This document shows positions 1 through 45,593 of a stretch of DNA of 45,593 nt, in pieces. The notes below the pieces were generated by a model. The model worked only from the letters and a program-made list of their open reading frames with translations, was not told where the DNA came from and did not search any database. How positions within the stretch are numbered: position 1 is the stretch's first letter; each line of letters opens with the position of its first letter. This DNA comes from Ruminococcus sp. (GTDB lineage: Bacteria; Bacillota; Clostridia; Oscillospirales; Acutalibacteraceae). A program made the position numbers and the translations under genes. The stretch spans positions 1 to 45,593 of the forward strand of contig JAMPDR010000009.1 in NCBI GenBank assembly GCA_023665555.1, written 5' to 3'.

Positions 1-32
1 ATTACGCATTAAGCATTACGAATTACGCATTT
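1..32. repeat. Truncated end of a family A inverted-repeat element
   Basis: The first 30 bases match the outer right end of the family A elements seen complete at 34529-35002 and 43009-43655 (ATTACGCATTAAGCATTACG and what follows). The rest of the element would lie before the window. Bases 33-180 are AT-rich and hold no gene I can support. Confidence 0.6.
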
Positions 33-182
33 TTTTGGTGAATGATTGCTCATTCTTAGGCGCTTATCTGCGATTTTTATGCACCAAAAAGCCTATATCT
101 TGCATAAATATTGCTGCTTTTATAAAAATAACACAATATTTATGAATTATTTATAAATTATTAATATGAAGTTGATTTTTCG

Positions 183-212
183 TTGACAATATGCACTGAA
201 AAGATGTATAAT
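183..212 (+). promoter_or_regulatory. Sigma-A-type promoter of the exported LRR gene
   Basis: TTGACA at 183-188 and TATAAT at 207-212 are separated by 18 bases and lie about 30 bases before the start codon. Both hexamers match the housekeeping consensus. Confidence 0.75.
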
Positions 213-240
213 ATTCTCCATAAGAAACGGAGGATTGTAT

Positions 241-837
241 ATGAAAAAGTCAGTTAAGAAGTTTTTTGCAGCTATGCTCACAGTGATTATGGTGCTGAGC
301 GTGTTCTCGGTGGCAGCATTTGCCCTTGATACTAATCTTAAATATGAGCTTAATGAATTTGATCAAGCTGTTTTGGTTTCGTGCAATTCAAATGCAAAAG
401 GCACCGTTACTGTTGATTCGCAGGTACTTATAAAAGGTAAGTGGTATCCTGTTAAATCAATCGGCGATGAAGCGTTCGAAGATTGCGATAAGATTACAGA
501 AATTGTAATCCCGGAGGGTGTAACAACAATCGGCTATAAGGCATTTGCAGATTGCGATTCACTCAAAACAGTTGACATCCCGTCAAGTCTTGTTAACTGT
601 GATTATGATGCTTTTGATGATTGCGGTTCAATCACCATCAACTGCTATACTTCAAACTATCAGTTCTTCTCGGTTATCGGTTTCGGTAGCAATATTATCA
701 TTAATATTCTTGATAAGACCGAGGACGAAGCACCTGATGATGATACTGCAAATGGAAAAACAAGTGTCAGCTTCCTCGACCGTATAAGAGATTTCTTTAT
801 CAGGCTTTTTGCTTTCTTCGGAATCAAAATCGGCTGA
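241..837 (+). CDS. Secreted BspA-like leucine-rich-repeat protein
   Basis: This 198-residue protein starts at ATG 241, seven bases after GGAGG; an in-frame TTG two codons earlier is less likely. Residues 1-29 form a signal peptide (KKSVKKFF, a hydrophobic stretch, then AFA). The middle holds LRR_5/BspA-type repeats: GDEAFEDCDKITEIVIPEG and GYKAFADCDSLKTVDIPSS, followed by a weaker third copy. Such repeats in clostridia mediate surface or extracellular binding; the ligand here is unknown. The C terminus, after an acidic linker, is a phenylalanine-rich amphipathic helix (FLDRIRDFFIRLFAFFG) that could hold the protein on the membrane or cell surface. It is a single-gene unit with its own promoter and terminator. 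Confidence 0.8.
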   Translation: MKKSVKKFFAAMLTVIMVLSVFSVAAFALDTNLKYELNEFDQAVLVSCNSNAKGTVTVDSQVLIKGKWYPVKSIGDEAFEDCDKITEIVIPEGVTTIGYKAFADCDSLKTVDIPSSLVNCDYDAFDDCGSITINCYTSNYQFFSVIGFGSNIIINILDKTEDEAPDDDTANGKTSVSFLDRIRDFFIRLFAFFGIKIG

Positions 838-856
838 GAGTAATTGAATAGAATTT

Positions 857-904
857 AAGCCGCTGATCGCTTACTTTGAAAGCATCAATCAGCGGCTTTT
901 TTTC
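857..904 (+). terminator. Intrinsic terminator after the LRR gene
   Basis: An 11-bp stem (AAGCCGCTGAT with ATCAGCGGCTT) is followed by a run of T. It ends the transcript of the exported LRR protein. Confidence 0.85.
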
Positions 905-922
905 GTCATTGAGCGAATTTAA

Positions 923-951
923 TTGACTTTATAAGTCTGCAACAGTATAAT
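923..951 (+). promoter_or_regulatory. Sigma-A-type promoter of era
   Basis: TTGACT at 923-928, a 17-base spacer and a perfect TATAAT at 946-951. The transcript would carry a leader of about 95 bases before era. Confidence 0.8.
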
Positions 952-1020
952 ATAAGTGGAATATTTTATATAAAATTATGCTTTGTTTTAGAGAATACAG
1001 CTTAATAACTATGGGAGGAA

Positions 1021-1040
1021 CGGATACGCTATGCGTATCT
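1021..1040 (+). promoter_or_regulatory. Tight hairpin in the era leader between two possible ribosome sites
   Basis: GATACGC and GCGTATC pair around a three-base loop at 1023-1039. GGGAGG lies just before the stem and TAAGGA just after it, eight bases from the era ATG at 1053. An ATG in the loop (1031) opens a nine-codon frame that runs past the era start and stops at 1058-1060. The layout resembles the SD-stem-AUG leaders of ybaK and cas6, but the similarity is short. Confidence 0.4.
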
Positions 1041-1052
1041 TAAGGAAACTTT

Positions 1053-1940
1053 ATGAATAAAACAGCGTTTATTGCAATTGTAGGATGTCCGAACGTCGGC
1101 AAATCGTCAATTCTTAACCGTATGCTCGGACAGAAGATTGCAATAGTTTCAGATAAGCCGCAAACAACAAGAACAAGAATAATGGGTGTGCTCACAAAAG
1201 GTGAAACACAGCTTGTGTTCACTGATACTCCGGGATTTCACCGTCCGCATAATAAGCTTGGTGAAAAAATGGTTAAAGCTGTTTCCGACAGTATCTCAGG
1301 TGTGGATGCATGTATGCTTGTTGTTGAGCCGCAGGGTGAACTGCGTGAAGCTGAAAAAGAATTAATTGAAAAGTTCAAAAAAGAAAAGATGCCAGTGGTG
1401 CTTGTAATCAACAAGATTGATACTATACCGGTAAAAACCGAACTTATGAAGCGAATTCTTGATATGTCCTCATTGTATAATTTTGAGGCTGTTGTGCCTG
1501 TTTCGGCTCTTAGAAATGACGGCATTGACACTCTTGTTGAGGAATTGTCAAAGCTTGCTTTTGAATCAGAACACTTTTTCCCGGATGATACACTTACTGA
1601 TCAGCCTGAAAGGGTTATTGCGTCTGAAATAGTTCGCGAAAAAATGCTAAGACTTCTTGAAAGAGAAATCCCGCACGGAGTTGCTGTTTCAATTGAAAAA
1701 ATGCGTGAGCGTTCGGATAAAGAAATCATGGATGTTGAAGCGATAATATATTGTGAAAAGGAAAGCCACAAGGGCATTATCATCGGCAAAAAAGGTGCAA
1801 TGCTCAAGCGTATTTCAACCTATGCAAGGCAGGATATGGAACGATTTTTCTGCTGTAAAATTAATTTGCAGTGCTGGGTAAAAGTAAAGGAAGGCTGGAG
1901 AAACCGTGAAGGTCTGATTCACAACTTCGGATTGGATTGA
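1053..1940 (+). CDS. era: GTPase Era
   Basis: Era is an essential GTPase that binds 16S rRNA near its 3' end during assembly of the small ribosomal subunit, in the cytoplasm and at the membrane. The 295-residue length fits the family. The P-loop GCPNVGKSS is at residues 11-19, DTPG at 58-61 and NKID at 120-123. The C-terminal KH RNA-binding domain has GIIIGKKGAM at 241-250. The start follows TAAGGA. Downstream come yqzL, recO and mutS2, the usual Firmicutes neighbourhood, although a separate promoter lies between era and yqzL. Identification is by motifs and order and is firm. Confidence 0.97.
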   Translation: MNKTAFIAIVGCPNVGKSSILNRMLGQKIAIVSDKPQTTRTRIMGVLTKGETQLVFTDTPGFHRPHNKLGEKMVKAVSDSISGVDACMLVVEPQGELREAEKELIEKFKKEKMPVVLVINKIDTIPVKTELMKRILDMSSLYNFEAVVPVSALRNDGIDTLVEELSKLAFESEHFFPDDTLTDQPERVIASEIVREKMLRLLEREIPHGVAVSIEKMRERSDKEIMDVEAIIYCEKESHKGIIIGKKGAMLKRISTYARQDMERFFCCKINLQCWVKVKEGWRNREGLIHNFGLD

Positions 1941-1979
1941 TTTATTAATTAAAAATTTTCCATGAGTAACTGCACATTC

Positions 1980-2008
1980 TTGTGCCAAAAGTATTAATGT
2001 AGTATAAA
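1980..2008 (+). promoter_or_regulatory. Probable promoter of yqzL-recO-mutS2
   Basis: TTGTGC at 1980-1985, 17 bases and TATAAA at 2003-2008, about 30 bases ahead of the GTG start of the YqzL-like gene. The -35 box is imperfect. Confidence 0.5.
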
Positions 2009-2037
2009 CAGTAATTTTTTATTTTGGGGATGAGAAT

Positions 2038-2256
2038 GTGAACAAGAAAGATTTATGGAGAAAGTTTATGCAAACGGGTAAGGTATCGGATTATCTTGAC
2101 TATAAAAATGCAAGTGATTTTGATGATATACCTGTTTATGATGAGGAATTTTCAAAGGAGTTCGCCGATGATATAAACGACGATGAATATGACGAAATTC
2201 CTTATGCCAAGGAGTATGAGCATGATTACGAGGACGGATGGTTTGGTGATACGTGA
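2038..2256 (+). CDS. yqzL: YqzL-like small protein with acidic tail
   Basis: This is a 72-residue protein starting at GTG after GGGGATGAG. Its first 23 residues (DLWRKFMQTGKVSDYLDYK) resemble the short YqzL protein that lies between era and recO in Bacillus (pattern W-x-x-F-x-x-TG-x-x-x-x-YL). Unlike the very short Bacillus version, it carries an acidic, tyrosine-rich tail of about 45 residues (many D and E). The function of YqzL is not known. Its last 35 bases overlap the start of recO, and the tail region also contains the recO ribosome site, so translational coupling is likely. The name rests on position and a short motif. Confidence 0.65.
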   Translation: MNKKDLWRKFMQTGKVSDYLDYKNASDFDDIPVYDEEFSKEFADDINDDEYDEIPYAKEYEHDYEDGWFGDT

Positions 2257-2965
2257 ACAGACAACGGGTGAACAAGACAGACTTGTCACTGTTCTGACGC
2301 GTGAGATGGGTGTGATACGTGCATTTGTTAACGGCGGACGGAATCCGAAAAATAAAAATGTTGCCGCAACGGGATTGCTTTGCTATTCGGATTTCAGCAT
2401 ATACAGAACATCAAAAGGGGTCTGCATCATAAAGGAGGCGACCCCTAAGCAGGTATTTTTCGCGTTGCGTGAAGATATCATTCGCCTCAGTCTTGCTCAG
2501 TATTTTGCCGAACTTGCATATGAACTGTCACCGAGGGAAGAAAATGCTGATGAATTTTTACGCCTTATTCTTAACAGTGTTTATTTAATATGCGGGCAAA
2601 AAAGAGATTCTCGAATCGTGAAAGCCGCAACTGAACTGCGTCTGCTTTCTTTGGCCGGATATATGCCATCAATAGTTGCATGTGACAACTGCGGCGAATA
2701 TGAAAGCGAAAACATGTATTTCAGCATAAACACGGGCAGGTTGTTTTGCCAAAACTGCAAGCCTGAAGAAAAGACAGTTAAGGTTGGTCTTGGAGTGATA
2801 GCAGCAATGCGGCATATTTGTTTTTCCGCACCCGAAAAAGTGTTCAGCTTTAGTCTTTCAAAAGACGGAATAATGGCACTTGAGGATTTATCTGAAAGAT
2901 ACCTCAAGGCTGTTACAATGAAAAACTATAAAACTTTGGATTTTTACAAAACAATGACACAATAA
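2222..2965 (+). CDS. recO: DNA repair protein RecO
   Basis: RecO loads RecA onto single-stranded DNA with RecF and RecR during recombinational repair. The chosen ATG at 2222 follows AAGGAG by seven bases and gives the family-typical opening ITRTDGLVIREQTTGEQDRL in an OB-fold domain; an upstream in-frame ATG at 2183 would add 13 unlike residues. The protein is 247 residues long. A zinc finger of two CxxC pairs (CDNC and CQNC) sits at about residues 155-180. It overlaps the YqzL-like gene and ends 10 bases before mutS2, so the three form one operon. Confidence 0.93.
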   Translation: MITRTDGLVIREQTTGEQDRLVTVLTREMGVIRAFVNGGRNPKNKNVAATGLLCYSDFSIYRTSKGVCIIKEATPKQVFFALREDIIRLSLAQYFAELAYELSPREENADEFLRLILNSVYLICGQKRDSRIVKAATELRLLSLAGYMPSIVACDNCGEYESENMYFSINTGRLFCQNCKPEEKTVKVGLGVIAAMRHICFSAPEKVFSFSLSKDGIMALEDLSERYLKAVTMKNYKTLDFYKTMTQ

Positions 2966-2975
2966 AGGAGCAAAC

Positions 2976-5360
2976 ATGAACAGACATTACATAGCTCTTG
3001 AACTTGATAAAGTGCTCTCACTGCTGACGAAGTATACCTCGTGTGAGGACTCGCGTGAAAAAGCAGTGAGTCTTGCGCCTGAAAGCAATCTTGACCTTGC
3101 GCAGTCGCTGCTTAATCAGACAGTTGATGCACATATGCTTATGGCGAGATTCGGCGGACCTTCGTTCGGCGGACTTCGCAACGTGAATAACTCACTCAGC
3201 CGTGCCAATGCCGGCGGTGTGTTGACAATGCGTGAATTGCTGGACGTTGCAGAGGTACTTCGTGCAATCAGGGCACTTTGTGAATGGCGGAGCAAAAACA
3301 GCGGTGTTGAAACAAGGATTGATGTGTTTTTCGATGCACTCACACCGAATAAATATCTTGAAGAAAAAATCACATCTGCAATCATCAGCGAGGATGAAAT
3401 GAGTGATAATGCATCTCCTGCGCTATATGATATCAGACGTAAAATACGTGCTGCATCGTCACGTGTACGCGATCAGCTTGATAAAATGGTAAGATCACAG
3501 CATTATCAAAAAATTTTGCGTGAATCTATTGTAACCATGCGCAACGGCAGATATGTTGTACCTGTTAGAGTTGAGCATCGAGGCGAAGTTAAAGGATTGG
3601 TGCATGATACATCATCAAGCGGTGCAACGGTTTTCATCGAGCCTGCCGGTGTTGTTGAAGCCAACAACGAAATAAAAGTTCTGCAAAGCAAGGAAAGAGA
3701 TGAAATTGAGCGAATACTCACAGAACTTTCACAAGAAGCAGGTTCATTTTATGAGGGAATCAAATCAAGCTATGAATGTGCTGTTGAACTTGATGTGATT
3801 TTTGCCAAAGCAAAGCTTGCATATGAAATGAAAGCATCTGCTCCGATTCTCAATGACAGGGGAGTTATTAATCTGCGTTGTGCCAGGCATCCGTTAATTG
3901 ACCCGAAAAAGGTCGTTGCAACCGATGTCAATCTCGGCATGGATTTTGACACGCTTATTATCACAGGACCTAATACGGGCGGTAAAACCGTGTCAATCAA
4001 AACAATAGGTTTGTTGTCGCTTATGGCAATGTGCGGACTGATGATTCCGGCAGGTGACAGAAGTGAACTTTCGGTTTTTGAACATGTTTTTGCTGATATC
4101 GGTGATGAGCAGAGCATTGAGCAATCGCTTTCAACATTCTCATCACATATGACGAATATAATCAACATTGTATCTCGGGTGAATAATAGCAGTCTGGTGC
4201 TTATTGATGAACTCGGTGCAGGAACAGACCCTGTTGAGGGTGCGGCGCTTGCCATGGCTATTCTTGAGCGCATACATGAAAAGGGTGCAAAAATTGCCGC
4301 AACAACTCACTATGCAGAACTGAAGGCCTATGCCTTGCAAAATCCGGGAATTGAAAACGGCAGTTGTGAATTTGACGTTGCATCACTCAGACCGACATAT
4401 AAGTTGCTTATCGGTGTGCCGGGACGCTCAAATGCTTTTGCAATTTCAAGCAGACTCGGCATGGAAACCGGCATAATCGAAAGAGCAAAAGAACTTGTTT
4501 CCGATGATAATATTTCTTTTGAAAAGACGGTTGAATCGCTTGAAGAAAGCCGTCAGGAATATGAAGCGAAAAGACTTGAAGCGGAACAAATTATGGCGCA
4601 GGCTGAAAAAGAAAAGCAGCAGGCACAGCAATATAATGACAGCATTGAACAGCTGCGTGAACAAGAACTTGAAAATGCGCGTTCACAGGCGGCAAGAATC
4701 ATCGAACAGGCTAAGCGCAGTGCATATGCATTGACGCAGGAACTTGAAAGACTGAAAAAGGAAAGCGAGCAAAGCCGCGACAAGGCAGAAATGGCTCGCC
4801 GCGCAAAGCAGCTGATGAAACGCAGTATGGGCGAGTTTGACGATATCATCAACCCGGTTGTTGAACTTGGCGATGGTGAGGACTATGTACTTCCGCGTCC
4901 GCTGAAAATCGGCGATGAAGTATTGCTGGTCGATATCGGAAAGAATGCACAGATAACTGCTCTCGAAAACAAAAAGGGAGAAGTTGAAGTTTTTGCAGGA
5001 ATCATGAAAATGAGAACTCCTGTTTCGAACATTAGGCTGATTACAGATAAACAAAAACAACCGCAAAAAAAGCGCACTCCTGCAAAGCATGAGCATGTGT
5101 TCAGACCTGCTGACAGCGGAAAAAGTGAATGTGATCTTCGCGGGATGAATGTTGAAGAGGCAATAATCGAAATTGACCGACGCATTGACTATTGCATGAG
5201 AATGGGTCTTAGTGAACTTTCAATTATTCACGGCAAAGGCACCGGTGCTTTGAGAAAAGGTGTACAAGAATATCTGAGAAAGCACCGATTTGTTAAATCG
5301 TTCCGTTTAGGAACTTTCGGCGAGGGCGAAAACGGTGTGACAATTGCAACGCTGAAGTAA
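2976..5360 (+). CDS. mutS2: Endonuclease MutS2
   Basis: MutS2 is a MutS-like ATPase with a C-terminal Smr nuclease domain. It limits recombination, and in Bacillus it also rescues collided ribosomes. The 794 residues match the family length. The Walker A motif TGPNTGGKT is at about 329, the Walker B region contains DELGAGTDPVEGAALA, and THYAELKAYA follows. A long glutamate/lysine-rich coiled coil spans about residues 510-620. The Smr domain (DLRGMNVEEA, then IIHGKGTGALRKGV) fills the last 80 residues. The start follows AAAGGAG by seven bases, directly behind recO. A terminator follows. Confidence 0.96.
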   Translation: MNRHYIALELDKVLSLLTKYTSCEDSREKAVSLAPESNLDLAQSLLNQTVDAHMLMARFGGPSFGGLRNVNNSLSRANAGGVLTMRELLDVAEVLRAIRALCEWRSKNSGVETRIDVFFDALTPNKYLEEKITSAIISEDEMSDNASPALYDIRRKIRAASSRVRDQLDKMVRSQHYQKILRESIVTMRNGRYVVPVRVEHRGEVKGLVHDTSSSGATVFIEPAGVVEANNEIKVLQSKERDEIERILTELSQEAGSFYEGIKSSYECAVELDVIFAKAKLAYEMKASAPILNDRGVINLRCARHPLIDPKKVVATDVNLGMDFDTLIITGPNTGGKTVSIKTIGLLSLMAMCGLMIPAGDRSELSVFEHVFADIGDEQSIEQSLSTFSSHMTNIINIVSRVNNSSLVLIDELGAGTDPVEGAALAMAILERIHEKGAKIAATTHYAELKAYALQNPGIENGSCEFDVASLRPTYKLLIGVPGRSNAFAISSRLGMETGIIERAKELVSDDNISFEKTVESLEESRQEYEAKRLEAEQIMAQAEKEKQQAQQYNDSIEQLREQELENARSQAARIIEQAKRSAYALTQELERLKKESEQSRDKAEMARRAKQLMKRSMGEFDDIINPVVELGDGEDYVLPRPLKIGDEVLLVDIGKNAQITALENKKGEVEVFAGIMKMRTPVSNIRLITDKQKQPQKKRTPAKHEHVFRPADSGKSECDLRGMNVEEAIIEIDRRIDYCMRMGLSELSIIHGKGTGALRKGVQEYLRKHRFVKSFRLGTFGEGENGVTIATLK

Positions 5361-5364
5361 AAAT

Positions 5365-5402
5365 GTATCCACATAGGTTGTGTCCTATGTGGATATTTTT
5401 AT
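5365..5402 (+). terminator. Intrinsic terminator after mutS2
   Basis: ATCCACATAGG pairs with CCTATGTGGAT and is followed by TTTTT. It separates the era-recO-mutS2 region from the minus-strand genes. Confidence 0.85.
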
Positions 5403-5451
5403 CTGTGCGTAGGTACAAATTAACCCGCAATATCAGCAATACTCAAGTCAA

Positions 5452-7098
5452 TCACTCCCAAACAGTGAGCGTAATCTCAGTGCCTTTTTCAAATTCAAGT
5501 CCTGCCACAAGTGACATTGTGCAAACAACATTACTCATTTGTGAACCATCATTCTTAGTCGTTTCTTTCCTGACAACAAAACCGTCATTTGTCAGCATGA
5601 TGTAAGCTATGTCGTAGTTCTGACCGATAACATCTCTTAGGATAACTTTTGCTATGCCACTGCTGATTGTGAGAGTTATGGTTGTGCCGAGGTTCACGGT
5701 GCTGCCTTTTGGTATGCTTTGTCTGATGACAGTATCCTTTTCGTATATGTCGCTGTTTTCATATTCATATTGAATGTTAAAGTTTCGGTTGTATACAGCG
5801 TTGAGTTTAACGTCCTTTTGAGTTAGGCCTTCGAAATCGGCAACGCGAACTGTTTCTGATTCAGTGGTTGTCGGTGCAGTGGTTGTTGTGTCGGCTTTGT
5901 CGGTCGGTTCATCATTGTCCATATTCATGGGCAGAAATGAGAATGAGCCGAAAACACTGTTGAGTATCGGAATGTCCATGCTTTTATAAAGAAAAGTCGT
6001 ATACATTGTGCAGAACACAATTGCACAGATTGCAAAAATGCAGACAAGCATTTTAATAACAAGTGACCCTGAAAATGATGAGTCAGATTCTTTTGTATCC
6101 TCTTGCTGGTTTGCAGGTTCTTCTTTGGCTGGAGCGGATGTTGTTATTGCGAACAGTTCCGCTTGAAACGCATCCATTGTTTTGGTGCGCTCAGCAGGAT
6201 AAATCTTCATTGCACGGACGATTGCCGAAATCATGTTTTCGGGGAGGGTGTCGGCAATTTCCCTTGGCATTACCATAGTGTCATTAAGTGCGCGTCTTGA
6301 TGCGGTTGGCGGTATAATACCTGTCAGTGAGGTATACAGAACTGCCGCCAGCGAATAAATATCTGCGCTAGGGGTGAGCGGTGCAGATCTGTCGTAAAGT
6401 TCAATCGGAGCGTAACCGTCTTTGGTCGGACGATGCAGTTCGGGAATGGCTGATTTGGTCTGGGCAATAGATAAGCCGAGAAGCCTCAGTCTGCCTGTTG
6501 AGTCAAGAACAACGGACATTGGCGAAATTGCACCGTGAATTATTCCTATGCCGTGCAGTTTTGAAATAGTATCAAATATCGGAGCGAAAGCCTGCAAAGC
6601 TTTTTGAAAATTGAGAGGAGGATTGCTACTGAAATATTCTTCAAGGCTTATTGCATCGACATATTCACATACTGCATATGACGTTGAGTTTTCATCGAAA
6701 ATATCAAACACAGTTTCGGTTGCAGAAAGCTGGCCGATATTTGAAACTGCTCGCCATAATTCTCTGAAAGCCTGTATGCAGGTATAAAACATTCTTTCAT
6801 AGCCGAGTCTGATGCTGACAATTGCAGAGCCTTCTTCTCTTGTGATAATTTTTTCGGGAAGAAATTCATGAATCTGAACAGTGCGCCTGTGCTGTAAATC
6901 AAAGCCTATGTAAGTTACGCTGTCGGTTTCAAATGCAATGGTTTTTCCAACAAGATATCTGCCAGAAAGAACTGTTTCTTTCGGTAGATAGGGCGCATGC
7001 TGAACAGCTTGTGAATTATAACTGCAATAAGGGCAGATGACTGCGCTTTCGTGAATGGGCTTCATGCATCCCATACAAAGATGTTGAATCTCAGCCAT
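5452..7098 (-). CDS. Membrane PASTA protein with degenerate kinase domain (pseudokinase)
   Basis: This 548-residue protein (start at 7098 chosen because MAEIQHLCMGC opens the fold) has a zinc ribbon first (CMGC, then CPYC), then a protein-kinase-like domain at about residues 35-320, a transmembrane helix near 355-380 and two C-terminal PASTA domains, which bind peptidoglycan or beta-lactams in PknB/PrkC kinases. The kinase signatures are lost. The VAIK lysine is replaced (VQIHEFLP). The HRD-x-K-x-x-N loop reads HGAISPMS. The DFG triad reads GLS in RLLGLSIA. It therefore probably binds or signals without phosphotransfer. It ends about 90 bases from the mutS2 terminator. The alternative, an active kinase with unusual residues, seems unlikely. 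Confidence 0.85.
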   Translation of the reverse strand: MAEIQHLCMGCMKPIHESAVICPYCSYNSQAVQHAPYLPKETVLSGRYLVGKTIAFETDSVTYIGFDLQHRRTVQIHEFLPEKIITREEGSAIVSIRLGYERMFYTCIQAFRELWRAVSNIGQLSATETVFDIFDENSTSYAVCEYVDAISLEEYFSSNPPLNFQKALQAFAPIFDTISKLHGIGIIHGAISPMSVVLDSTGRLRLLGLSIAQTKSAIPELHRPTKDGYAPIELYDRSAPLTPSADIYSLAAVLYTSLTGIIPPTASRRALNDTMVMPREIADTLPENMISAIVRAMKIYPAERTKTMDAFQAELFAITTSAPAKEEPANQQEDTKESDSSFSGSLVIKMLVCIFAICAIVFCTMYTTFLYKSMDIPILNSVFGSFSFLPMNMDNDEPTDKADTTTTAPTTTESETVRVADFEGLTQKDVKLNAVYNRNFNIQYEYENSDIYEKDTVIRQSIPKGSTVNLGTTITLTISSGIAKVILRDVIGQNYDIAYIMLTNDGFVVRKETTKNDGSQMSNVVCTMSLVAGLEFEKGTEITLTVWE

Positions 7099-7173
7099 AT
7101 AATTTACCATAGCCTTTCTGACTGCTAAAATCAAAGTTTCCCCAATTATGCCTTGCCGCAGTCTTACAAGGTC

Positions 7174-8400
7174 TTAAACAACCTGGAAAATATAAAATTT
7201 GAGATAGTCTGTTTCCGATACATTCCATAAAATCGGGTGGTCGGGCGATTGCTGCCTTGCTTCAATTTGACGAAGCGAAACTCCTGCGTCTGCCGCGGCG
7301 CTTTTGAGCATTTTTCTGAACAGTTCATCTGTCATAAAATGAGAGCATGAGCAAGTTGCAAGGTAACTTCCCCTCGAAAGCAGTTTCATGGCTTTCATGT
7401 TGATTTCTTTGTATCCACGCTCCGCGTTTTTGACAGTGCTGCTGCTTTTTGTAAAAGCGGGCGGATCAAGAATAATAAAATCATAGGGCGAACCGCCTTT
7501 TTCATAAAGTTCGGTTAAAAGGTCAAAGACATTCGCGTTGACGAAAGACATGTTGTCAAGTTCATTTAGCTTTGCATTTTCTTTGGTAAGTTCAATTGCT
7601 TCTTTTGAAATATCAACGGCAGTAACATGCTTTGCTCCCATTTTTGCACAGTTGAGGGCAAATGCGCCTGTGTGGGTGAAGCAATCAAGAACATTTTTGC
7701 CTTTGGCGATTTTTCCGACTGCAAGACGGTTGTATTTTTGGTCAAGGAAGAAACCTGTTTTCTGACCGTTTATGTAGTCTACATTATATTTGATTCCGTT
7801 TTCGGTAATTATTGTTTTTCCGTCAAGATCATTCCTGAGTCCGTCGAGATGATAAAATGCTTTATATTGCTCCAGACCCTCTTTTTCACGTATTGCGACA
7901 TCGTTACGTTCAAAAATCGCAGTGACTTCTTCGCCCATATCGCGAAGCACCTTGACAATCAGAGGGAAAATTATATCTTTGATTTTTTCAATACCGAGTG
8001 AAAGCACCTGTGTAACAATGATATCACCGAAGCGGTCAACAGTGAGTCCCGGAAAAGAATCAGCTTCACCGAAAATGAGTCGGCAACAATCGAAGTCACT
8101 GCCCATGACGGTTTTGCGATATTCAAAGCTGTATCTCAATCTGCGTTCATAAAAAGCGGCATCAAATTTATCATTAGCGTTTCGTGAAATTATTCTCACG
8201 CGTATTTTAGAGTTGTCGTTAATATAACCTGTGCCGAGAAAACGGCCTTTTTTGGTCAGAACATCAACCAACTGACCGTTTTGATATTCGCCGAAAATAT
8301 TGATAATTTCCTCACCGTAAACCCAAACATGCCCGTTTCTTATGCTTCGTTCGGATTTTTCGGATATTGTTACAATAGGGTAGTTTCTTTTGTTTTTCAT
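7174..8400 (-). CDS. RlmI-type class I SAM-dependent rRNA methyltransferase
   Basis: The 408 residues combine an N-terminal PUA RNA-binding domain (SIRNGHVWVYGEEI at about residues 18-31), a linker domain and a Rossmann methyltransferase. The SAM-binding motif is VLDCFTHTGAFALNCAKMGA, followed by VTAVDIS and the catalytic motif FIILDPPAFTKS. This architecture is that of RlmI/YccW, which makes 5-methylcytosine in 23S rRNA in E. coli. Members in Firmicutes (YwbD group) are less well defined, so the target base is inferred. The start follows GGAGAGGG. A separate pseudokinase gene lies 75 bases downstream on the same strand. Confidence 0.87.
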   Translation of the reverse strand: MKNKRNYPIVTISEKSERSIRNGHVWVYGEEIINIFGEYQNGQLVDVLTKKGRFLGTGYINDNSKIRVRIISRNANDKFDAAFYERRLRYSFEYRKTVMGSDFDCCRLIFGEADSFPGLTVDRFGDIIVTQVLSLGIEKIKDIIFPLIVKVLRDMGEEVTAIFERNDVAIREKEGLEQYKAFYHLDGLRNDLDGKTIITENGIKYNVDYINGQKTGFFLDQKYNRLAVGKIAKGKNVLDCFTHTGAFALNCAKMGAKHVTAVDISKEAIELTKENAKLNELDNMSFVNANVFDLLTELYEKGGSPYDFIILDPPAFTKSSSTVKNAERGYKEINMKAMKLLSRGSYLATCSCSHFMTDELFRKMLKSAAADAGVSLRQIEARQQSPDHPILWNVSETDYLKFYIFQVV

Positions 8401-8540
8401 AGTCCCTCTCCGTTTACATGTATTTGTTAATTTATATATTTATAAATGTTATTCCTAATCGTTTATACAAAGTATACCATATTATTCATATTTTGGAAAC
8501 TATGTCTAAAAAATTTTTTTGACAGTAAAAACGACAAAAA

Positions 8541-8574
8541 ATGACTCGGAACTCACTATGGTAATCCGAGTCAT
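8541..8574 (-). terminator. Intrinsic terminator of the Xre-type regulator gene
   Basis: ATGACTCGGA pairs with TCCGAGTCAT; read on the minus strand the stem is followed by TTTTTTG. It lies directly after the regulator's stop codon at 8597. Confidence 0.8.
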
Positions 8575-8596
8575 AAGTATAACAATTGGCTACAAT

Positions 8597-9238
8597 TCAT
8601 TCACTTTGCTTGTTGCTTTTAACCAGAAAATAAGCAAACACATAGGTCAGGATGCATACGCATTGCAAAATTCCGCATGGAAGAAATATGTATCCGAAGT
8701 TCTGCACCGGGAACGAGCAATATAGCGAACTTCCTATTGACCATATAATTGCCGAAACGCACATGCACTGATATCTGAACTTCCACCACATTGAGGCAAA
8801 AACAGTTATAACAATAGCTGCCGCCGGTGTTGCATATACGAATGAGCGCCAAGCAAAATCAGATGTAACAGATATATTTTTCAGAACGAAAAACACTATT
8901 GAGGCAATAAAATAAACACCTATAGTTGAAATAATCGGTATAAAAGTTTGCTTCGGCTGAGAAGAAAAAATACGCTCTTTTTTTGGCTTCTGTTCTTTGG
9001 TATTGTTTGATTCTTTAACAGTTTGTCCGAGAAGTTCGTCAGCCGATACATTGAAAAGTTCCGCTATTTTAAAGACTGTGTAGGTGTCCGGTATGCTTTC
9101 GCCGCGCTCCCATTTTGAAATGGCTTTGTCACTGTAGTTTAAGTCCTGCGCAAGCTGAATTTGGGTTATACCCTTTTCTCGACGCAGTCTGCAAATATTT
9201 TCGCCGAAGCTTTTTTTGAAATCGAGTTCATCAGTCAT
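8597..9238 (-). CDS. Xre-family HTH regulator with four-helix membrane domain
   Basis: This is a 213-residue protein. The ATG at 9238 lies seven bases after AAGGAAG; longer in-frame starts have no ribosome site. Residues 5-65 form an Xre/Cro helix-turn-helix (ENICRLRREKGITQIQLAQ, then YSDKAISKWERGESIPD). After a basic linker come four hydrophobic segments (from about residue 100 to 207). Membrane-bound HTH regulators of this kind in Firmicutes are thought to sense envelope or small-molecule cues; the signal and targets are not evident here. It is a single gene with its own terminator. Confidence 0.85.
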   Translation of the reverse strand: MTDELDFKKSFGENICRLRREKGITQIQLAQDLNYSDKAISKWERGESIPDTYTVFKIAELFNVSADELLGQTVKESNNTKEQKPKKERIFSSQPKQTFIPIISTIGVYFIASIVFFVLKNISVTSDFAWRSFVYATPAAAIVITVFASMWWKFRYQCMCVSAIIWSIGSSLYCSFPVQNFGYIFLPCGILQCVCILTYVFAYFLVKSNKQSE

Positions 9239-9410
9239 AAGTTCACTTCCTTGTACGATCCACAAGTTTGATATAATGAAACAATATTACTTCATGCCAA
9301 TCATTATACTGAAATGAGAATCGTTTTTCAACAAGTGTAACTTAAATTTAATAATTTATTTGGCGAGATATGTCGCACGATACTCCGCAGATTTTAATTA
9401 GGAACTTTTG

Positions 9411-9656
9411 AGAATGAGGAGTTTTTGGGAATGAGGAATTAGGAATGAGGAGTTAGGAACGAAGGTTGCGGGGAAAACAGCAATAACAGTTAGATTTTTA
9501 ACCGCAAAGATAGATAGCAATTATTTTATAACTTGTTATTATAATAAATCTCTAACTGCCGAATACAATTTAATTTCGCGGACAAATGATTTAAGATCGA
9601 TTACTGATTTATCCGCGACCATAACTCCTCACTCCTCATTCCTAATTCCTCATTAT
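9411..9656. repeat. Complete family B inverted-repeat element (MITE-like)
   Basis: About 245 bases are bounded by inverted ends of GAATGAGGAATTAGGAATG type on the left and TCCTAATTCCTCATT on the right. The interior contains ACCGCAAAGATAGATAG and TTTAATTTCGCGGAC. The same interior returns in reverse at 45431-45593 and in part at 35552-35776 and 13487-13610. There is no open frame of note. It ends four bases from the stop of the penicillin-binding protein gene. Confidence 0.75.
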
Positions 9657-9659
9657 CAA

Positions 9660-11249
9660 CTACTGTTGCATAACAATTCCCTCACAGATCTTCTTGAATA
9701 TCGGTGCGCAGTCTGAACTTCCGCTTTCGCCGTTTTCATTGAGAATAACAACAATATAATGCGGATTGTCCGCGGGATAAAATCCTGCAAACCATGTTCG
9801 GCATATCTCTGTACCGTCCTGATATATTCCGCTTTGCGCTGTGCCTGTTTTGCCTGCAAGCTTCACAACTGAACTTTTGGCTTTCTTTGCGTTGCCGTTT
9901 TCAACAACACTTGAAAGCATTTCCCGGATTGCTGTCACGGTCTTATCTGAAAATATTTTTCTCGTTTGCGGTGAGGATTCCGTTTTAACCAGTCCGCTTG
10001 AGTTTGCCATGCCGTATATCACTGTTGGTTTAACATAGTTGCCTGTTGCAAGCGCATGATATGCAATCAGCATTTGAATTGGTGTTGCAAGAAGTTTTCC
10101 CTGACCGAAAGAAAGGTTGGCTCTTTCACCCGGGTAAAGCAAATCGCTGTTTTGCGGAAGTGTTCCTTTGGCGGCGATAATTGACTGCGCAATTTCAGTT
10201 GTGCTTGAAAACCCCAAACTGCGGCATACTTCAAGCAGATAGTCGGCATCAATTTGTTCAAGTAGGTTGATGAAATAGGTGTTGCATGAATTTTCAAGAG
10301 CCTGTGTCATATTTTCCTTGCCGTGTTTTTTGTCGGAATAACACTTGAATGTTACATCGCCGACCGTAACAGAACCTTTACATTCATAGGTGAAATCTTT
10401 GCTTATTCCGCTTTCAAGCGCTGCGGCGGCAACAAGCGGCTTGAAAATTGAACCGACACTGTAGCTTTGCAGTGATTTATTGATAAGCGGCGAATTCTCC
10501 TCGTTAAGGCTTTGTGCAACATTGCTTTGGCTGTAGGTCGGAACACTTGCCATTGCGTGAATTTCGCCGGTGTCAACATGCATAACAAGTGCACATCCGG
10601 ATTTTATTTTGCTCTCACTCAACGCGGACTCAACCGTGCGCTGAATATTTTTGTCAATGGATAGCACAACTCCTGCCTTTGAGTTAAAGTTGTTATCATT
10701 GATAACCTTGTCAAGACCTATCAATGCGCGTCCTGTTGCATCGACCTCGAATGATACGCTAAGCGTTCCGCTGTTTTGTTTGAGATATTCATTATATGCC
10801 TTTTCAATTCCCGAAAGTCCGTTTTGACCCGTTGAATCAAGATATCCCACAAGGTGTACGGCGAGTCCGTTTTGGTTGTACCTGATGGGTATGGAAAAGG
10901 TGCGGATAAGTTCGCTGTTGTATTCACGGTCAGTTTCCAGTGCTAACGGCTTTCCGCTTGAAATTTTTTCTTGTGCTTCCTCTTCGCCGTATTTTTCACT
11001 CAGAAGGGTAAAAGCGGCAGATGAAGGTGTCACAGCGGCAATCAATCTTTCTGTTTCATCAACAAGCAGGTTGAGGTTGCGGTCATATATTTTACCGCGC
11101 GATGAACCGATATCAATTGTTTTTGTGTGAGCGGATTTTGCGGCATCCGAATACATCGTGTTATTTATATCAATAATTTTAAGTATAAGTCCCATGAAAC
11201 AAAACGTAATTGCAATGTAAAGGGCAGCAATTCTGCTTCTCATTTTCAT
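9660..11249 (-). CDS. Class B penicillin-binding protein (transpeptidase)
   Basis: The protein is about 529 residues. An in-frame ATG at 11282 would add 11 residues but has no ribosome site. An N-terminal membrane anchor (AALYIAITFCFMGLILKII) is followed by the dimerisation domain and a transpeptidase domain. The active-site SxxK reads SIFK at about residue 266, SxN reads SCN at about 320 and KTGT lies at about 462. It cross-links peptidoglycan at the outer membrane face. Class B enzymes of this length act in elongation, division or spore cortex formation. No shape-determining or division genes adjoin it, so the role is open; a SpoVD/PbpA-like function is possible. Confidence 0.9.
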   Translation of the reverse strand: MKMRSRIAALYIAITFCFMGLILKIIDINNTMYSDAAKSAHTKTIDIGSSRGKIYDRNLNLLVDETERLIAAVTPSSAAFTLLSEKYGEEEAQEKISSGKPLALETDREYNSELIRTFSIPIRYNQNGLAVHLVGYLDSTGQNGLSGIEKAYNEYLKQNSGTLSVSFEVDATGRALIGLDKVINDNNFNSKAGVVLSIDKNIQRTVESALSESKIKSGCALVMHVDTGEIHAMASVPTYSQSNVAQSLNEENSPLINKSLQSYSVGSIFKPLVAAAALESGISKDFTYECKGSVTVGDVTFKCYSDKKHGKENMTQALENSCNTYFINLLEQIDADYLLEVCRSLGFSSTTEIAQSIIAAKGTLPQNSDLLYPGERANLSFGQGKLLATPIQMLIAYHALATGNYVKPTVIYGMANSSGLVKTESSPQTRKIFSDKTVTAIREMLSSVVENGNAKKAKSSVVKLAGKTGTAQSGIYQDGTEICRTWFAGFYPADNPHYIVVILNENGESGSSDCAPIFKKICEGIVMQQ

Positions 11250-11375
11250 CACCGTATTTCTAAATATTATCGTCATGTGCATATATTATTGCGTGACTGA
11301 TTTTAGTGTTTGTATTGTTAAATCAACAATTCTGACACCTGAAAGAAAATTTTTGCCATTATTTTCAAAAAAGGC

Positions 11376-11403
11376 TTGATTTTTCTATTTTTTTGACTAC
11401 AAT
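11376..11403 (+). promoter_or_regulatory. Sigma-A-type promoter of groES-groEL
   Basis: TTGATT at 11376-11381 and TACAAT at 11398-11403 with a 16-base spacer. The start of transcription would fall inside the CIRCE operator. Confidence 0.65.
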
Positions 11404-11408
11404 ATATT

Positions 11409-11435
11409 TTAGCACTCAAACAAAGAGAGTGCTAA
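11409..11435 (+). promoter_or_regulatory. CIRCE operator for HrcA
   Basis: A perfect TTAGCACTC, nine bases, GAGTGCTAA. This is the conserved site where the repressor HrcA binds to shut off chaperone genes without heat stress. It lies 34 bases before groES. The hrcA gene is not in the window. Confidence 0.97.
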
Positions 11436-11468
11436 AAATTAGCATATTAATATTAGGAGGATAAATTT

Positions 11469-11753
11469 ATGACCATTAAACCACTTCTTGACAGAGTTGT
11501 TCTTAAGGCAACAGAAATTGAAGAAACAACAAAGAGCGGATTCATTCTCACAAGTGCATCCCAGGAGAAACCGCAGTTTTCTCAGGTAGTTGCCGTAGGA
11601 CCCGGCGGAATTGTTGACGGCAAGGAAGTTGAAATGTACGTCAAAGTCGGCGATAAAGTAATCACAGGCAAATATTCGGGCACTGAAGTTAAACTCGACG
11701 GTGAGGAATATACAATCGTACGTCAAAGCGATATCCTCGCAGTTGTTGAATAA
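11469..11753 (+). CDS. groES: Co-chaperonin GroES
   Basis: GroES forms the heptameric lid of the GroEL folding chamber. The 94-residue length is standard. The family opening TIKPLLDRVVLKATEIEETT and the mobile-loop region (TKSGFILTSASQEKP) are present, as is the late EVKLDGEEYTIVRQSDILAV. The start follows TAGGAGG by eight bases. CIRCE and the promoter lie upstream and groEL begins 21 bases downstream, so the pair is a heat-shock operon under HrcA. Confidence 0.98.
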   Translation: MTIKPLLDRVVLKATEIEETTKSGFILTSASQEKPQFSQVVAVGPGGIVDGKEVEMYVKVGDKVITGKYSGTEVKLDGEEYTIVRQSDILAVVE

Positions 11754-11768
11754 TTAATTCGGAGGTAA

Positions 11769-13415
<1,647 letters not shown>

Positions 13416-13445
13416 GTAATAAGTAAAAGCGAATAGATAATAAGT

Positions 13446-13486
13446 AACCACCGTTAGGCGCAGATGCTTGGCGGTGGTATTTTTTA
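13446..13486 (+). terminator. Intrinsic terminator after groEL
   Basis: ACCACCG pairs with CGGTGGT and is followed by ATTTTTT. It closes the groES-groEL operon. Confidence 0.75.
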
Positions 13487-13610
13487 ATGAGAAATTAGGA
13501 GTGAGAAATGAGAAGTTATGGTTGCGGATAAGATAGCAACAAACGATAGCTTTTCAACCGCAAAATATAGATAGAAGCAGATTAATAGATTGTTTATTAT
13601 AGTGATAAAA
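13487..13610. repeat. Partial family B element
   Basis: The left end (GAGAAATTAGGAGTGAG) and the inner CTTTTCAACCGCAAAATATA match family B. The right half is missing; the sequence runs straight into the terminator of the next minus-strand gene. Confidence 0.6.
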
Positions 13611-13650
13611 CCGTTTTCAATGAATATAACGTCCATTGAAAGCGGCTGAT
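13607..13650 (-). terminator. Intrinsic terminator of the minus-strand unknown gene
   Basis: CCGCTTTCAATG and CATTGAAAACGG pair on the minus strand and are followed by TTTTATC, right after the stop at 13653. Confidence 0.7.
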
Positions 13651-13652
13651 TT

Positions 13653-14177
13653 TTATTTCCACTGAACCTCAAGTTGTTCATAGTCCTCCATATACAGCAC
13701 TGCATTGTCCAAACCGGTTGAGCCGTATTTATATGGCTCTTTGTTTGAATCCGCAGCACAAAGCCACATGCTTTTGACATAAGTGCCGACAACAAGTTTT
13801 ACAAGTTCTTCATTATATTCTTCGCCATATTCCTTAATAAGGTCAATATCAACATATGCGGTAAATTCATTGGCATGACTGTTGATATTAAAGCTGTCGC
13901 TGTATACTTCAACGTTATACATTTGTGGATCTCCGCCCTCAATCGGACCGTACATATAGCTTTTGTCGTCGTACTTTCTCAAGTCGGTAAATCTCTTTTT
14001 TACTGTTCCGCTGATTTCAACATGAGCAACATCATCTTTGATTTCGCCTGAGATTGTTGTCACGTTGAAAATAAGTTTATGGTATACCGATTGGCAAAAG
14101 CTGATACTTGTTGGAACGGTAACAAGTATCAGAATAAATAAAGCAATTAAGGTTGCTGAAAATTTTTTTCTTGTCAT
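13653..14177 (-). CDS. Membrane-anchored or secreted protein of unknown function
   Basis: I do not recognise this 174-residue protein. Residues 1-30 are basic (MTRKKF) and then hydrophobic (ATLIALFILILVTVPTSISF), so it is anchored or secreted. The rest is a soluble, tyrosine- and acid-rich domain with beta-strand-like alternation (VAHVEISGTVKKRF, then FTAYVDIDLIKEYGEEYNEE). It ends with LEVQWK. A ribosome site (AAAGGATG) precedes the ATG. It has its own terminator and no obvious partner, and it faces the CotJC-like gene divergently. Confidence 0.65.
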   Translation of the reverse strand: MTRKKFSATLIALFILILVTVPTSISFCQSVYHKLIFNVTTISGEIKDDVAHVEISGTVKKRFTDLRKYDDKSYMYGPIEGGDPQMYNVEVYSDSFNINSHANEFTAYVDIDLIKEYGEEYNEELVKLVVGTYVKSMWLCAADSNKEPYKYGSTGLDNAVLYMEDYEQLEVQWK

Positions 14178-14316
14178 AAAATCATCCTTTACTTTTTGGC
14201 ATTATTATAAAGCAAAGGCGGTTGCAAGTTATTAAGATTTTCTTACATATGTATATTCTTTTTAAACGTTGCCAAGAATGAAACTGATAAATTACAAAAC
14301 AAGTGAGGTTTCATTT

Positions 14317-14985
14317 ATGTTCAAGCACGAAAAGCAATTGTTTCATCCGGTGGAAATTGAAAGACCAAACCCGCAGTATGCAGCACTTTTGCAGGAACAG
14401 CTAGGCGGCGCAAACGGTGAACTTAAAGCGGCAATGCAGTATATGTCGCAAAGTTTCAGAATCAAAGACCCTGAAATTAAAGACTTGTTCCTTGATATAG
14501 CGGCAGAAGAGTTGGGCCATATGGAAATGGTGGCTCAAACCATAAATCTTTTAAACGGGCATGATGTTGATGCCGAAAGCGTTCCTGCCGGTGAAATTCA
14601 GTCGCATGTGATTTTGGGATTGAATCCGGGTCTTATTAACGCTTCAGGTTATTCGTGGACGGCGGATTATGTGACCGTAACAGGTGACTTGTGTGCTGAT
14701 TTGCTGTCCAATATTGCGTCGGAACAGAGAGCCAAGGTTGTGTATGAATATCTCTATAGACAAATTGATGATAAAAAAGTAAAAGAAACAATTGATTTTC
14801 TTCTTAATCGTGAAGAAGCTCACAATGCCATGTTCCGTGAGGCATTCAATAAGGTTCAGAACAGCGGTTCAAATCAGGACTTCGGAACAACGAAGGCGGC
14901 AAGAATGTATTTCAGCATGTCAGAACCGTCACCGCAGGATGACAGTTTTTCTGATACCAAAGTTACACCGCCGTCATTTAATTAA
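14317..14985 (+). CDS. Manganese catalase / CotJC-family protein
   Basis: This is a 222-residue ferritin-like protein. ATG 14317 is preferred because it follows GAGG and opens FKHEKQLFHPVEIERPNPQY like CotJC; an upstream TTG would add 16 unlike residues. The dimetal ligands expected for the family are all visible: E in GELKAAMQY, E and H in AAEELGHMEM, E in SEQRAKVVYE, and E and H in REEAHNAMF. Members destroy hydrogen peroxide or, as CotJC, sit in the inner spore coat. No cotJA/cotJB genes adjoin, so a catalase role in oxidative defence is equally possible. Confidence 0.88.
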   Translation: MFKHEKQLFHPVEIERPNPQYAALLQEQLGGANGELKAAMQYMSQSFRIKDPEIKDLFLDIAAEELGHMEMVAQTINLLNGHDVDAESVPAGEIQSHVILGLNPGLINASGYSWTADYVTVTGDLCADLLSNIASEQRAKVVYEYLYRQIDDKKVKETIDFLLNREEAHNAMFREAFNKVQNSGSNQDFGTTKAARMYFSMSEPSPQDDSFSDTKVTPPSFN

Positions 14986-14991
14986 ACGTTG

Positions 14992-15036
14992 ATAAAAAAA
15001 GAATCTCAGCCGTCTTTTAACAGATGGTTGAGGTTC
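14992..15036 (-). terminator. Intrinsic terminator, mainly for the minus-strand methyltransferase
   Basis: AACCTCAACCATCTG pairs with CGGCTGAGATT on the minus strand and is followed by CTTTTTTTATC. The hairpin also follows the CotJC-like gene on the plus strand, so it may serve both. Confidence 0.65.
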
Positions 15037-15043
15037 CCTTATT

Positions 15044-15856
15044 TTATTTCCCATACACGCACAGCAAAAACTCAATTGTCGTTTCAAGCGTATCAAGCAT
15101 ATCAAGTTTTGCCCTGTCAACCGGACTTGTGCGGTAATAATACGGTGTCATTTGAAACAGACTTTGTATATCATCATTTGAAGTGAGTTGGATTTTGTCG
15201 CTGACTTTGATTTTGTTGGTGAGTTTGAGCATTGTTGTTTCGGGCGGTTTTTCGTCGTTTTTATATGGTTTGTCATACACTGCCTGCTTTAATTCGAACA
15301 GATGATTTTCACCCGGAATTACAGAAATCAGGTTGCCGTCTGACTTGAGTATACGCGAAAATTCACTTTCATGAAACGGGGCAAACAGATGAAAGGCGAT
15401 GTCAATACTGTTTGATTTAATCGGAATATGTGACAGGTTAGCCACAAAGAACAATGCATCTAACTTGCGTTTTGCGGCGAGCCTTACCATCTCTTTTGAA
15501 ATATCAAATCCTAAAAGTGTACCCGATACTTTTTCAAGAACCTTTTTGCTGTAATATCCCTCACCGCAGCAAATGTCAAGCATTGCGGGATTTACTTTTT
15601 TCAGCGACAGGATATGCTCCGTCAGTGCGTCAGCAAGTGCAGAGAAATATTCTTTACCCAGAAACGCTTGACGAGAACGCGCCATATCCTTGTTGTCACC
15701 GATGAGATTGCCGCTTTTGTGCTTGCCGACAAGCATGTTTACATAACCCTCTTTAGCTTTGTCAAAGCAGTGACCGTTTGTGCATTTAAGGCTGCTGCCG
15801 ATGTCATCAAGGTTTTCAGAACAGACAGGGCAGATGATTATATTTTCAGTATTCAT
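15044..15856 (-). CDS. RlmA-type 23S rRNA (guanine-N1) methyltransferase
   Basis: The 270 residues start at 15856, five bases after AAAAGGTG; a longer frame upstream has no ribosome site. The N terminus has the RlmA zinc finger (CPVC, later C and H around TNGHCFDKAKEGYVNML). It is followed by RSRQAFLGKEYF and a Rossmann SAM site (MLDICCGEGYYSKKVL, LLGFDISKEMVRLA). RlmA enzymes methylate G745 or G748 of 23S rRNA; the Gram-positive G748 form (TlrB/RlmAII) can affect tylosin sensitivity. Which base this one modifies cannot be read from sequence. Confidence 0.87.
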   Translation of the reverse strand: MNTENIIICPVCSENLDDIGSSLKCTNGHCFDKAKEGYVNMLVGKHKSGNLIGDNKDMARSRQAFLGKEYFSALADALTEHILSLKKVNPAMLDICCGEGYYSKKVLEKVSGTLLGFDISKEMVRLAAKRKLDALFFVANLSHIPIKSNSIDIAFHLFAPFHESEFSRILKSDGNLISVIPGENHLFELKQAVYDKPYKNDEKPPETTMLKLTNKIKVSDKIQLTSNDDIQSLFQMTPYYYRTSPVDRAKLDMLDTLETTIEFLLCVYGK

Positions 15857-16040
15857 AAATTCACCTTTTTGTTGAAATAAACTCATTTTTATGTTAACAT
15901 ATAGTATACTTGAAATGAAGAGAACAGTCAAATGTTTTTAGATGTGAGGAAGAGTCCGCAGCGAGGATTTATTATTTGCCATGTGTTTCCCCGCTCTTTG
16001 GATACTCTTAATTGTGCCAAGATAGCAGTGTGAAAATTTA

Positions 16041-16123
16041 GAAGGAGGCGGCGATACGGACACTCAGATGAAATATTTCATCTCTATTTGAAAGATAATC
16101 CGTATCGCATGGTGATTACCATG
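16041..16123 (+). promoter_or_regulatory. Structured SD-stem-AUG leader of ybaK
   Basis: AAGGAGG at 16042-16048 is followed by a perfect 10-bp stem: GCGATACGGA at 16051-16060 pairs with TCCGTATCGC at 16099-16108. An ATG follows at once (16109), and another at 16121. The loop contains an inner palindrome (AGATGAAAT/ATTTCATCT, 16066-16083) and an in-frame short frame of seven codons. The same layout, with wobble-conserving changes, lies ahead of cas6 at 17626-17689. Confidence 0.6.
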
Positions 16124-16603
16124 TCAAAAGAAAAAGCAGTCAAGACTAATGCAATGCGTATTCTTGATAAAAAGAAAATTCCATATAAAGTGAATTATTA
16201 TGAATGTGATGAATTTATCGACGGTGTGCATATTGCAGACAAGCTGTCACAGCCTTATGAGATATCGTTCAAGACGCTTGTAACGGTCGGCAAAAGCGGC
16301 GAACACTTTGTTTTTGTAGTTCCTGTTGATAAGGAAATCGACATGAAAAAGGCTGCAAAAGCAGTCGGTGAAAAGAATATTGAAATGTTGCACGTCAAGG
16401 ATATCAAGGCTGTTACGGGATATATCCGTGGCGGTTGTACTTCAATCGGCATGAAAAAGAATTTCAAAACCGTCATTGATGCGTCAGTTCTTCGTTTTGA
16501 TGAGGTAATAGTCAGTGGCGGTGCTCTCGGTGTTCAGCTTATGCTTTCGCCCGAAAACCTGATTAAATCAACAAATGCAATCACTGATAACATTGTTAAA
16601 TAA
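16121..16603 (+). CDS. ybaK: Cys-tRNA(Pro)/Cys-tRNA deacylase YbaK
   Basis: YbaK hydrolyses cysteine mischarged on tRNA-Pro, a proofreading step in the cytoplasm. The 160-residue length, the opening KTNAMRILDKKKIPYKVNYY and the hallmark YIRGGCTSIGMKK (substrate pocket) fit the YbaK/EbsC branch. ATG 16121 gives the usual MSKEK start; an earlier ATG at 16109 and a TTG at 16088 are in frame. It is followed 12 bases later by a DUF1836 gene. The ribosome site is 72 bases upstream, bridged by the leader hairpin, which is unusual. Confidence 0.92.
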   Translation: MSKEKAVKTNAMRILDKKKIPYKVNYYECDEFIDGVHIADKLSQPYEISFKTLVTVGKSGEHFVFVVPVDKEIDMKKAAKAVGEKNIEMLHVKDIKAVTGYIRGGCTSIGMKKNFKTVIDASVLRFDEVIVSGGALGVQLMLSPENLIKSTNAITDNIVK

Positions 16604-16615
16604 GGAGGTATATCC

Positions 16616-17197
16616 ATGTTAGAAAATATTCCCGGCACTCAACTTGAATTTGAAGAGGGCTTTGAGAAAAAAGCCTTTGCTGTTCTCACACCTTTGCTTT
16701 CGGTCACAAGAGGACTGACACTCGGTCAGATAAGCGAAGTTACGGGACTCCAAGGTTCAACGATACAAAACTGGATAAAGCGCGGATGGGTGTCAAACCC
16801 GAAAAATAAACGTTATGCAGAAAGACAGGTTGCACGCATTATCATTATAAACATGCTCAAACCGTGTTTGCAGCTTGAACAGATAATCGACCTTATGGCA
16901 TATGTGAACGGCAGTGTTGAAGATGATTCTGACGATATTATTTCAGACAGACAGCTGTTCAACATCCTTTGTTACATAATCTATCTTGCCGACAAGGCTC
17001 AATCTTTTGACAAGCAGGAGATAAAGGAACTTATTGCCGATGCGTTAAAAGATTATGAAGGTCCTGCCGCAGATTCAAAAGAAAGGCTTTCACAGGCACT
17101 GCTTGTTATGACGCTTGCATATCTTTCGGCAAAAATCCAAGCTGATGCAGAGAGAGAACTGACGAAGATAAATTATGATTCGCACCACGAAAACTAA
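16616..17197 (+). CDS. DUF1836 helix-turn-helix protein
   Basis: This is a 193-residue protein of the DUF1836 family, common in clostridia and lactobacilli. A MerR-like DNA-binding region covers about residues 35-85 (LTLGQISEVTGLQGSTIQNWIKRGWV, shown in part; then NKRYAERQVARIIIINML). The C-terminal half is helical (LFNILCYIIYLADK). No ligand or target is known. It shares a short gap with ybaK and a clear AAGGAGG site, so the two are probably co-transcribed. No terminator separates it from the RNA locus that follows. Confidence 0.8.
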   Translation: MLENIPGTQLEFEEGFEKKAFAVLTPLLSVTRGLTLGQISEVTGLQGSTIQNWIKRGWVSNPKNKRYAERQVARIIIINMLKPCLQLEQIIDLMAYVNGSVEDDSDDIISDRQLFNILCYIIYLADKAQSFDKQEIKELIADALKDYEGPAADSKERLSQALLVMTLAYLSAKIQADAERELTKINYDSHHEN

Positions 17198-17236
17198 CGT
17201 TTTTCGATATGATATATTAAAAAATCACTACTGTGT

Positions 17237-17267
17237 TTGACATAGTGATGAGATGTATACATAAAAT
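17237..17267 (+). promoter_or_regulatory. Promoter of a small RNA related to the type I antitoxin RNA
   Basis: TTGACA at 17237-17242 with an AT-rich -10 region (ATAAAAT at 17261-17267). The region from TTGACA through GATACCGCAATAAGCGGC aligns with the antitoxin promoter and RNA start at 43131-43190. Confidence 0.5.
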
Positions 17268-17269
17268 AA

Positions 17270-17360
17270 TAATAACGTAGGTGATACCGCAATAAGCGGC
17301 TACATCCTCAGTGGTTTAAATAACCGCCCCAGTTCACAAATCCGGGCGGTTATTTCTTTT
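17270..17360 (+). ncRNA. Putative small RNA, orphan relative of the antitoxin RNA at 43166
   Basis: The predicted RNA of about 85 bases starts near TAGGTGATACCGC and ends in a strong terminator (AATAACCGCCC with GGGCGGTTATT, 17319-17360). The 5' part CCGCAATAAGCGGC resembles the RNA at 43166-43256. No hydrophobic toxin frame is found on the opposite strand here, so it may be an orphan antitoxin or a stand-alone regulator. Confidence 0.4.
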
Positions 17361-17444
17361 TATTGTTTGTTTGGCAAAGTGCAATTACAACTTGTGCAAC
17401 TGCTTCTGAGGAAGTTTTTGTTAATACAGGGTGTGTTCTTATAC

Positions 17445-17475
17445 TTGACAAAAATAGAAATTTTTCATTTTATAT
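17445..17475 (+). promoter_or_regulatory. Possible promoter of cas6
   Basis: TTGACA at 17445-17450 and TTATAT at 17470-17475, with a long spacer of 19 bases. The transcript would carry a leader of about 200 bases. The region 17360-17620 holds no gene I can support. Confidence 0.4.
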
Positions 17476-17625
17476 AGACATTATTTTTCTTTTATGTTAA
17501 ACTAATTTAACAATATTATTAATTTTTGCACCTTTGTAAATCAGGATGAAAAAGTAATATTGGGATATCTATATATTTTTTTTAAGCACAGTTTTTTATT
17601 TATGGAGTTTTATTATAAAAAATAA

Positions 17626-17689
17626 AAGGAGAAAGCGGTACGGATGCTTAGATATGAGCGATAATCTGTATCGTATGACGATTACTATG
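17626..17689 (+). promoter_or_regulatory. Structured SD-stem-AUG leader of cas6
   Basis: AAGGAG at 17626-17631, three bases, then a 10-bp stem: GCGGTACGGA at 17635-17644 pairs with TCTGTATCGT at 17665-17674, with three G-U pairs. ATG follows immediately at 17675, and again at 17687. Compared with the ybaK leader the stem differs at three positions, all of which keep pairing, and both end GATAATC-YGTATCG-YATG-YGATTAC-YATG in pattern. Confidence 0.6.
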
Positions 17690-18406
17690 AAGTCAATTAC
17701 TGTTATGTTTTATCCGAAACATGATTTGGTTTTACCGCTGTCAAGGTTCGGCATTTTGCAAGGTGTTTTTTATAAATTGTTGTCGTTCGATCCTGCTTTA
17801 TCAACGGCAGTGCATGATGCCGCTAATGTTAATGAGCGGCAATTTAAATATTTTTGCTTTTCCGATATACAGGGAAGATTTAAGATCATAGGGAAAGACA
17901 TTGTTTACTCAGGAGATTTGACGTGGCAAATTCGTTCGGCAAATGATTATATTATCGATGTGATTTCCGCGGCATTGATGAAGCAACGAAAGTTTTCGAT
18001 AAATCACACTGATTGTTATTTGCTGGATCTTTGTGAAGAGCAGAGGAAGAGCATGTATTCTGTGAAGAATAAGATTGTTATGAATACACCAATCACCGTA
18101 TATGAAACAGATGCTGATGGTTACCGAATATTTTACAATCCGACACAGGAACGATTTTATACTGCGGTTGAGAATAATTTAAAAAGAAAGTACAATCAAT
18201 ACTGCGGCTTTGAACTGCCGGCTGATGTCTTGTTTAAAGCGGTATCGGAAAACAGTTTTAAAAAATGTGTTACGAGATATTCAGGCGGAATCATTGAGGC
18301 TTATTATGGTGAGTTTCTGCTTTCTGCACCTGAAAAGCTAATTGATTTTGCATATTATTGCGGCTTAGGTGCAAAGAATTCTCAGGGGTTCGGAACGATC
18401 CGTTGA
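17687..18406 (+). CDS. cas6: CRISPR-associated endoribonuclease Cas6
   Basis: Cas6 cuts the precursor crRNA within each repeat to leave the 8-base 5' tag. The protein is 239 residues from ATG 17687, which corresponds to the ybaK start in the shared leader; ATG 17654 or 17675 would add 11 or 4 residues. It begins SITVMFYPKHDLVLPLSRFG, a RAMP strand. It ends with the glycine-rich loop GLGAKNSQGFGTIR, diagnostic of the family. Candidate catalytic residues (a His or Tyr near the N terminus) cannot be fixed by eye. It is separated by 260 bases from the effector operon. Confidence 0.9.
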   Translation: MKSITVMFYPKHDLVLPLSRFGILQGVFYKLLSFDPALSTAVHDAANVNERQFKYFCFSDIQGRFKIIGKDIVYSGDLTWQIRSANDYIIDVISAALMKQRKFSINHTDCYLLDLCEEQRKSMYSVKNKIVMNTPITVYETDADGYRIFYNPTQERFYTAVENNLKRKYNQYCGFELPADVLFKAVSENSFKKCVTRYSGGIIEAYYGEFLLSAPEKLIDFAYYCGLGAKNSQGFGTIR

Positions 18407-18666
18407 TTCTGTAGATGTGTGATGGTGTGTATTTTCTTTTCGCACGGGGATTGATACTTTATCTTGCGCGATTACGAGGTCTATCATGAAACCTTCTGCC
18501 CCCCCTGTTTTACCAATTTCAACGTGTAGTTACAATATTTACATAAAAATTATAATCTTATTTTTATATTTATTTATCAAAGAGGAGATGTGAAACTATT
18601 TTATATCTTCTATTTTCCTGCAAGTCCGCACATGAACCGAAATAATTGATATGAAAGGGTGTTTTT
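18407..18666. other. Intergenic stretch between cas6 and the corA-cmr operon
   Basis: There is no gene here. TATAAT at 18551-18556 could be a -10 box for the operon, but its -35 partner (TTACAA, 15-base spacing) is poor. GCACGGGGATTGATAC at about 18442-18457 resembles the 3' end of a CRISPR repeat but stands alone. An AAAGAGGAG near 18580 precedes only ATG-TGA. Confidence 0.3.
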
Positions 18667-20256
18667 ATGCTTCGTAGCTATCATACTTTTATCCTGCCAT
18701 TTGTATGGGAAGGGAACAACAAAAACAATTCATCTATGGATTCATTTGTAAAGCTTTTTCTCGATAATCCGAATTGGGAGTGTACCGATTGGCACACAGA
18801 ATATAGTATTCCGCAAAGAGAGTACGATCTTACCAATGACGAAACTCTGTTGTGTTATAAGGAGTATCAGTATTTTCATCCGTACGTCCGCAGGGCGATT
18901 TACGGGTTTGATTCAGGTATAATGACCAACTTTTCTTTCATGCCGATAAATGTAAGAAATAAGGCATGGTATTATATTACTAAAACAATACATGGCGAAA
19001 CAAGAAACTATAAACTCATGCTCAACGGAATAAGGCTTAAGATTTTCAATACCGGAATTGCGCAGTTTATAATGGAATGTGAAAACCACGGTGTTGATGC
19101 TGATGGAAAGCCTCAGACAAGTTTTGATGATATCAAGAACATCAATGACTATGGCAGAAGAATCTCTCTTCCTTTTATCAGTGTTGATAATCCGATGAGT
19201 TCAATTTGTGCTGACCGCTTGTCTGTTGAAATCCCGGATGTAGGAGTTTTTTCAGATGATTATGCCGAATATATGAAAGAATTAAAGCAAGAGCCGATGC
19301 TGGCGAATAATATTTCTTTGACTCACATGTGCGACTATATTAAGTCCATTCTCGGATACGGTTCAAAAGTTTCATTTACATCAAAGCAAACAAAAGATAC
19401 AAATAAGTGTAGTATATATCCTGCTCTTGATGACCGTATGTTTGTTGCATGCTATGTGTTTGATCAGGAAAGCGCTGATGCCATGACAGCGATTAAAGAC
19501 GGAAAATATGCATATCAGGCAAAAGCAGAACTTTCAAAAAGTTTATATGAATTTGTGTTCACTGACCCTGGTAAAGAATGTACCTGTCAATCTGAAGCAA
19601 TGCGCGCTGAACTTTTGGAAGAGCATATTTATAAGCGTTGGCTGGATTGCGGTTCTGTTTACTCAGTTGCTAATCAATCAATAAACTGCCTGACGAATTA
19701 TGATAATGTAAATAATCTGGACTCTTTCTTGACTCAATATATTCAAATGGCATGTTTGACACTTTGTCAAAGAGCAACGTTGATTCATTTTCAGCGAGAG
19801 GCCTCAATTCTGTCTTCTAACATCGAAAAACCGGGCAAGAGTATAGATAAAAACACAATTGCCAGACTCATGAATTTGCAGGAACGCTTTGTTGCATATC
19901 AAAGCCAGCTTTCGTTTAACGAGGCTACTCCGCAGGAACAGGGAATAGAAATATACGGTATGCTCCGTAATTTCATGTGTATTGAACAAGAAACGGAATC
20001 ACTCAGCGACAGACTTGAAAGTTTGGAAGCAGCGGCTGATACTAACCTTGATTACGGCTTTAATAAGATTGCATTGATTTTCACTTTTGTGTCATGCTTC
20101 CTTGCTGTTTTTCAGAATGTATTTTGTTTGTATGGGGAAGACGGCTTTTTCAGTTTGGATTCTACGGCTGTAAGAATAATAATCAGCCTTACCGCAATTG
20201 CGATACTTATATCGTTCTTCGGTGTACTTTTACTGTATAGGAGAAGAAAAAAATGA
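18667..20256 (+). CDS. corA: CorA-like membrane effector of the type III-B CRISPR system
   Basis: The protein has 529 residues. About 460 N-terminal residues form a soluble domain that ends in long helices (LMNLQERFVAYQSQLSF, then ETESLSDRLESLEAAADTNL). Two transmembrane helices follow at about 464-488 and 501-524, and a basic tail RRRKK. This layout is that of CorA-type channels, which are linked to some type III-B loci and are reported to respond to a second messenger made by Cas10. The GMN motif of CorA magnesium channels is missing; the loop reads LYGEDGFF. That supports a signalling rather than a transport role. The start follows AAAGGG. It overlaps the next gene by four bases, so it is part of the cmr operon. 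Confidence 0.72.
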   Translation: MLRSYHTFILPFVWEGNNKNNSSMDSFVKLFLDNPNWECTDWHTEYSIPQREYDLTNDETLLCYKEYQYFHPYVRRAIYGFDSGIMTNFSFMPINVRNKAWYYITKTIHGETRNYKLMLNGIRLKIFNTGIAQFIMECENHGVDADGKPQTSFDDIKNINDYGRRISLPFISVDNPMSSICADRLSVEIPDVGVFSDDYAEYMKELKQEPMLANNISLTHMCDYIKSILGYGSKVSFTSKQTKDTNKCSIYPALDDRMFVACYVFDQESADAMTAIKDGKYAYQAKAELSKSLYEFVFTDPGKECTCQSEAMRAELLEEHIYKRWLDCGSVYSVANQSINCLTNYDNVNNLDSFLTQYIQMACLTLCQRATLIHFQREASILSSNIEKPGKSIDKNTIARLMNLQERFVAYQSQLSFNEATPQEQGIEIYGMLRNFMCIEQETESLSDRLESLEAAADTNLDYGFNKIALIFTFVSCFLAVFQNVFCLYGEDGFFSLDSTAVRIIISLTAIAILISFFGVLLLYRRRKK

Positions 20257-20738
20257 TTAATGAAAAGAAGTTGAAAAGAATGCTTTGGCTAATGCGAATA
20301 AGAAAAATAGTTTGTCCTTTTACATTGAATAAATCAGCAAAGGTTGACTATTACTATCATCGCTTTATTTCTGAAATAGGATATGATAAATGGAAATACT
20401 ATGAACCTGATATAAAATCTGCATGGAATTCTGCAAGCAGAAGTTTTGGCAAAATGTATGGTTTAATAAAGGCTTGGAGCAAAACCGGGTTGCCGCTTTT
20501 GGATGAAAAAAGAAAGGAAATATACGAAAAGGAATGTAAGTATAATTATGAACTTAAATTGCATGAACTTGATGAAAAAATATCAGCGATAGAAGATAAG
20601 AAAGCGGCTGAACTTGCTGATAAGAATAATAAACTTGAAATGGCAAAACTGGATGCACAAATAGATAAAGAAACGTTTATTTCAGAAAGTTTTAAAAATG
20701 GCAATCAGGATATTGTGAAAATACTGCTGGAAAAATAG
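20253..20738 (+). CDS. Unknown 161-residue coiled-coil protein in the cmr operon
   Basis: I do not recognise this protein. It overlaps the corA-like gene by four bases (ATGA) and ends 14 bases before cmr1, so it is tightly tied to the operon. The first 35 residues are very basic (KKLKRMLWLMRIRKIV). The middle is aromatic (DYYYHRFISEIGYDKWKYYE), followed by FGKMYGLIKAWSKTGLPLL. Residues 88-140 form an E/K-rich coiled coil (YNYELKLHELDEKISAIEDK). There is no transmembrane helix, nuclease motif or RAMP loop. It might be an accessory partner of the CorA-like channel, or bind membrane or RNA through its basic end; both are guesses. Confidence 0.7.
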   Translation: MINEKKLKRMLWLMRIRKIVCPFTLNKSAKVDYYYHRFISEIGYDKWKYYEPDIKSAWNSASRSFGKMYGLIKAWSKTGLPLLDEKRKEIYEKECKYNYELKLHELDEKISAIEDKKAAELADKNNKLEMAKLDAQIDKETFISESFKNGNQDIVKILLEK

Positions 20739-20752
20739 GGAGGCAAAGAAAA

Positions 20753-22090
20753 ATGAGTGAAGTGGGTTTTGTAAAAAGCTACAAATTAGTGCAGCATACA
20801 CCGTTGATACATTTTCAACATGATCAGACGGGTGCAACACTTCGTGCAACGGAGGTGAAGCCGAAACTGGATGCGTTCATCATCGAAACATTAGGTGGCT
20901 CGAAAAAATTGCACGAGGAGCATAAAGATTGGTTCATTGATCCGCAAAAGGATGCATTGAAGTATAAGGTGGTTATTTCGGCAGAAAGTTCGTTAGAACC
21001 ACTACCGGAAGATGATTATTCGATTTATTTTGCAGAGGGAATGAACAAAGGCAATGGACAAACAAGCAAAATAATGTGTTCAAATATCGAACTTAAAATA
21101 ATATGCATGATAAACGAACTTCAAAAAGTGATAGACAATTGTATATCTGCATTTTTTCTGTGTCATAATTTTGGAACAAGACAGGATAAAGGATTTGGCT
21201 CGTTTGTGATTGTGAAAGAAAACTCGACTTTTAATGATGCTGCTGTTGTGTCTGCACTCAGCAAAAAATATCAGTCTGATACAATTTACTGTATAAAAAA
21301 CATTTCTAAGCCGTTTGTTGTCATAAAATATTTCTACTCGCTCTTAAAAAGCGGATATAATCCAAACTATGCGAAAGTTGACTATAAGGGCAATTTGATA
21401 ACAGAGAGTAAAAATGGAGGATATGAAAAATCTCTTTTGTTCAAATATTTCATGAAAAAAGATATCGGTAGTGAGAAGAAATATTTGAAGGAAATGAATG
21501 TTGCTCCTGCTATTGAAAACAAAAATTCAGATCATAGAAAGTATGATGAGTATTATTTTATAAGAGCATTATTAGGTGTGCCCGGAAGCTATTCGTTTAT
21601 CAGCGATGATCCCAAATTGTTTAAAAAAAACAGTAATGGTGGCTGGACCCCTGGAAGAGAAGAAATTACAGTAAGCAGAATAATTAAGAGCGATAAAATG
21701 GTTGATGATAAAAAAGCTGATCCATACTTTCGTTTCCCGTCACCAATTTTTTTTAAGGTTGTTAAGCATGGAAAAAATTATAGTATATTTTTTACCGGCA
21801 CCGAGTTGAATTTGCGAATTTGCAATCAAACTTTCAGATTTAAAAATAAAGGTCAAAAAAATAAAGAGGATAAGAAGTGGTATATGGCAGAAAATAGAAA
21901 TGATAAATCTATAGAGATAGTCACTCCGGATGAGTCCAAAGTTGATAAACAATTTGTTTTTGATTTCCTTAAATATGCAGTCGATGAACTTAATGCAAAT
22001 TTCAGTATACCCGGCAGATATATTGAACGAAATAGAAAAGATGATTTGGAATGCAAAATTATTGAATTCGAGGTGAAATGCAATGAGTAA
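20753..22090 (+). CDS. cmr1: Type III-B effector subunit Cmr1 (RAMP)
   Basis: The 445-residue protein opens SYKLVQHTPLIHFQHDQTGA, then TLRATEVKPKLDAFI, matching the first RAMP strand and the LRxxEIKxxL segment of Cmr1. A glycine-rich stretch, NFGTRQDKGFGSFVI, is at about residues 140-155. In Cmr complexes Cmr1 sits at the head with Cmr6 near the 3' end of the crRNA. The first of five cmr genes after the unknown 161-residue gene, it overlaps cmr2 by eight bases. It is diverged from classical Cmr1 and named from motif plus position. Confidence 0.78.
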   Translation: MSEVGFVKSYKLVQHTPLIHFQHDQTGATLRATEVKPKLDAFIIETLGGSKKLHEEHKDWFIDPQKDALKYKVVISAESSLEPLPEDDYSIYFAEGMNKGNGQTSKIMCSNIELKIICMINELQKVIDNCISAFFLCHNFGTRQDKGFGSFVIVKENSTFNDAAVVSALSKKYQSDTIYCIKNISKPFVVIKYFYSLLKSGYNPNYAKVDYKGNLITESKNGGYEKSLLFKYFMKKDIGSEKKYLKEMNVAPAIENKNSDHRKYDEYYFIRALLGVPGSYSFISDDPKLFKKNSNGGWTPGREEITVSRIIKSDKMVDDKKADPYFRFPSPIFFKVVKHGKNYSIFFTGTELNLRICNQTFRFKNKGQKNKEDKKWYMAENRNDKSIEIVTPDESKVDKQFVFDFLKYAVDELNANFSIPGRYIERNRKDDLECKIIEFEVKCNE

Positions 22091-23723
22091 ATCATATATC
22101 GGCATAACTATCGGTCCAATTATCGAAACGATGAATTTGGTTAGTTCGCCTGCCGCTTTGTGGGCATCGAGTTACATATTCTCTTCGGTCACAAAGGAAA
22201 TTTGTCACTTGCTTGTTACTGAATATGGATTGGACAGCAAGATGATAATTTCACCGTATTATGACGAAAACTCCGGGGAGTTTGACCGCGATGACGGTGT
22301 GGGTCTTTACCATGATAGAATTATATTTGTAAAACCGGATGATTTTGATATTAAGAGAATTAACGACATAAAGACCAAGGTTATTGTTCATCTCATGGAT
22401 ACGTTTTTTGCGGATGTTCAAGGCAAAGCTTTTAATGATTCACTGCCGAGAAACGAAGTAAAAGAATACCTCGAACATTACATAATGATTACAGCTGTGG
22501 CATTTTCAAATGAAGAAGAATCACAAAACGAATCTTTTAATCCTATTTTGAAAAGCGGAAAAATTCTGGATTGTATGGAACTTGCAAAACCGTTTGTTCC
22601 GACTGAAAACGAAAATTACATCTTGAAACGATTCACAGGCAGCAAGGAAACAAGTAAGAACGATTTGATCAAAGCCGTTGTTAAAGATAAGCTGGAAATT
22701 AAAAACTGGCAGTTGATTGATCCTGTTACAAAAAATATAAAAGATATCCCTTCTATTGCAGCTGTTGATAAACCAAGCGAGACAGATAATACTGATAACT
22801 CTGACGAATCCGACAAGGCAAAAAAGAAAACAGCAAGAAAAAAATATAACGACTATTGTGTGATTGTCCGTGCAGACGGTGACAATATAGGTCAGATTAT
22901 TTCCAATATATCAGTTAAATCAAACAAAGATGCTGATGTTGACGAGAAAATACGCGAATTCTCAAAAAAGTGTTTTGTATATTGCTCAAAGGCTGCACAG
23001 CTTGTCAAAGATTACGGCGGAATTACGATTTATTCAGGCGGTGACGATCTGTTAGCTATTCTTCCGTGTAAAAGCAAAGATAGGAACAAAACAGTCATGG
23101 ATTTTGCACTTGAGTTAAGCAATGAGTTTAGCGCAATTTTTTCAGCTGAGATAGATGAAATCAAGGAATACAATACGTCAACTACAGACCCTAAAAAGCT
23201 GAAAAAGGTGCCGTCACTTTCTGTTGCAGAATTAATTTTCTACAAGTCGTATCCGTTGTATGAAGCGATTGAACGTTCCGGTAAATTACTGTTTGAAACT
23301 GCTAAGAGCCAAAAGAACTGCCTTGCAATTTCCCTGCAAAAGCATGCGGGTCAGTCTGTTGAGTTAATTATTCCGAAGCCGGCTTTGAATAAGATTATTA
23401 CTTTGCAGAAAGAGATCATAAGCGATGCAGGAGATAAAAAAGACGACGTCCTGTTGTCTGCGCTGCAGAAAATTCTGTTATTTAAGGAACTGTTTGATGA
23501 AGTAAAACCAGATCAGATGAACAATCTTTTCCTCAATTGTTTTGATGCTGTGGCACATAATGATAATGCATTTGTACATAAAGTACTGCCGCAGTACTAT
23601 AATGAATTGCGTGAGGGAGAGTGTCAAATATTTGCAACAGAGAACATAAAAGGATATCCGGAATTGTTTTCAGCACTTCTGCGTTTGATGAAGTTCTTTG
23701 TTGAAAAAGGAGGAAGCGTATAA
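22083..23723 (+). CDS. cmr2: Cas10/Cmr2 with intact GGDD cyclase site and no HD domain
   Basis: Cas10 makes the nucleotide second messenger when the complex binds target RNA. The 546 residues are short for Cmr2, which is often over 800. The sequence starts at the first palm (IGPIIETMNLVSSPAALWASSY, shown in part, at 10-30), so the N-terminal HD DNase is absent. The second palm has VRADGDNIGQII at 262-273 and YSGGDDLLAIL at 317-327, with the GGDD metal site at 319-322. A low-complexity linker rich in D, S and K (about 229-255) stands where a zinc cluster is expected; only one cysteine is nearby. The system should therefore signal but not cut DNA itself. Confidence 0.92.
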   Translation: MSKSYIGITIGPIIETMNLVSSPAALWASSYIFSSVTKEICHLLVTEYGLDSKMIISPYYDENSGEFDRDDGVGLYHDRIIFVKPDDFDIKRINDIKTKVIVHLMDTFFADVQGKAFNDSLPRNEVKEYLEHYIMITAVAFSNEEESQNESFNPILKSGKILDCMELAKPFVPTENENYILKRFTGSKETSKNDLIKAVVKDKLEIKNWQLIDPVTKNIKDIPSIAAVDKPSETDNTDNSDESDKAKKKTARKKYNDYCVIVRADGDNIGQIISNISVKSNKDADVDEKIREFSKKCFVYCSKAAQLVKDYGGITIYSGGDDLLAILPCKSKDRNKTVMDFALELSNEFSAIFSAEIDEIKEYNTSTTDPKKLKKVPSLSVAELIFYKSYPLYEAIERSGKLLFETAKSQKNCLAISLQKHAGQSVELIIPKPALNKIITLQKEIISDAGDKKDDVLLSALQKILLFKELFDEVKPDQMNNLFLNCFDAVAHNDNAFVHKVLPQYYNELREGECQIFATENIKGYPELFSALLRLMKFFVEKGGSV

Positions 23724-23724
23724 T

Positions 23725-24870
23725 ATGGCAAAGTATAAAATTACATTTACTCCTGTTGAGCCGTGGTTTTTCGGCAATGAAAAAAGCTTTTCGTTTCCGG
23801 GACAGGAAAACGGAAACGCATACAGCAACCAGTACTTTATCAAAAGTGAAACAATGCCATCCCAAAGTACAATTCTCGGTGCTTTAAGATATTTGCTGAT
23901 TCCGACAAAAAAGCCGTTGCGTGAATATACTGAAAAAGACATGGCAGAAAACAGGGATTATATCGGCGAAGAAAGTTTTAATATTGACTATTCCCCGAAA
24001 GCAGATTCATCGGAACAAAAACAATCATTCGGTAAGATAAAAAGTATCTCGCCTGTGGTTATTATCAGAGATGATGAAATTTTGATTCCTGCGCCTATGG
24101 ATCATGTTGATAATGGTGAATCAGGTAAGACGGAACTTTACAGACCGTTTCAAGAATATTGCGTTGTGGAAGAAACACAGTTAGGAAAAAAACTTTATGT
24201 GAAGGACTATGATGCGAAAAAAGGTGTATTTAACGGCTTTGTTTCATTGAAAGATAAAGCGGTTTACAGTGAGGGCGATATCATAAATTCTGAAATCAGA
24301 GTCGGAAACCAGCGCTTCGCAGAAAACGAAGGATTCTTCAAAAAGGAATATAAATACTTTAGTCGGTCTGCGAAAGAACATTTAAATTACAGTTTTGCAG
24401 TATATGCTGACCTTGACATTCCGTCAGATGATGATTTTATCAAGCAAGAGCACACAGTTATGCTGGGTCAGGGCAAGTCTACTTTTGTTGTGAAACTTAC
24501 ACCTACAGACGAAGATTTAACTGAAAGTGTCAGAACGTTTTTACGCGACAGCTTGCCGAAAATATTCACCGATAGTGAGCGTGGAATCGGTAAATACAAT
24601 TATTACTATTGCCTGTCTGATACGCTTGTTTTGGGTGATCCGTATAAAGATACTCTTTTTGCGGTTACTCAAACCAGAGATTATCGCGCGTATATGACGC
24701 GTTCTTACGGCAAGATAAAAAAAGGCTCATGCCTGCACAGAATGATTAAGGCAGGAAGTGTTTTTGTTACTGACAGAGCAAAAAATGGTGATCTTTTTGC
24801 TGAAAACAAAAATGCTGAACAAATTGGATTTAACACATTAATAAAGATTGGAGAAAATGAAAATGAATAA
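23725..24870 (+). CDS. cmr3: Type III-B effector subunit Cmr3 (RAMP, crRNA 5' tag)
   Basis: The 381-residue RAMP protein binds the 5' tag end of the crRNA beside Cas10. It starts AKYKITFTPVEPWFFGNEKS and has the family sequence MPSQSTILGALRYLLI at about residues 44-59. A glycine-rich loop, DSERGIGKYNYYY, lies near 285. ATG 23725 follows AAGGAGG by 11 bases and begins just after the cmr2 stop; an upstream in-frame start in cmr2 looks spurious. It overlaps cmr4 by eight bases. Confidence 0.87.
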   Translation: MAKYKITFTPVEPWFFGNEKSFSFPGQENGNAYSNQYFIKSETMPSQSTILGALRYLLIPTKKPLREYTEKDMAENRDYIGEESFNIDYSPKADSSEQKQSFGKIKSISPVVIIRDDEILIPAPMDHVDNGESGKTELYRPFQEYCVVEETQLGKKLYVKDYDAKKGVFNGFVSLKDKAVYSEGDIINSEIRVGNQRFAENEGFFKKEYKYFSRSAKEHLNYSFAVYADLDIPSDDDFIKQEHTVMLGQGKSTFVVKLTPTDEDLTESVRTFLRDSLPKIFTDSERGIGKYNYYYCLSDTLVLGDPYKDTLFAVTQTRDYRAYMTRSYGKIKKGSCLHRMIKAGSVFVTDRAKNGDLFAENKNAEQIGFNTLIKIGENENE

Positions 24871-25633
24871 GAAACTTTTTAAAATTACTTGTCTTACTAA
24901 TTTGCACGTTGGCTCAGGTGACGTGAACTTTGATATTGTTGATAACGAAGTGGAAAAAGATCCCGTCACAAAATATCCGATGGTTCACGGTTCGGGAATC
25001 AAGGGTGCACTGCTTGCGGATGATAGCATATGTGACGAGAAATCAAGGTCATATGTATTCGGCGCGAAAGGCAACAACAGCACACCGTCTGAGGCGGGTG
25101 CATATAAATTCATGGACGCAAAGTTTCTTGCCAGACCGCTTAGAGTAGGCGGTAATTCCACACTTGCGTATATCCCTGTAACAACTGTTGCCGCAATTAA
25201 CGATTTTTTGTGGACAGCAAAAGAATTCGGCTTCGACCTTGGTTTGGGAGCGGACAAAATCAAAGATGTAGAATTCGGAGATAAAATGTTCGTTTCGAAT
25301 TCGGATAAGTGCGAAGACATTGAGGGCGAACCTGTTGGCGCATATAAAGGCAACGAAACAGAAAAAGCTATTCTGAGTTTTCTGTTGGGCGATAAATATG
25401 CAATTGTTAAGAGCTTCGATGATTATCGACTTCCGATCGTTGCAAGAAACAATATCGGTGAGAACCTTTGGTATGAGGAGTATGTTCCGCATAAGAGTAC
25501 TTTTTGGACGGTAATTTTGCACCCTGATAACGAATTCAAATTGAATTTTGATAAAGTAGCACAGCTTGGCGGTAATGCGTCAGTCGGATGCGGATTTGTT
25601 AAGTTTGATGAAATAACCAAGGACAACAAATAA
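24863..25633 (+). CDS. cmr4: Type III-B backbone subunit Cmr4 (target RNA cleavage)
   Basis: Cmr4 forms the repeated helical backbone along the crRNA and cuts target RNA every six bases. The 256 residues start KLFKITCLTNLHVGSGDVNF, followed by DPVTKYPMVHGSGIKGALLA, typical of Cmr4. The C terminus carries LGGNASVGCGFVKF, the RAMP glycine loop. Acidic residues near the first loop (GSGDVNFDIVDNEVE) are candidates for the catalytic aspartate. ATG 24863 was chosen for its spacing to GGAG. It overlaps cmr3. Confidence 0.9.
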   Translation: MNKKLFKITCLTNLHVGSGDVNFDIVDNEVEKDPVTKYPMVHGSGIKGALLADDSICDEKSRSYVFGAKGNNSTPSEAGAYKFMDAKFLARPLRVGGNSTLAYIPVTTVAAINDFLWTAKEFGFDLGLGADKIKDVEFGDKMFVSNSDKCEDIEGEPVGAYKGNETEKAILSFLLGDKYAIVKSFDDYRLPIVARNNIGENLWYEEYVPHKSTFWTVILHPDNEFKLNFDKVAQLGGNASVGCGFVKFDEITKDNK

Positions 25634-25655
25634 TCAAAATCGGAGGCGAAACGAA

Positions 25656-26111
25656 ATGAATAAAAAGAGGGTAAATTCTTATCTCAAGTATGCGATACTC
25701 ATGATGGAAAAATGCAAAATCGCTAACGATGAACGTGAAGTAAACAGTACATACAGGGCAAATATATCAGGCTTCGGTGCTGCTGTTCTTATGGGCAGTT
25801 TTAAGGCTGCTGTTGCGTTTTATGCTGAGGATGCTGAAAACAAGGGCGATGATAATAAGAATGACGATAACAAGGTGTCGCGTTCAAAATTGATTCAAGC
25901 GATGTATTACATTGTCAACTATCAAAGCGAAGAGGCCAAAATTAAAGAAGACTCATTTGACCCCACAAGCGCTAAAGAAATCTGTGGAAAAATTATAAAT
26001 ATTGATGACAAAGTTATAAACTGTGTGTGTGATCAATATATCGATGCGTCTATTGCACTTAAACTTGCGATGAGTGCTTTCGATTTGCAGAAGCCGAAAA
26101 CGGGGGCATAA
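25656..26111 (+). CDS. cmr5: Type III-B small subunit Cmr5
   Basis: Cmr5 is the small helical subunit that lies along the inner face of the complex, opposite Cmr4. The 151-residue protein is helical: it opens KKRVNSYLKYAILMMEKCKI, followed by STYRANISGFGAAVLMGSFKAAVAFY (shown in part). That glycine-containing helix is typical of Cmr5. A hydrophilic insert (GDDNKNDDNK) interrupts it, and the C terminus ends DASIALKLAMSAF. GGAGG precedes the ATG. It ends five bases before cmr6. Confidence 0.85.
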   Translation: MNKKRVNSYLKYAILMMEKCKIANDEREVNSTYRANISGFGAAVLMGSFKAAVAFYAEDAENKGDDNKNDDNKVSRSKLIQAMYYIVNYQSEEAKIKEDSFDPTSAKEICGKIINIDDKVINCVCDQYIDASIALKLAMSAFDLQKPKTGA

Positions 26112-26115
26112 AATA

Positions 26116-27213
26116 ATGGAAAATTTACAGCTGCTGTTTTATAAAACTTTATATAAAGAACTTAAATGCCAAGAAGACGGAAAATTGGTTATATCTGATA
26201 TTGAGTACAAGACTCGCAGATTACTTCAATCTAAATTTTATGAAGATGACTATCAAAAGCTTGATGATATTTTGAAGGCAGATGTCTTTTACATGAAAAC
26301 GCAGTATCCGGGTCTTTTGACAGGTTCGGGTTATGCTCACGGAACAAGTGCTGACGGTGAAACCAAAATCGGCTTTTCGTTTGACTATGTTACGGGTCAG
26401 CCGTATATTCCGGGCAGTTCCGTTAAAGGCGTTTTGAAAAACTATTTCAAGGTTCCTCAAATTTTTAATGCATTTTCCGGTGAGGACAATCAGCTTGATG
26501 AAGGACAGTTGAAGGCTTTGACAAAAACGTTGTTTGATGAGGGCGGTATATCTTTTCTTGATGCGGTTATTCTGCATGGCAACAAGGACGGATATGTTAT
26601 GGGCGAGGACTATATCACCCCTCATTCAGACCCGATGAAAAATCCGACTCCGCTCAAGTTTATCAAGGTATTGCCTGATGTTGTGTTTGAATTCCGATTC
26701 ATTTTTAACACTGCAAAAATCGATAATGAAATTATCACTAAAGAAAAACTTATCAAAATTTTTGTTGAGATTCTTTCTGCTTTCGGTGTGGGTGCAAAAA
26801 CCAACGTCGGATACGGTGTGCTGAATCATATCGCCGATACCGAAGCAAAAAATTATACATATCCAGACTCGAAAGCGGATAAAAATTATCAAAACCGCGG
26901 CAAGCAACAGCAATCTCGCGGCGGTGATAGATCGAAAGGCAAGAACTATTCATCAGGTTATAGAGGTATAGACCGAAATGTAAGTTTGGAGCAAGGCTCT
27001 GTTGTTGAATGTAGGATTACAGCTATCAAGTCATTTGGTGCATTTGCTGATATTATAGGTACACGCAAAAGCGGATTGATTCATATATCCGAGATCAGCT
27101 ATTCAAGAGTTGAGGATATTTATGATGTGTTAGCTGTTGGCGATGTGGTTAAAGCTAAAATTACATCACCGAGCGGTTCAGATAAAATTTCACTTTCAAT
27201 GAAGCGAGTGTAA
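26116..27213 (+). CDS. cmr6: Cmr6 fused to a C-terminal S1 RNA-binding domain
   Basis: The 365 residues hold two parts. Residues 1-240 are a Cmr6 RAMP subunit: TGSGYAHGTSADGETKIGFS and YIPGSSVKGVLKNYF early, and the glycine loop FGVGAKTNVGYGVL at 223-236. A flexible linker rich in Q, R, G and S (about 245-288) leads to an S1/OB-fold domain at 290-365, with VVECRITAIKSFGAFADI, GLIHISEIS, VGDVVKAKI and ISLSMKRV in canonical order. The domain is complete and in frame, without a stop. Ordinary Cmr6 lacks it. Cmr6 sits at the 3' end of the crRNA, so the S1 domain would be placed near the target RNA. ATG 26116 follows a GGGGG-containing site. Confidence 0.9.
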   Translation: MENLQLLFYKTLYKELKCQEDGKLVISDIEYKTRRLLQSKFYEDDYQKLDDILKADVFYMKTQYPGLLTGSGYAHGTSADGETKIGFSFDYVTGQPYIPGSSVKGVLKNYFKVPQIFNAFSGEDNQLDEGQLKALTKTLFDEGGISFLDAVILHGNKDGYVMGEDYITPHSDPMKNPTPLKFIKVLPDVVFEFRFIFNTAKIDNEIITKEKLIKIFVEILSAFGVGAKTNVGYGVLNHIADTEAKNYTYPDSKADKNYQNRGKQQQSRGGDRSKGKNYSSGYRGIDRNVSLEQGSVVECRITAIKSFGAFADIIGTRKSGLIHISEISYSRVEDIYDVLAVGDVVKAKITSPSGSDKISLSMKRV

Positions 27214-27241
27214 CGTATACTGACAAAGCATACGTTACACT
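27207..27241 (+). repeat. Perfect 12-bp inverted repeat over the cmr6 stop codon
   Basis: AGTGTAACGTAT at 27207-27218 pairs with ATACGTTACACT at 27230-27241 around 11 bases, and includes the last codons of cmr6. No T-run follows, so it is not a normal terminator. It may protect the mRNA end or mark a processing point between the cmr mRNA and the first CRISPR array. Confidence 0.6.
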
Positions 27242-27251
27242 GTGAGATTAT

Positions 27252-28488
27252 ATTTCCCGTTCCCAGTGGGGATTGGGACTCATGTTCTTTTAGTCTTTCT
27301 TTATAATGTAGTTGAAGGTTTCCTGTTCCCATTAGGGAATTGAGACACACCAATTATGGTGAGAAGGATGAGCGTAACAATTTGGTTTCCTGTTCCTATT
27401 AGGGAATTGAGACTACTATCTTTTAACTAACTTTTGGCAGTACATTAAAATTCTCGTTTCCTGTTCCTATTAGGGAATTGAGACGGGTTTTCTCTTTTTA
27501 GTTTTTTTCTTTTCTTCTACTAGTTTCCTGTTCCTATTAGGGAATTGAGACGTAACATCGTTCCACTCAGGATAGTTAGACTTAAGGTACTCCGTTTCCT
27601 GTTCCTATTAGGGAATTGAGACATTAGACGGAAGATATCTTTTACCAACATGGTTTTCCATTTATACTCACTGTTTCCTGTTCCTATTAGGGAATTGAGA
27701 CAAATTTTTCAGCATAATTATGCCCTCCATTTTCTTTTATTGTTGTTTACTGGTTTCCTGTTCCTATTAGGGAATTGAGACATAAGTCCGTTTTTTAAAG
27801 ATGCTTTCAGATCTTTTCTAAAATCTTCTTTTGTTTCCTGTTCCTATTAGGGAATTGAGACTCATTACTGTTTTCATTTTTTTAACCTCTCAATTTATTT
27901 AAATTGTTTCCTGTTCCTATTAGGGAATTGAGACAAAGATAAGCGAAGTAAATGTTTATAGTGTTTTTATATTCTTGTTTCCTGTTCCTATTAGGGAATT
28001 GAGACAATTATTCCTTATTAAGTTTTCCTTCACTTTTTGTGTTTCCTGTTCCTATTAGGGAATTGAGACTTTATACGGATTAGAATGAAAAATATTTAGA
28101 TATTCATTTATTTGAGTTTCCTGTTCCTATTAGGGAATTGAGACAAATGCCGTCGGGGTAAAGTTCTTTTGCTTTTTGTCTGATTTTGTTTATAAGTTTC
28201 CTGTTCCTATTAGGGAATTGAGACGATAATAAATTTTTGCCTAGCCATTGATACATTCCTGTTTCCTGTTCCTATTAGGGAATTGAGACTTATAGCAAAT
28301 TCTTGCTTATTTTTGTTAATTTCTAGTTTCCTGTTCCTATTAGGGAATTGAGACCCACACTCAGGATGAAGAATTGAATTGCGGTTGTTGACGTTTCCTG
28401 TTCCTATTAGGGAATTGAGACTCTTTAGGGTATAGATCATATTTCTTTTCAGTTGACATGTTAGCCTGTTTCCACTGGGGCAACATAC
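27252..28488 (+). CRISPR. CRISPR array 1: 16 intact 29-base repeats, decayed repeats at both ends
   Basis: The repeat begins GTTTCCTGTTCC and ends GGGAATTGAGAC, with a short inner palindrome (TTCCY-ATTA-GGGAA). Intact copies start at 27318, 27385, 27456, 27523, 27594, 27673, 27753, 27833, 27906, 27977, 28041, 28116, 28196, 28261, 28326 and 28393. Spacers are 35-51 bases. A degenerate copy at 27252-27279 and another at 28460-28488 flank it, giving 17 spacers in all. The ATTGAGAC end is the type III crRNA tag, so transcription is rightward. The array begins 39 bases after cmr6 with no leader of its own, so it may be read through from the cmr operon. Confidence 0.97.
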
Positions 28489-28643
28489 GCACAAAAAAGC
28501 CTCTCCAGAAAGGAGAGGTGCTCCAAGATGTCCGCAGGACATCGATACAGTTCAGCTGTTTGTATAATGTGAATTTTGATAAAAATTGATTTACACCTTG
28601 ACTATTTGCACGTTTTTAATGTAAAATTTGTTTGTAGGAATTA
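28489..28643 (+). promoter_or_regulatory. Leader of CRISPR array 2 with promoter
   Basis: TTGACT at 28598-28603 and TAAAAT at 28622-28627 (18-base spacing) place the RNA start about 10 bases before the first repeat. Upstream lie a GATGTCCGCAGGACATC palindrome and an AGCCTCTCC/GGAGAGG hairpin preceded by AAAAAA, which acts as a terminator only for the minus strand. The block is repeated at 28899-29086. Confidence 0.6.
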
Positions 28644-28898
28644 TATGCTTGTTCCCATTAGGAAATTGAGACAAAACCTTTTGCGGCTCATTATGTGCCT
28701 CTGGAAAGCGTTTTAACTGTTTCCTGTTCCCATTAGGGAATTGAGACTTGTGCCACTTTGGCTGTAGTTACTTGCTTAGTAGTTTTACAAGAAAGATGCT
28801 CGTTTCCTGTTCCTATTAGGGAATTGAGACGCAATCAAATTGCCATTTTATCATGCATTGTACCATATAGTTAGCCTGTTCCCACTGGGAAAATATAC
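28644..28898 (+). CRISPR. CRISPR array 2: three repeats plus a decayed terminal repeat
   Basis: Repeats at 28644-28672 (5' half altered), 28719-28747 and 28802-28830; a decayed one at 28870-28898 (GTTAGCCTGTTCCCACTGGG and on). There are three spacers of 39-54 bases. The first repeat being worn on its 5' side next to the leader is unusual and is shared with array 3. Confidence 0.9.
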
Positions 28899-29086
28899 TC
28901 GCACAAAAAAGCCTCTCCTGAAAGGAGAGGTGGCAAAAATGCTTGCATTTTTGACGGAGGGTGCTCCAAGATGTCCGCAGGACATCGATACAGTTCAGCT
29001 GTTTGTATGATGTGAATTTTGATAAAAATTGATTTACACCTTGACTATTTGTACGTTCTTAATGTAAAATTTGTTTGTAGGAATTA
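28899..29086 (+). promoter_or_regulatory. Duplicated leader, serving CRISPR array 3
   Basis: This is nearly identical to 28489-28643 apart from an insert of about 31 bases holding a CAAAAATG/CATTTTTG hairpin. Promoter: TTGACT at 29041-29046 and TAAAAT at 29065-29070. The insert resembles 34780-34815, so it is a dispersed repeat. Confidence 0.6.
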
Positions 29087-29318
29087 TATGCTTATTCCCA
29101 TTAGGGAATTGAGACAGACAGAACTCGAGCAATGGGCGGATATCTGTGTTTTCGTTAGCTGTTCCCATTAGGGAATTGAGACAAAACATCCTTTCTATTC
29201 GGCTAGGCCGTTATTTTACAGTTTCCTGTTCCCATTAGGGAATTAATACAAGCTTTGTCTTTCATTTGAATACTTCCTTTCTTGTATAAAGGTTGCCTGT
29301 TCCAACCGGGAAAATATC
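29087..29318 (+). CRISPR. CRISPR array 3: three repeats plus a decayed terminal repeat
   Basis: Repeats at 29087-29115, 29154-29182 and 29221-29249; the last ends AATTAATAC instead of AATTGAGAC. A strongly decayed copy lies at 29290-29318. There are three spacers of 38-40 bases. The array uses the CCCATTAG repeat variant throughout. Confidence 0.88.
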
Positions 29319-29541
29319 ATCAATTAAAAAACTATGCAAATGGACAGAAATCAAGGGCGGCCATTGACCGCCCCTACGAAAAAAATTCTATTTAGCAATA
29401 ATCATCTTAAGCCATTAAATAGGTATAAAATGAATTATTTAAATTGGAGATAGACCTGTTTTTTTATGTTGTTTACCTTTTAATTTTTTTGACATTGCGA
29501 TATATTGTATTATGAATATAGGCTGTATACAATATGTTCTT
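29319..29541 (+). promoter_or_regulatory. Region between arrays 3 and 4, with a different leader
   Basis: There is no gene here. GGGCGG/CCGCCC form a hairpin near 29355-29373. TTGACA at 29489-29494 with an AT-rich -10 region could drive array 4. ATATTGTAT (29502-29510) and ATACAATAT (29527-29535) form a perfect inverted repeat just before the first repeat, possibly an operator. The sequence is unrelated to the duplicated leader of arrays 2 and 3. Confidence 0.45.
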
Positions 29542-29987
29542 GTTTCCTGTTCCTATTAGGGAATTGAGACTGCAAGATTTCTTTTGACAATGTTTTGATG
29601 ACTGTGCAAGCGTTTCCTGTTCCTATTAGGGAATTGAGACAATCTTAAGCAATTGCCAGGGATGACGAGTTGATTGAGTTTCCTGTTCCTATTAGGGAAT
29701 TGAGACAAATTTTCAATGTTCATCATAATTGTTCCTCCTAAAATTGGTTTCCTGTTCCTATTAGGGAATTGAGACACAAGCATTCTTGCCCATTACATTC
29801 CTTCGAATATGGACAAGTAAAGTTTCCTGTTCCTATTAGGGAATTGAGACTTAAATGTCCTTTCTGATCTAGTGATAATTTTTGCATTTTAGTTTCCTGT
29901 TCCCATTAGGGAATTGAGACGATTGTCCAGTTATTATGTGATTAATGCTTTAATATATGTTTCCTGTTCCCATTAGGGAATTAACAC
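29542..29987 (+). CRISPR. CRISPR array 4: seven repeats, last one degenerate
   Basis: Repeats start at 29542, 29612, 29678, 29747, 29822, 29892 and 29959. The last ends AATTAACAC, the usual sign of the leader-distal end, and confirms rightward reading. There are six spacers of 37-46 bases. The first five repeats carry CCTATTAG and the last two CCCATTAG. Confidence 0.97.
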
Positions 29988-30032
29988 TTGAAGCTATTAA
30001 TCTTTTTCATTAAGTTCTTTCATAAAAACAAA

Positions 30033-30102
30033 AGCATAGACCATTTCAAATCTTTTACTGTCTGACACAAAAGATAATGGCCTATGCTATTTATTTTTTT
30101 CT
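30033..30102 (+). terminator. Terminator after CRISPR array 4
   Basis: GCATAGACCATT pairs with AATGGCCTATGC, with an inner ATCTTTT/AAAAGAT stem, and is followed by ATTTATTTTTTT. It would end the array transcript before spoIIGA. Confidence 0.6.
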
Positions 30103-30117
30103 CCACTTCATCTGCCT

Positions 30118-30165
30118 TTCTCGACAGATTCTCCGCTTTCACCGTAATATAATAATAACGGTGAT
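30118..30165 (+). promoter_or_regulatory. Possible Spo0A-controlled region and SD hairpin of spoIIGA
   Basis: TCTCGACAG at 30119-30127 resembles a reversed 0A box (TGTCGA core). TATAAT lies at 30148-30153, a wide spacing like that known for the Bacillus spoIIG promoter. In addition TCACCGT (30139-30145) pairs with ACGGTGA (30158-30164), which would cover the GGTGAT ribosome site if transcription starts further upstream. The two readings are alternatives. Confidence 0.3.
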
Positions 30166-30169
30166 TGAA

Positions 30170-31054
30170 ATGGTGCAGGTGGTTTATGTTGATATACTTG
30201 TTGTTGTGAATATTTACGTAAACTATGGTCTTGTTCGTCTTAGTTCAATTATCTGCCGTCAACGGGTTAAACAGTGGCGGTTGGTGCTGTCGGCACTGCT
30301 AGGCGGTGTCGGGTCGGTGGTCATATTGATACCGAATGTGCCGAATGTTGTTTTTCTCATGATAAGAATTGCGTTCGCTTTCGGGTTGGTGTTTGCGGCA
30401 TTTGGCTTTTCAAATCGATTGCAGTTTTTTCGGGCATTTGGCAGTTTCTTTCTTGTGAATTTTGTTTTTGCAGGATTGATGTTTGCTCTGTGGATGTTCG
30501 TATCGCCGAAGTCGATGCTGTACAGCACAGGTATTGTCTATTTCAATATCGACACCATGAGCCTTGTTGTTCTGACAGTAGTTTGCTATGCGGTGATGAG
30601 CGCAATTCATGCATTTGTGAAATCCAAAGCGCCGAAAAATACCATATATCAGCTTGATATTTTTATCGGCGAAGAAGTTTTTACATGCAAGGCATTTCTT
30701 GATACTGGCAACAGTCTGACAGAACCGTTTTCGGCTTTGCCTGTGATAATCGTGAACAATGATGTTGCGCCGATGAGCGGAAAAAGCCTGACTGTTGAAC
30801 GTTGCTTTGCTGATTTTGAATATCCGGTCCGTGTGATACCTTGCTCATCTGTGACATCATCGAGTATGCTGAGTGCGTATAAACCTGACAAGATACATAT
30901 CAAAGGACTCAGCTGTGATTTTGATGTATCGCAGGTGTTTGTGGCTTTGACGCAGAACAAAATTAAAAACGGTGATTATGACGCTTTGCTTAATCTAAGC
31001 GTTTTTGAAAATAAAACCAGTGAAACGGGGAAAGATTATGCTTCAACGAATTAA
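30170..31054 (+). CDS. spoIIGA: Sigma-E processing peptidase SpoIIGA
   Basis: SpoIIGA is the membrane aspartic protease that removes the pro-sequence of sigma-E in the mother cell. The 294 residues start [20 protein letters not shown], matching the family; an upstream in-frame ATG (30077) would add 31 unlike residues and lies in the terminator region. About five transmembrane helices fill residues 1-150. The soluble half has the catalytic [11 protein letters not shown] at about 176-186. The stop overlaps sigE by 17 bases, so they are translationally coupled. Confidence 0.93.
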
Positions 31055-31775
31055 ACTTAAATTACTGAAACTGAAAATTGAGATAACCAAAAAACTTAAG
31101 CGGCACTTCGGCCTGACGGATGAAAATGAGCTTTACTACGTGAATGGTTCAGAGAATCTTCCTGCTCCGCTTTCAAGAGAGCAGGAAGAAAAGGTGTTTG
31201 AAAAAATTGAAGAGGGCGATAACGCTGCAAGAGAAACACTGATTGTGCATAATCTTCGCCTTGTTGTCTATATTGCAAGAAAGTTTGAGAATACGGGCAT
31301 AGGCATTGAGGACCTTGTGTCGATTGGCACGGTGGGACTTATCAAGGCTGTGAATACCTTTTGTCCGTCAAAAAAAATCAAGCTTGCGACGTATGCTTCG
31401 CGTTGCATTGAAAATGAAATTTTGATGTATCTTCGAAAAACTGCAAACCGAAAAAATGAAGTGTCAATCGACGAACCGCTAAATGTTGACTGGGACGGAA
31501 ACGAGCTGCTGCTTTCAGATGTGTTGGGAAGTGACAGTGACATAGTAAATCAAAGCATTGAGTATGAGGACGAAAAAAATCAGCTTTTGAAATTTGTTAA
31601 TAGGTTAGAGCCACGCGAACGTCAAATAATGATTATGCGATTTGGCTTGTATGATTCAAAGGAATACACACAAAAGCAGGTTGCTGATATTCTCGGAATA
31701 TCGCAAAGCTATATTTCAAGGCTTGAAAAGCGTATCATTCAGAGATTGCGCAAGGAACTTGAGAGAGTATCATAA
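31038..31775 (+). CDS. sigE: Sporulation sigma factor sigma-E
   Basis: This is the first mother-cell sigma factor of sporulation. The 245 residues start at ATG 31038 after GGGGAAAG. The first 25 or so residues, basic and hydrophobic ([19 protein letters not shown]), are the pro-sequence that SpoIIGA removes. Region 2 has [16 protein letters not shown] and [18 protein letters not shown]. Region 4 has [12 protein letters not shown] and the helix-turn-helix [20 protein letters not shown]. In many genomes sigG follows; here a terminator and thioredoxin follow instead. Confidence 0.95.
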
Positions 31776-31783
31776 AAAAATTA

Positions 31784-31832
31784 ACTGCCGCATTTAGCTT
31801 TTAGACGTCTAAATGCGGCAGTATTGTTTGAT
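31784..31832. terminator. Terminator shared by sigE and the convergent thioredoxin gene
   Basis: ACTGCCGCATTTAG pairs perfectly with CTAAATGCGGCAGT around 11 bases. AT-rich tracts lie on both sides (ATTGTTTG to the right, AATTTTTTTATG read on the minus strand), so it can work both ways. Confidence 0.8.
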
Positions 31833-31840
31833 TGTTATTT

Positions 31841-32161
31841 TTACTGATTATTACTGATGAAATCCAGAATCTGCCGCTTATCGGCAATTCCCACAAGCGA
31901 ATCTTTGACTTCGCCGTTTTTGAACAAAAGCAGGGCAGGGATAGATGATATTCCCAGTTCGATTGCGCGGTCGCGAGCCTCGTCGCAGTTAAGTTTGCAG
32001 ACTTTAACTTTGCCGTCAAGTTCATCGGCAACTTCTTCAACATCGGGTGCAATCATAAGGCAGAATTGACACCATGGCGCCCAAAAATCAACAAGAACGG
32101 GAATCTCGCTTTGCAAAACTTCTTCATCAAAATTATCATCATTAACATCAATATAAGACAT
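31841..32161 (-). CDS. Thioredoxin with atypical WCQFC active site
   Basis: Thioredoxins reduce disulfides in cytoplasmic proteins. The 106 residues have the family length. The start at 32161 gives MSYIDVNDDNFDEEVLQ and follows AAGGA; a longer frame to 32227 lacks a site. The active site reads FWAPWCQFCLMIAP, with QF in place of the usual GP, which should shift the redox potential. The cis-proline (SSIPALLLF) and the final helix are normal. It is a single gene with a shared terminator. Confidence 0.92.
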   Translation of the reverse strand: MSYIDVNDDNFDEEVLQSEIPVLVDFWAPWCQFCLMIAPDVEEVADELDGKVKVCKLNCDEARDRAIELGISSIPALLLFKNGEVKDSLVGIADKRQILDFISNNQ

Positions 32162-32314
32162 GTTGTTATCCTTCTTTCTGTGTTCATTAATATAAATAGT
32201 ATAACACACTGCAGCTAAAAATTTCAATATCGTGATATTATATATTTGAATCAGAAGGTTTTATTTCTTAAGATTTTCTTAAAACTTACATTTTTTTTGA
32301 GGGAGTGATTTTGT

Positions 32315-32455
32315 TTGGCTCAAAGAATTGTTATTTATTACAGGTTTGCTGGTTATATTGAAATTCCTGTTTGTGATGATGAAGTTTTTACAAGCGACAC
32401 AAGGCAGGGCGTTTCGGTAAGTTATATATCTAAGGCTTTATCTGAAACCGCTTAA
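32315..32455 (+). CDS. Small unknown protein, 46 residues
   Basis: This probable small gene starts at TTG 32315, eight bases after GAGGGAGTG. The protein begins AQRIVIYYRFAGYIEIPVCD and ends SYISKALSETA. It has no transmembrane helix or known motif. A GAGCAGGGG/CCCTGCTC hairpin follows the stop. I do not recognise it; the ribosome site and compact fit between neighbours are the main support. Confidence 0.4.
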   Translation: MAQRIVIYYRFAGYIEIPVCDDEVFTSDTRQGVSVSYISKALSETA

Positions 32456-32514
32456 ACAAAAATGAGCAGGGGATTCCCTGCTCGGTATGTACAAACATTA
32501 TTTAATCTAAACAA

Positions 32515-32555
32515 AAATCGAGTGTTCATACGAATCCGTTATGAACACTCGATTT
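32515..32555 (-). terminator. Intrinsic terminator directly after tRNA-Leu
   Basis: A perfect 16-bp stem (AAATCGAGTGTTCATA with its complement) is followed on the minus strand by TTTTGTTTAG. It abuts the encoded CCA end of tRNA-Leu. Confidence 0.85.
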
Positions 32556-32641
32556 GGTGCGGATGACGGGACTTGAACCCACATGAACTTGCATTCACTA
32601 GAACCTGAATCTAGCGCGTCTGCCAATTCCGCCACATCCGC
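32555..32641 (-). tRNA. tRNA-Leu (anticodon CAG)
   Basis: An 87-base tRNA with a long variable arm, an encoded CCA and acceptor stem GCGGATG/CATCCGC. The anticodon loop TTCAGGT lies in the stem CTAGA/TCTAG and gives CAG, which reads CUG. The D arm has GGCGGAATTGGCAGACGC and the T arm GGGTTCAAGTCCC. Confidence 0.95.
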
Positions 32642-32711
32642 ATATTAATTTGTTCCCTTAATTTTTACACGGCAGGGAAGTCCGAGGCGGACTCATACGA
32701 GTTGCTCCGCG

Positions 32712-32787
<76 letters not shown>

Positions 32788-32895
32788 ATGTGCTCTAGTT
32801 ATATTAGCATAACAATACTTTTTTGTCAAGTGATTTTGTTTAAATTGTTTGATATGCAAAATACATTTATTACATATCAAATCTTTTTCTTTTAT

Positions 32896-32970
32896 TCTGC
32901 GGACTATCGCTTATAGCCGGTACAATCTTCCCCGCATCATAGCCGTACGCAGTACCGCAAGTATCTTACA
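32896..32970. repeat. Fragment of a family A element
   Basis: CTGCGGACTATCGC, then CAATCTTCCCCGCATCATAG and CCGTACGCA match the inner right arm of family A (compare 36901-37020). The outer ends are missing. Confidence 0.55.
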
Positions 32971-33070
32971 AAAACTTAATAAATATCCTCAGTTATTTTT
33001 GAATAAACTGTTGAAATTGTTGTGAAGATAGTGTATAATATTACCAACATGATAAAAGGAGGAAAAGGTT

Positions 33071-33193
33071 ATGAAAGATATTTTTGATAAAATTCAAGTT
33101 GTTCTTGTTGATATGTGGAACTATCTTTACAAATTCCTCGCTCAAATTTTTAAAGATGATGTCGGTGAAACTGTTGAACCTCTTGTAAAATAA
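33071..33193 (+). CDS. Small amphipathic protein, 40 residues
   Basis: ATG 33071 lies nine bases after AAAGGAGGAAA, a very strong site, and a terminator follows the stop. The protein reads KDIFDKIQVVLVDMWNYLYK at the start and ends TVEPLVK. It is a single amphipathic helix with aromatic residues. It resembles in style the C-terminal helix of the exported LRR protein at 241-837. The role is unknown; a membrane-active peptide is possible. Confidence 0.55.
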   Translation: MKDIFDKIQVVLVDMWNYLYKFLAQIFKDDVGETVEPLVK

Positions 33194-33213
33194 TCAACTT
33201 AATCAGCATAACA

Positions 33214-33246
33214 AAGGGCAGACCGCATTGTCTGCCTTATTTTTCT
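33214..33246 (+). terminator. Intrinsic terminator after the 40-residue gene
   Basis: GGGCAGA pairs with TCTGCCT around eight bases and is followed by TATTTTTCT. Confidence 0.75.
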
Positions 33247-33301
33247 ACAAAATTATATAATCGAAGTTCTGAAAATCGGACTTTATAAAGGAATGAGCAA
33301 T

Positions 33302-33823
33302 ATGTTAAAAAAGTATCTTGAAATCGGTCAAATCGTCAGCACTCACGGAATCAAAGGCGAAGTCAGGGTTCAACCGTGGTGTGACAGTCCTGAGTTTATG
33401 AAAAAGTTCAAAACGCTTTATTTTGATAAGAACGGCGAAAACAGCATATCTGTTAAGTCTTGCCGTCCTCACGGCAATATTGTTATACTTATGCTTGATG
33501 GTATTGATACAGTTGAAAAGGCGCAAAAACTCAGAAACAAGGTTCTTTTCATGAACAGAAAAGATGCCAAGTTGCCCAAAGGCGATTATTTCATTCAAGA
33601 CCTCATTGACTGTACTGTTGTTGACGCTGATGATGAAACAATCAAATACGGCATACTGACCGATGTGAGCGAAACAGGCGCAAACGATGTTTGGCATATC
33701 ACCGATGAAAACGGCAGGGAATATCTCATTCCTGCCATAAAGCAGGTTGTTATTGATACAGATGTTGAAATGGGCATAATTAAAATCAGACCCCTGAAAG
33801 GAATTTTTGATGATGAGGATTGA
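33302..33823 (+). CDS. rimM: Ribosome maturation factor RimM
   Basis: RimM helps fold the head of the 30S subunit around ribosomal protein uS19. The 173 residues start at ATG 33302, ten bases after AAAGGA; an ATG at 33293 is too close to that site. The N-terminal domain opens LEIGQIVSTHGIKGEVRVQP, and the PRC-barrel domain ends EYLIPAIKQVVIDTD, then IIKIRPLKGIFD. It overlaps trmD by 14 bases. The common partners rpsP and rplS are not adjacent here. Confidence 0.95.
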   Translation: MLKKYLEIGQIVSTHGIKGEVRVQPWCDSPEFMKKFKTLYFDKNGENSISVKSCRPHGNIVILMLDGIDTVEKAQKLRNKVLFMNRKDAKLPKGDYFIQDLIDCTVVDADDETIKYGILTDVSETGANDVWHITDENGREYLIPAIKQVVIDTDVEMGIIKIRPLKGIFDDED

Positions 33824-34550
33824 TATATTGACACTGTTCTCCGAAATGTGTGAATCAGTGCTTTCCGAAAGCATAATCGGCAGAGCAAGGAATAACGGAC
33901 TCGTTGAAATTCATTGCCGTCAGATACGCGATTATTCGACGGACAAACACAGACGTGTTGACGATTCACCTTACGGCGGCGGAATGGGTATGATAATGCA
34001 GGTGCAGCCTATCTATGATTGCTTCATGTCACTTTGTGATGAAATAGGCGAGCGCCCGCATTTGATATATATGTCACCGCAAGGGAAAACCCTGACGCAG
34101 GAAAAGGTGAAAGAACTTTCGCAAATGAAAAACATTGCCTTGCTCTGCGGACACTATGAGGGTATCGACGAAAGAATCATTGAAGAAATTGTTGACGAGG
34201 AAATATCTGTCGGCGATTATGTGCTCACAGGCGGTGAACTTCCTGCACTTATTGTTGCTGACAGCGTGTCAAGAATGTTGCCGGGTGTGCTTTCGGATGA
34301 AGCTTGCTTTACAGATGAAAGCCACTTCAGCGGCTTGCTCGAATATCCGCAGTATACACGACCTGTTAAATGGCATGATAGGGTAGTGCCTGAAGTATTG
34401 CTTTCGGGTCACCATGCCAACATTGAAAAATTCAGACGTGAAAAGGCAATCGAACGAACCTTTTTGAAGCGGCCTGATATGATAGAAAGGGCAGAACTGT
34501 CGAAGCAGGATGTTGAGTTTTTAAATAAATTCGTAATGCGTAATTCGTAA
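33810..34550 (+). CDS. trmD: tRNA (guanine-37-N1)-methyltransferase TrmD
   Basis: TrmD makes m1G37, which prevents frameshifting. The 246 residues start at ATG 33810, seven bases after AAAGGA and within rimM. SPOUT-fold motifs are clear: HRRVDDSPYGGGMGMIMQVQ, ALLCGHYEGIDERI and SVGDYVLTGGELPAL. The last residues (FLNKFVMRNS) and the stop are read from the end of a family A repeat element, so the native C terminus was probably altered by a few residues. Confidence 0.96.
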   Translation: MMRIDILTLFSEMCESVLSESIIGRARNNGLVEIHCRQIRDYSTDKHRRVDDSPYGGGMGMIMQVQPIYDCFMSLCDEIGERPHLIYMSPQGKTLTQEKVKELSQMKNIALLCGHYEGIDERIIEEIVDEEISVGDYVLTGGELPALIVADSVSRMLPGVLSDEACFTDESHFSGLLEYPQYTRPVKWHDRVVPEVLLSGHHANIEKFRREKAIERTFLKRPDMIERAELSKQDVEFLNKFVMRNS

Positions 34551-35002
34551 TGCGTAATTGCGGGGGAGATTGTACTTGTCGTAAAGCAATAGTCCGCAGA
34601 GGAAGCTTGCTTCGTAGGCAATGTCATTAACTTGAAAAATTATTGCTGCATAAGAATAAACGTATAGGGGCGCGCCCTACAAAATGGTTTCTTTTTCGCA
34701 TGAAAATGTTGAAAATCCGTCTTTTGACTTAAGTTAATGAATTGCTCGGCGGTAGCCAAGAAGTCTTCCTCTCAGAGGAAGGTGGCGAAAATGCGAAGCA
34801 TTTTTGACGGAAGGAGTTTACAATCTAACCGTCTGCACTATCTTTTAAGTGGGGTACATTGCTATTTTATTTTTCTTAAAAAGTAAAGTTTTAAGTGGTA
34901 CAATGTACTACAAATTACTGCTTTCTTCCTTTGCGGACGATATCTTACTTTGTGCATAATCATCCCCGCAATTACGCATTAAGCATTACGAATTACGCAT
35001 TA
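34529..35002. repeat. Complete family A inverted-repeat element (MITE-like)
   Basis: Left end AATTCGTAATGCGTAATTCG through TTGCGGGG, AGATTGTACTTGTCG and AGTCCGCAGAGGAAG; right end CTTCCTTTGCGGACGATATC, then CCCCGCAATTACGCATTAAG and on, in inverted order. The interior includes a CTTCCTCTCAGAGGAAG hairpin with GCGAAAATGCGAAGCATTTT, related to the insert in the duplicated CRISPR leader. There is no gene inside. It follows trmD and supplies its stop codon. Confidence 0.75.
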
Positions 35003-35112
35003 TTCTTGTGCATACTGCCTTGAAGTTTCATTTAAATGTGGTGAAATTGCACAAATTTTAAGTTCGTTTTCCGTCAACATTTAGGCTTGCAAACAAAATG
35101 AATCTTAACCGC

Positions 35113-35140
35113 TTGACGTAGTTTTGTTTTGTGGTATAAT
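35113..35140 (+). promoter_or_regulatory. Promoter of the HPr gene
   Basis: TTGACG at 35113-35118, 16 bases, and a perfect TATAAT at 35135-35140, some 45 bases before the start codon. Confidence 0.75.
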
Positions 35141-35185
35141 AAGCAATATCGAATAAATATATTTTTGTGTGTGGGAGATATAAGT

Positions 35186-35449
35186 ATGTTTGTAAAAGAT
35201 GTTAAAGTTCAGAATCAGGTAGGACTTCATGCTCGTCCTGCAACATTTTTCATTCAGAAAGCTAATGAATTCAAGTCATCAATCTGGGTTGAAAAAGAAG
35301 AAAGACGAGTAAATGCTAAGAGCCTTCTCGGTGTGCTGTCGCTCGGTATCATGGGCGGAACAGATATCCGTATCATTGCAGGCGGTCCTGATGAAGAAAC
35401 AGCAGTAGAGGAACTTGTAAAGCTTGTTGAATCAGGCTTTGCTGATTAA
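35186..35449 (+). CDS. ptsH: Phosphocarrier protein HPr
   Basis: The 87-residue protein carries phosphate from enzyme I to sugar permeases and, when phosphorylated on serine, acts in catabolite control. The active-site histidine lies in QVGLHARPATFF at residue 15. The regulatory serine region reads RRVNAKSLLGVLSLGI. ATG 35186 follows GGGAG. The gene is alone, with a promoter and a terminator; no ptsI lies nearby. A Crh-type copy would lack the histidine, so HPr is preferred. Confidence 0.92.
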   Translation: MFVKDVKVQNQVGLHARPATFFIQKANEFKSSIWVEKEERRVNAKSLLGVLSLGIMGGTDIRIIAGGPDEETAVEELVKLVESGFAD

Positions 35450-35465
35450 TCGAATCTTGTTCTCT

Positions 35466-35505
35466 GAGCACATCGTTAAATGCGATGTGCTTTGTTGTTT
35501 TTTAT
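35466..35505 (+). terminator. Intrinsic terminator after the HPr gene
   Basis: GAGCACATCG pairs with CGATGTGCT and is followed by TTGTTGTTTTTT. Confidence 0.8.
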
Positions 35506-35551
35506 TGCTTTTTATAAATGATAGCAATTTATAAGCTTTGGGTCAGCGTAA

Positions 35552-35776
35552 AAGAATGAGGAATTAGGAATTAGGAGTGAGGAACGAAGGTCGCGGGTAA
35601 GCGACTGCCTGCGTCAGCTTTTCAACCGCAAAGATAAATAGTAACTATTTTATAGATTATTATAATAAATATCTAACCGAAGAATCTCGTTGTTTTTTCG
35701 CGGCTAAATGATAAAAAATTGTTGCCATTTTCCTCGCGACCATAACTCCTAATTCCTCACTCCTAATTCCTAATTA
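35552..35776. repeat. Family B inverted-repeat element
   Basis: Left end AGAATGAGGAATTAGG with AGGAGTGAGGAACGAAGG; right end CGCGACCATAACTCC with CTAATTCCTAATTA. The interior ACCGCAAAGATAAATAG and TTATAGATTATTATAATAAA matches the copies at 9411 and 45431. It contains no gene. Confidence 0.75.
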
Positions 35777-35832
35777 AGCAAGGCTTTGACTCAAATCAAC
35801 AGGTTAATCTGAATATATTGGGAGGGAATGAG

Positions 35833-36369
35833 TTGAGATACGTAATCGTTGCAGCTGCAAGTCAAAAACTGTCAGGCACAATTGAAAAGATTCTCAGTCA
35901 AGGGCATATTGCCGTTGAACAGTTTTGCAAAAGCGGCAGCGAGGTCATGGCTATCCAATCAGATATTGATAACGCGGTGCTCATTTGCGGTCCGCTTAAA
36001 GATATTCCCTCAATCTATCTTGCAAAAGAAATACCCGATAGCTGGGACATGATTTTGCTTTTATCGTCAAATCAGCCGTTCCCTTATTATGTCAGCAACA
36101 TCACACCAATCAATCTGCCTGTTAATCGGTTGGAATTTGTTGAAACGGTGCGCTCTGTGGCAGAGGAAACATCTCAGGTGTTTGCTGCAAAAACAACAGC
36201 AAAAAAGGTACGCTCGGCGGAGGACACCGAAATCATTGAAAGTGCCAAGCGTAAAATCATGAGCAGCAGAGGACTTTCTGAGAGCGATGCGCACAAGTTG
36301 CTTCAGCGATACAGTATGAATCTCGGCATAAGCCTTGTTGAGTCGGCAGGAAGATTTGTTAGTGAGTAA
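35833..36369 (+). CDS. ANTAR-domain RNA-binding response-regulator-like protein
   Basis: The 178 residues start at TTG 35833, seven bases after GGGAGGG. Residues 1-115 resemble a receiver fold (RYVIVAAASQKLSGTIEKIL) but lack a clear phosphorylatable aspartate pocket. The C terminus is an ANTAR domain (ESAKRKIMSSRGLSESDAHK, then LLQRYSMNLG). ANTAR proteins bind paired hexaloop hairpins in mRNA leaders and prevent termination, often of nitrogen genes. No target hairpin pair or glnA is visible nearby. Confidence 0.85.
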   Translation: MRYVIVAAASQKLSGTIEKILSQGHIAVEQFCKSGSEVMAIQSDIDNAVLICGPLKDIPSIYLAKEIPDSWDMILLLSSNQPFPYYVSNITPINLPVNRLEFVETVRSVAEETSQVFAAKTTAKKVRSAEDTEIIESAKRKIMSSRGLSESDAHKLLQRYSMNLGISLVESAGRFVSE

Positions 36370-36377
36370 GATTTATT

Positions 36378-37020
36378 TAATGCTTAATTCGTAATGCGTA
36401 ATGCGTAATTGCGGGGAAGGTTGTGCCTGTCGGAAGATATCGTCCGCAGAGGAAGAAATCCAAATGATTGTACATTTTGGAAATAAATATACATCTTCGT
36501 ATGGCCGCCGCTTGCTGCGTCCGAAAACCTTGCCTATTGTGTACGTTTAAATTAAAATGTACAACCATGTAGGGTCGATCCCATGTGGTCGACCGAGAAC
36601 AGCACTAACAAAATGCATTATATTAATATAGATATATCATTTGAAATCCGCAGGCGGACGCAGCAAGCGGCGTCCCTACAGTGTCAACCTCATGCTTTCA
36701 ACTTAAATTCAGTACAAGCGGTAAGATTTCAGGTCGCCCACACGGGGAGTTTCTCGGCTGTCGCCTCGGTTGGTGCTTTTGGACTGCATCCAAAGGTGTC
36801 CACTTGACACCCGCACCCCTACGAGATTGTATATTATTCCTATGCGGACTGTATCTTACCTTATGTATAATCTTCCCCGCAATATGAGCCGTGCGCAAGC
36901 ACCTGCGGACTGAATCTTACGATAATCACAATCTTCCCCGCATCATAGCCGTACGCAAGCACCTGCGGACTGAATCTTACGATAATCACAATCTTCCCCG
37001 CATCATAGCCGTACGCAAGT
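36378..37020. repeat. Composite family A element with a 60-base tandem repeat at its right end
   Basis: The left end (TTAATTCGTAATGCGTAATG through TCCGCAGAGGAAG) matches family A. Inner modules GGACGCAGCAAGCGGCGTCC and CCCATGTGGTCGAC recur at 41260-41420. The right end is three head-to-tail units of exactly 60 bases: 36841-36900 (diverged), 36901-36960 and 36961-37020 (identical but for the last base). No gene is supported within. Confidence 0.7.
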
Positions 37021-37051
37021 ACCATTTATTCAAAAAAATGTTATAAGTTGC

Positions 37052-37123
37052 TTGACAAGTTCGAGGAACCGTTATATCATATAAAGTAAGAATTTTATTA
37101 GGTGATACCATAAAGGTATCATC
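37052..37123 (+). promoter_or_regulatory. Promoter and leader hairpin of ilvE
   Basis: TTGACA at 37052-37057 and TATCAT at 37075-37080 with a 17-base spacer. The leader contains a GATACC/GGTATC hairpin (37102-37118). No T-box sequence or terminator was found, so the hairpin's role is open. Confidence 0.55.
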
Positions 37124-37155
37124 CATAATTTAATAACAGAAAGAAGTGTCTTAAA

Positions 37156-38226
37156 ATGGAAATCAAAATCACAAAGACAACAACACCGAAAGAAAAGCCG
37201 GCAAAAGGTCAGGCTCTCGGCTTCGGTCATATCTTCACTGACCACATGTTTATCATGAATTATACCGAGGGTAAGGGTTGGCATGATGCAAGAATCGTTC
37301 CTTACGGTGACATTTCAATCGCACCGAGCGCAATGGTTTTCCATTACGGTCAGGAAATGTTTGAGGGTCTTAAGGCTTACAAGGGTGACGACGGTAAGGT
37401 TTATCTTTTCCGCCCCGATATGAACGCAAAGAGAACCAATCAGACAAACGAAAGACTTTGTATTCCGCAGGTTGACGAAAACGACTATGTTGAAGCTGTT
37501 AAGGCTCTCGTTGACGTTGACAGAGATTGGGTGCCGACAGACCCGGGTACATCGCTTTACATTCGTCCGTTCATCATCGCAACAGATGAATTCCTCGGAG
37601 TTGCTCCGTCAAAGACATATTTGTTCATGATTATTCTTTCACCGTCAGGCGCTTATTATGAAAGCGGACTTGAACCTGTTGGAATTTGGATTGAAGATGA
37701 ATATGTTCGCGCAGTAAAAGGCGGCATGGGTTTTGCAAAAACAGGCGGTAACTATGCAGCAAGCCTTATCGCACAGGTAAAAGCACATGACAGCGGTTAT
37801 GCACAGGTTCTCTGGCTTGACGGTGTTGAAAGAAAATATATCGAAGAAGTTGGCTCAATGAACATCTTCTTCAAAATCGCAGGCAAGGTTGTCACTCCGA
37901 TGCTCAACGGCAGCATTCTTCCGGGTATCACACGTAACTCAATCATCCACGTTTGCAAGGATTGGGGCTATGAGGTTGAGGAAAGAAAAGTATCTGTTGA
38001 AGAACTTGTTGCAGCTGCAAAAGACGGCTCACTTGAAGAAGTTTTCGGAACAGGTACAGCAGCAGTTGTTTCACCCGTTAACAAGCTTCGCTATGTTGAT
38101 GATGTTATGAACATCGGCGACGGCGGAATCGGTGAACTTACACAGAAACTCTATGATGAACTCACAGGCATCCAGTGGGGCAAGAAAGACGATCCGTACG
38201 GCTGGAGAGTAACAGTAGGCGAATGA
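37156..38226 (+). CDS. ilvE: Branched-chain amino acid aminotransferase
   Basis: IlvE swaps amino groups between glutamate and the keto acids of valine, leucine and isoleucine, using PLP in the cytoplasm. The 356 residues match the long (eukaryote-like) class II group: [20 protein letters not shown] near the start, the PLP lysine in [20 protein letters not shown], then [20 protein letters not shown] and [14 protein letters not shown]. The start follows AGAAAGAAG. It is alone rather than in an ilv operon. Codon use is biased to highly expressed codons. Confidence 0.95.
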
Positions 38227-38277
38227 TTCATTTATTATTTTCTTTTGAAAAAGGAAATAATAGCTATAGCTTACTTG

Positions 38278-38336
38278 GTGCTTGCCCACGGGTATGATGC
38301 GGGGAAGGTAAGTGCAGAATGTAAGCTATCACCCGC
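38278..38336. repeat. Degenerate family A fragment
   Basis: GGTGCTTGCCCACGGGTATG, ATGCGGGGAAGGTAAGTGC and following bases match the reverse of the 60-base unit at 36901 with many changes. It lies between ilvE and its terminator. Confidence 0.4.
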
Positions 38337-38345
38337 ATTGAAAAA

Positions 38346-38382
38346 AGATAATCCACCTCATTTTTCGTGAGGTGGATTTTTG
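38346..38382. terminator. Terminator shared by ilvE and the convergent HAAS gene
   Basis: AATCCACCTCA pairs with TGAGGTGGATT, with TTTT to the right and a T-rich tract when read on the minus strand (TTATCTTTTTTC). Confidence 0.75.
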
Positions 38383-39873
38383 CTATCTCGATGTGTTATT
38401 ACTGATATACTCTGACAGTTTGTAATTAATGTATTCTTTAATTGTAAAACCTGTATCCTCAAGTTCTTCATTTTTGATTGATTCATATTGTATCAGCTTG
38501 TCATCTTCAAAAATAAAACCAAAGCCAAACCAATCTTCTCCAATTAAACCGTTTACAACATAAACGTATTTCTCAACCGGTTTTACTGAAAAATACTCAA
38601 CCGTTACAGATGTCAAAATAGCATCAGATTTTTCAAATTTCTTTAGGACATCACTTTTTTTGTCGCCTTTTTTTAAAGACGAAAAAACATCGTCAGCATA
38701 TTGAATTTTATTGTCAGGGAGAATCCATCGACTTGATAAACTGTCAGGAAAACTTGCGTGCTTATATTTTATTGTATCATCTTTATTATTTTCTTTGGAA
38801 ATTACTATGTAGTGATCTATATATTTGATGTCTTTTAATGAGTTTACATAAACCACAGCGTTGTTTTTGCTTTGTATGATTTCAAAGTCATAATCATAGT
38901 AATCTCCATTTGCTTCATTTTTTTGAGCATTATAAAGTTCGTCATACATAACAAAGCCTTCAGCACGAAGAAATTCGTCTGCCATTGAAAATGTTGTGTA
39001 TTGAGTTATTCGCTCAAATGCTTTTCTTAAATGTTTTCTGTCGATTTTATCGTGTATTTCTGACTCGATTTCACAAAATGTAAGGCTGTAATCAGATGCT
39101 GTATAAAGCTTGTAATTTTCAGACATAAGATTGATACTAAGTATGCAGGTGCATACTGAAGTAACAGCAAAAGCAGCAACTGCAAGGTAATAAGCCTTTT
39201 CATTAAATTTTATCTTCAAGATACGTTTCGGTTTGTTGTGATCGATTTTTCTGAATAGGTAAACACATGTGGCAAAAATAGATATCTTAATGATAAAAGC
39301 GAGAAGAGCCGTAAAAGTAGATGTGATATATATTGTTTTTTCACTGAATAACCCAATGATATATTTTATGCTTTCAGTAAGAGTAAACCCAACAGGTTTG
39401 AATAAGCTTTCATGCGGCAAGACAATAAGCATGAGCAAGGTGGTACTGATTGCAAGCAGAGTGTATTTTCGTCTGAACTTATAAGCGACTGCGATGATAC
39501 TTGTGAGTGCGACTGCATATAACGTGCCGACAAAAATCCAATCGATAGTGCCGAAAGATGTTACATAGTAAAAATACTCACTTTTCCAAATCAATATATG
39601 AATCAGCATAAAAACAACTGCGAAAATTATAACATGGCTTTTCTTTTCACCGTAAATCTTATTGAACTGTTCACGCACTTTTTCGCCGTCGCCCATTTCT
39701 GCAACAGATTTTTTGTAACTCTCTTTTTCGGAATAGCCGATTTCCATATAGTGTTCGGCTTTGTCCATAATGTGGCATTTCAACTCGTCTGACAGCTTTT
39801 TGTGTCGCTTTTCCGATATTGTTGTCGGTACTGCCTTTTCAAGATATTCAGAAACAAATTCAGGTAGCTGCAT
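38383..39873 (-). CDS. HAAS-domain membrane protein with large extracytoplasmic region
   Basis: The protein has 496 residues. ATG 39873 follows GGAGGTG; a GTG at 39882 is less likely. Residues 1-80 form the helical HAAS/DUF1700-type domain (EYLEKAVPTTISEKRHKKLS, ELKCHIMDKAEHYMEIGYSE) that often accompanies PadR regulators. Five or six transmembrane helices follow (about residues 84-260), then a 235-residue soluble domain rich in D, K and Y. It overlaps the padR gene by 14 bases. Such pairs respond to envelope stress or antibiotics in Firmicutes; the exact role here is unknown. Confidence 0.8.
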   Translation of the reverse strand: MQLPEFVSEYLEKAVPTTISEKRHKKLSDELKCHIMDKAEHYMEIGYSEKESYKKSVAEMGDGEKVREQFNKIYGEKKSHVIIFAVVFMLIHILIWKSEYFYYVTSFGTIDWIFVGTLYAVALTSIIAVAYKFRRKYTLLAISTTLLMLIVLPHESLFKPVGFTLTESIKYIIGLFSEKTIYITSTFTALLAFIIKISIFATCVYLFRKIDHNKPKRILKIKFNEKAYYLAVAAFAVTSVCTCILSINLMSENYKLYTASDYSLTFCEIESEIHDKIDRKHLRKAFERITQYTTFSMADEFLRAEGFVMYDELYNAQKNEANGDYYDYDFEIIQSKNNAVVYVNSLKDIKYIDHYIVISKENNKDDTIKYKHASFPDSLSSRWILPDNKIQYADDVFSSLKKGDKKSDVLKKFEKSDAILTSVTVEYFSVKPVEKYVYVVNGLIGEDWFGFGFIFEDDKLIQYESIKNEELEDTGFTIKEYINYKLSEYISNNTSR

Positions 39874-40207
39874 GGGAAACACCTCCGGAAAGGACTTTGT
39901 TGACAGCGTCTGAATAAGAAGTCCATTCCTCCTTACTTTGATCGAGCAGCTTAAGTCCTTTTTTTGTTATATGATAATATTTTCTCTTTCTTGCAGAATC
40001 GGTTTCTTCCCAGTATGATTTGAGATAACCGTCTTTTTCAAAGGTATGCAGAATCGGATAAAGCGTACCTTCCTTGAACGAGAAAACGAACTCTGATTTG
40101 ATTTCAATTTCTTTGATGATTTGATAGCCATACTTGTCACCCTCAGCAATAACTGATAGAACGAGAAGTGAACTGCTGCCTTTTGAAAGTTCTTTTTTAA
40201 TGTTCAT
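39860..40207 (-). CDS. PadR-family transcriptional regulator
   Basis: A 115-residue winged-helix repressor: SSSLLVLSVIAEGDKYGYQI, then FKEGTLYPILHTFEKDGYLK and ARKRKYYHITKKGLKLL, all PadR signatures. The ATG follows AGGAGC. The gene precedes and overlaps the HAAS-domain gene and most likely represses the pair through the inverted repeat at 40249-40269. Confidence 0.93.
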   Translation of the reverse strand: MNIKKELSKGSSSLLVLSVIAEGDKYGYQIIKEIEIKSEFVFSFKEGTLYPILHTFEKDGYLKSYWEETDSARKRKYYHITKKGLKLLDQSKEEWTSYSDAVNKVLSGGVSHAAT

Positions 40208-40248
40208 AATAGTTTGCTCCTTTTTTTAAAACCTTACATAGAAACTTA

Positions 40249-40300
40249 ATGCATTGATATTCTATGCATATAAAATATCATTTTAAAACGCACTTGTCAA
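40249..40300 (-). promoter_or_regulatory. Promoter and inverted-repeat operator of the padR operon
   Basis: On the minus strand TTGACA (40295-40300) and TATTTT (40272-40277) are 17 bases apart. ATGCAT occurs twice at 40249-40254 and 40264-40269, nine bases apart, at the likely RNA start. PadR sites are typically ATG(C/T)-spacer-(G/A)CAT, which fits. Confidence 0.6.
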
Positions 40301-40535
40301 TAGGATGAAGTAATTTTTTGTTTTTTTGTGCAGAAAAAACGGTTTAATGATGTGCAATGGGTAAATATTATTTTGATTTCTCCTTTCGGATATATTTACA
40401 TTAATTTAATTTGAAAAACATTTGACACAATGTCACAAAAGTGATATTATGTAATATGAATAAAGATAGATTATTTTGCTCGCATTTAACACAAGAGTTC
40501 TTTCAGCTGTTCGGCGGCTTATGAGGTGATTATAT

Positions 40536-41141
40536 ATGGCAACACAAAAAGAATACAGTTGCGTAAAAAAAACAAAGAAAGCATTTGAAATGAGCCTTGT
40601 TTCAATTGCGAAAGAAGTACCGCTCAACAAGATAAGCGTTAAGCAAATTTGTGAGCGTGCAGAACTGAGCCGAAATGCGTTTTATTTTCACTATTCGGAC
40701 ATAAACGCACTCATTCAGGATATCGAGGATAATATGATCAATGAAATCACAGCCATGTTCGGCGAATTTCGCGAAATCGGCTATCCAGACAACATTCTGA
40801 CGATTATACAAAATCTCACTGATTACCTTATCGGGAGAAGAGAAACAACTCTTATGCTGCTTGACTCAACCTATTCAACGTCATTCACAAAGCGATTCAA
40901 CGCAGCGTTCAGCAATTTCTTTTTTGAATATTTCAAGCAGTATCACAAAACCGAGTCAAGGGGAACTTACGATTGCTTTTACAACTATGTTTCAAGTGGA
41001 TATTGCGGAATGCTTTCAAACTGGCTTCACGACCCCGGTGATATATCAAGGCGGCATTTTATCAGATTGGCATACACCTTTGCAGGGCGCATGCTGATAA
41101 CCGACAAGTCACAGAACATTTTCAGCGGAAAACACGAATAA
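40536..41141 (+). CDS. TetR/AcrR-family regulator
   Basis: A 201-residue regulator. The N-terminal helix-turn-helix reads SVKQICERAELSRNAFYFHY at about residues 35-54, typical of TetR. The C-terminal part (about 60-195) is the helical ligand domain with an LLDSTYSTSFTKRF stretch. The start follows GAGGTGAT. It has its own terminator and lies upstream, and on the opposite strand, of a fatty-acid-like gene pair, so it could control acyl metabolism; the evidence is only proximity. Confidence 0.87.
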   Translation: MATQKEYSCVKKTKKAFEMSLVSIAKEVPLNKISVKQICERAELSRNAFYFHYSDINALIQDIEDNMINEITAMFGEFREIGYPDNILTIIQNLTDYLIGRRETTLMLLDSTYSTSFTKRFNAAFSNFFFEYFKQYHKTESRGTYDCFYNYVSSGYCGMLSNWLHDPGDISRRHFIRLAYTFAGRMLITDKSQNIFSGKHE

Positions 41142-41142
41142 G

Positions 41143-41174
41143 AAAAAATCCTCCTTTCATCGGGAGGATTTTTT
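41143..41174 (+). terminator. Intrinsic terminator after the TetR gene
   Basis: AAAAAATCCTCC pairs with GGAGGATTTTTT around eight bases, with an ideal T-tract. Confidence 0.88.
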
Positions 41175-41176
41175 GC

Positions 41177-41523
41177 TTAATGCGTAATTCGTAATGCGTA
41201 ATTGCGGGGTAGGTTGTGCCTGTCGGAAGATATCTTCCGCAGAGGAAGGCTGATATGATTTCGTAGGGACGCCGCTTGCTGCGTCCGCTGACAGATTAAA
41301 AAATTTGTATATCTATCTTTTATGATATATGTTGTTCATGTCGCCCACATGGAGTTGTACATTTTTAATTTAAATATGTACAATAGGCAAGGTTTTGCGG
41401 ACGCAGCAAGCGGCGTCCCTACGAAGATGTATCTTTAATGTACAATCATTTGGGTTTTTCCCTCTGCGGACTGAATCTTCCAATAGGCACAATCTTCCCC
41501 GCAATATGAGCCGTGTGCAAGCA
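41177..41523. repeat. Family A element
   Basis: Left end TAATGCGTAATTCGTAATGC through TCCGCAGAGGAAGG; right end CTCTGCGGACTGAATCTTCC, CAATCTTCCCCGCAATATGA and CCGTGTGCAAGCAC. The inner GGACGCCGCTTGCTGCGTCC module occurs in both orientations. No gene lies within. Confidence 0.7.
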
Positions 41524-41576
41524 CAAAGCACCAAAACGCTGTAAAATATAAACATGTTTGTCAGAATGTAATGACA

Positions 41577-41606
41577 AAAGCGACTGCCGTTTGACAGTCG
41601 CTTTTG
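41577..41606 (-). terminator. Terminator of the acyltransferase gene
   Basis: AAAAGCGACTG pairs with CAGTCGCTTTT around eight bases. It lies 39 bases beyond the stop at 41645. Confidence 0.7.
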
Positions 41607-41644
41607 CCGTAAGAAAAGATTTATAAGAAAGGGGGAAGAAGAAA

Positions 41645-42613
41645 TCAAGCTTGTTTTAAGCCTTGTTCAGTCATGTTGATTTGTGTCTTTTTGTCAAAGT
41701 TTACCCATGAATGTATGACTGATGGCTCTTCAAAAATTTCGTCAAGTCTTTCAAGGAAAGGAATTGTGTCGCCGAAGTCCAAGGCTCTGTGGTCAAATGC
41801 AATGCAGATGGGAAGAATCTTGCGGATTGCAACCTCTTCCTTGCCGTTAACGTTCACAACGATAGGCTTGCTTTGAACAGCACCAATGCCGAATGCCGTA
41901 ACCTGCGGAGGTACGATATCAAGAAGAGCAATTGCACCGTGCTGGTTGCGATAGGTTGAACCGATGTTGGAAATGGTGACTGTACCTTGTTCGAGGTCTT
42001 TTATTGTAAGCCTTTCGGTTTCAGGAATAGCTTCATATGCTTTCTTTTCCTTGCCGTGAAGATGATCAATTTTGCAGTGACCGAAGTTAGCACCAACAAG
42101 TTTCATGACTGTGCGGAGAATATGACCGCTTTTAAGACCTTTAATTGTGTTGTCAAATGAAACGGAGTACATCGCCTCGGTGAGATTGGTCTTTTTCGCT
42201 CTGCGTCTGACGTCGTCTATGTATGCCGTCATATCTTCAAGGCTTCTTGCGCCGAAATCGCGAAGATTGATTGTCATCATCTCTCCGTTGGGAAGAATGG
42301 TCGGCATTGAAATGTTGATGTTGTCGAATGTGTCAATTTTACCGGTTACGAAATCACGATTGAAATCAAGATGTGAATTCATGATTGGAGCGGCTTTAAG
42401 ACCCTCACAAATAGTTTTGAGCATGAGCGTGTTGATGGTGATTTTATCTTCCTTGGTTCTGCCCTCGTTGAGTTTTTTATATTCTTCAAGGAAAGCGGTC
42501 ACATCAGGCTCGTACATATATGTAACGTGGGGAATTTTGCGCCATGATTCGGTTGTGATGTGTGAAACCATTTTGCGCTGAATTCCGAAGTGTTCTCTTT
42601 TTGTGATTCTCAT
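41645..42613 (-). CDS. Stand-alone 2-oxoacid dehydrogenase-type acyltransferase (E2 catalytic domain)
   Basis: The 322 residues match the chloramphenicol-acetyltransferase-like catalytic domain of E2 enzymes, with NISMPTILPNGEMMTINLRD, GTVTISNIGSTYRNQHGAIA and the catalytic motif CIAFDHRALDFGD. The lipoyl and E1-binding domains are absent, and no E1 or E3 genes adjoin. It starts with RITKREHFGIQRKMVSHITT after GGGAG. The neighbouring acyl-CoA synthetase on the same strand suggests transfer of a CoA-linked acyl group to an unknown acceptor. Confidence 0.85.
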   Translation of the reverse strand: MRITKREHFGIQRKMVSHITTESWRKIPHVTYMYEPDVTAFLEEYKKLNEGRTKEDKITINTLMLKTICEGLKAAPIMNSHLDFNRDFVTGKIDTFDNINISMPTILPNGEMMTINLRDFGARSLEDMTAYIDDVRRRAKKTNLTEAMYSVSFDNTIKGLKSGHILRTVMKLVGANFGHCKIDHLHGKEKKAYEAIPETERLTIKDLEQGTVTISNIGSTYRNQHGAIALLDIVPPQVTAFGIGAVQSKPIVVNVNGKEEVAIRKILPICIAFDHRALDFGDTIPFLERLDEIFEEPSVIHSWVNFDKKTQINMTEQGLKQA

Positions 42614-42821
42614 CAGTATAACTCCCTTTCTCCATGATACTGATTTCAGTGAAATTTATTTTCTGAAAGCTATTAAAATATGTGATAAACGAAAAATCTA
42701 ACACCGTGTCTTAATTTTAATAACATGTTAATGATACAACACTTTTTTCGCAAAGTCCATACACTTTTAATATAATTATTCTTCTGTTAAGCATTGAAAA
42801 ATGTACAACTTGCACATATAA

Positions 42822-42880
42822 GTGAGTGATGATTCACCGATACTTCACAACAAATCAACAGCGAGCGAACATTCACTCAC
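42822..42880. promoter_or_regulatory. Inverted operator-like repeats upstream of the acyltransferase gene
   Basis: GTGAGTGATGATTCACC at 42822-42838 is partly palindromic, and GAACATTCACTCAC at 42867-42880 is its inverted relative (GTGAGTGAATGTTC). This looks like two sites for a dimeric regulator. The rest of 42620-43008 has a small ACTTCAT/ATGAAGT hairpin near 42900 and no gene. Confidence 0.4.
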
Positions 42881-43130
42881 CTAAAAAGCATAAAATGAAA
42901 CTTCATAAAATCATGAAGTTAACGTTTGATATATTTATAACGCAGTTAATTAAAAGCCACTTAAAATAATAATAAATTATATGTTAACAATGTGAAGGGG
43001 AGGTTAATACTTAATGCGTAATTCGTAATTGGGGGGTAGATTGTACTTATCGTAAGTAATAGTCCGCAGAGGAAGGCTCACTTTGTTTGCGGCTGATTTG
43101 TAATCTTTATCTGATAATATCATTCCGTAC

Positions 43131-43256
43131 TTGACAAAGTGATGATAAAAGTATATACTAATAATACAAGAGGGTACTGCGATAAGCGGTTCTCCCAAGA
43201 TTGGATATTAACTAAGTAACACCGCAATTTTGGTCGATGGCGGTGTTACTTAATTT
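43131..43256 (+). ncRNA. Putative antitoxin RNA of a type I toxin-antitoxin pair, with promoter
   Basis: A consensus promoter (TTGACA 43131-43136, 17 bases, TATACT 43154-43159) drives an RNA from about 43166 to a terminator at 43215-43256 (AGTAACACCGC with GCGGTGTTACT). The RNA converges on the toxin gene and shares its terminator, like RatA with txpA in Bacillus. The RNA's 5' part also repeats a piece of the toxin mRNA leader (GGGTACTG and GCGGTTCTCCC). Confidence 0.6.
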
Positions 43257-43286
43257 TTATGCTGATGTTCCGACTTTTTTAAGTCG

Positions 43287-43373
43287 TTACTTTCTGTTAA
43301 AAACTAAGTAGCAAAGTGTGATAAGATTAACAATCATCACTGTAAATGCAATGAGCATTTCAAATGTAACCAT
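43287..43373 (-). CDS. Small hydrophobic toxin (Hol-Tox/TxpA-like), 28 residues
   Basis: The peptide begins MVTFEMLIAFTVMIVNLITL and ends CYLVFNRK: a short head, one transmembrane helix and a basic tail, as in holin-like type I toxins that damage the membrane. The ribosome site AAGGGAGGTGAT lies seven bases before the ATG. A minus-strand promoter (TTGACA at 43484-43489, 17 bases, TATAAC at 43461-43466) gives a long structured leader. It lies within a family A element, opposite the antitoxin RNA. Confidence 0.65.
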   Translation of the reverse strand: MVTFEMLIAFTVMIVNLITLCYLVFNRK

Positions 43374-43644
43374 TGTTTTATCACCTCCCTTGATTGGGAG
43401 AACCGCCTACCGTTATATACAGTACCCGTCAGGACAGCCATTTAACATGACTGTAATTTAGTTATACCATCTTTGTTAGGTTTTGTCAAATAAAAAATCA
43501 TCACACGATTAATCGCGACTTCCCTACGAAGATGTATATTTTATAAAAAAAGCACAATTATTTGATTATCTTCCTCTGCGGACTATTACTTACGATAAGC
43601 ACAATCTACCCCGCAATTACGCATTACGCATTACGCATTACGAA

Positions 43645-45339
43645 TTATGCATTATCTTCCCCTCTCTTAATCTTCTGCGAAGGAGTCTTATCAAATTCCT
43701 TATCGCGAATGTGGATATTCCTGATGTTTTTATATGACGGCAGTTTGCGGTTAATGCGCCTTATTACTGAAACAATGGCATCATGAATGTCGGTTTTGTT
43801 CAGCTTATCTTTTTTCAGTTCGTCTTTGATTGCCTGCTCATCCGGAACAACCTCCGCAGTTACGCTTTCATCGTTTGTGCTGTCGGCAAAAATCAATGAT
43901 TCCAGAACCAACGGCTCATTGTTCAGGTAATACTCCAACTCTTCGGGATATACGTTTTTGCCGTTTTTGGCAACGATGACATTCTTGCTTCTTCCTGTTA
44001 TGTGATAGTTTTTTTCGCTGTCAATATAGCCGAGGTCGCCTGTATAAAGCCAGCCTTCGCGAAAGACTTTTTCAGTTTCCTTTTCGTCTTTGTAATAGCC
44101 GAGCATGACCATAGGACCGCTCACAACAATTTCGCCGATACCGTCCTCGTCAGGCTTATCAATAAATGCTTTTACGCTGTCAAGCGGCTTGCCGATTCCG
44201 TCAGCCATAGGGGAGTCCGAGCCGTTGCATATTACAATTGGTGAACATTCAGTCAGACCGTAGCCGATGATAACAGGAAATCCGAAAGCCTGATAGTCAA
44301 GTGCAACTTCCGCACTCATTGCCGCACCGCCGACTATTATCATGCGCAGTCTGCCACCAAATGCTGCATGTACCTGCGAGTAGATTCTTCTTTTGACTTC
44401 GTTGCTGCCGATTTTTGCAAGCAGTGATGATGCCTTGCCGACAGTGAAAGCCTTTTTGATGCCTGTTTGTTCACTAAGTTTACTCACAATTTTACTGCGC
44501 ATTTTTTCCAGTATCAGCGGAACAGATACGAAAACAGTCGGCTTATAGAAATTCAAATCTTCCGATATGTGGCGGATGCCCTCGCAAAAGCCGACAGAGC
44601 CTCCGATATAAATCACCATAAGCATAACGATTGCCTGGTAAGCGTGGTGCAGGGGAAGAATGCACAACGTTGAATCGTCATAGTTCAAATCAACGCGTGT
44701 GCAGACACTCATTAAATCTGAGCAAATGTTCCTGTTGGAAAGCATGACACCTTTCGCCATGCCTGTTGTTCCCGAAGTGAAAAGCAGCACAGCAAGCTTA
44801 TCAGGATCAATTTCAGCGTTATCATAAGCATCACAGCCGCTGTCGGTAAGTTCTTTGCCTTTGTCACAAAGTTCGTCAAAGCTGAGAGCATTTTCATCAT
44901 TTGTGTTTTCGGTGCAGATAATAATTAAACCATCGGGTAGTTGCTCACGATTTTGAAGCAGTTTGCCGTATACCTTTGAATCTGCAACAACAGCGTCAAT
45001 TTCGGCAAAACGGAAAACGTTTATGATTTCTTCAATCATCATTTCGCGGTCAAGCGGAACAACAACATTACCTGAACCGCAAACCGCAAAATAAGTCACG
45101 CACCATTTATAGCTGTTCTTTGAGCAGACAGCAATTTTTTTGCCGCTTAAACCGAGTTCTTGCAAGAGGGCAGTTCCGAAATATTTTACATGTCTGCCGA
45201 ATTTGCGATAGGATATGTGCCCGATGTCACCGCTTTCATCCTTATAAAGAAAGGCCTTACGCAGTGAATATCGCTGAGCGTTCAGCGTCAGCATTTGTTT
45301 TAACGTGGTGATCTGAGTAACCTTGATTTCTTCTGACAT
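43645..45339 (-). CDS. AMP-dependent acyl-CoA synthetase (long-chain type)
   Basis: The 564-residue enzyme activates a fatty or other carboxylic acid with ATP and CoA. The P-loop reads LLFTSGTTGMAKGVMLSNRN, and the later motifs are IGYGLTECSP, YTGDLGYID and ITGRSKNVIVAKNGKNVYPE. The C-terminal catalytic lysine region includes TPSQKIKRG. The last residues (EDNA) and the stop come from the end of the family A element. The start follows GAAGGTG. Chain length of the substrate cannot be told. The stand-alone acyltransferase downstream may use its product. Confidence 0.92.
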   Translation of the reverse strand: MSEEIKVTQITTLKQMLTLNAQRYSLRKAFLYKDESGDIGHISYRKFGRHVKYFGTALLQELGLSGKKIAVCSKNSYKWCVTYFAVCGSGNVVVPLDREMMIEEIINVFRFAEIDAVVADSKVYGKLLQNREQLPDGLIIICTENTNDENALSFDELCDKGKELTDSGCDAYDNAEIDPDKLAVLLFTSGTTGMAKGVMLSNRNICSDLMSVCTRVDLNYDDSTLCILPLHHAYQAIVMLMVIYIGGSVGFCEGIRHISEDLNFYKPTVFVSVPLILEKMRSKIVSKLSEQTGIKKAFTVGKASSLLAKIGSNEVKRRIYSQVHAAFGGRLRMIIVGGAAMSAEVALDYQAFGFPVIIGYGLTECSPIVICNGSDSPMADGIGKPLDSVKAFIDKPDEDGIGEIVVSGPMVMLGYYKDEKETEKVFREGWLYTGDLGYIDSEKNYHITGRSKNVIVAKNGKNVYPEELEYYLNNEPLVLESLIFADSTNDESVTAEVVPDEQAIKDELKKDKLNKTDIHDAIVSVIRRINRKLPSYKNIRNIHIRDKEFDKTPSQKIKRGEDNA

Positions 45340-45430
45340 AAAGCACCTTCTTTCTTATGGTTAGTTTTTGTCTGTATTAGATTATTATACACTTGGTGAA
45401 ATAAAAAAACAAGCAGATAGAAGCGGAAAT

Positions 45431-45593
45431 AATTAGGAATTAGGAGTGAGGAGTGAGGAATTAAGGTCGCGAATTAAATCAGTAATTAACTTTAAATCAT
45501 TAGTCCGCGAAATTAAATTGTATCTGACAGTTAGATATTTATTATAATAACAATCTATAAAATAGTTACTATCTATCTTTGCGGGAGAAAAGC
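45431..45593. repeat. Family B element, cut by the window end
   Basis: Starts AATTAGGAATTAGGAGTGAG, with TCGCGAATTAAATCAG and AGTCCGCGAAATTAAATTG, and runs into CTATCTTTGCGGG. It is the reverse of the interior of the copy at 9411-9656. The right end is outside the window. Confidence 0.7.

Follow-up and report, generated by a model that had tools for sequence, protein, structure and literature searches.

Spacers of type III CRISPR-Cas systems are reported to prefer the coding strand (PMC8482600), and the source of spacers linked to reverse transcriptases (RTs) has been called enigmatic (PMC5513706). Among the described systems closest to the locus studied here is the RT-Cas1 type III-B system of Marinomonas mediterranea. 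In vitro, its RT-Cas1/Cas2 is reported to form snap-back products with RNA as well as DNA as template, with a 2-nt pairing in the RNA-template reaction, and the authors regard a snap-back route for spacer acquisition as not completely excludable (PMC11014452). The Streptococcus thermophilus type III-A system is RT-free, and a review describes its new spacers from the host genome as enriched on the coding strand roughly 10–50 bp downstream of start codons (PMC9048733); a start-proximal bias as such has already been reported, for type III-A. In the CorA/SAM-AMP type III-B systems of Bacteroides fragilis and Clostridium botulinum, a run of cas10, cmr1, cmr3–cmr6, cas6 and a CorA-like gene is described (PMC12255297).

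The clostridial locus that we describe here has a gene run like that of the CorA/SAM-AMP systems. With M. mediterranea it shares a Cmr-type effector and spacers antisense to mRNA, and with S. thermophilus a type III system that is coding-strand-specific with spacers near start codons; as in type III systems generally, its spacers can pair with transcripts.

Results

The window, by which we mean the whole stretch of DNA analysed, is one 45.6-kb contig of a 2.6-Mb Ruminococcus sp. assembly (120 contigs, 98.3% complete). By match titles, the closest relatives of its Cas10 are from Ruminococcus and other Clostridia, and spore genes lie downstream of the array. A run of genes on the + strand begins with cas6 (17654–18406; Pfam Cas_Cas6_C, 3.1e-27; PADLOC Cas6b) and a gene for a CorA-like membrane effector (18667–20256), which matches no family in Pfam or NCBIfam and lies beside the cmr genes as in CorA/SAM-AMP type III-B systems (PADLOC CorA, 2.1e-72). 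These are followed by a 161-aa ORF without a family in Pfam, NCBIfam or PADLOC, and then by cmr1 (20753–22090; PADLOC Cmr1, 3.9e-68), cas10/cmr2 (22083–23723; NCBIfam TIGR02577, above cut-off), cmr3 (23698–24870) and cmr4 (24848–25633), both recognised by NCBIfam and PADLOC, cmr5 (25656–26111; PADLOC, 5.4e-23), and a cmr6 that encodes a C-terminal S1 RNA-binding domain at residues 305–377 (26074–27213; NCBIfam). General Pfam, NCBIfam and PADLOC scans recognised no NrN phosphodiesterase or SAM-AMP lyase among the neighbouring genes. With Cas10/Cmr2, Cmr1 and Cmr3–Cmr6 present, the system is a type III-B (Cmr) CRISPR-Cas system, and it also has a Cas6 and an adjoining array with a type III repeat.

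The array (27252–29987) follows the operon and consists of four tandem sub-arrays on the + strand, with 29 spacers of 35–54 nt between 27281 and 29958. Sub-array 1 (27252–28488) has 17 spacers and altered repeats at both ends. Sub-arrays 2 (28644–28899) and 3 (29087–29320) have three spacers each, and sub-array 4 (29542–29987) has six. Sub-arrays 2 and 3 are each preceded by a leader-like block that carries a promoter-like site on the + strand, and the two blocks are nearly identical: the first (28517–28643, site at 28598–28627) is 97% alike to 28960–29116 over 157 nt, and the second copy spans 28960–29086 (site at 29041–29070). The repeat, which is absent from 33 other genomes of the genus, ends in ATTGAGAC, the usual type III tag. 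The crRNAs thus carry the + strand sequence, and a spacer can pair with RNA that corresponds to its reverse complement.

A first-pass annotation of this DNA had named seven spacers whose reverse complements hold a Shine-Dalgarno site and an ATG, and had put the total at 7–8 of 29 against about one by chance. We scored all spacers with a fixed rule (AGGA, GGAG or GAGG, a gap of 4–10 nt, then ATG), which scores only spacers that hold both elements; spacers wholly downstream of a start need protospacers to score. On the strand antisense to the crRNA the rule recovered the same seven spacers, and on the crRNA strand none of the 29, in agreement with the antisense orientation that had been proposed. 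All seven lie on the minus strand, and in each the frame after the ATG is open to the spacer end. They are 27702–27752 (ATG 14 nt from the RNA 3' end), 27862–27905 (16 nt), 28225–28260 (24 nt), 28673–28718 (19 nt), 29250–29291 (16 nt), 29707–29746 (20 or 17 nt) and 29776–29821 (18 nt). Spacer 28422–28459 does begin at an antisense ATG on the minus strand, as annotated; it has no Shine-Dalgarno site and stands outside the count.

The excess over chance also held up. Dinucleotide shuffles gave a mean of 0.72 matches, and 0 of 2000 reached seven. Shuffles are a weak null, and the coding strands of phages a harder one: 6.0, 4.7 and 3.9% of spacer-length windows on the gene-sense strands of three phages match the rule (mean 4.9%), from which about 1.4 of 29 are expected (P = 0.0004 for the seven observed; P = 0.0014 with the highest phage rate). 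The significance depends on the motif rule, since it weakens to P = 0.009 with a wider 4-mer set (7/29) and to P = 0.041 with a 5-mer set allowing ATG, GTG or TTG (5/29).

Relatives of the window's Cas10 were found in 6 of 398 genomes of the family, its own genome counted, and at 24 loci of a species collection. We assembled a related set from the arrays of these relatives, from Streptococcus genomes with one common repeat (found in 9 of 284 genomes) and from two more RT-Cas1 loci; with the window's own it holds 250 unique spacers, identical spacers being counted once. The records L042/L070, L043/L075 and L045/L082 were taken as the same and each used once, and the contigs L095 and L096 come from a single genome. 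The rule is matched by 35 of the 250 antisense, against five sense. The control set was drawn from loci whose Cas1 match lacks the RT part (35 of the 38 retrieved); its arrays are presumably type I-B by the look of their repeats, some may be type III, and 130 of 4248 strands match the rule. The related arrays exceed the control without the window (28/221, P = 3e-10) and also without both the window and the Streptococcus locus L097 (21/206, P = 1.8e-6), the latter rate being about twice that of phage coding strands.

The signal is unevenly spread. It is strong in the window (7/29) and in L097, where seven of 15 spacers match, and moderate in the other clostridial arrays (8/42, P = 9e-4). It does not reach significance among nine kindred Streptococcus loci where no full RT-Cas1 is in view (10/131, P = 0.11), nor in L118, L119 and L080, three other loci with an RT in view (3/33, P = 0.22; 2/16 in L118 and 1/11 in L119). 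The arrays of L072, L074, L081 and L090 have differing repeats and an ambiguous orientation and were left out of the 250; none of their 22 spacers matches on either strand, and with them the count becomes 35/272. We conclude that the start-site pattern in the window's array is confirmed and extends beyond this array, but unevenly.

The pattern could arise by chance if the spacers had been supplied by a handful of elements densely packed with very small genes that have strong Shine-Dalgarno sites. Three of the seven start-site spacers of L097 have one leader motif in common, as if from one element, and the sensitivity to the motif rule, the roughly twofold rate once the window and L097 are removed and the lack of matches in the four excluded loci all agree with this explanation. 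It would require, however, a gene every 120 nt in the sources of the window's spacers, or every 62 nt in those of L097, and gene density leaves unexplained where the spacers end (see below). We therefore consider gene-dense sources very unlikely.

We compared the ends of the spacers with those of random phage windows, in a test devised after the data had been seen. The RNA 3' end falls within 12 nt of the A of the ATG in three of 34 spacers with an open start site, against 34.5% of the random windows (P = 6e-4), and in none of 14 from the window and L097 (P = 0.003). Spacers that end between the Shine-Dalgarno site and the start are not enriched (8/250, or 3.2%, against 4.3%). Control spacers that match the rule deviate from the phage null in the opposite direction, with 50% within 12 nt; control spacers are shorter. 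The codon periodicity of the spacer ends, judged by eye, gave no clear pattern and was not used. Thus, the spacers sit on translation initiation regions, in most cases from the Shine-Dalgarno site to at least 13 nt past the ATG, and the fragments in excess are those that include this region in full. The 3' edge of an initiating ribosome lies at about +15. The excess of whole regions fits shielding by such ribosomes, as we infer it, better than a general proximity to where genes begin.

The same positions could be reached if acquisition were even and selection kept those crRNAs that block translation at initiation regions or find unstructured RNA there. Strong strand bias in an RT-free type III system is reported to arise by selection (PMC7515739), and of six start-site spacers that we folded, three have no or almost no RNA structure. 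Among the same six, however, 29776–29821 folds strongly (z −3.5) and stems occur in two others. Spacers that cover the region in part would be expected to block initiation as well, yet they show no enrichment. Selection on evenly acquired spacers appears unlikely to us, also in view of one spacer of host origin.

This spacer, 27623–27672 (minus strand), is the only one of the window that could be traced. It matches contig C109, which shares the window's bin and is on that ground taken to be from the organism itself. The match is split into a piece of 36 nt (97%) and, directly next to it, one of 16 nt (100%) in inverted orientation. The target is the start of a gene whose product, judged by eye, is a PrkC-like PASTA Ser/Thr kinase (frame from L067 3523, minus strand), to which the spacer is antisense. 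A snap-back model accounts for its structure: the sense strand ends in GAAGATAT and folds back to pair its terminal AT with the one that follows GGTAAAAG, and extension proceeds to 11 nt before the ATG. The modelled product equals the spacer at 49 of 50 bases. The first-pass annotation had not listed this spacer, which covers the host start codon and is a further start-site spacer.

Where III-B interference is functional, selection is reported to act against antisense spacers of host origin (PMC5576922). In 27623–27672 the first 16 nt no longer pair with the kinase mRNA, a possible reason for the tolerance of an antisense spacer against the host itself. Its origin at a host gene start and its snap-back structure favour acquisition over selection alone, which leaves a host mRNA-start spacer with a snap-back loop unexplained.

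In L045 and L079 a related Cmr/CorA operon has a full-length RT-Cas1 fusion beside it; in L080 it is the RT part. L097 is the only Streptococcus locus with a full-length RT-Cas1 frame in view (639 codons; its array starts at about 8581). L085, L086, L092 and L096 keep pieces of Cas1, and the remaining Streptococcus loci have no match in the stretch examined. The difference between L097 (7/15) and its nine kindred loci (10/131) is significant (Fisher's exact test, P = 3e-4) and rests on one array. The RT of L097 has YADN at the YxDD motif; the motif is YCDD in L118 and L119. In the other clostridial arrays with the signal, no RT-Cas1 lies in the stretch examined. The window's own genome gave no match to PF01867 or PF00078, in searches that were positive in 9 of 14 and 3 of 14 control genomes, respectively, and a protein search with RT-Cas1 found no such gene in the assembly. 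The adaptation genes may thus have disappeared from the genome, be encoded in sequence that the assembly does not include or work from a different replicon.

A genome without an RT agrees with an alternative in which single-stranded DNA is captured: Cas1-Cas2 would take the coding strand displaced by transcription near gene starts, a route already put forward for the S. thermophilus III-A system, and a DNA polymerase would extend the folded 3' end of one fragment. The coding-strand enrichment of the RT-free type III-A system points the same way (PMC9048733), as does snap-back synthesis on DNA templates (PMC11014452). The III-A bias lies downstream of the ATG, however, whereas here the Shine-Dalgarno site and the ATG are inside the spacers, and in the nine Streptococcus loci where no full RT-Cas1 is in view the excess is not significant. 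We hold capture of single-stranded DNA to be improbable.

The first-pass annotation had proposed matching the spacers to phage, plasmid and metagenome sequences, and this mapping gave no convincing match for the window's spacers. Against phages, with E values up to 10 allowed, it returned 31 records, the best at E 0.02, and against plasmids 47 records, none of either convincing. Scans of viral contigs covered six of the 29 spacers, with no match to a degenerate core of 28422–28459 or to short cores, searched as exact strings, of the rule-matching spacers 27702–27752, 28673–28718, 29250–29291, 29707–29746 and 29776–29821. Two patterns from L097 start-site spacers gave no match either. Weak matches in genomes of the family (E up to 0.05) were judged to be low-complexity chance and were not used, the host match excepted.

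Outside the window, 19 of the 28 rule-matching spacers and three start sites found by eye gave one phage record (E 0.09). From 60 Streptococcus spacers we obtained one phage record with the first 28 and 219 with the other 32, of which the best 60 were listed. A start-site spacer of L084 (GGGAG-CGTTT-ATG) matches a saliva phage over 36 nt at 91.7%. The aligned stretch starts at the second base of the terminase gene as annotated, with TTG in the phage and ATG in the spacer, so that this site at least is a true gene start. L093 carries a variant of the same spacer. Among the matches listed, the protospacers of L086_7 and L087_12 are well inside genes.

Discussion

The first-pass annotation suggested acquisition from, or selection for, mRNA 5' ends. 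Enrichment, strand and recurrence in other arrays, the last uneven, speak in part for this proposal; the sites established are translation initiation regions, which may or may not be mRNA 5' ends as well. In our best reading, at about even odds (0.5), a good share of the spacers derives from mRNA: RT-Cas1-type enzymes, now absent from the assembly, took up pieces of it, preferably those that span translation initiation regions. RNases would cut mRNA, and fragments holding an initiating ribosome, from the Shine-Dalgarno site to about +15, would survive best. An RT-Cas1-type machine, as suggested by the related loci and the snap-back spacer, would copy fragments of 35–55 nt into DNA and insert them, sometimes by snap-back self-priming. 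In type III systems a crRNA antisense to mRNA enables recognition of the transcript, here presumably by the Cmr complex. With the adaptation genes absent from the assembly, the array would be a frozen record or be fed from elsewhere.

Capture of mRNA by RT-Cas1-type enzymes is weakened by the lack of Cas1 and RT in the window's own genome, the 3/33 in the three RT loci, the YADN of L097 and the fact that snap-back also works on DNA. A further counterpoint is the uniform distribution along genes reported for new spacers of the Marinomonas RT-Cas1 (PMC11014452). A bolder version, rather doubtful in our view yet worth stating, holds that such arrays are a natural ribosome-profiling record: mRNA protected by initiating ribosomes, host mRNA included, would pass through RT-Cas1 into spacers, and snap-back copies of host mRNA would persist, since their loop impairs pairing at the crRNA 5' end.

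The data suggest that memories of this RNA-recognising kind can be made from mRNA. A bias to translation starts would then tell which RNA pool feeds the adaptation machine, and the rates of start sites on the two spacer strands would offer a test for RNA-derived memory that needs sequence only and no known phage. In the accessible portions of the open-access literature we found no report of natural arrays centred on the Shine-Dalgarno site and start codon.

Compared with the CorA/SAM-AMP systems (PMC12255297), the general scans recognised no NrN phosphodiesterase or SAM-AMP lyase near the window's operon, and the family-less ORF lies between the CorA gene and cmr1. Its spacers go beyond the strand preference of type III systems in their position at translation starts (PMC8482600). 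Unlike in S. thermophilus III-A, the Shine-Dalgarno site and ATG are inside the spacer, and the arrays are natural ones. The likeness to M. mediterranea extends to RT-Cas1 fusions beside operons related to the window's. The window's assembly differs in having no RT-Cas1, and its spacers crowd on translation starts, whereas those of M. mediterranea are described as uniform along genes. The product of the M. mediterranea RT-Cas1/Cas2 in vitro resembles spacer 27623–27672, which would be a natural trace of the reaction shown there (PMC11014452).

Array organization and spacer content

The CRISPR array of the window is made up of four sub-arrays whose terminal repeats are altered (junction region 28460-29541). 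At two of the sub-array junctions there is a leader-like block of 157 nt, the two copies being 97% alike, and these two junctions also have terminator-like hairpins on the minus strand, at 28500-28518 and 28912-28930.

In L097, a Streptococcus locus (8581-9670), three of the seven start-site spacers, in which the antisense strand reads a Shine-Dalgarno core, a 4-10 nt gap and ATG, open with the same bases, AGGAAAGAAGGAAAC, and the coding sequences that follow differ among the three. It is as if a leader were common to several genes of a single element from which these three spacers came. In L085, a second Streptococcus locus, a Cas1 without an RT part is split into two frames (17270-18040) and adjoins an array with the repeat common to the Streptococcus loci.

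Gene content of the Cmr/CorA loci

The window's Cmr6 (26074-27213) carries an S1 RNA-binding domain at its C-terminus, a fusion not found in any other locus examined by tblastn of related loci. The sole match to the S1 part among these loci lies at a separate place in L069, another comparison stretch. In L045, which has a related Cmr/CorA operon, the Cmr6 and CorA matches both fall within a single 838-aa frame (4713-7229), which is a predicted Cmr6-CorA fusion.

Between the window's CorA-like gene and cmr1 lies a 161-aa ORF (20253-20738) with no family in Pfam, NCBIfam or PADLOC and no relative among the loci examined. The ORF occupies a place near which other CorA systems have the NrN phosphodiesterase or a SAM-AMP lyase.
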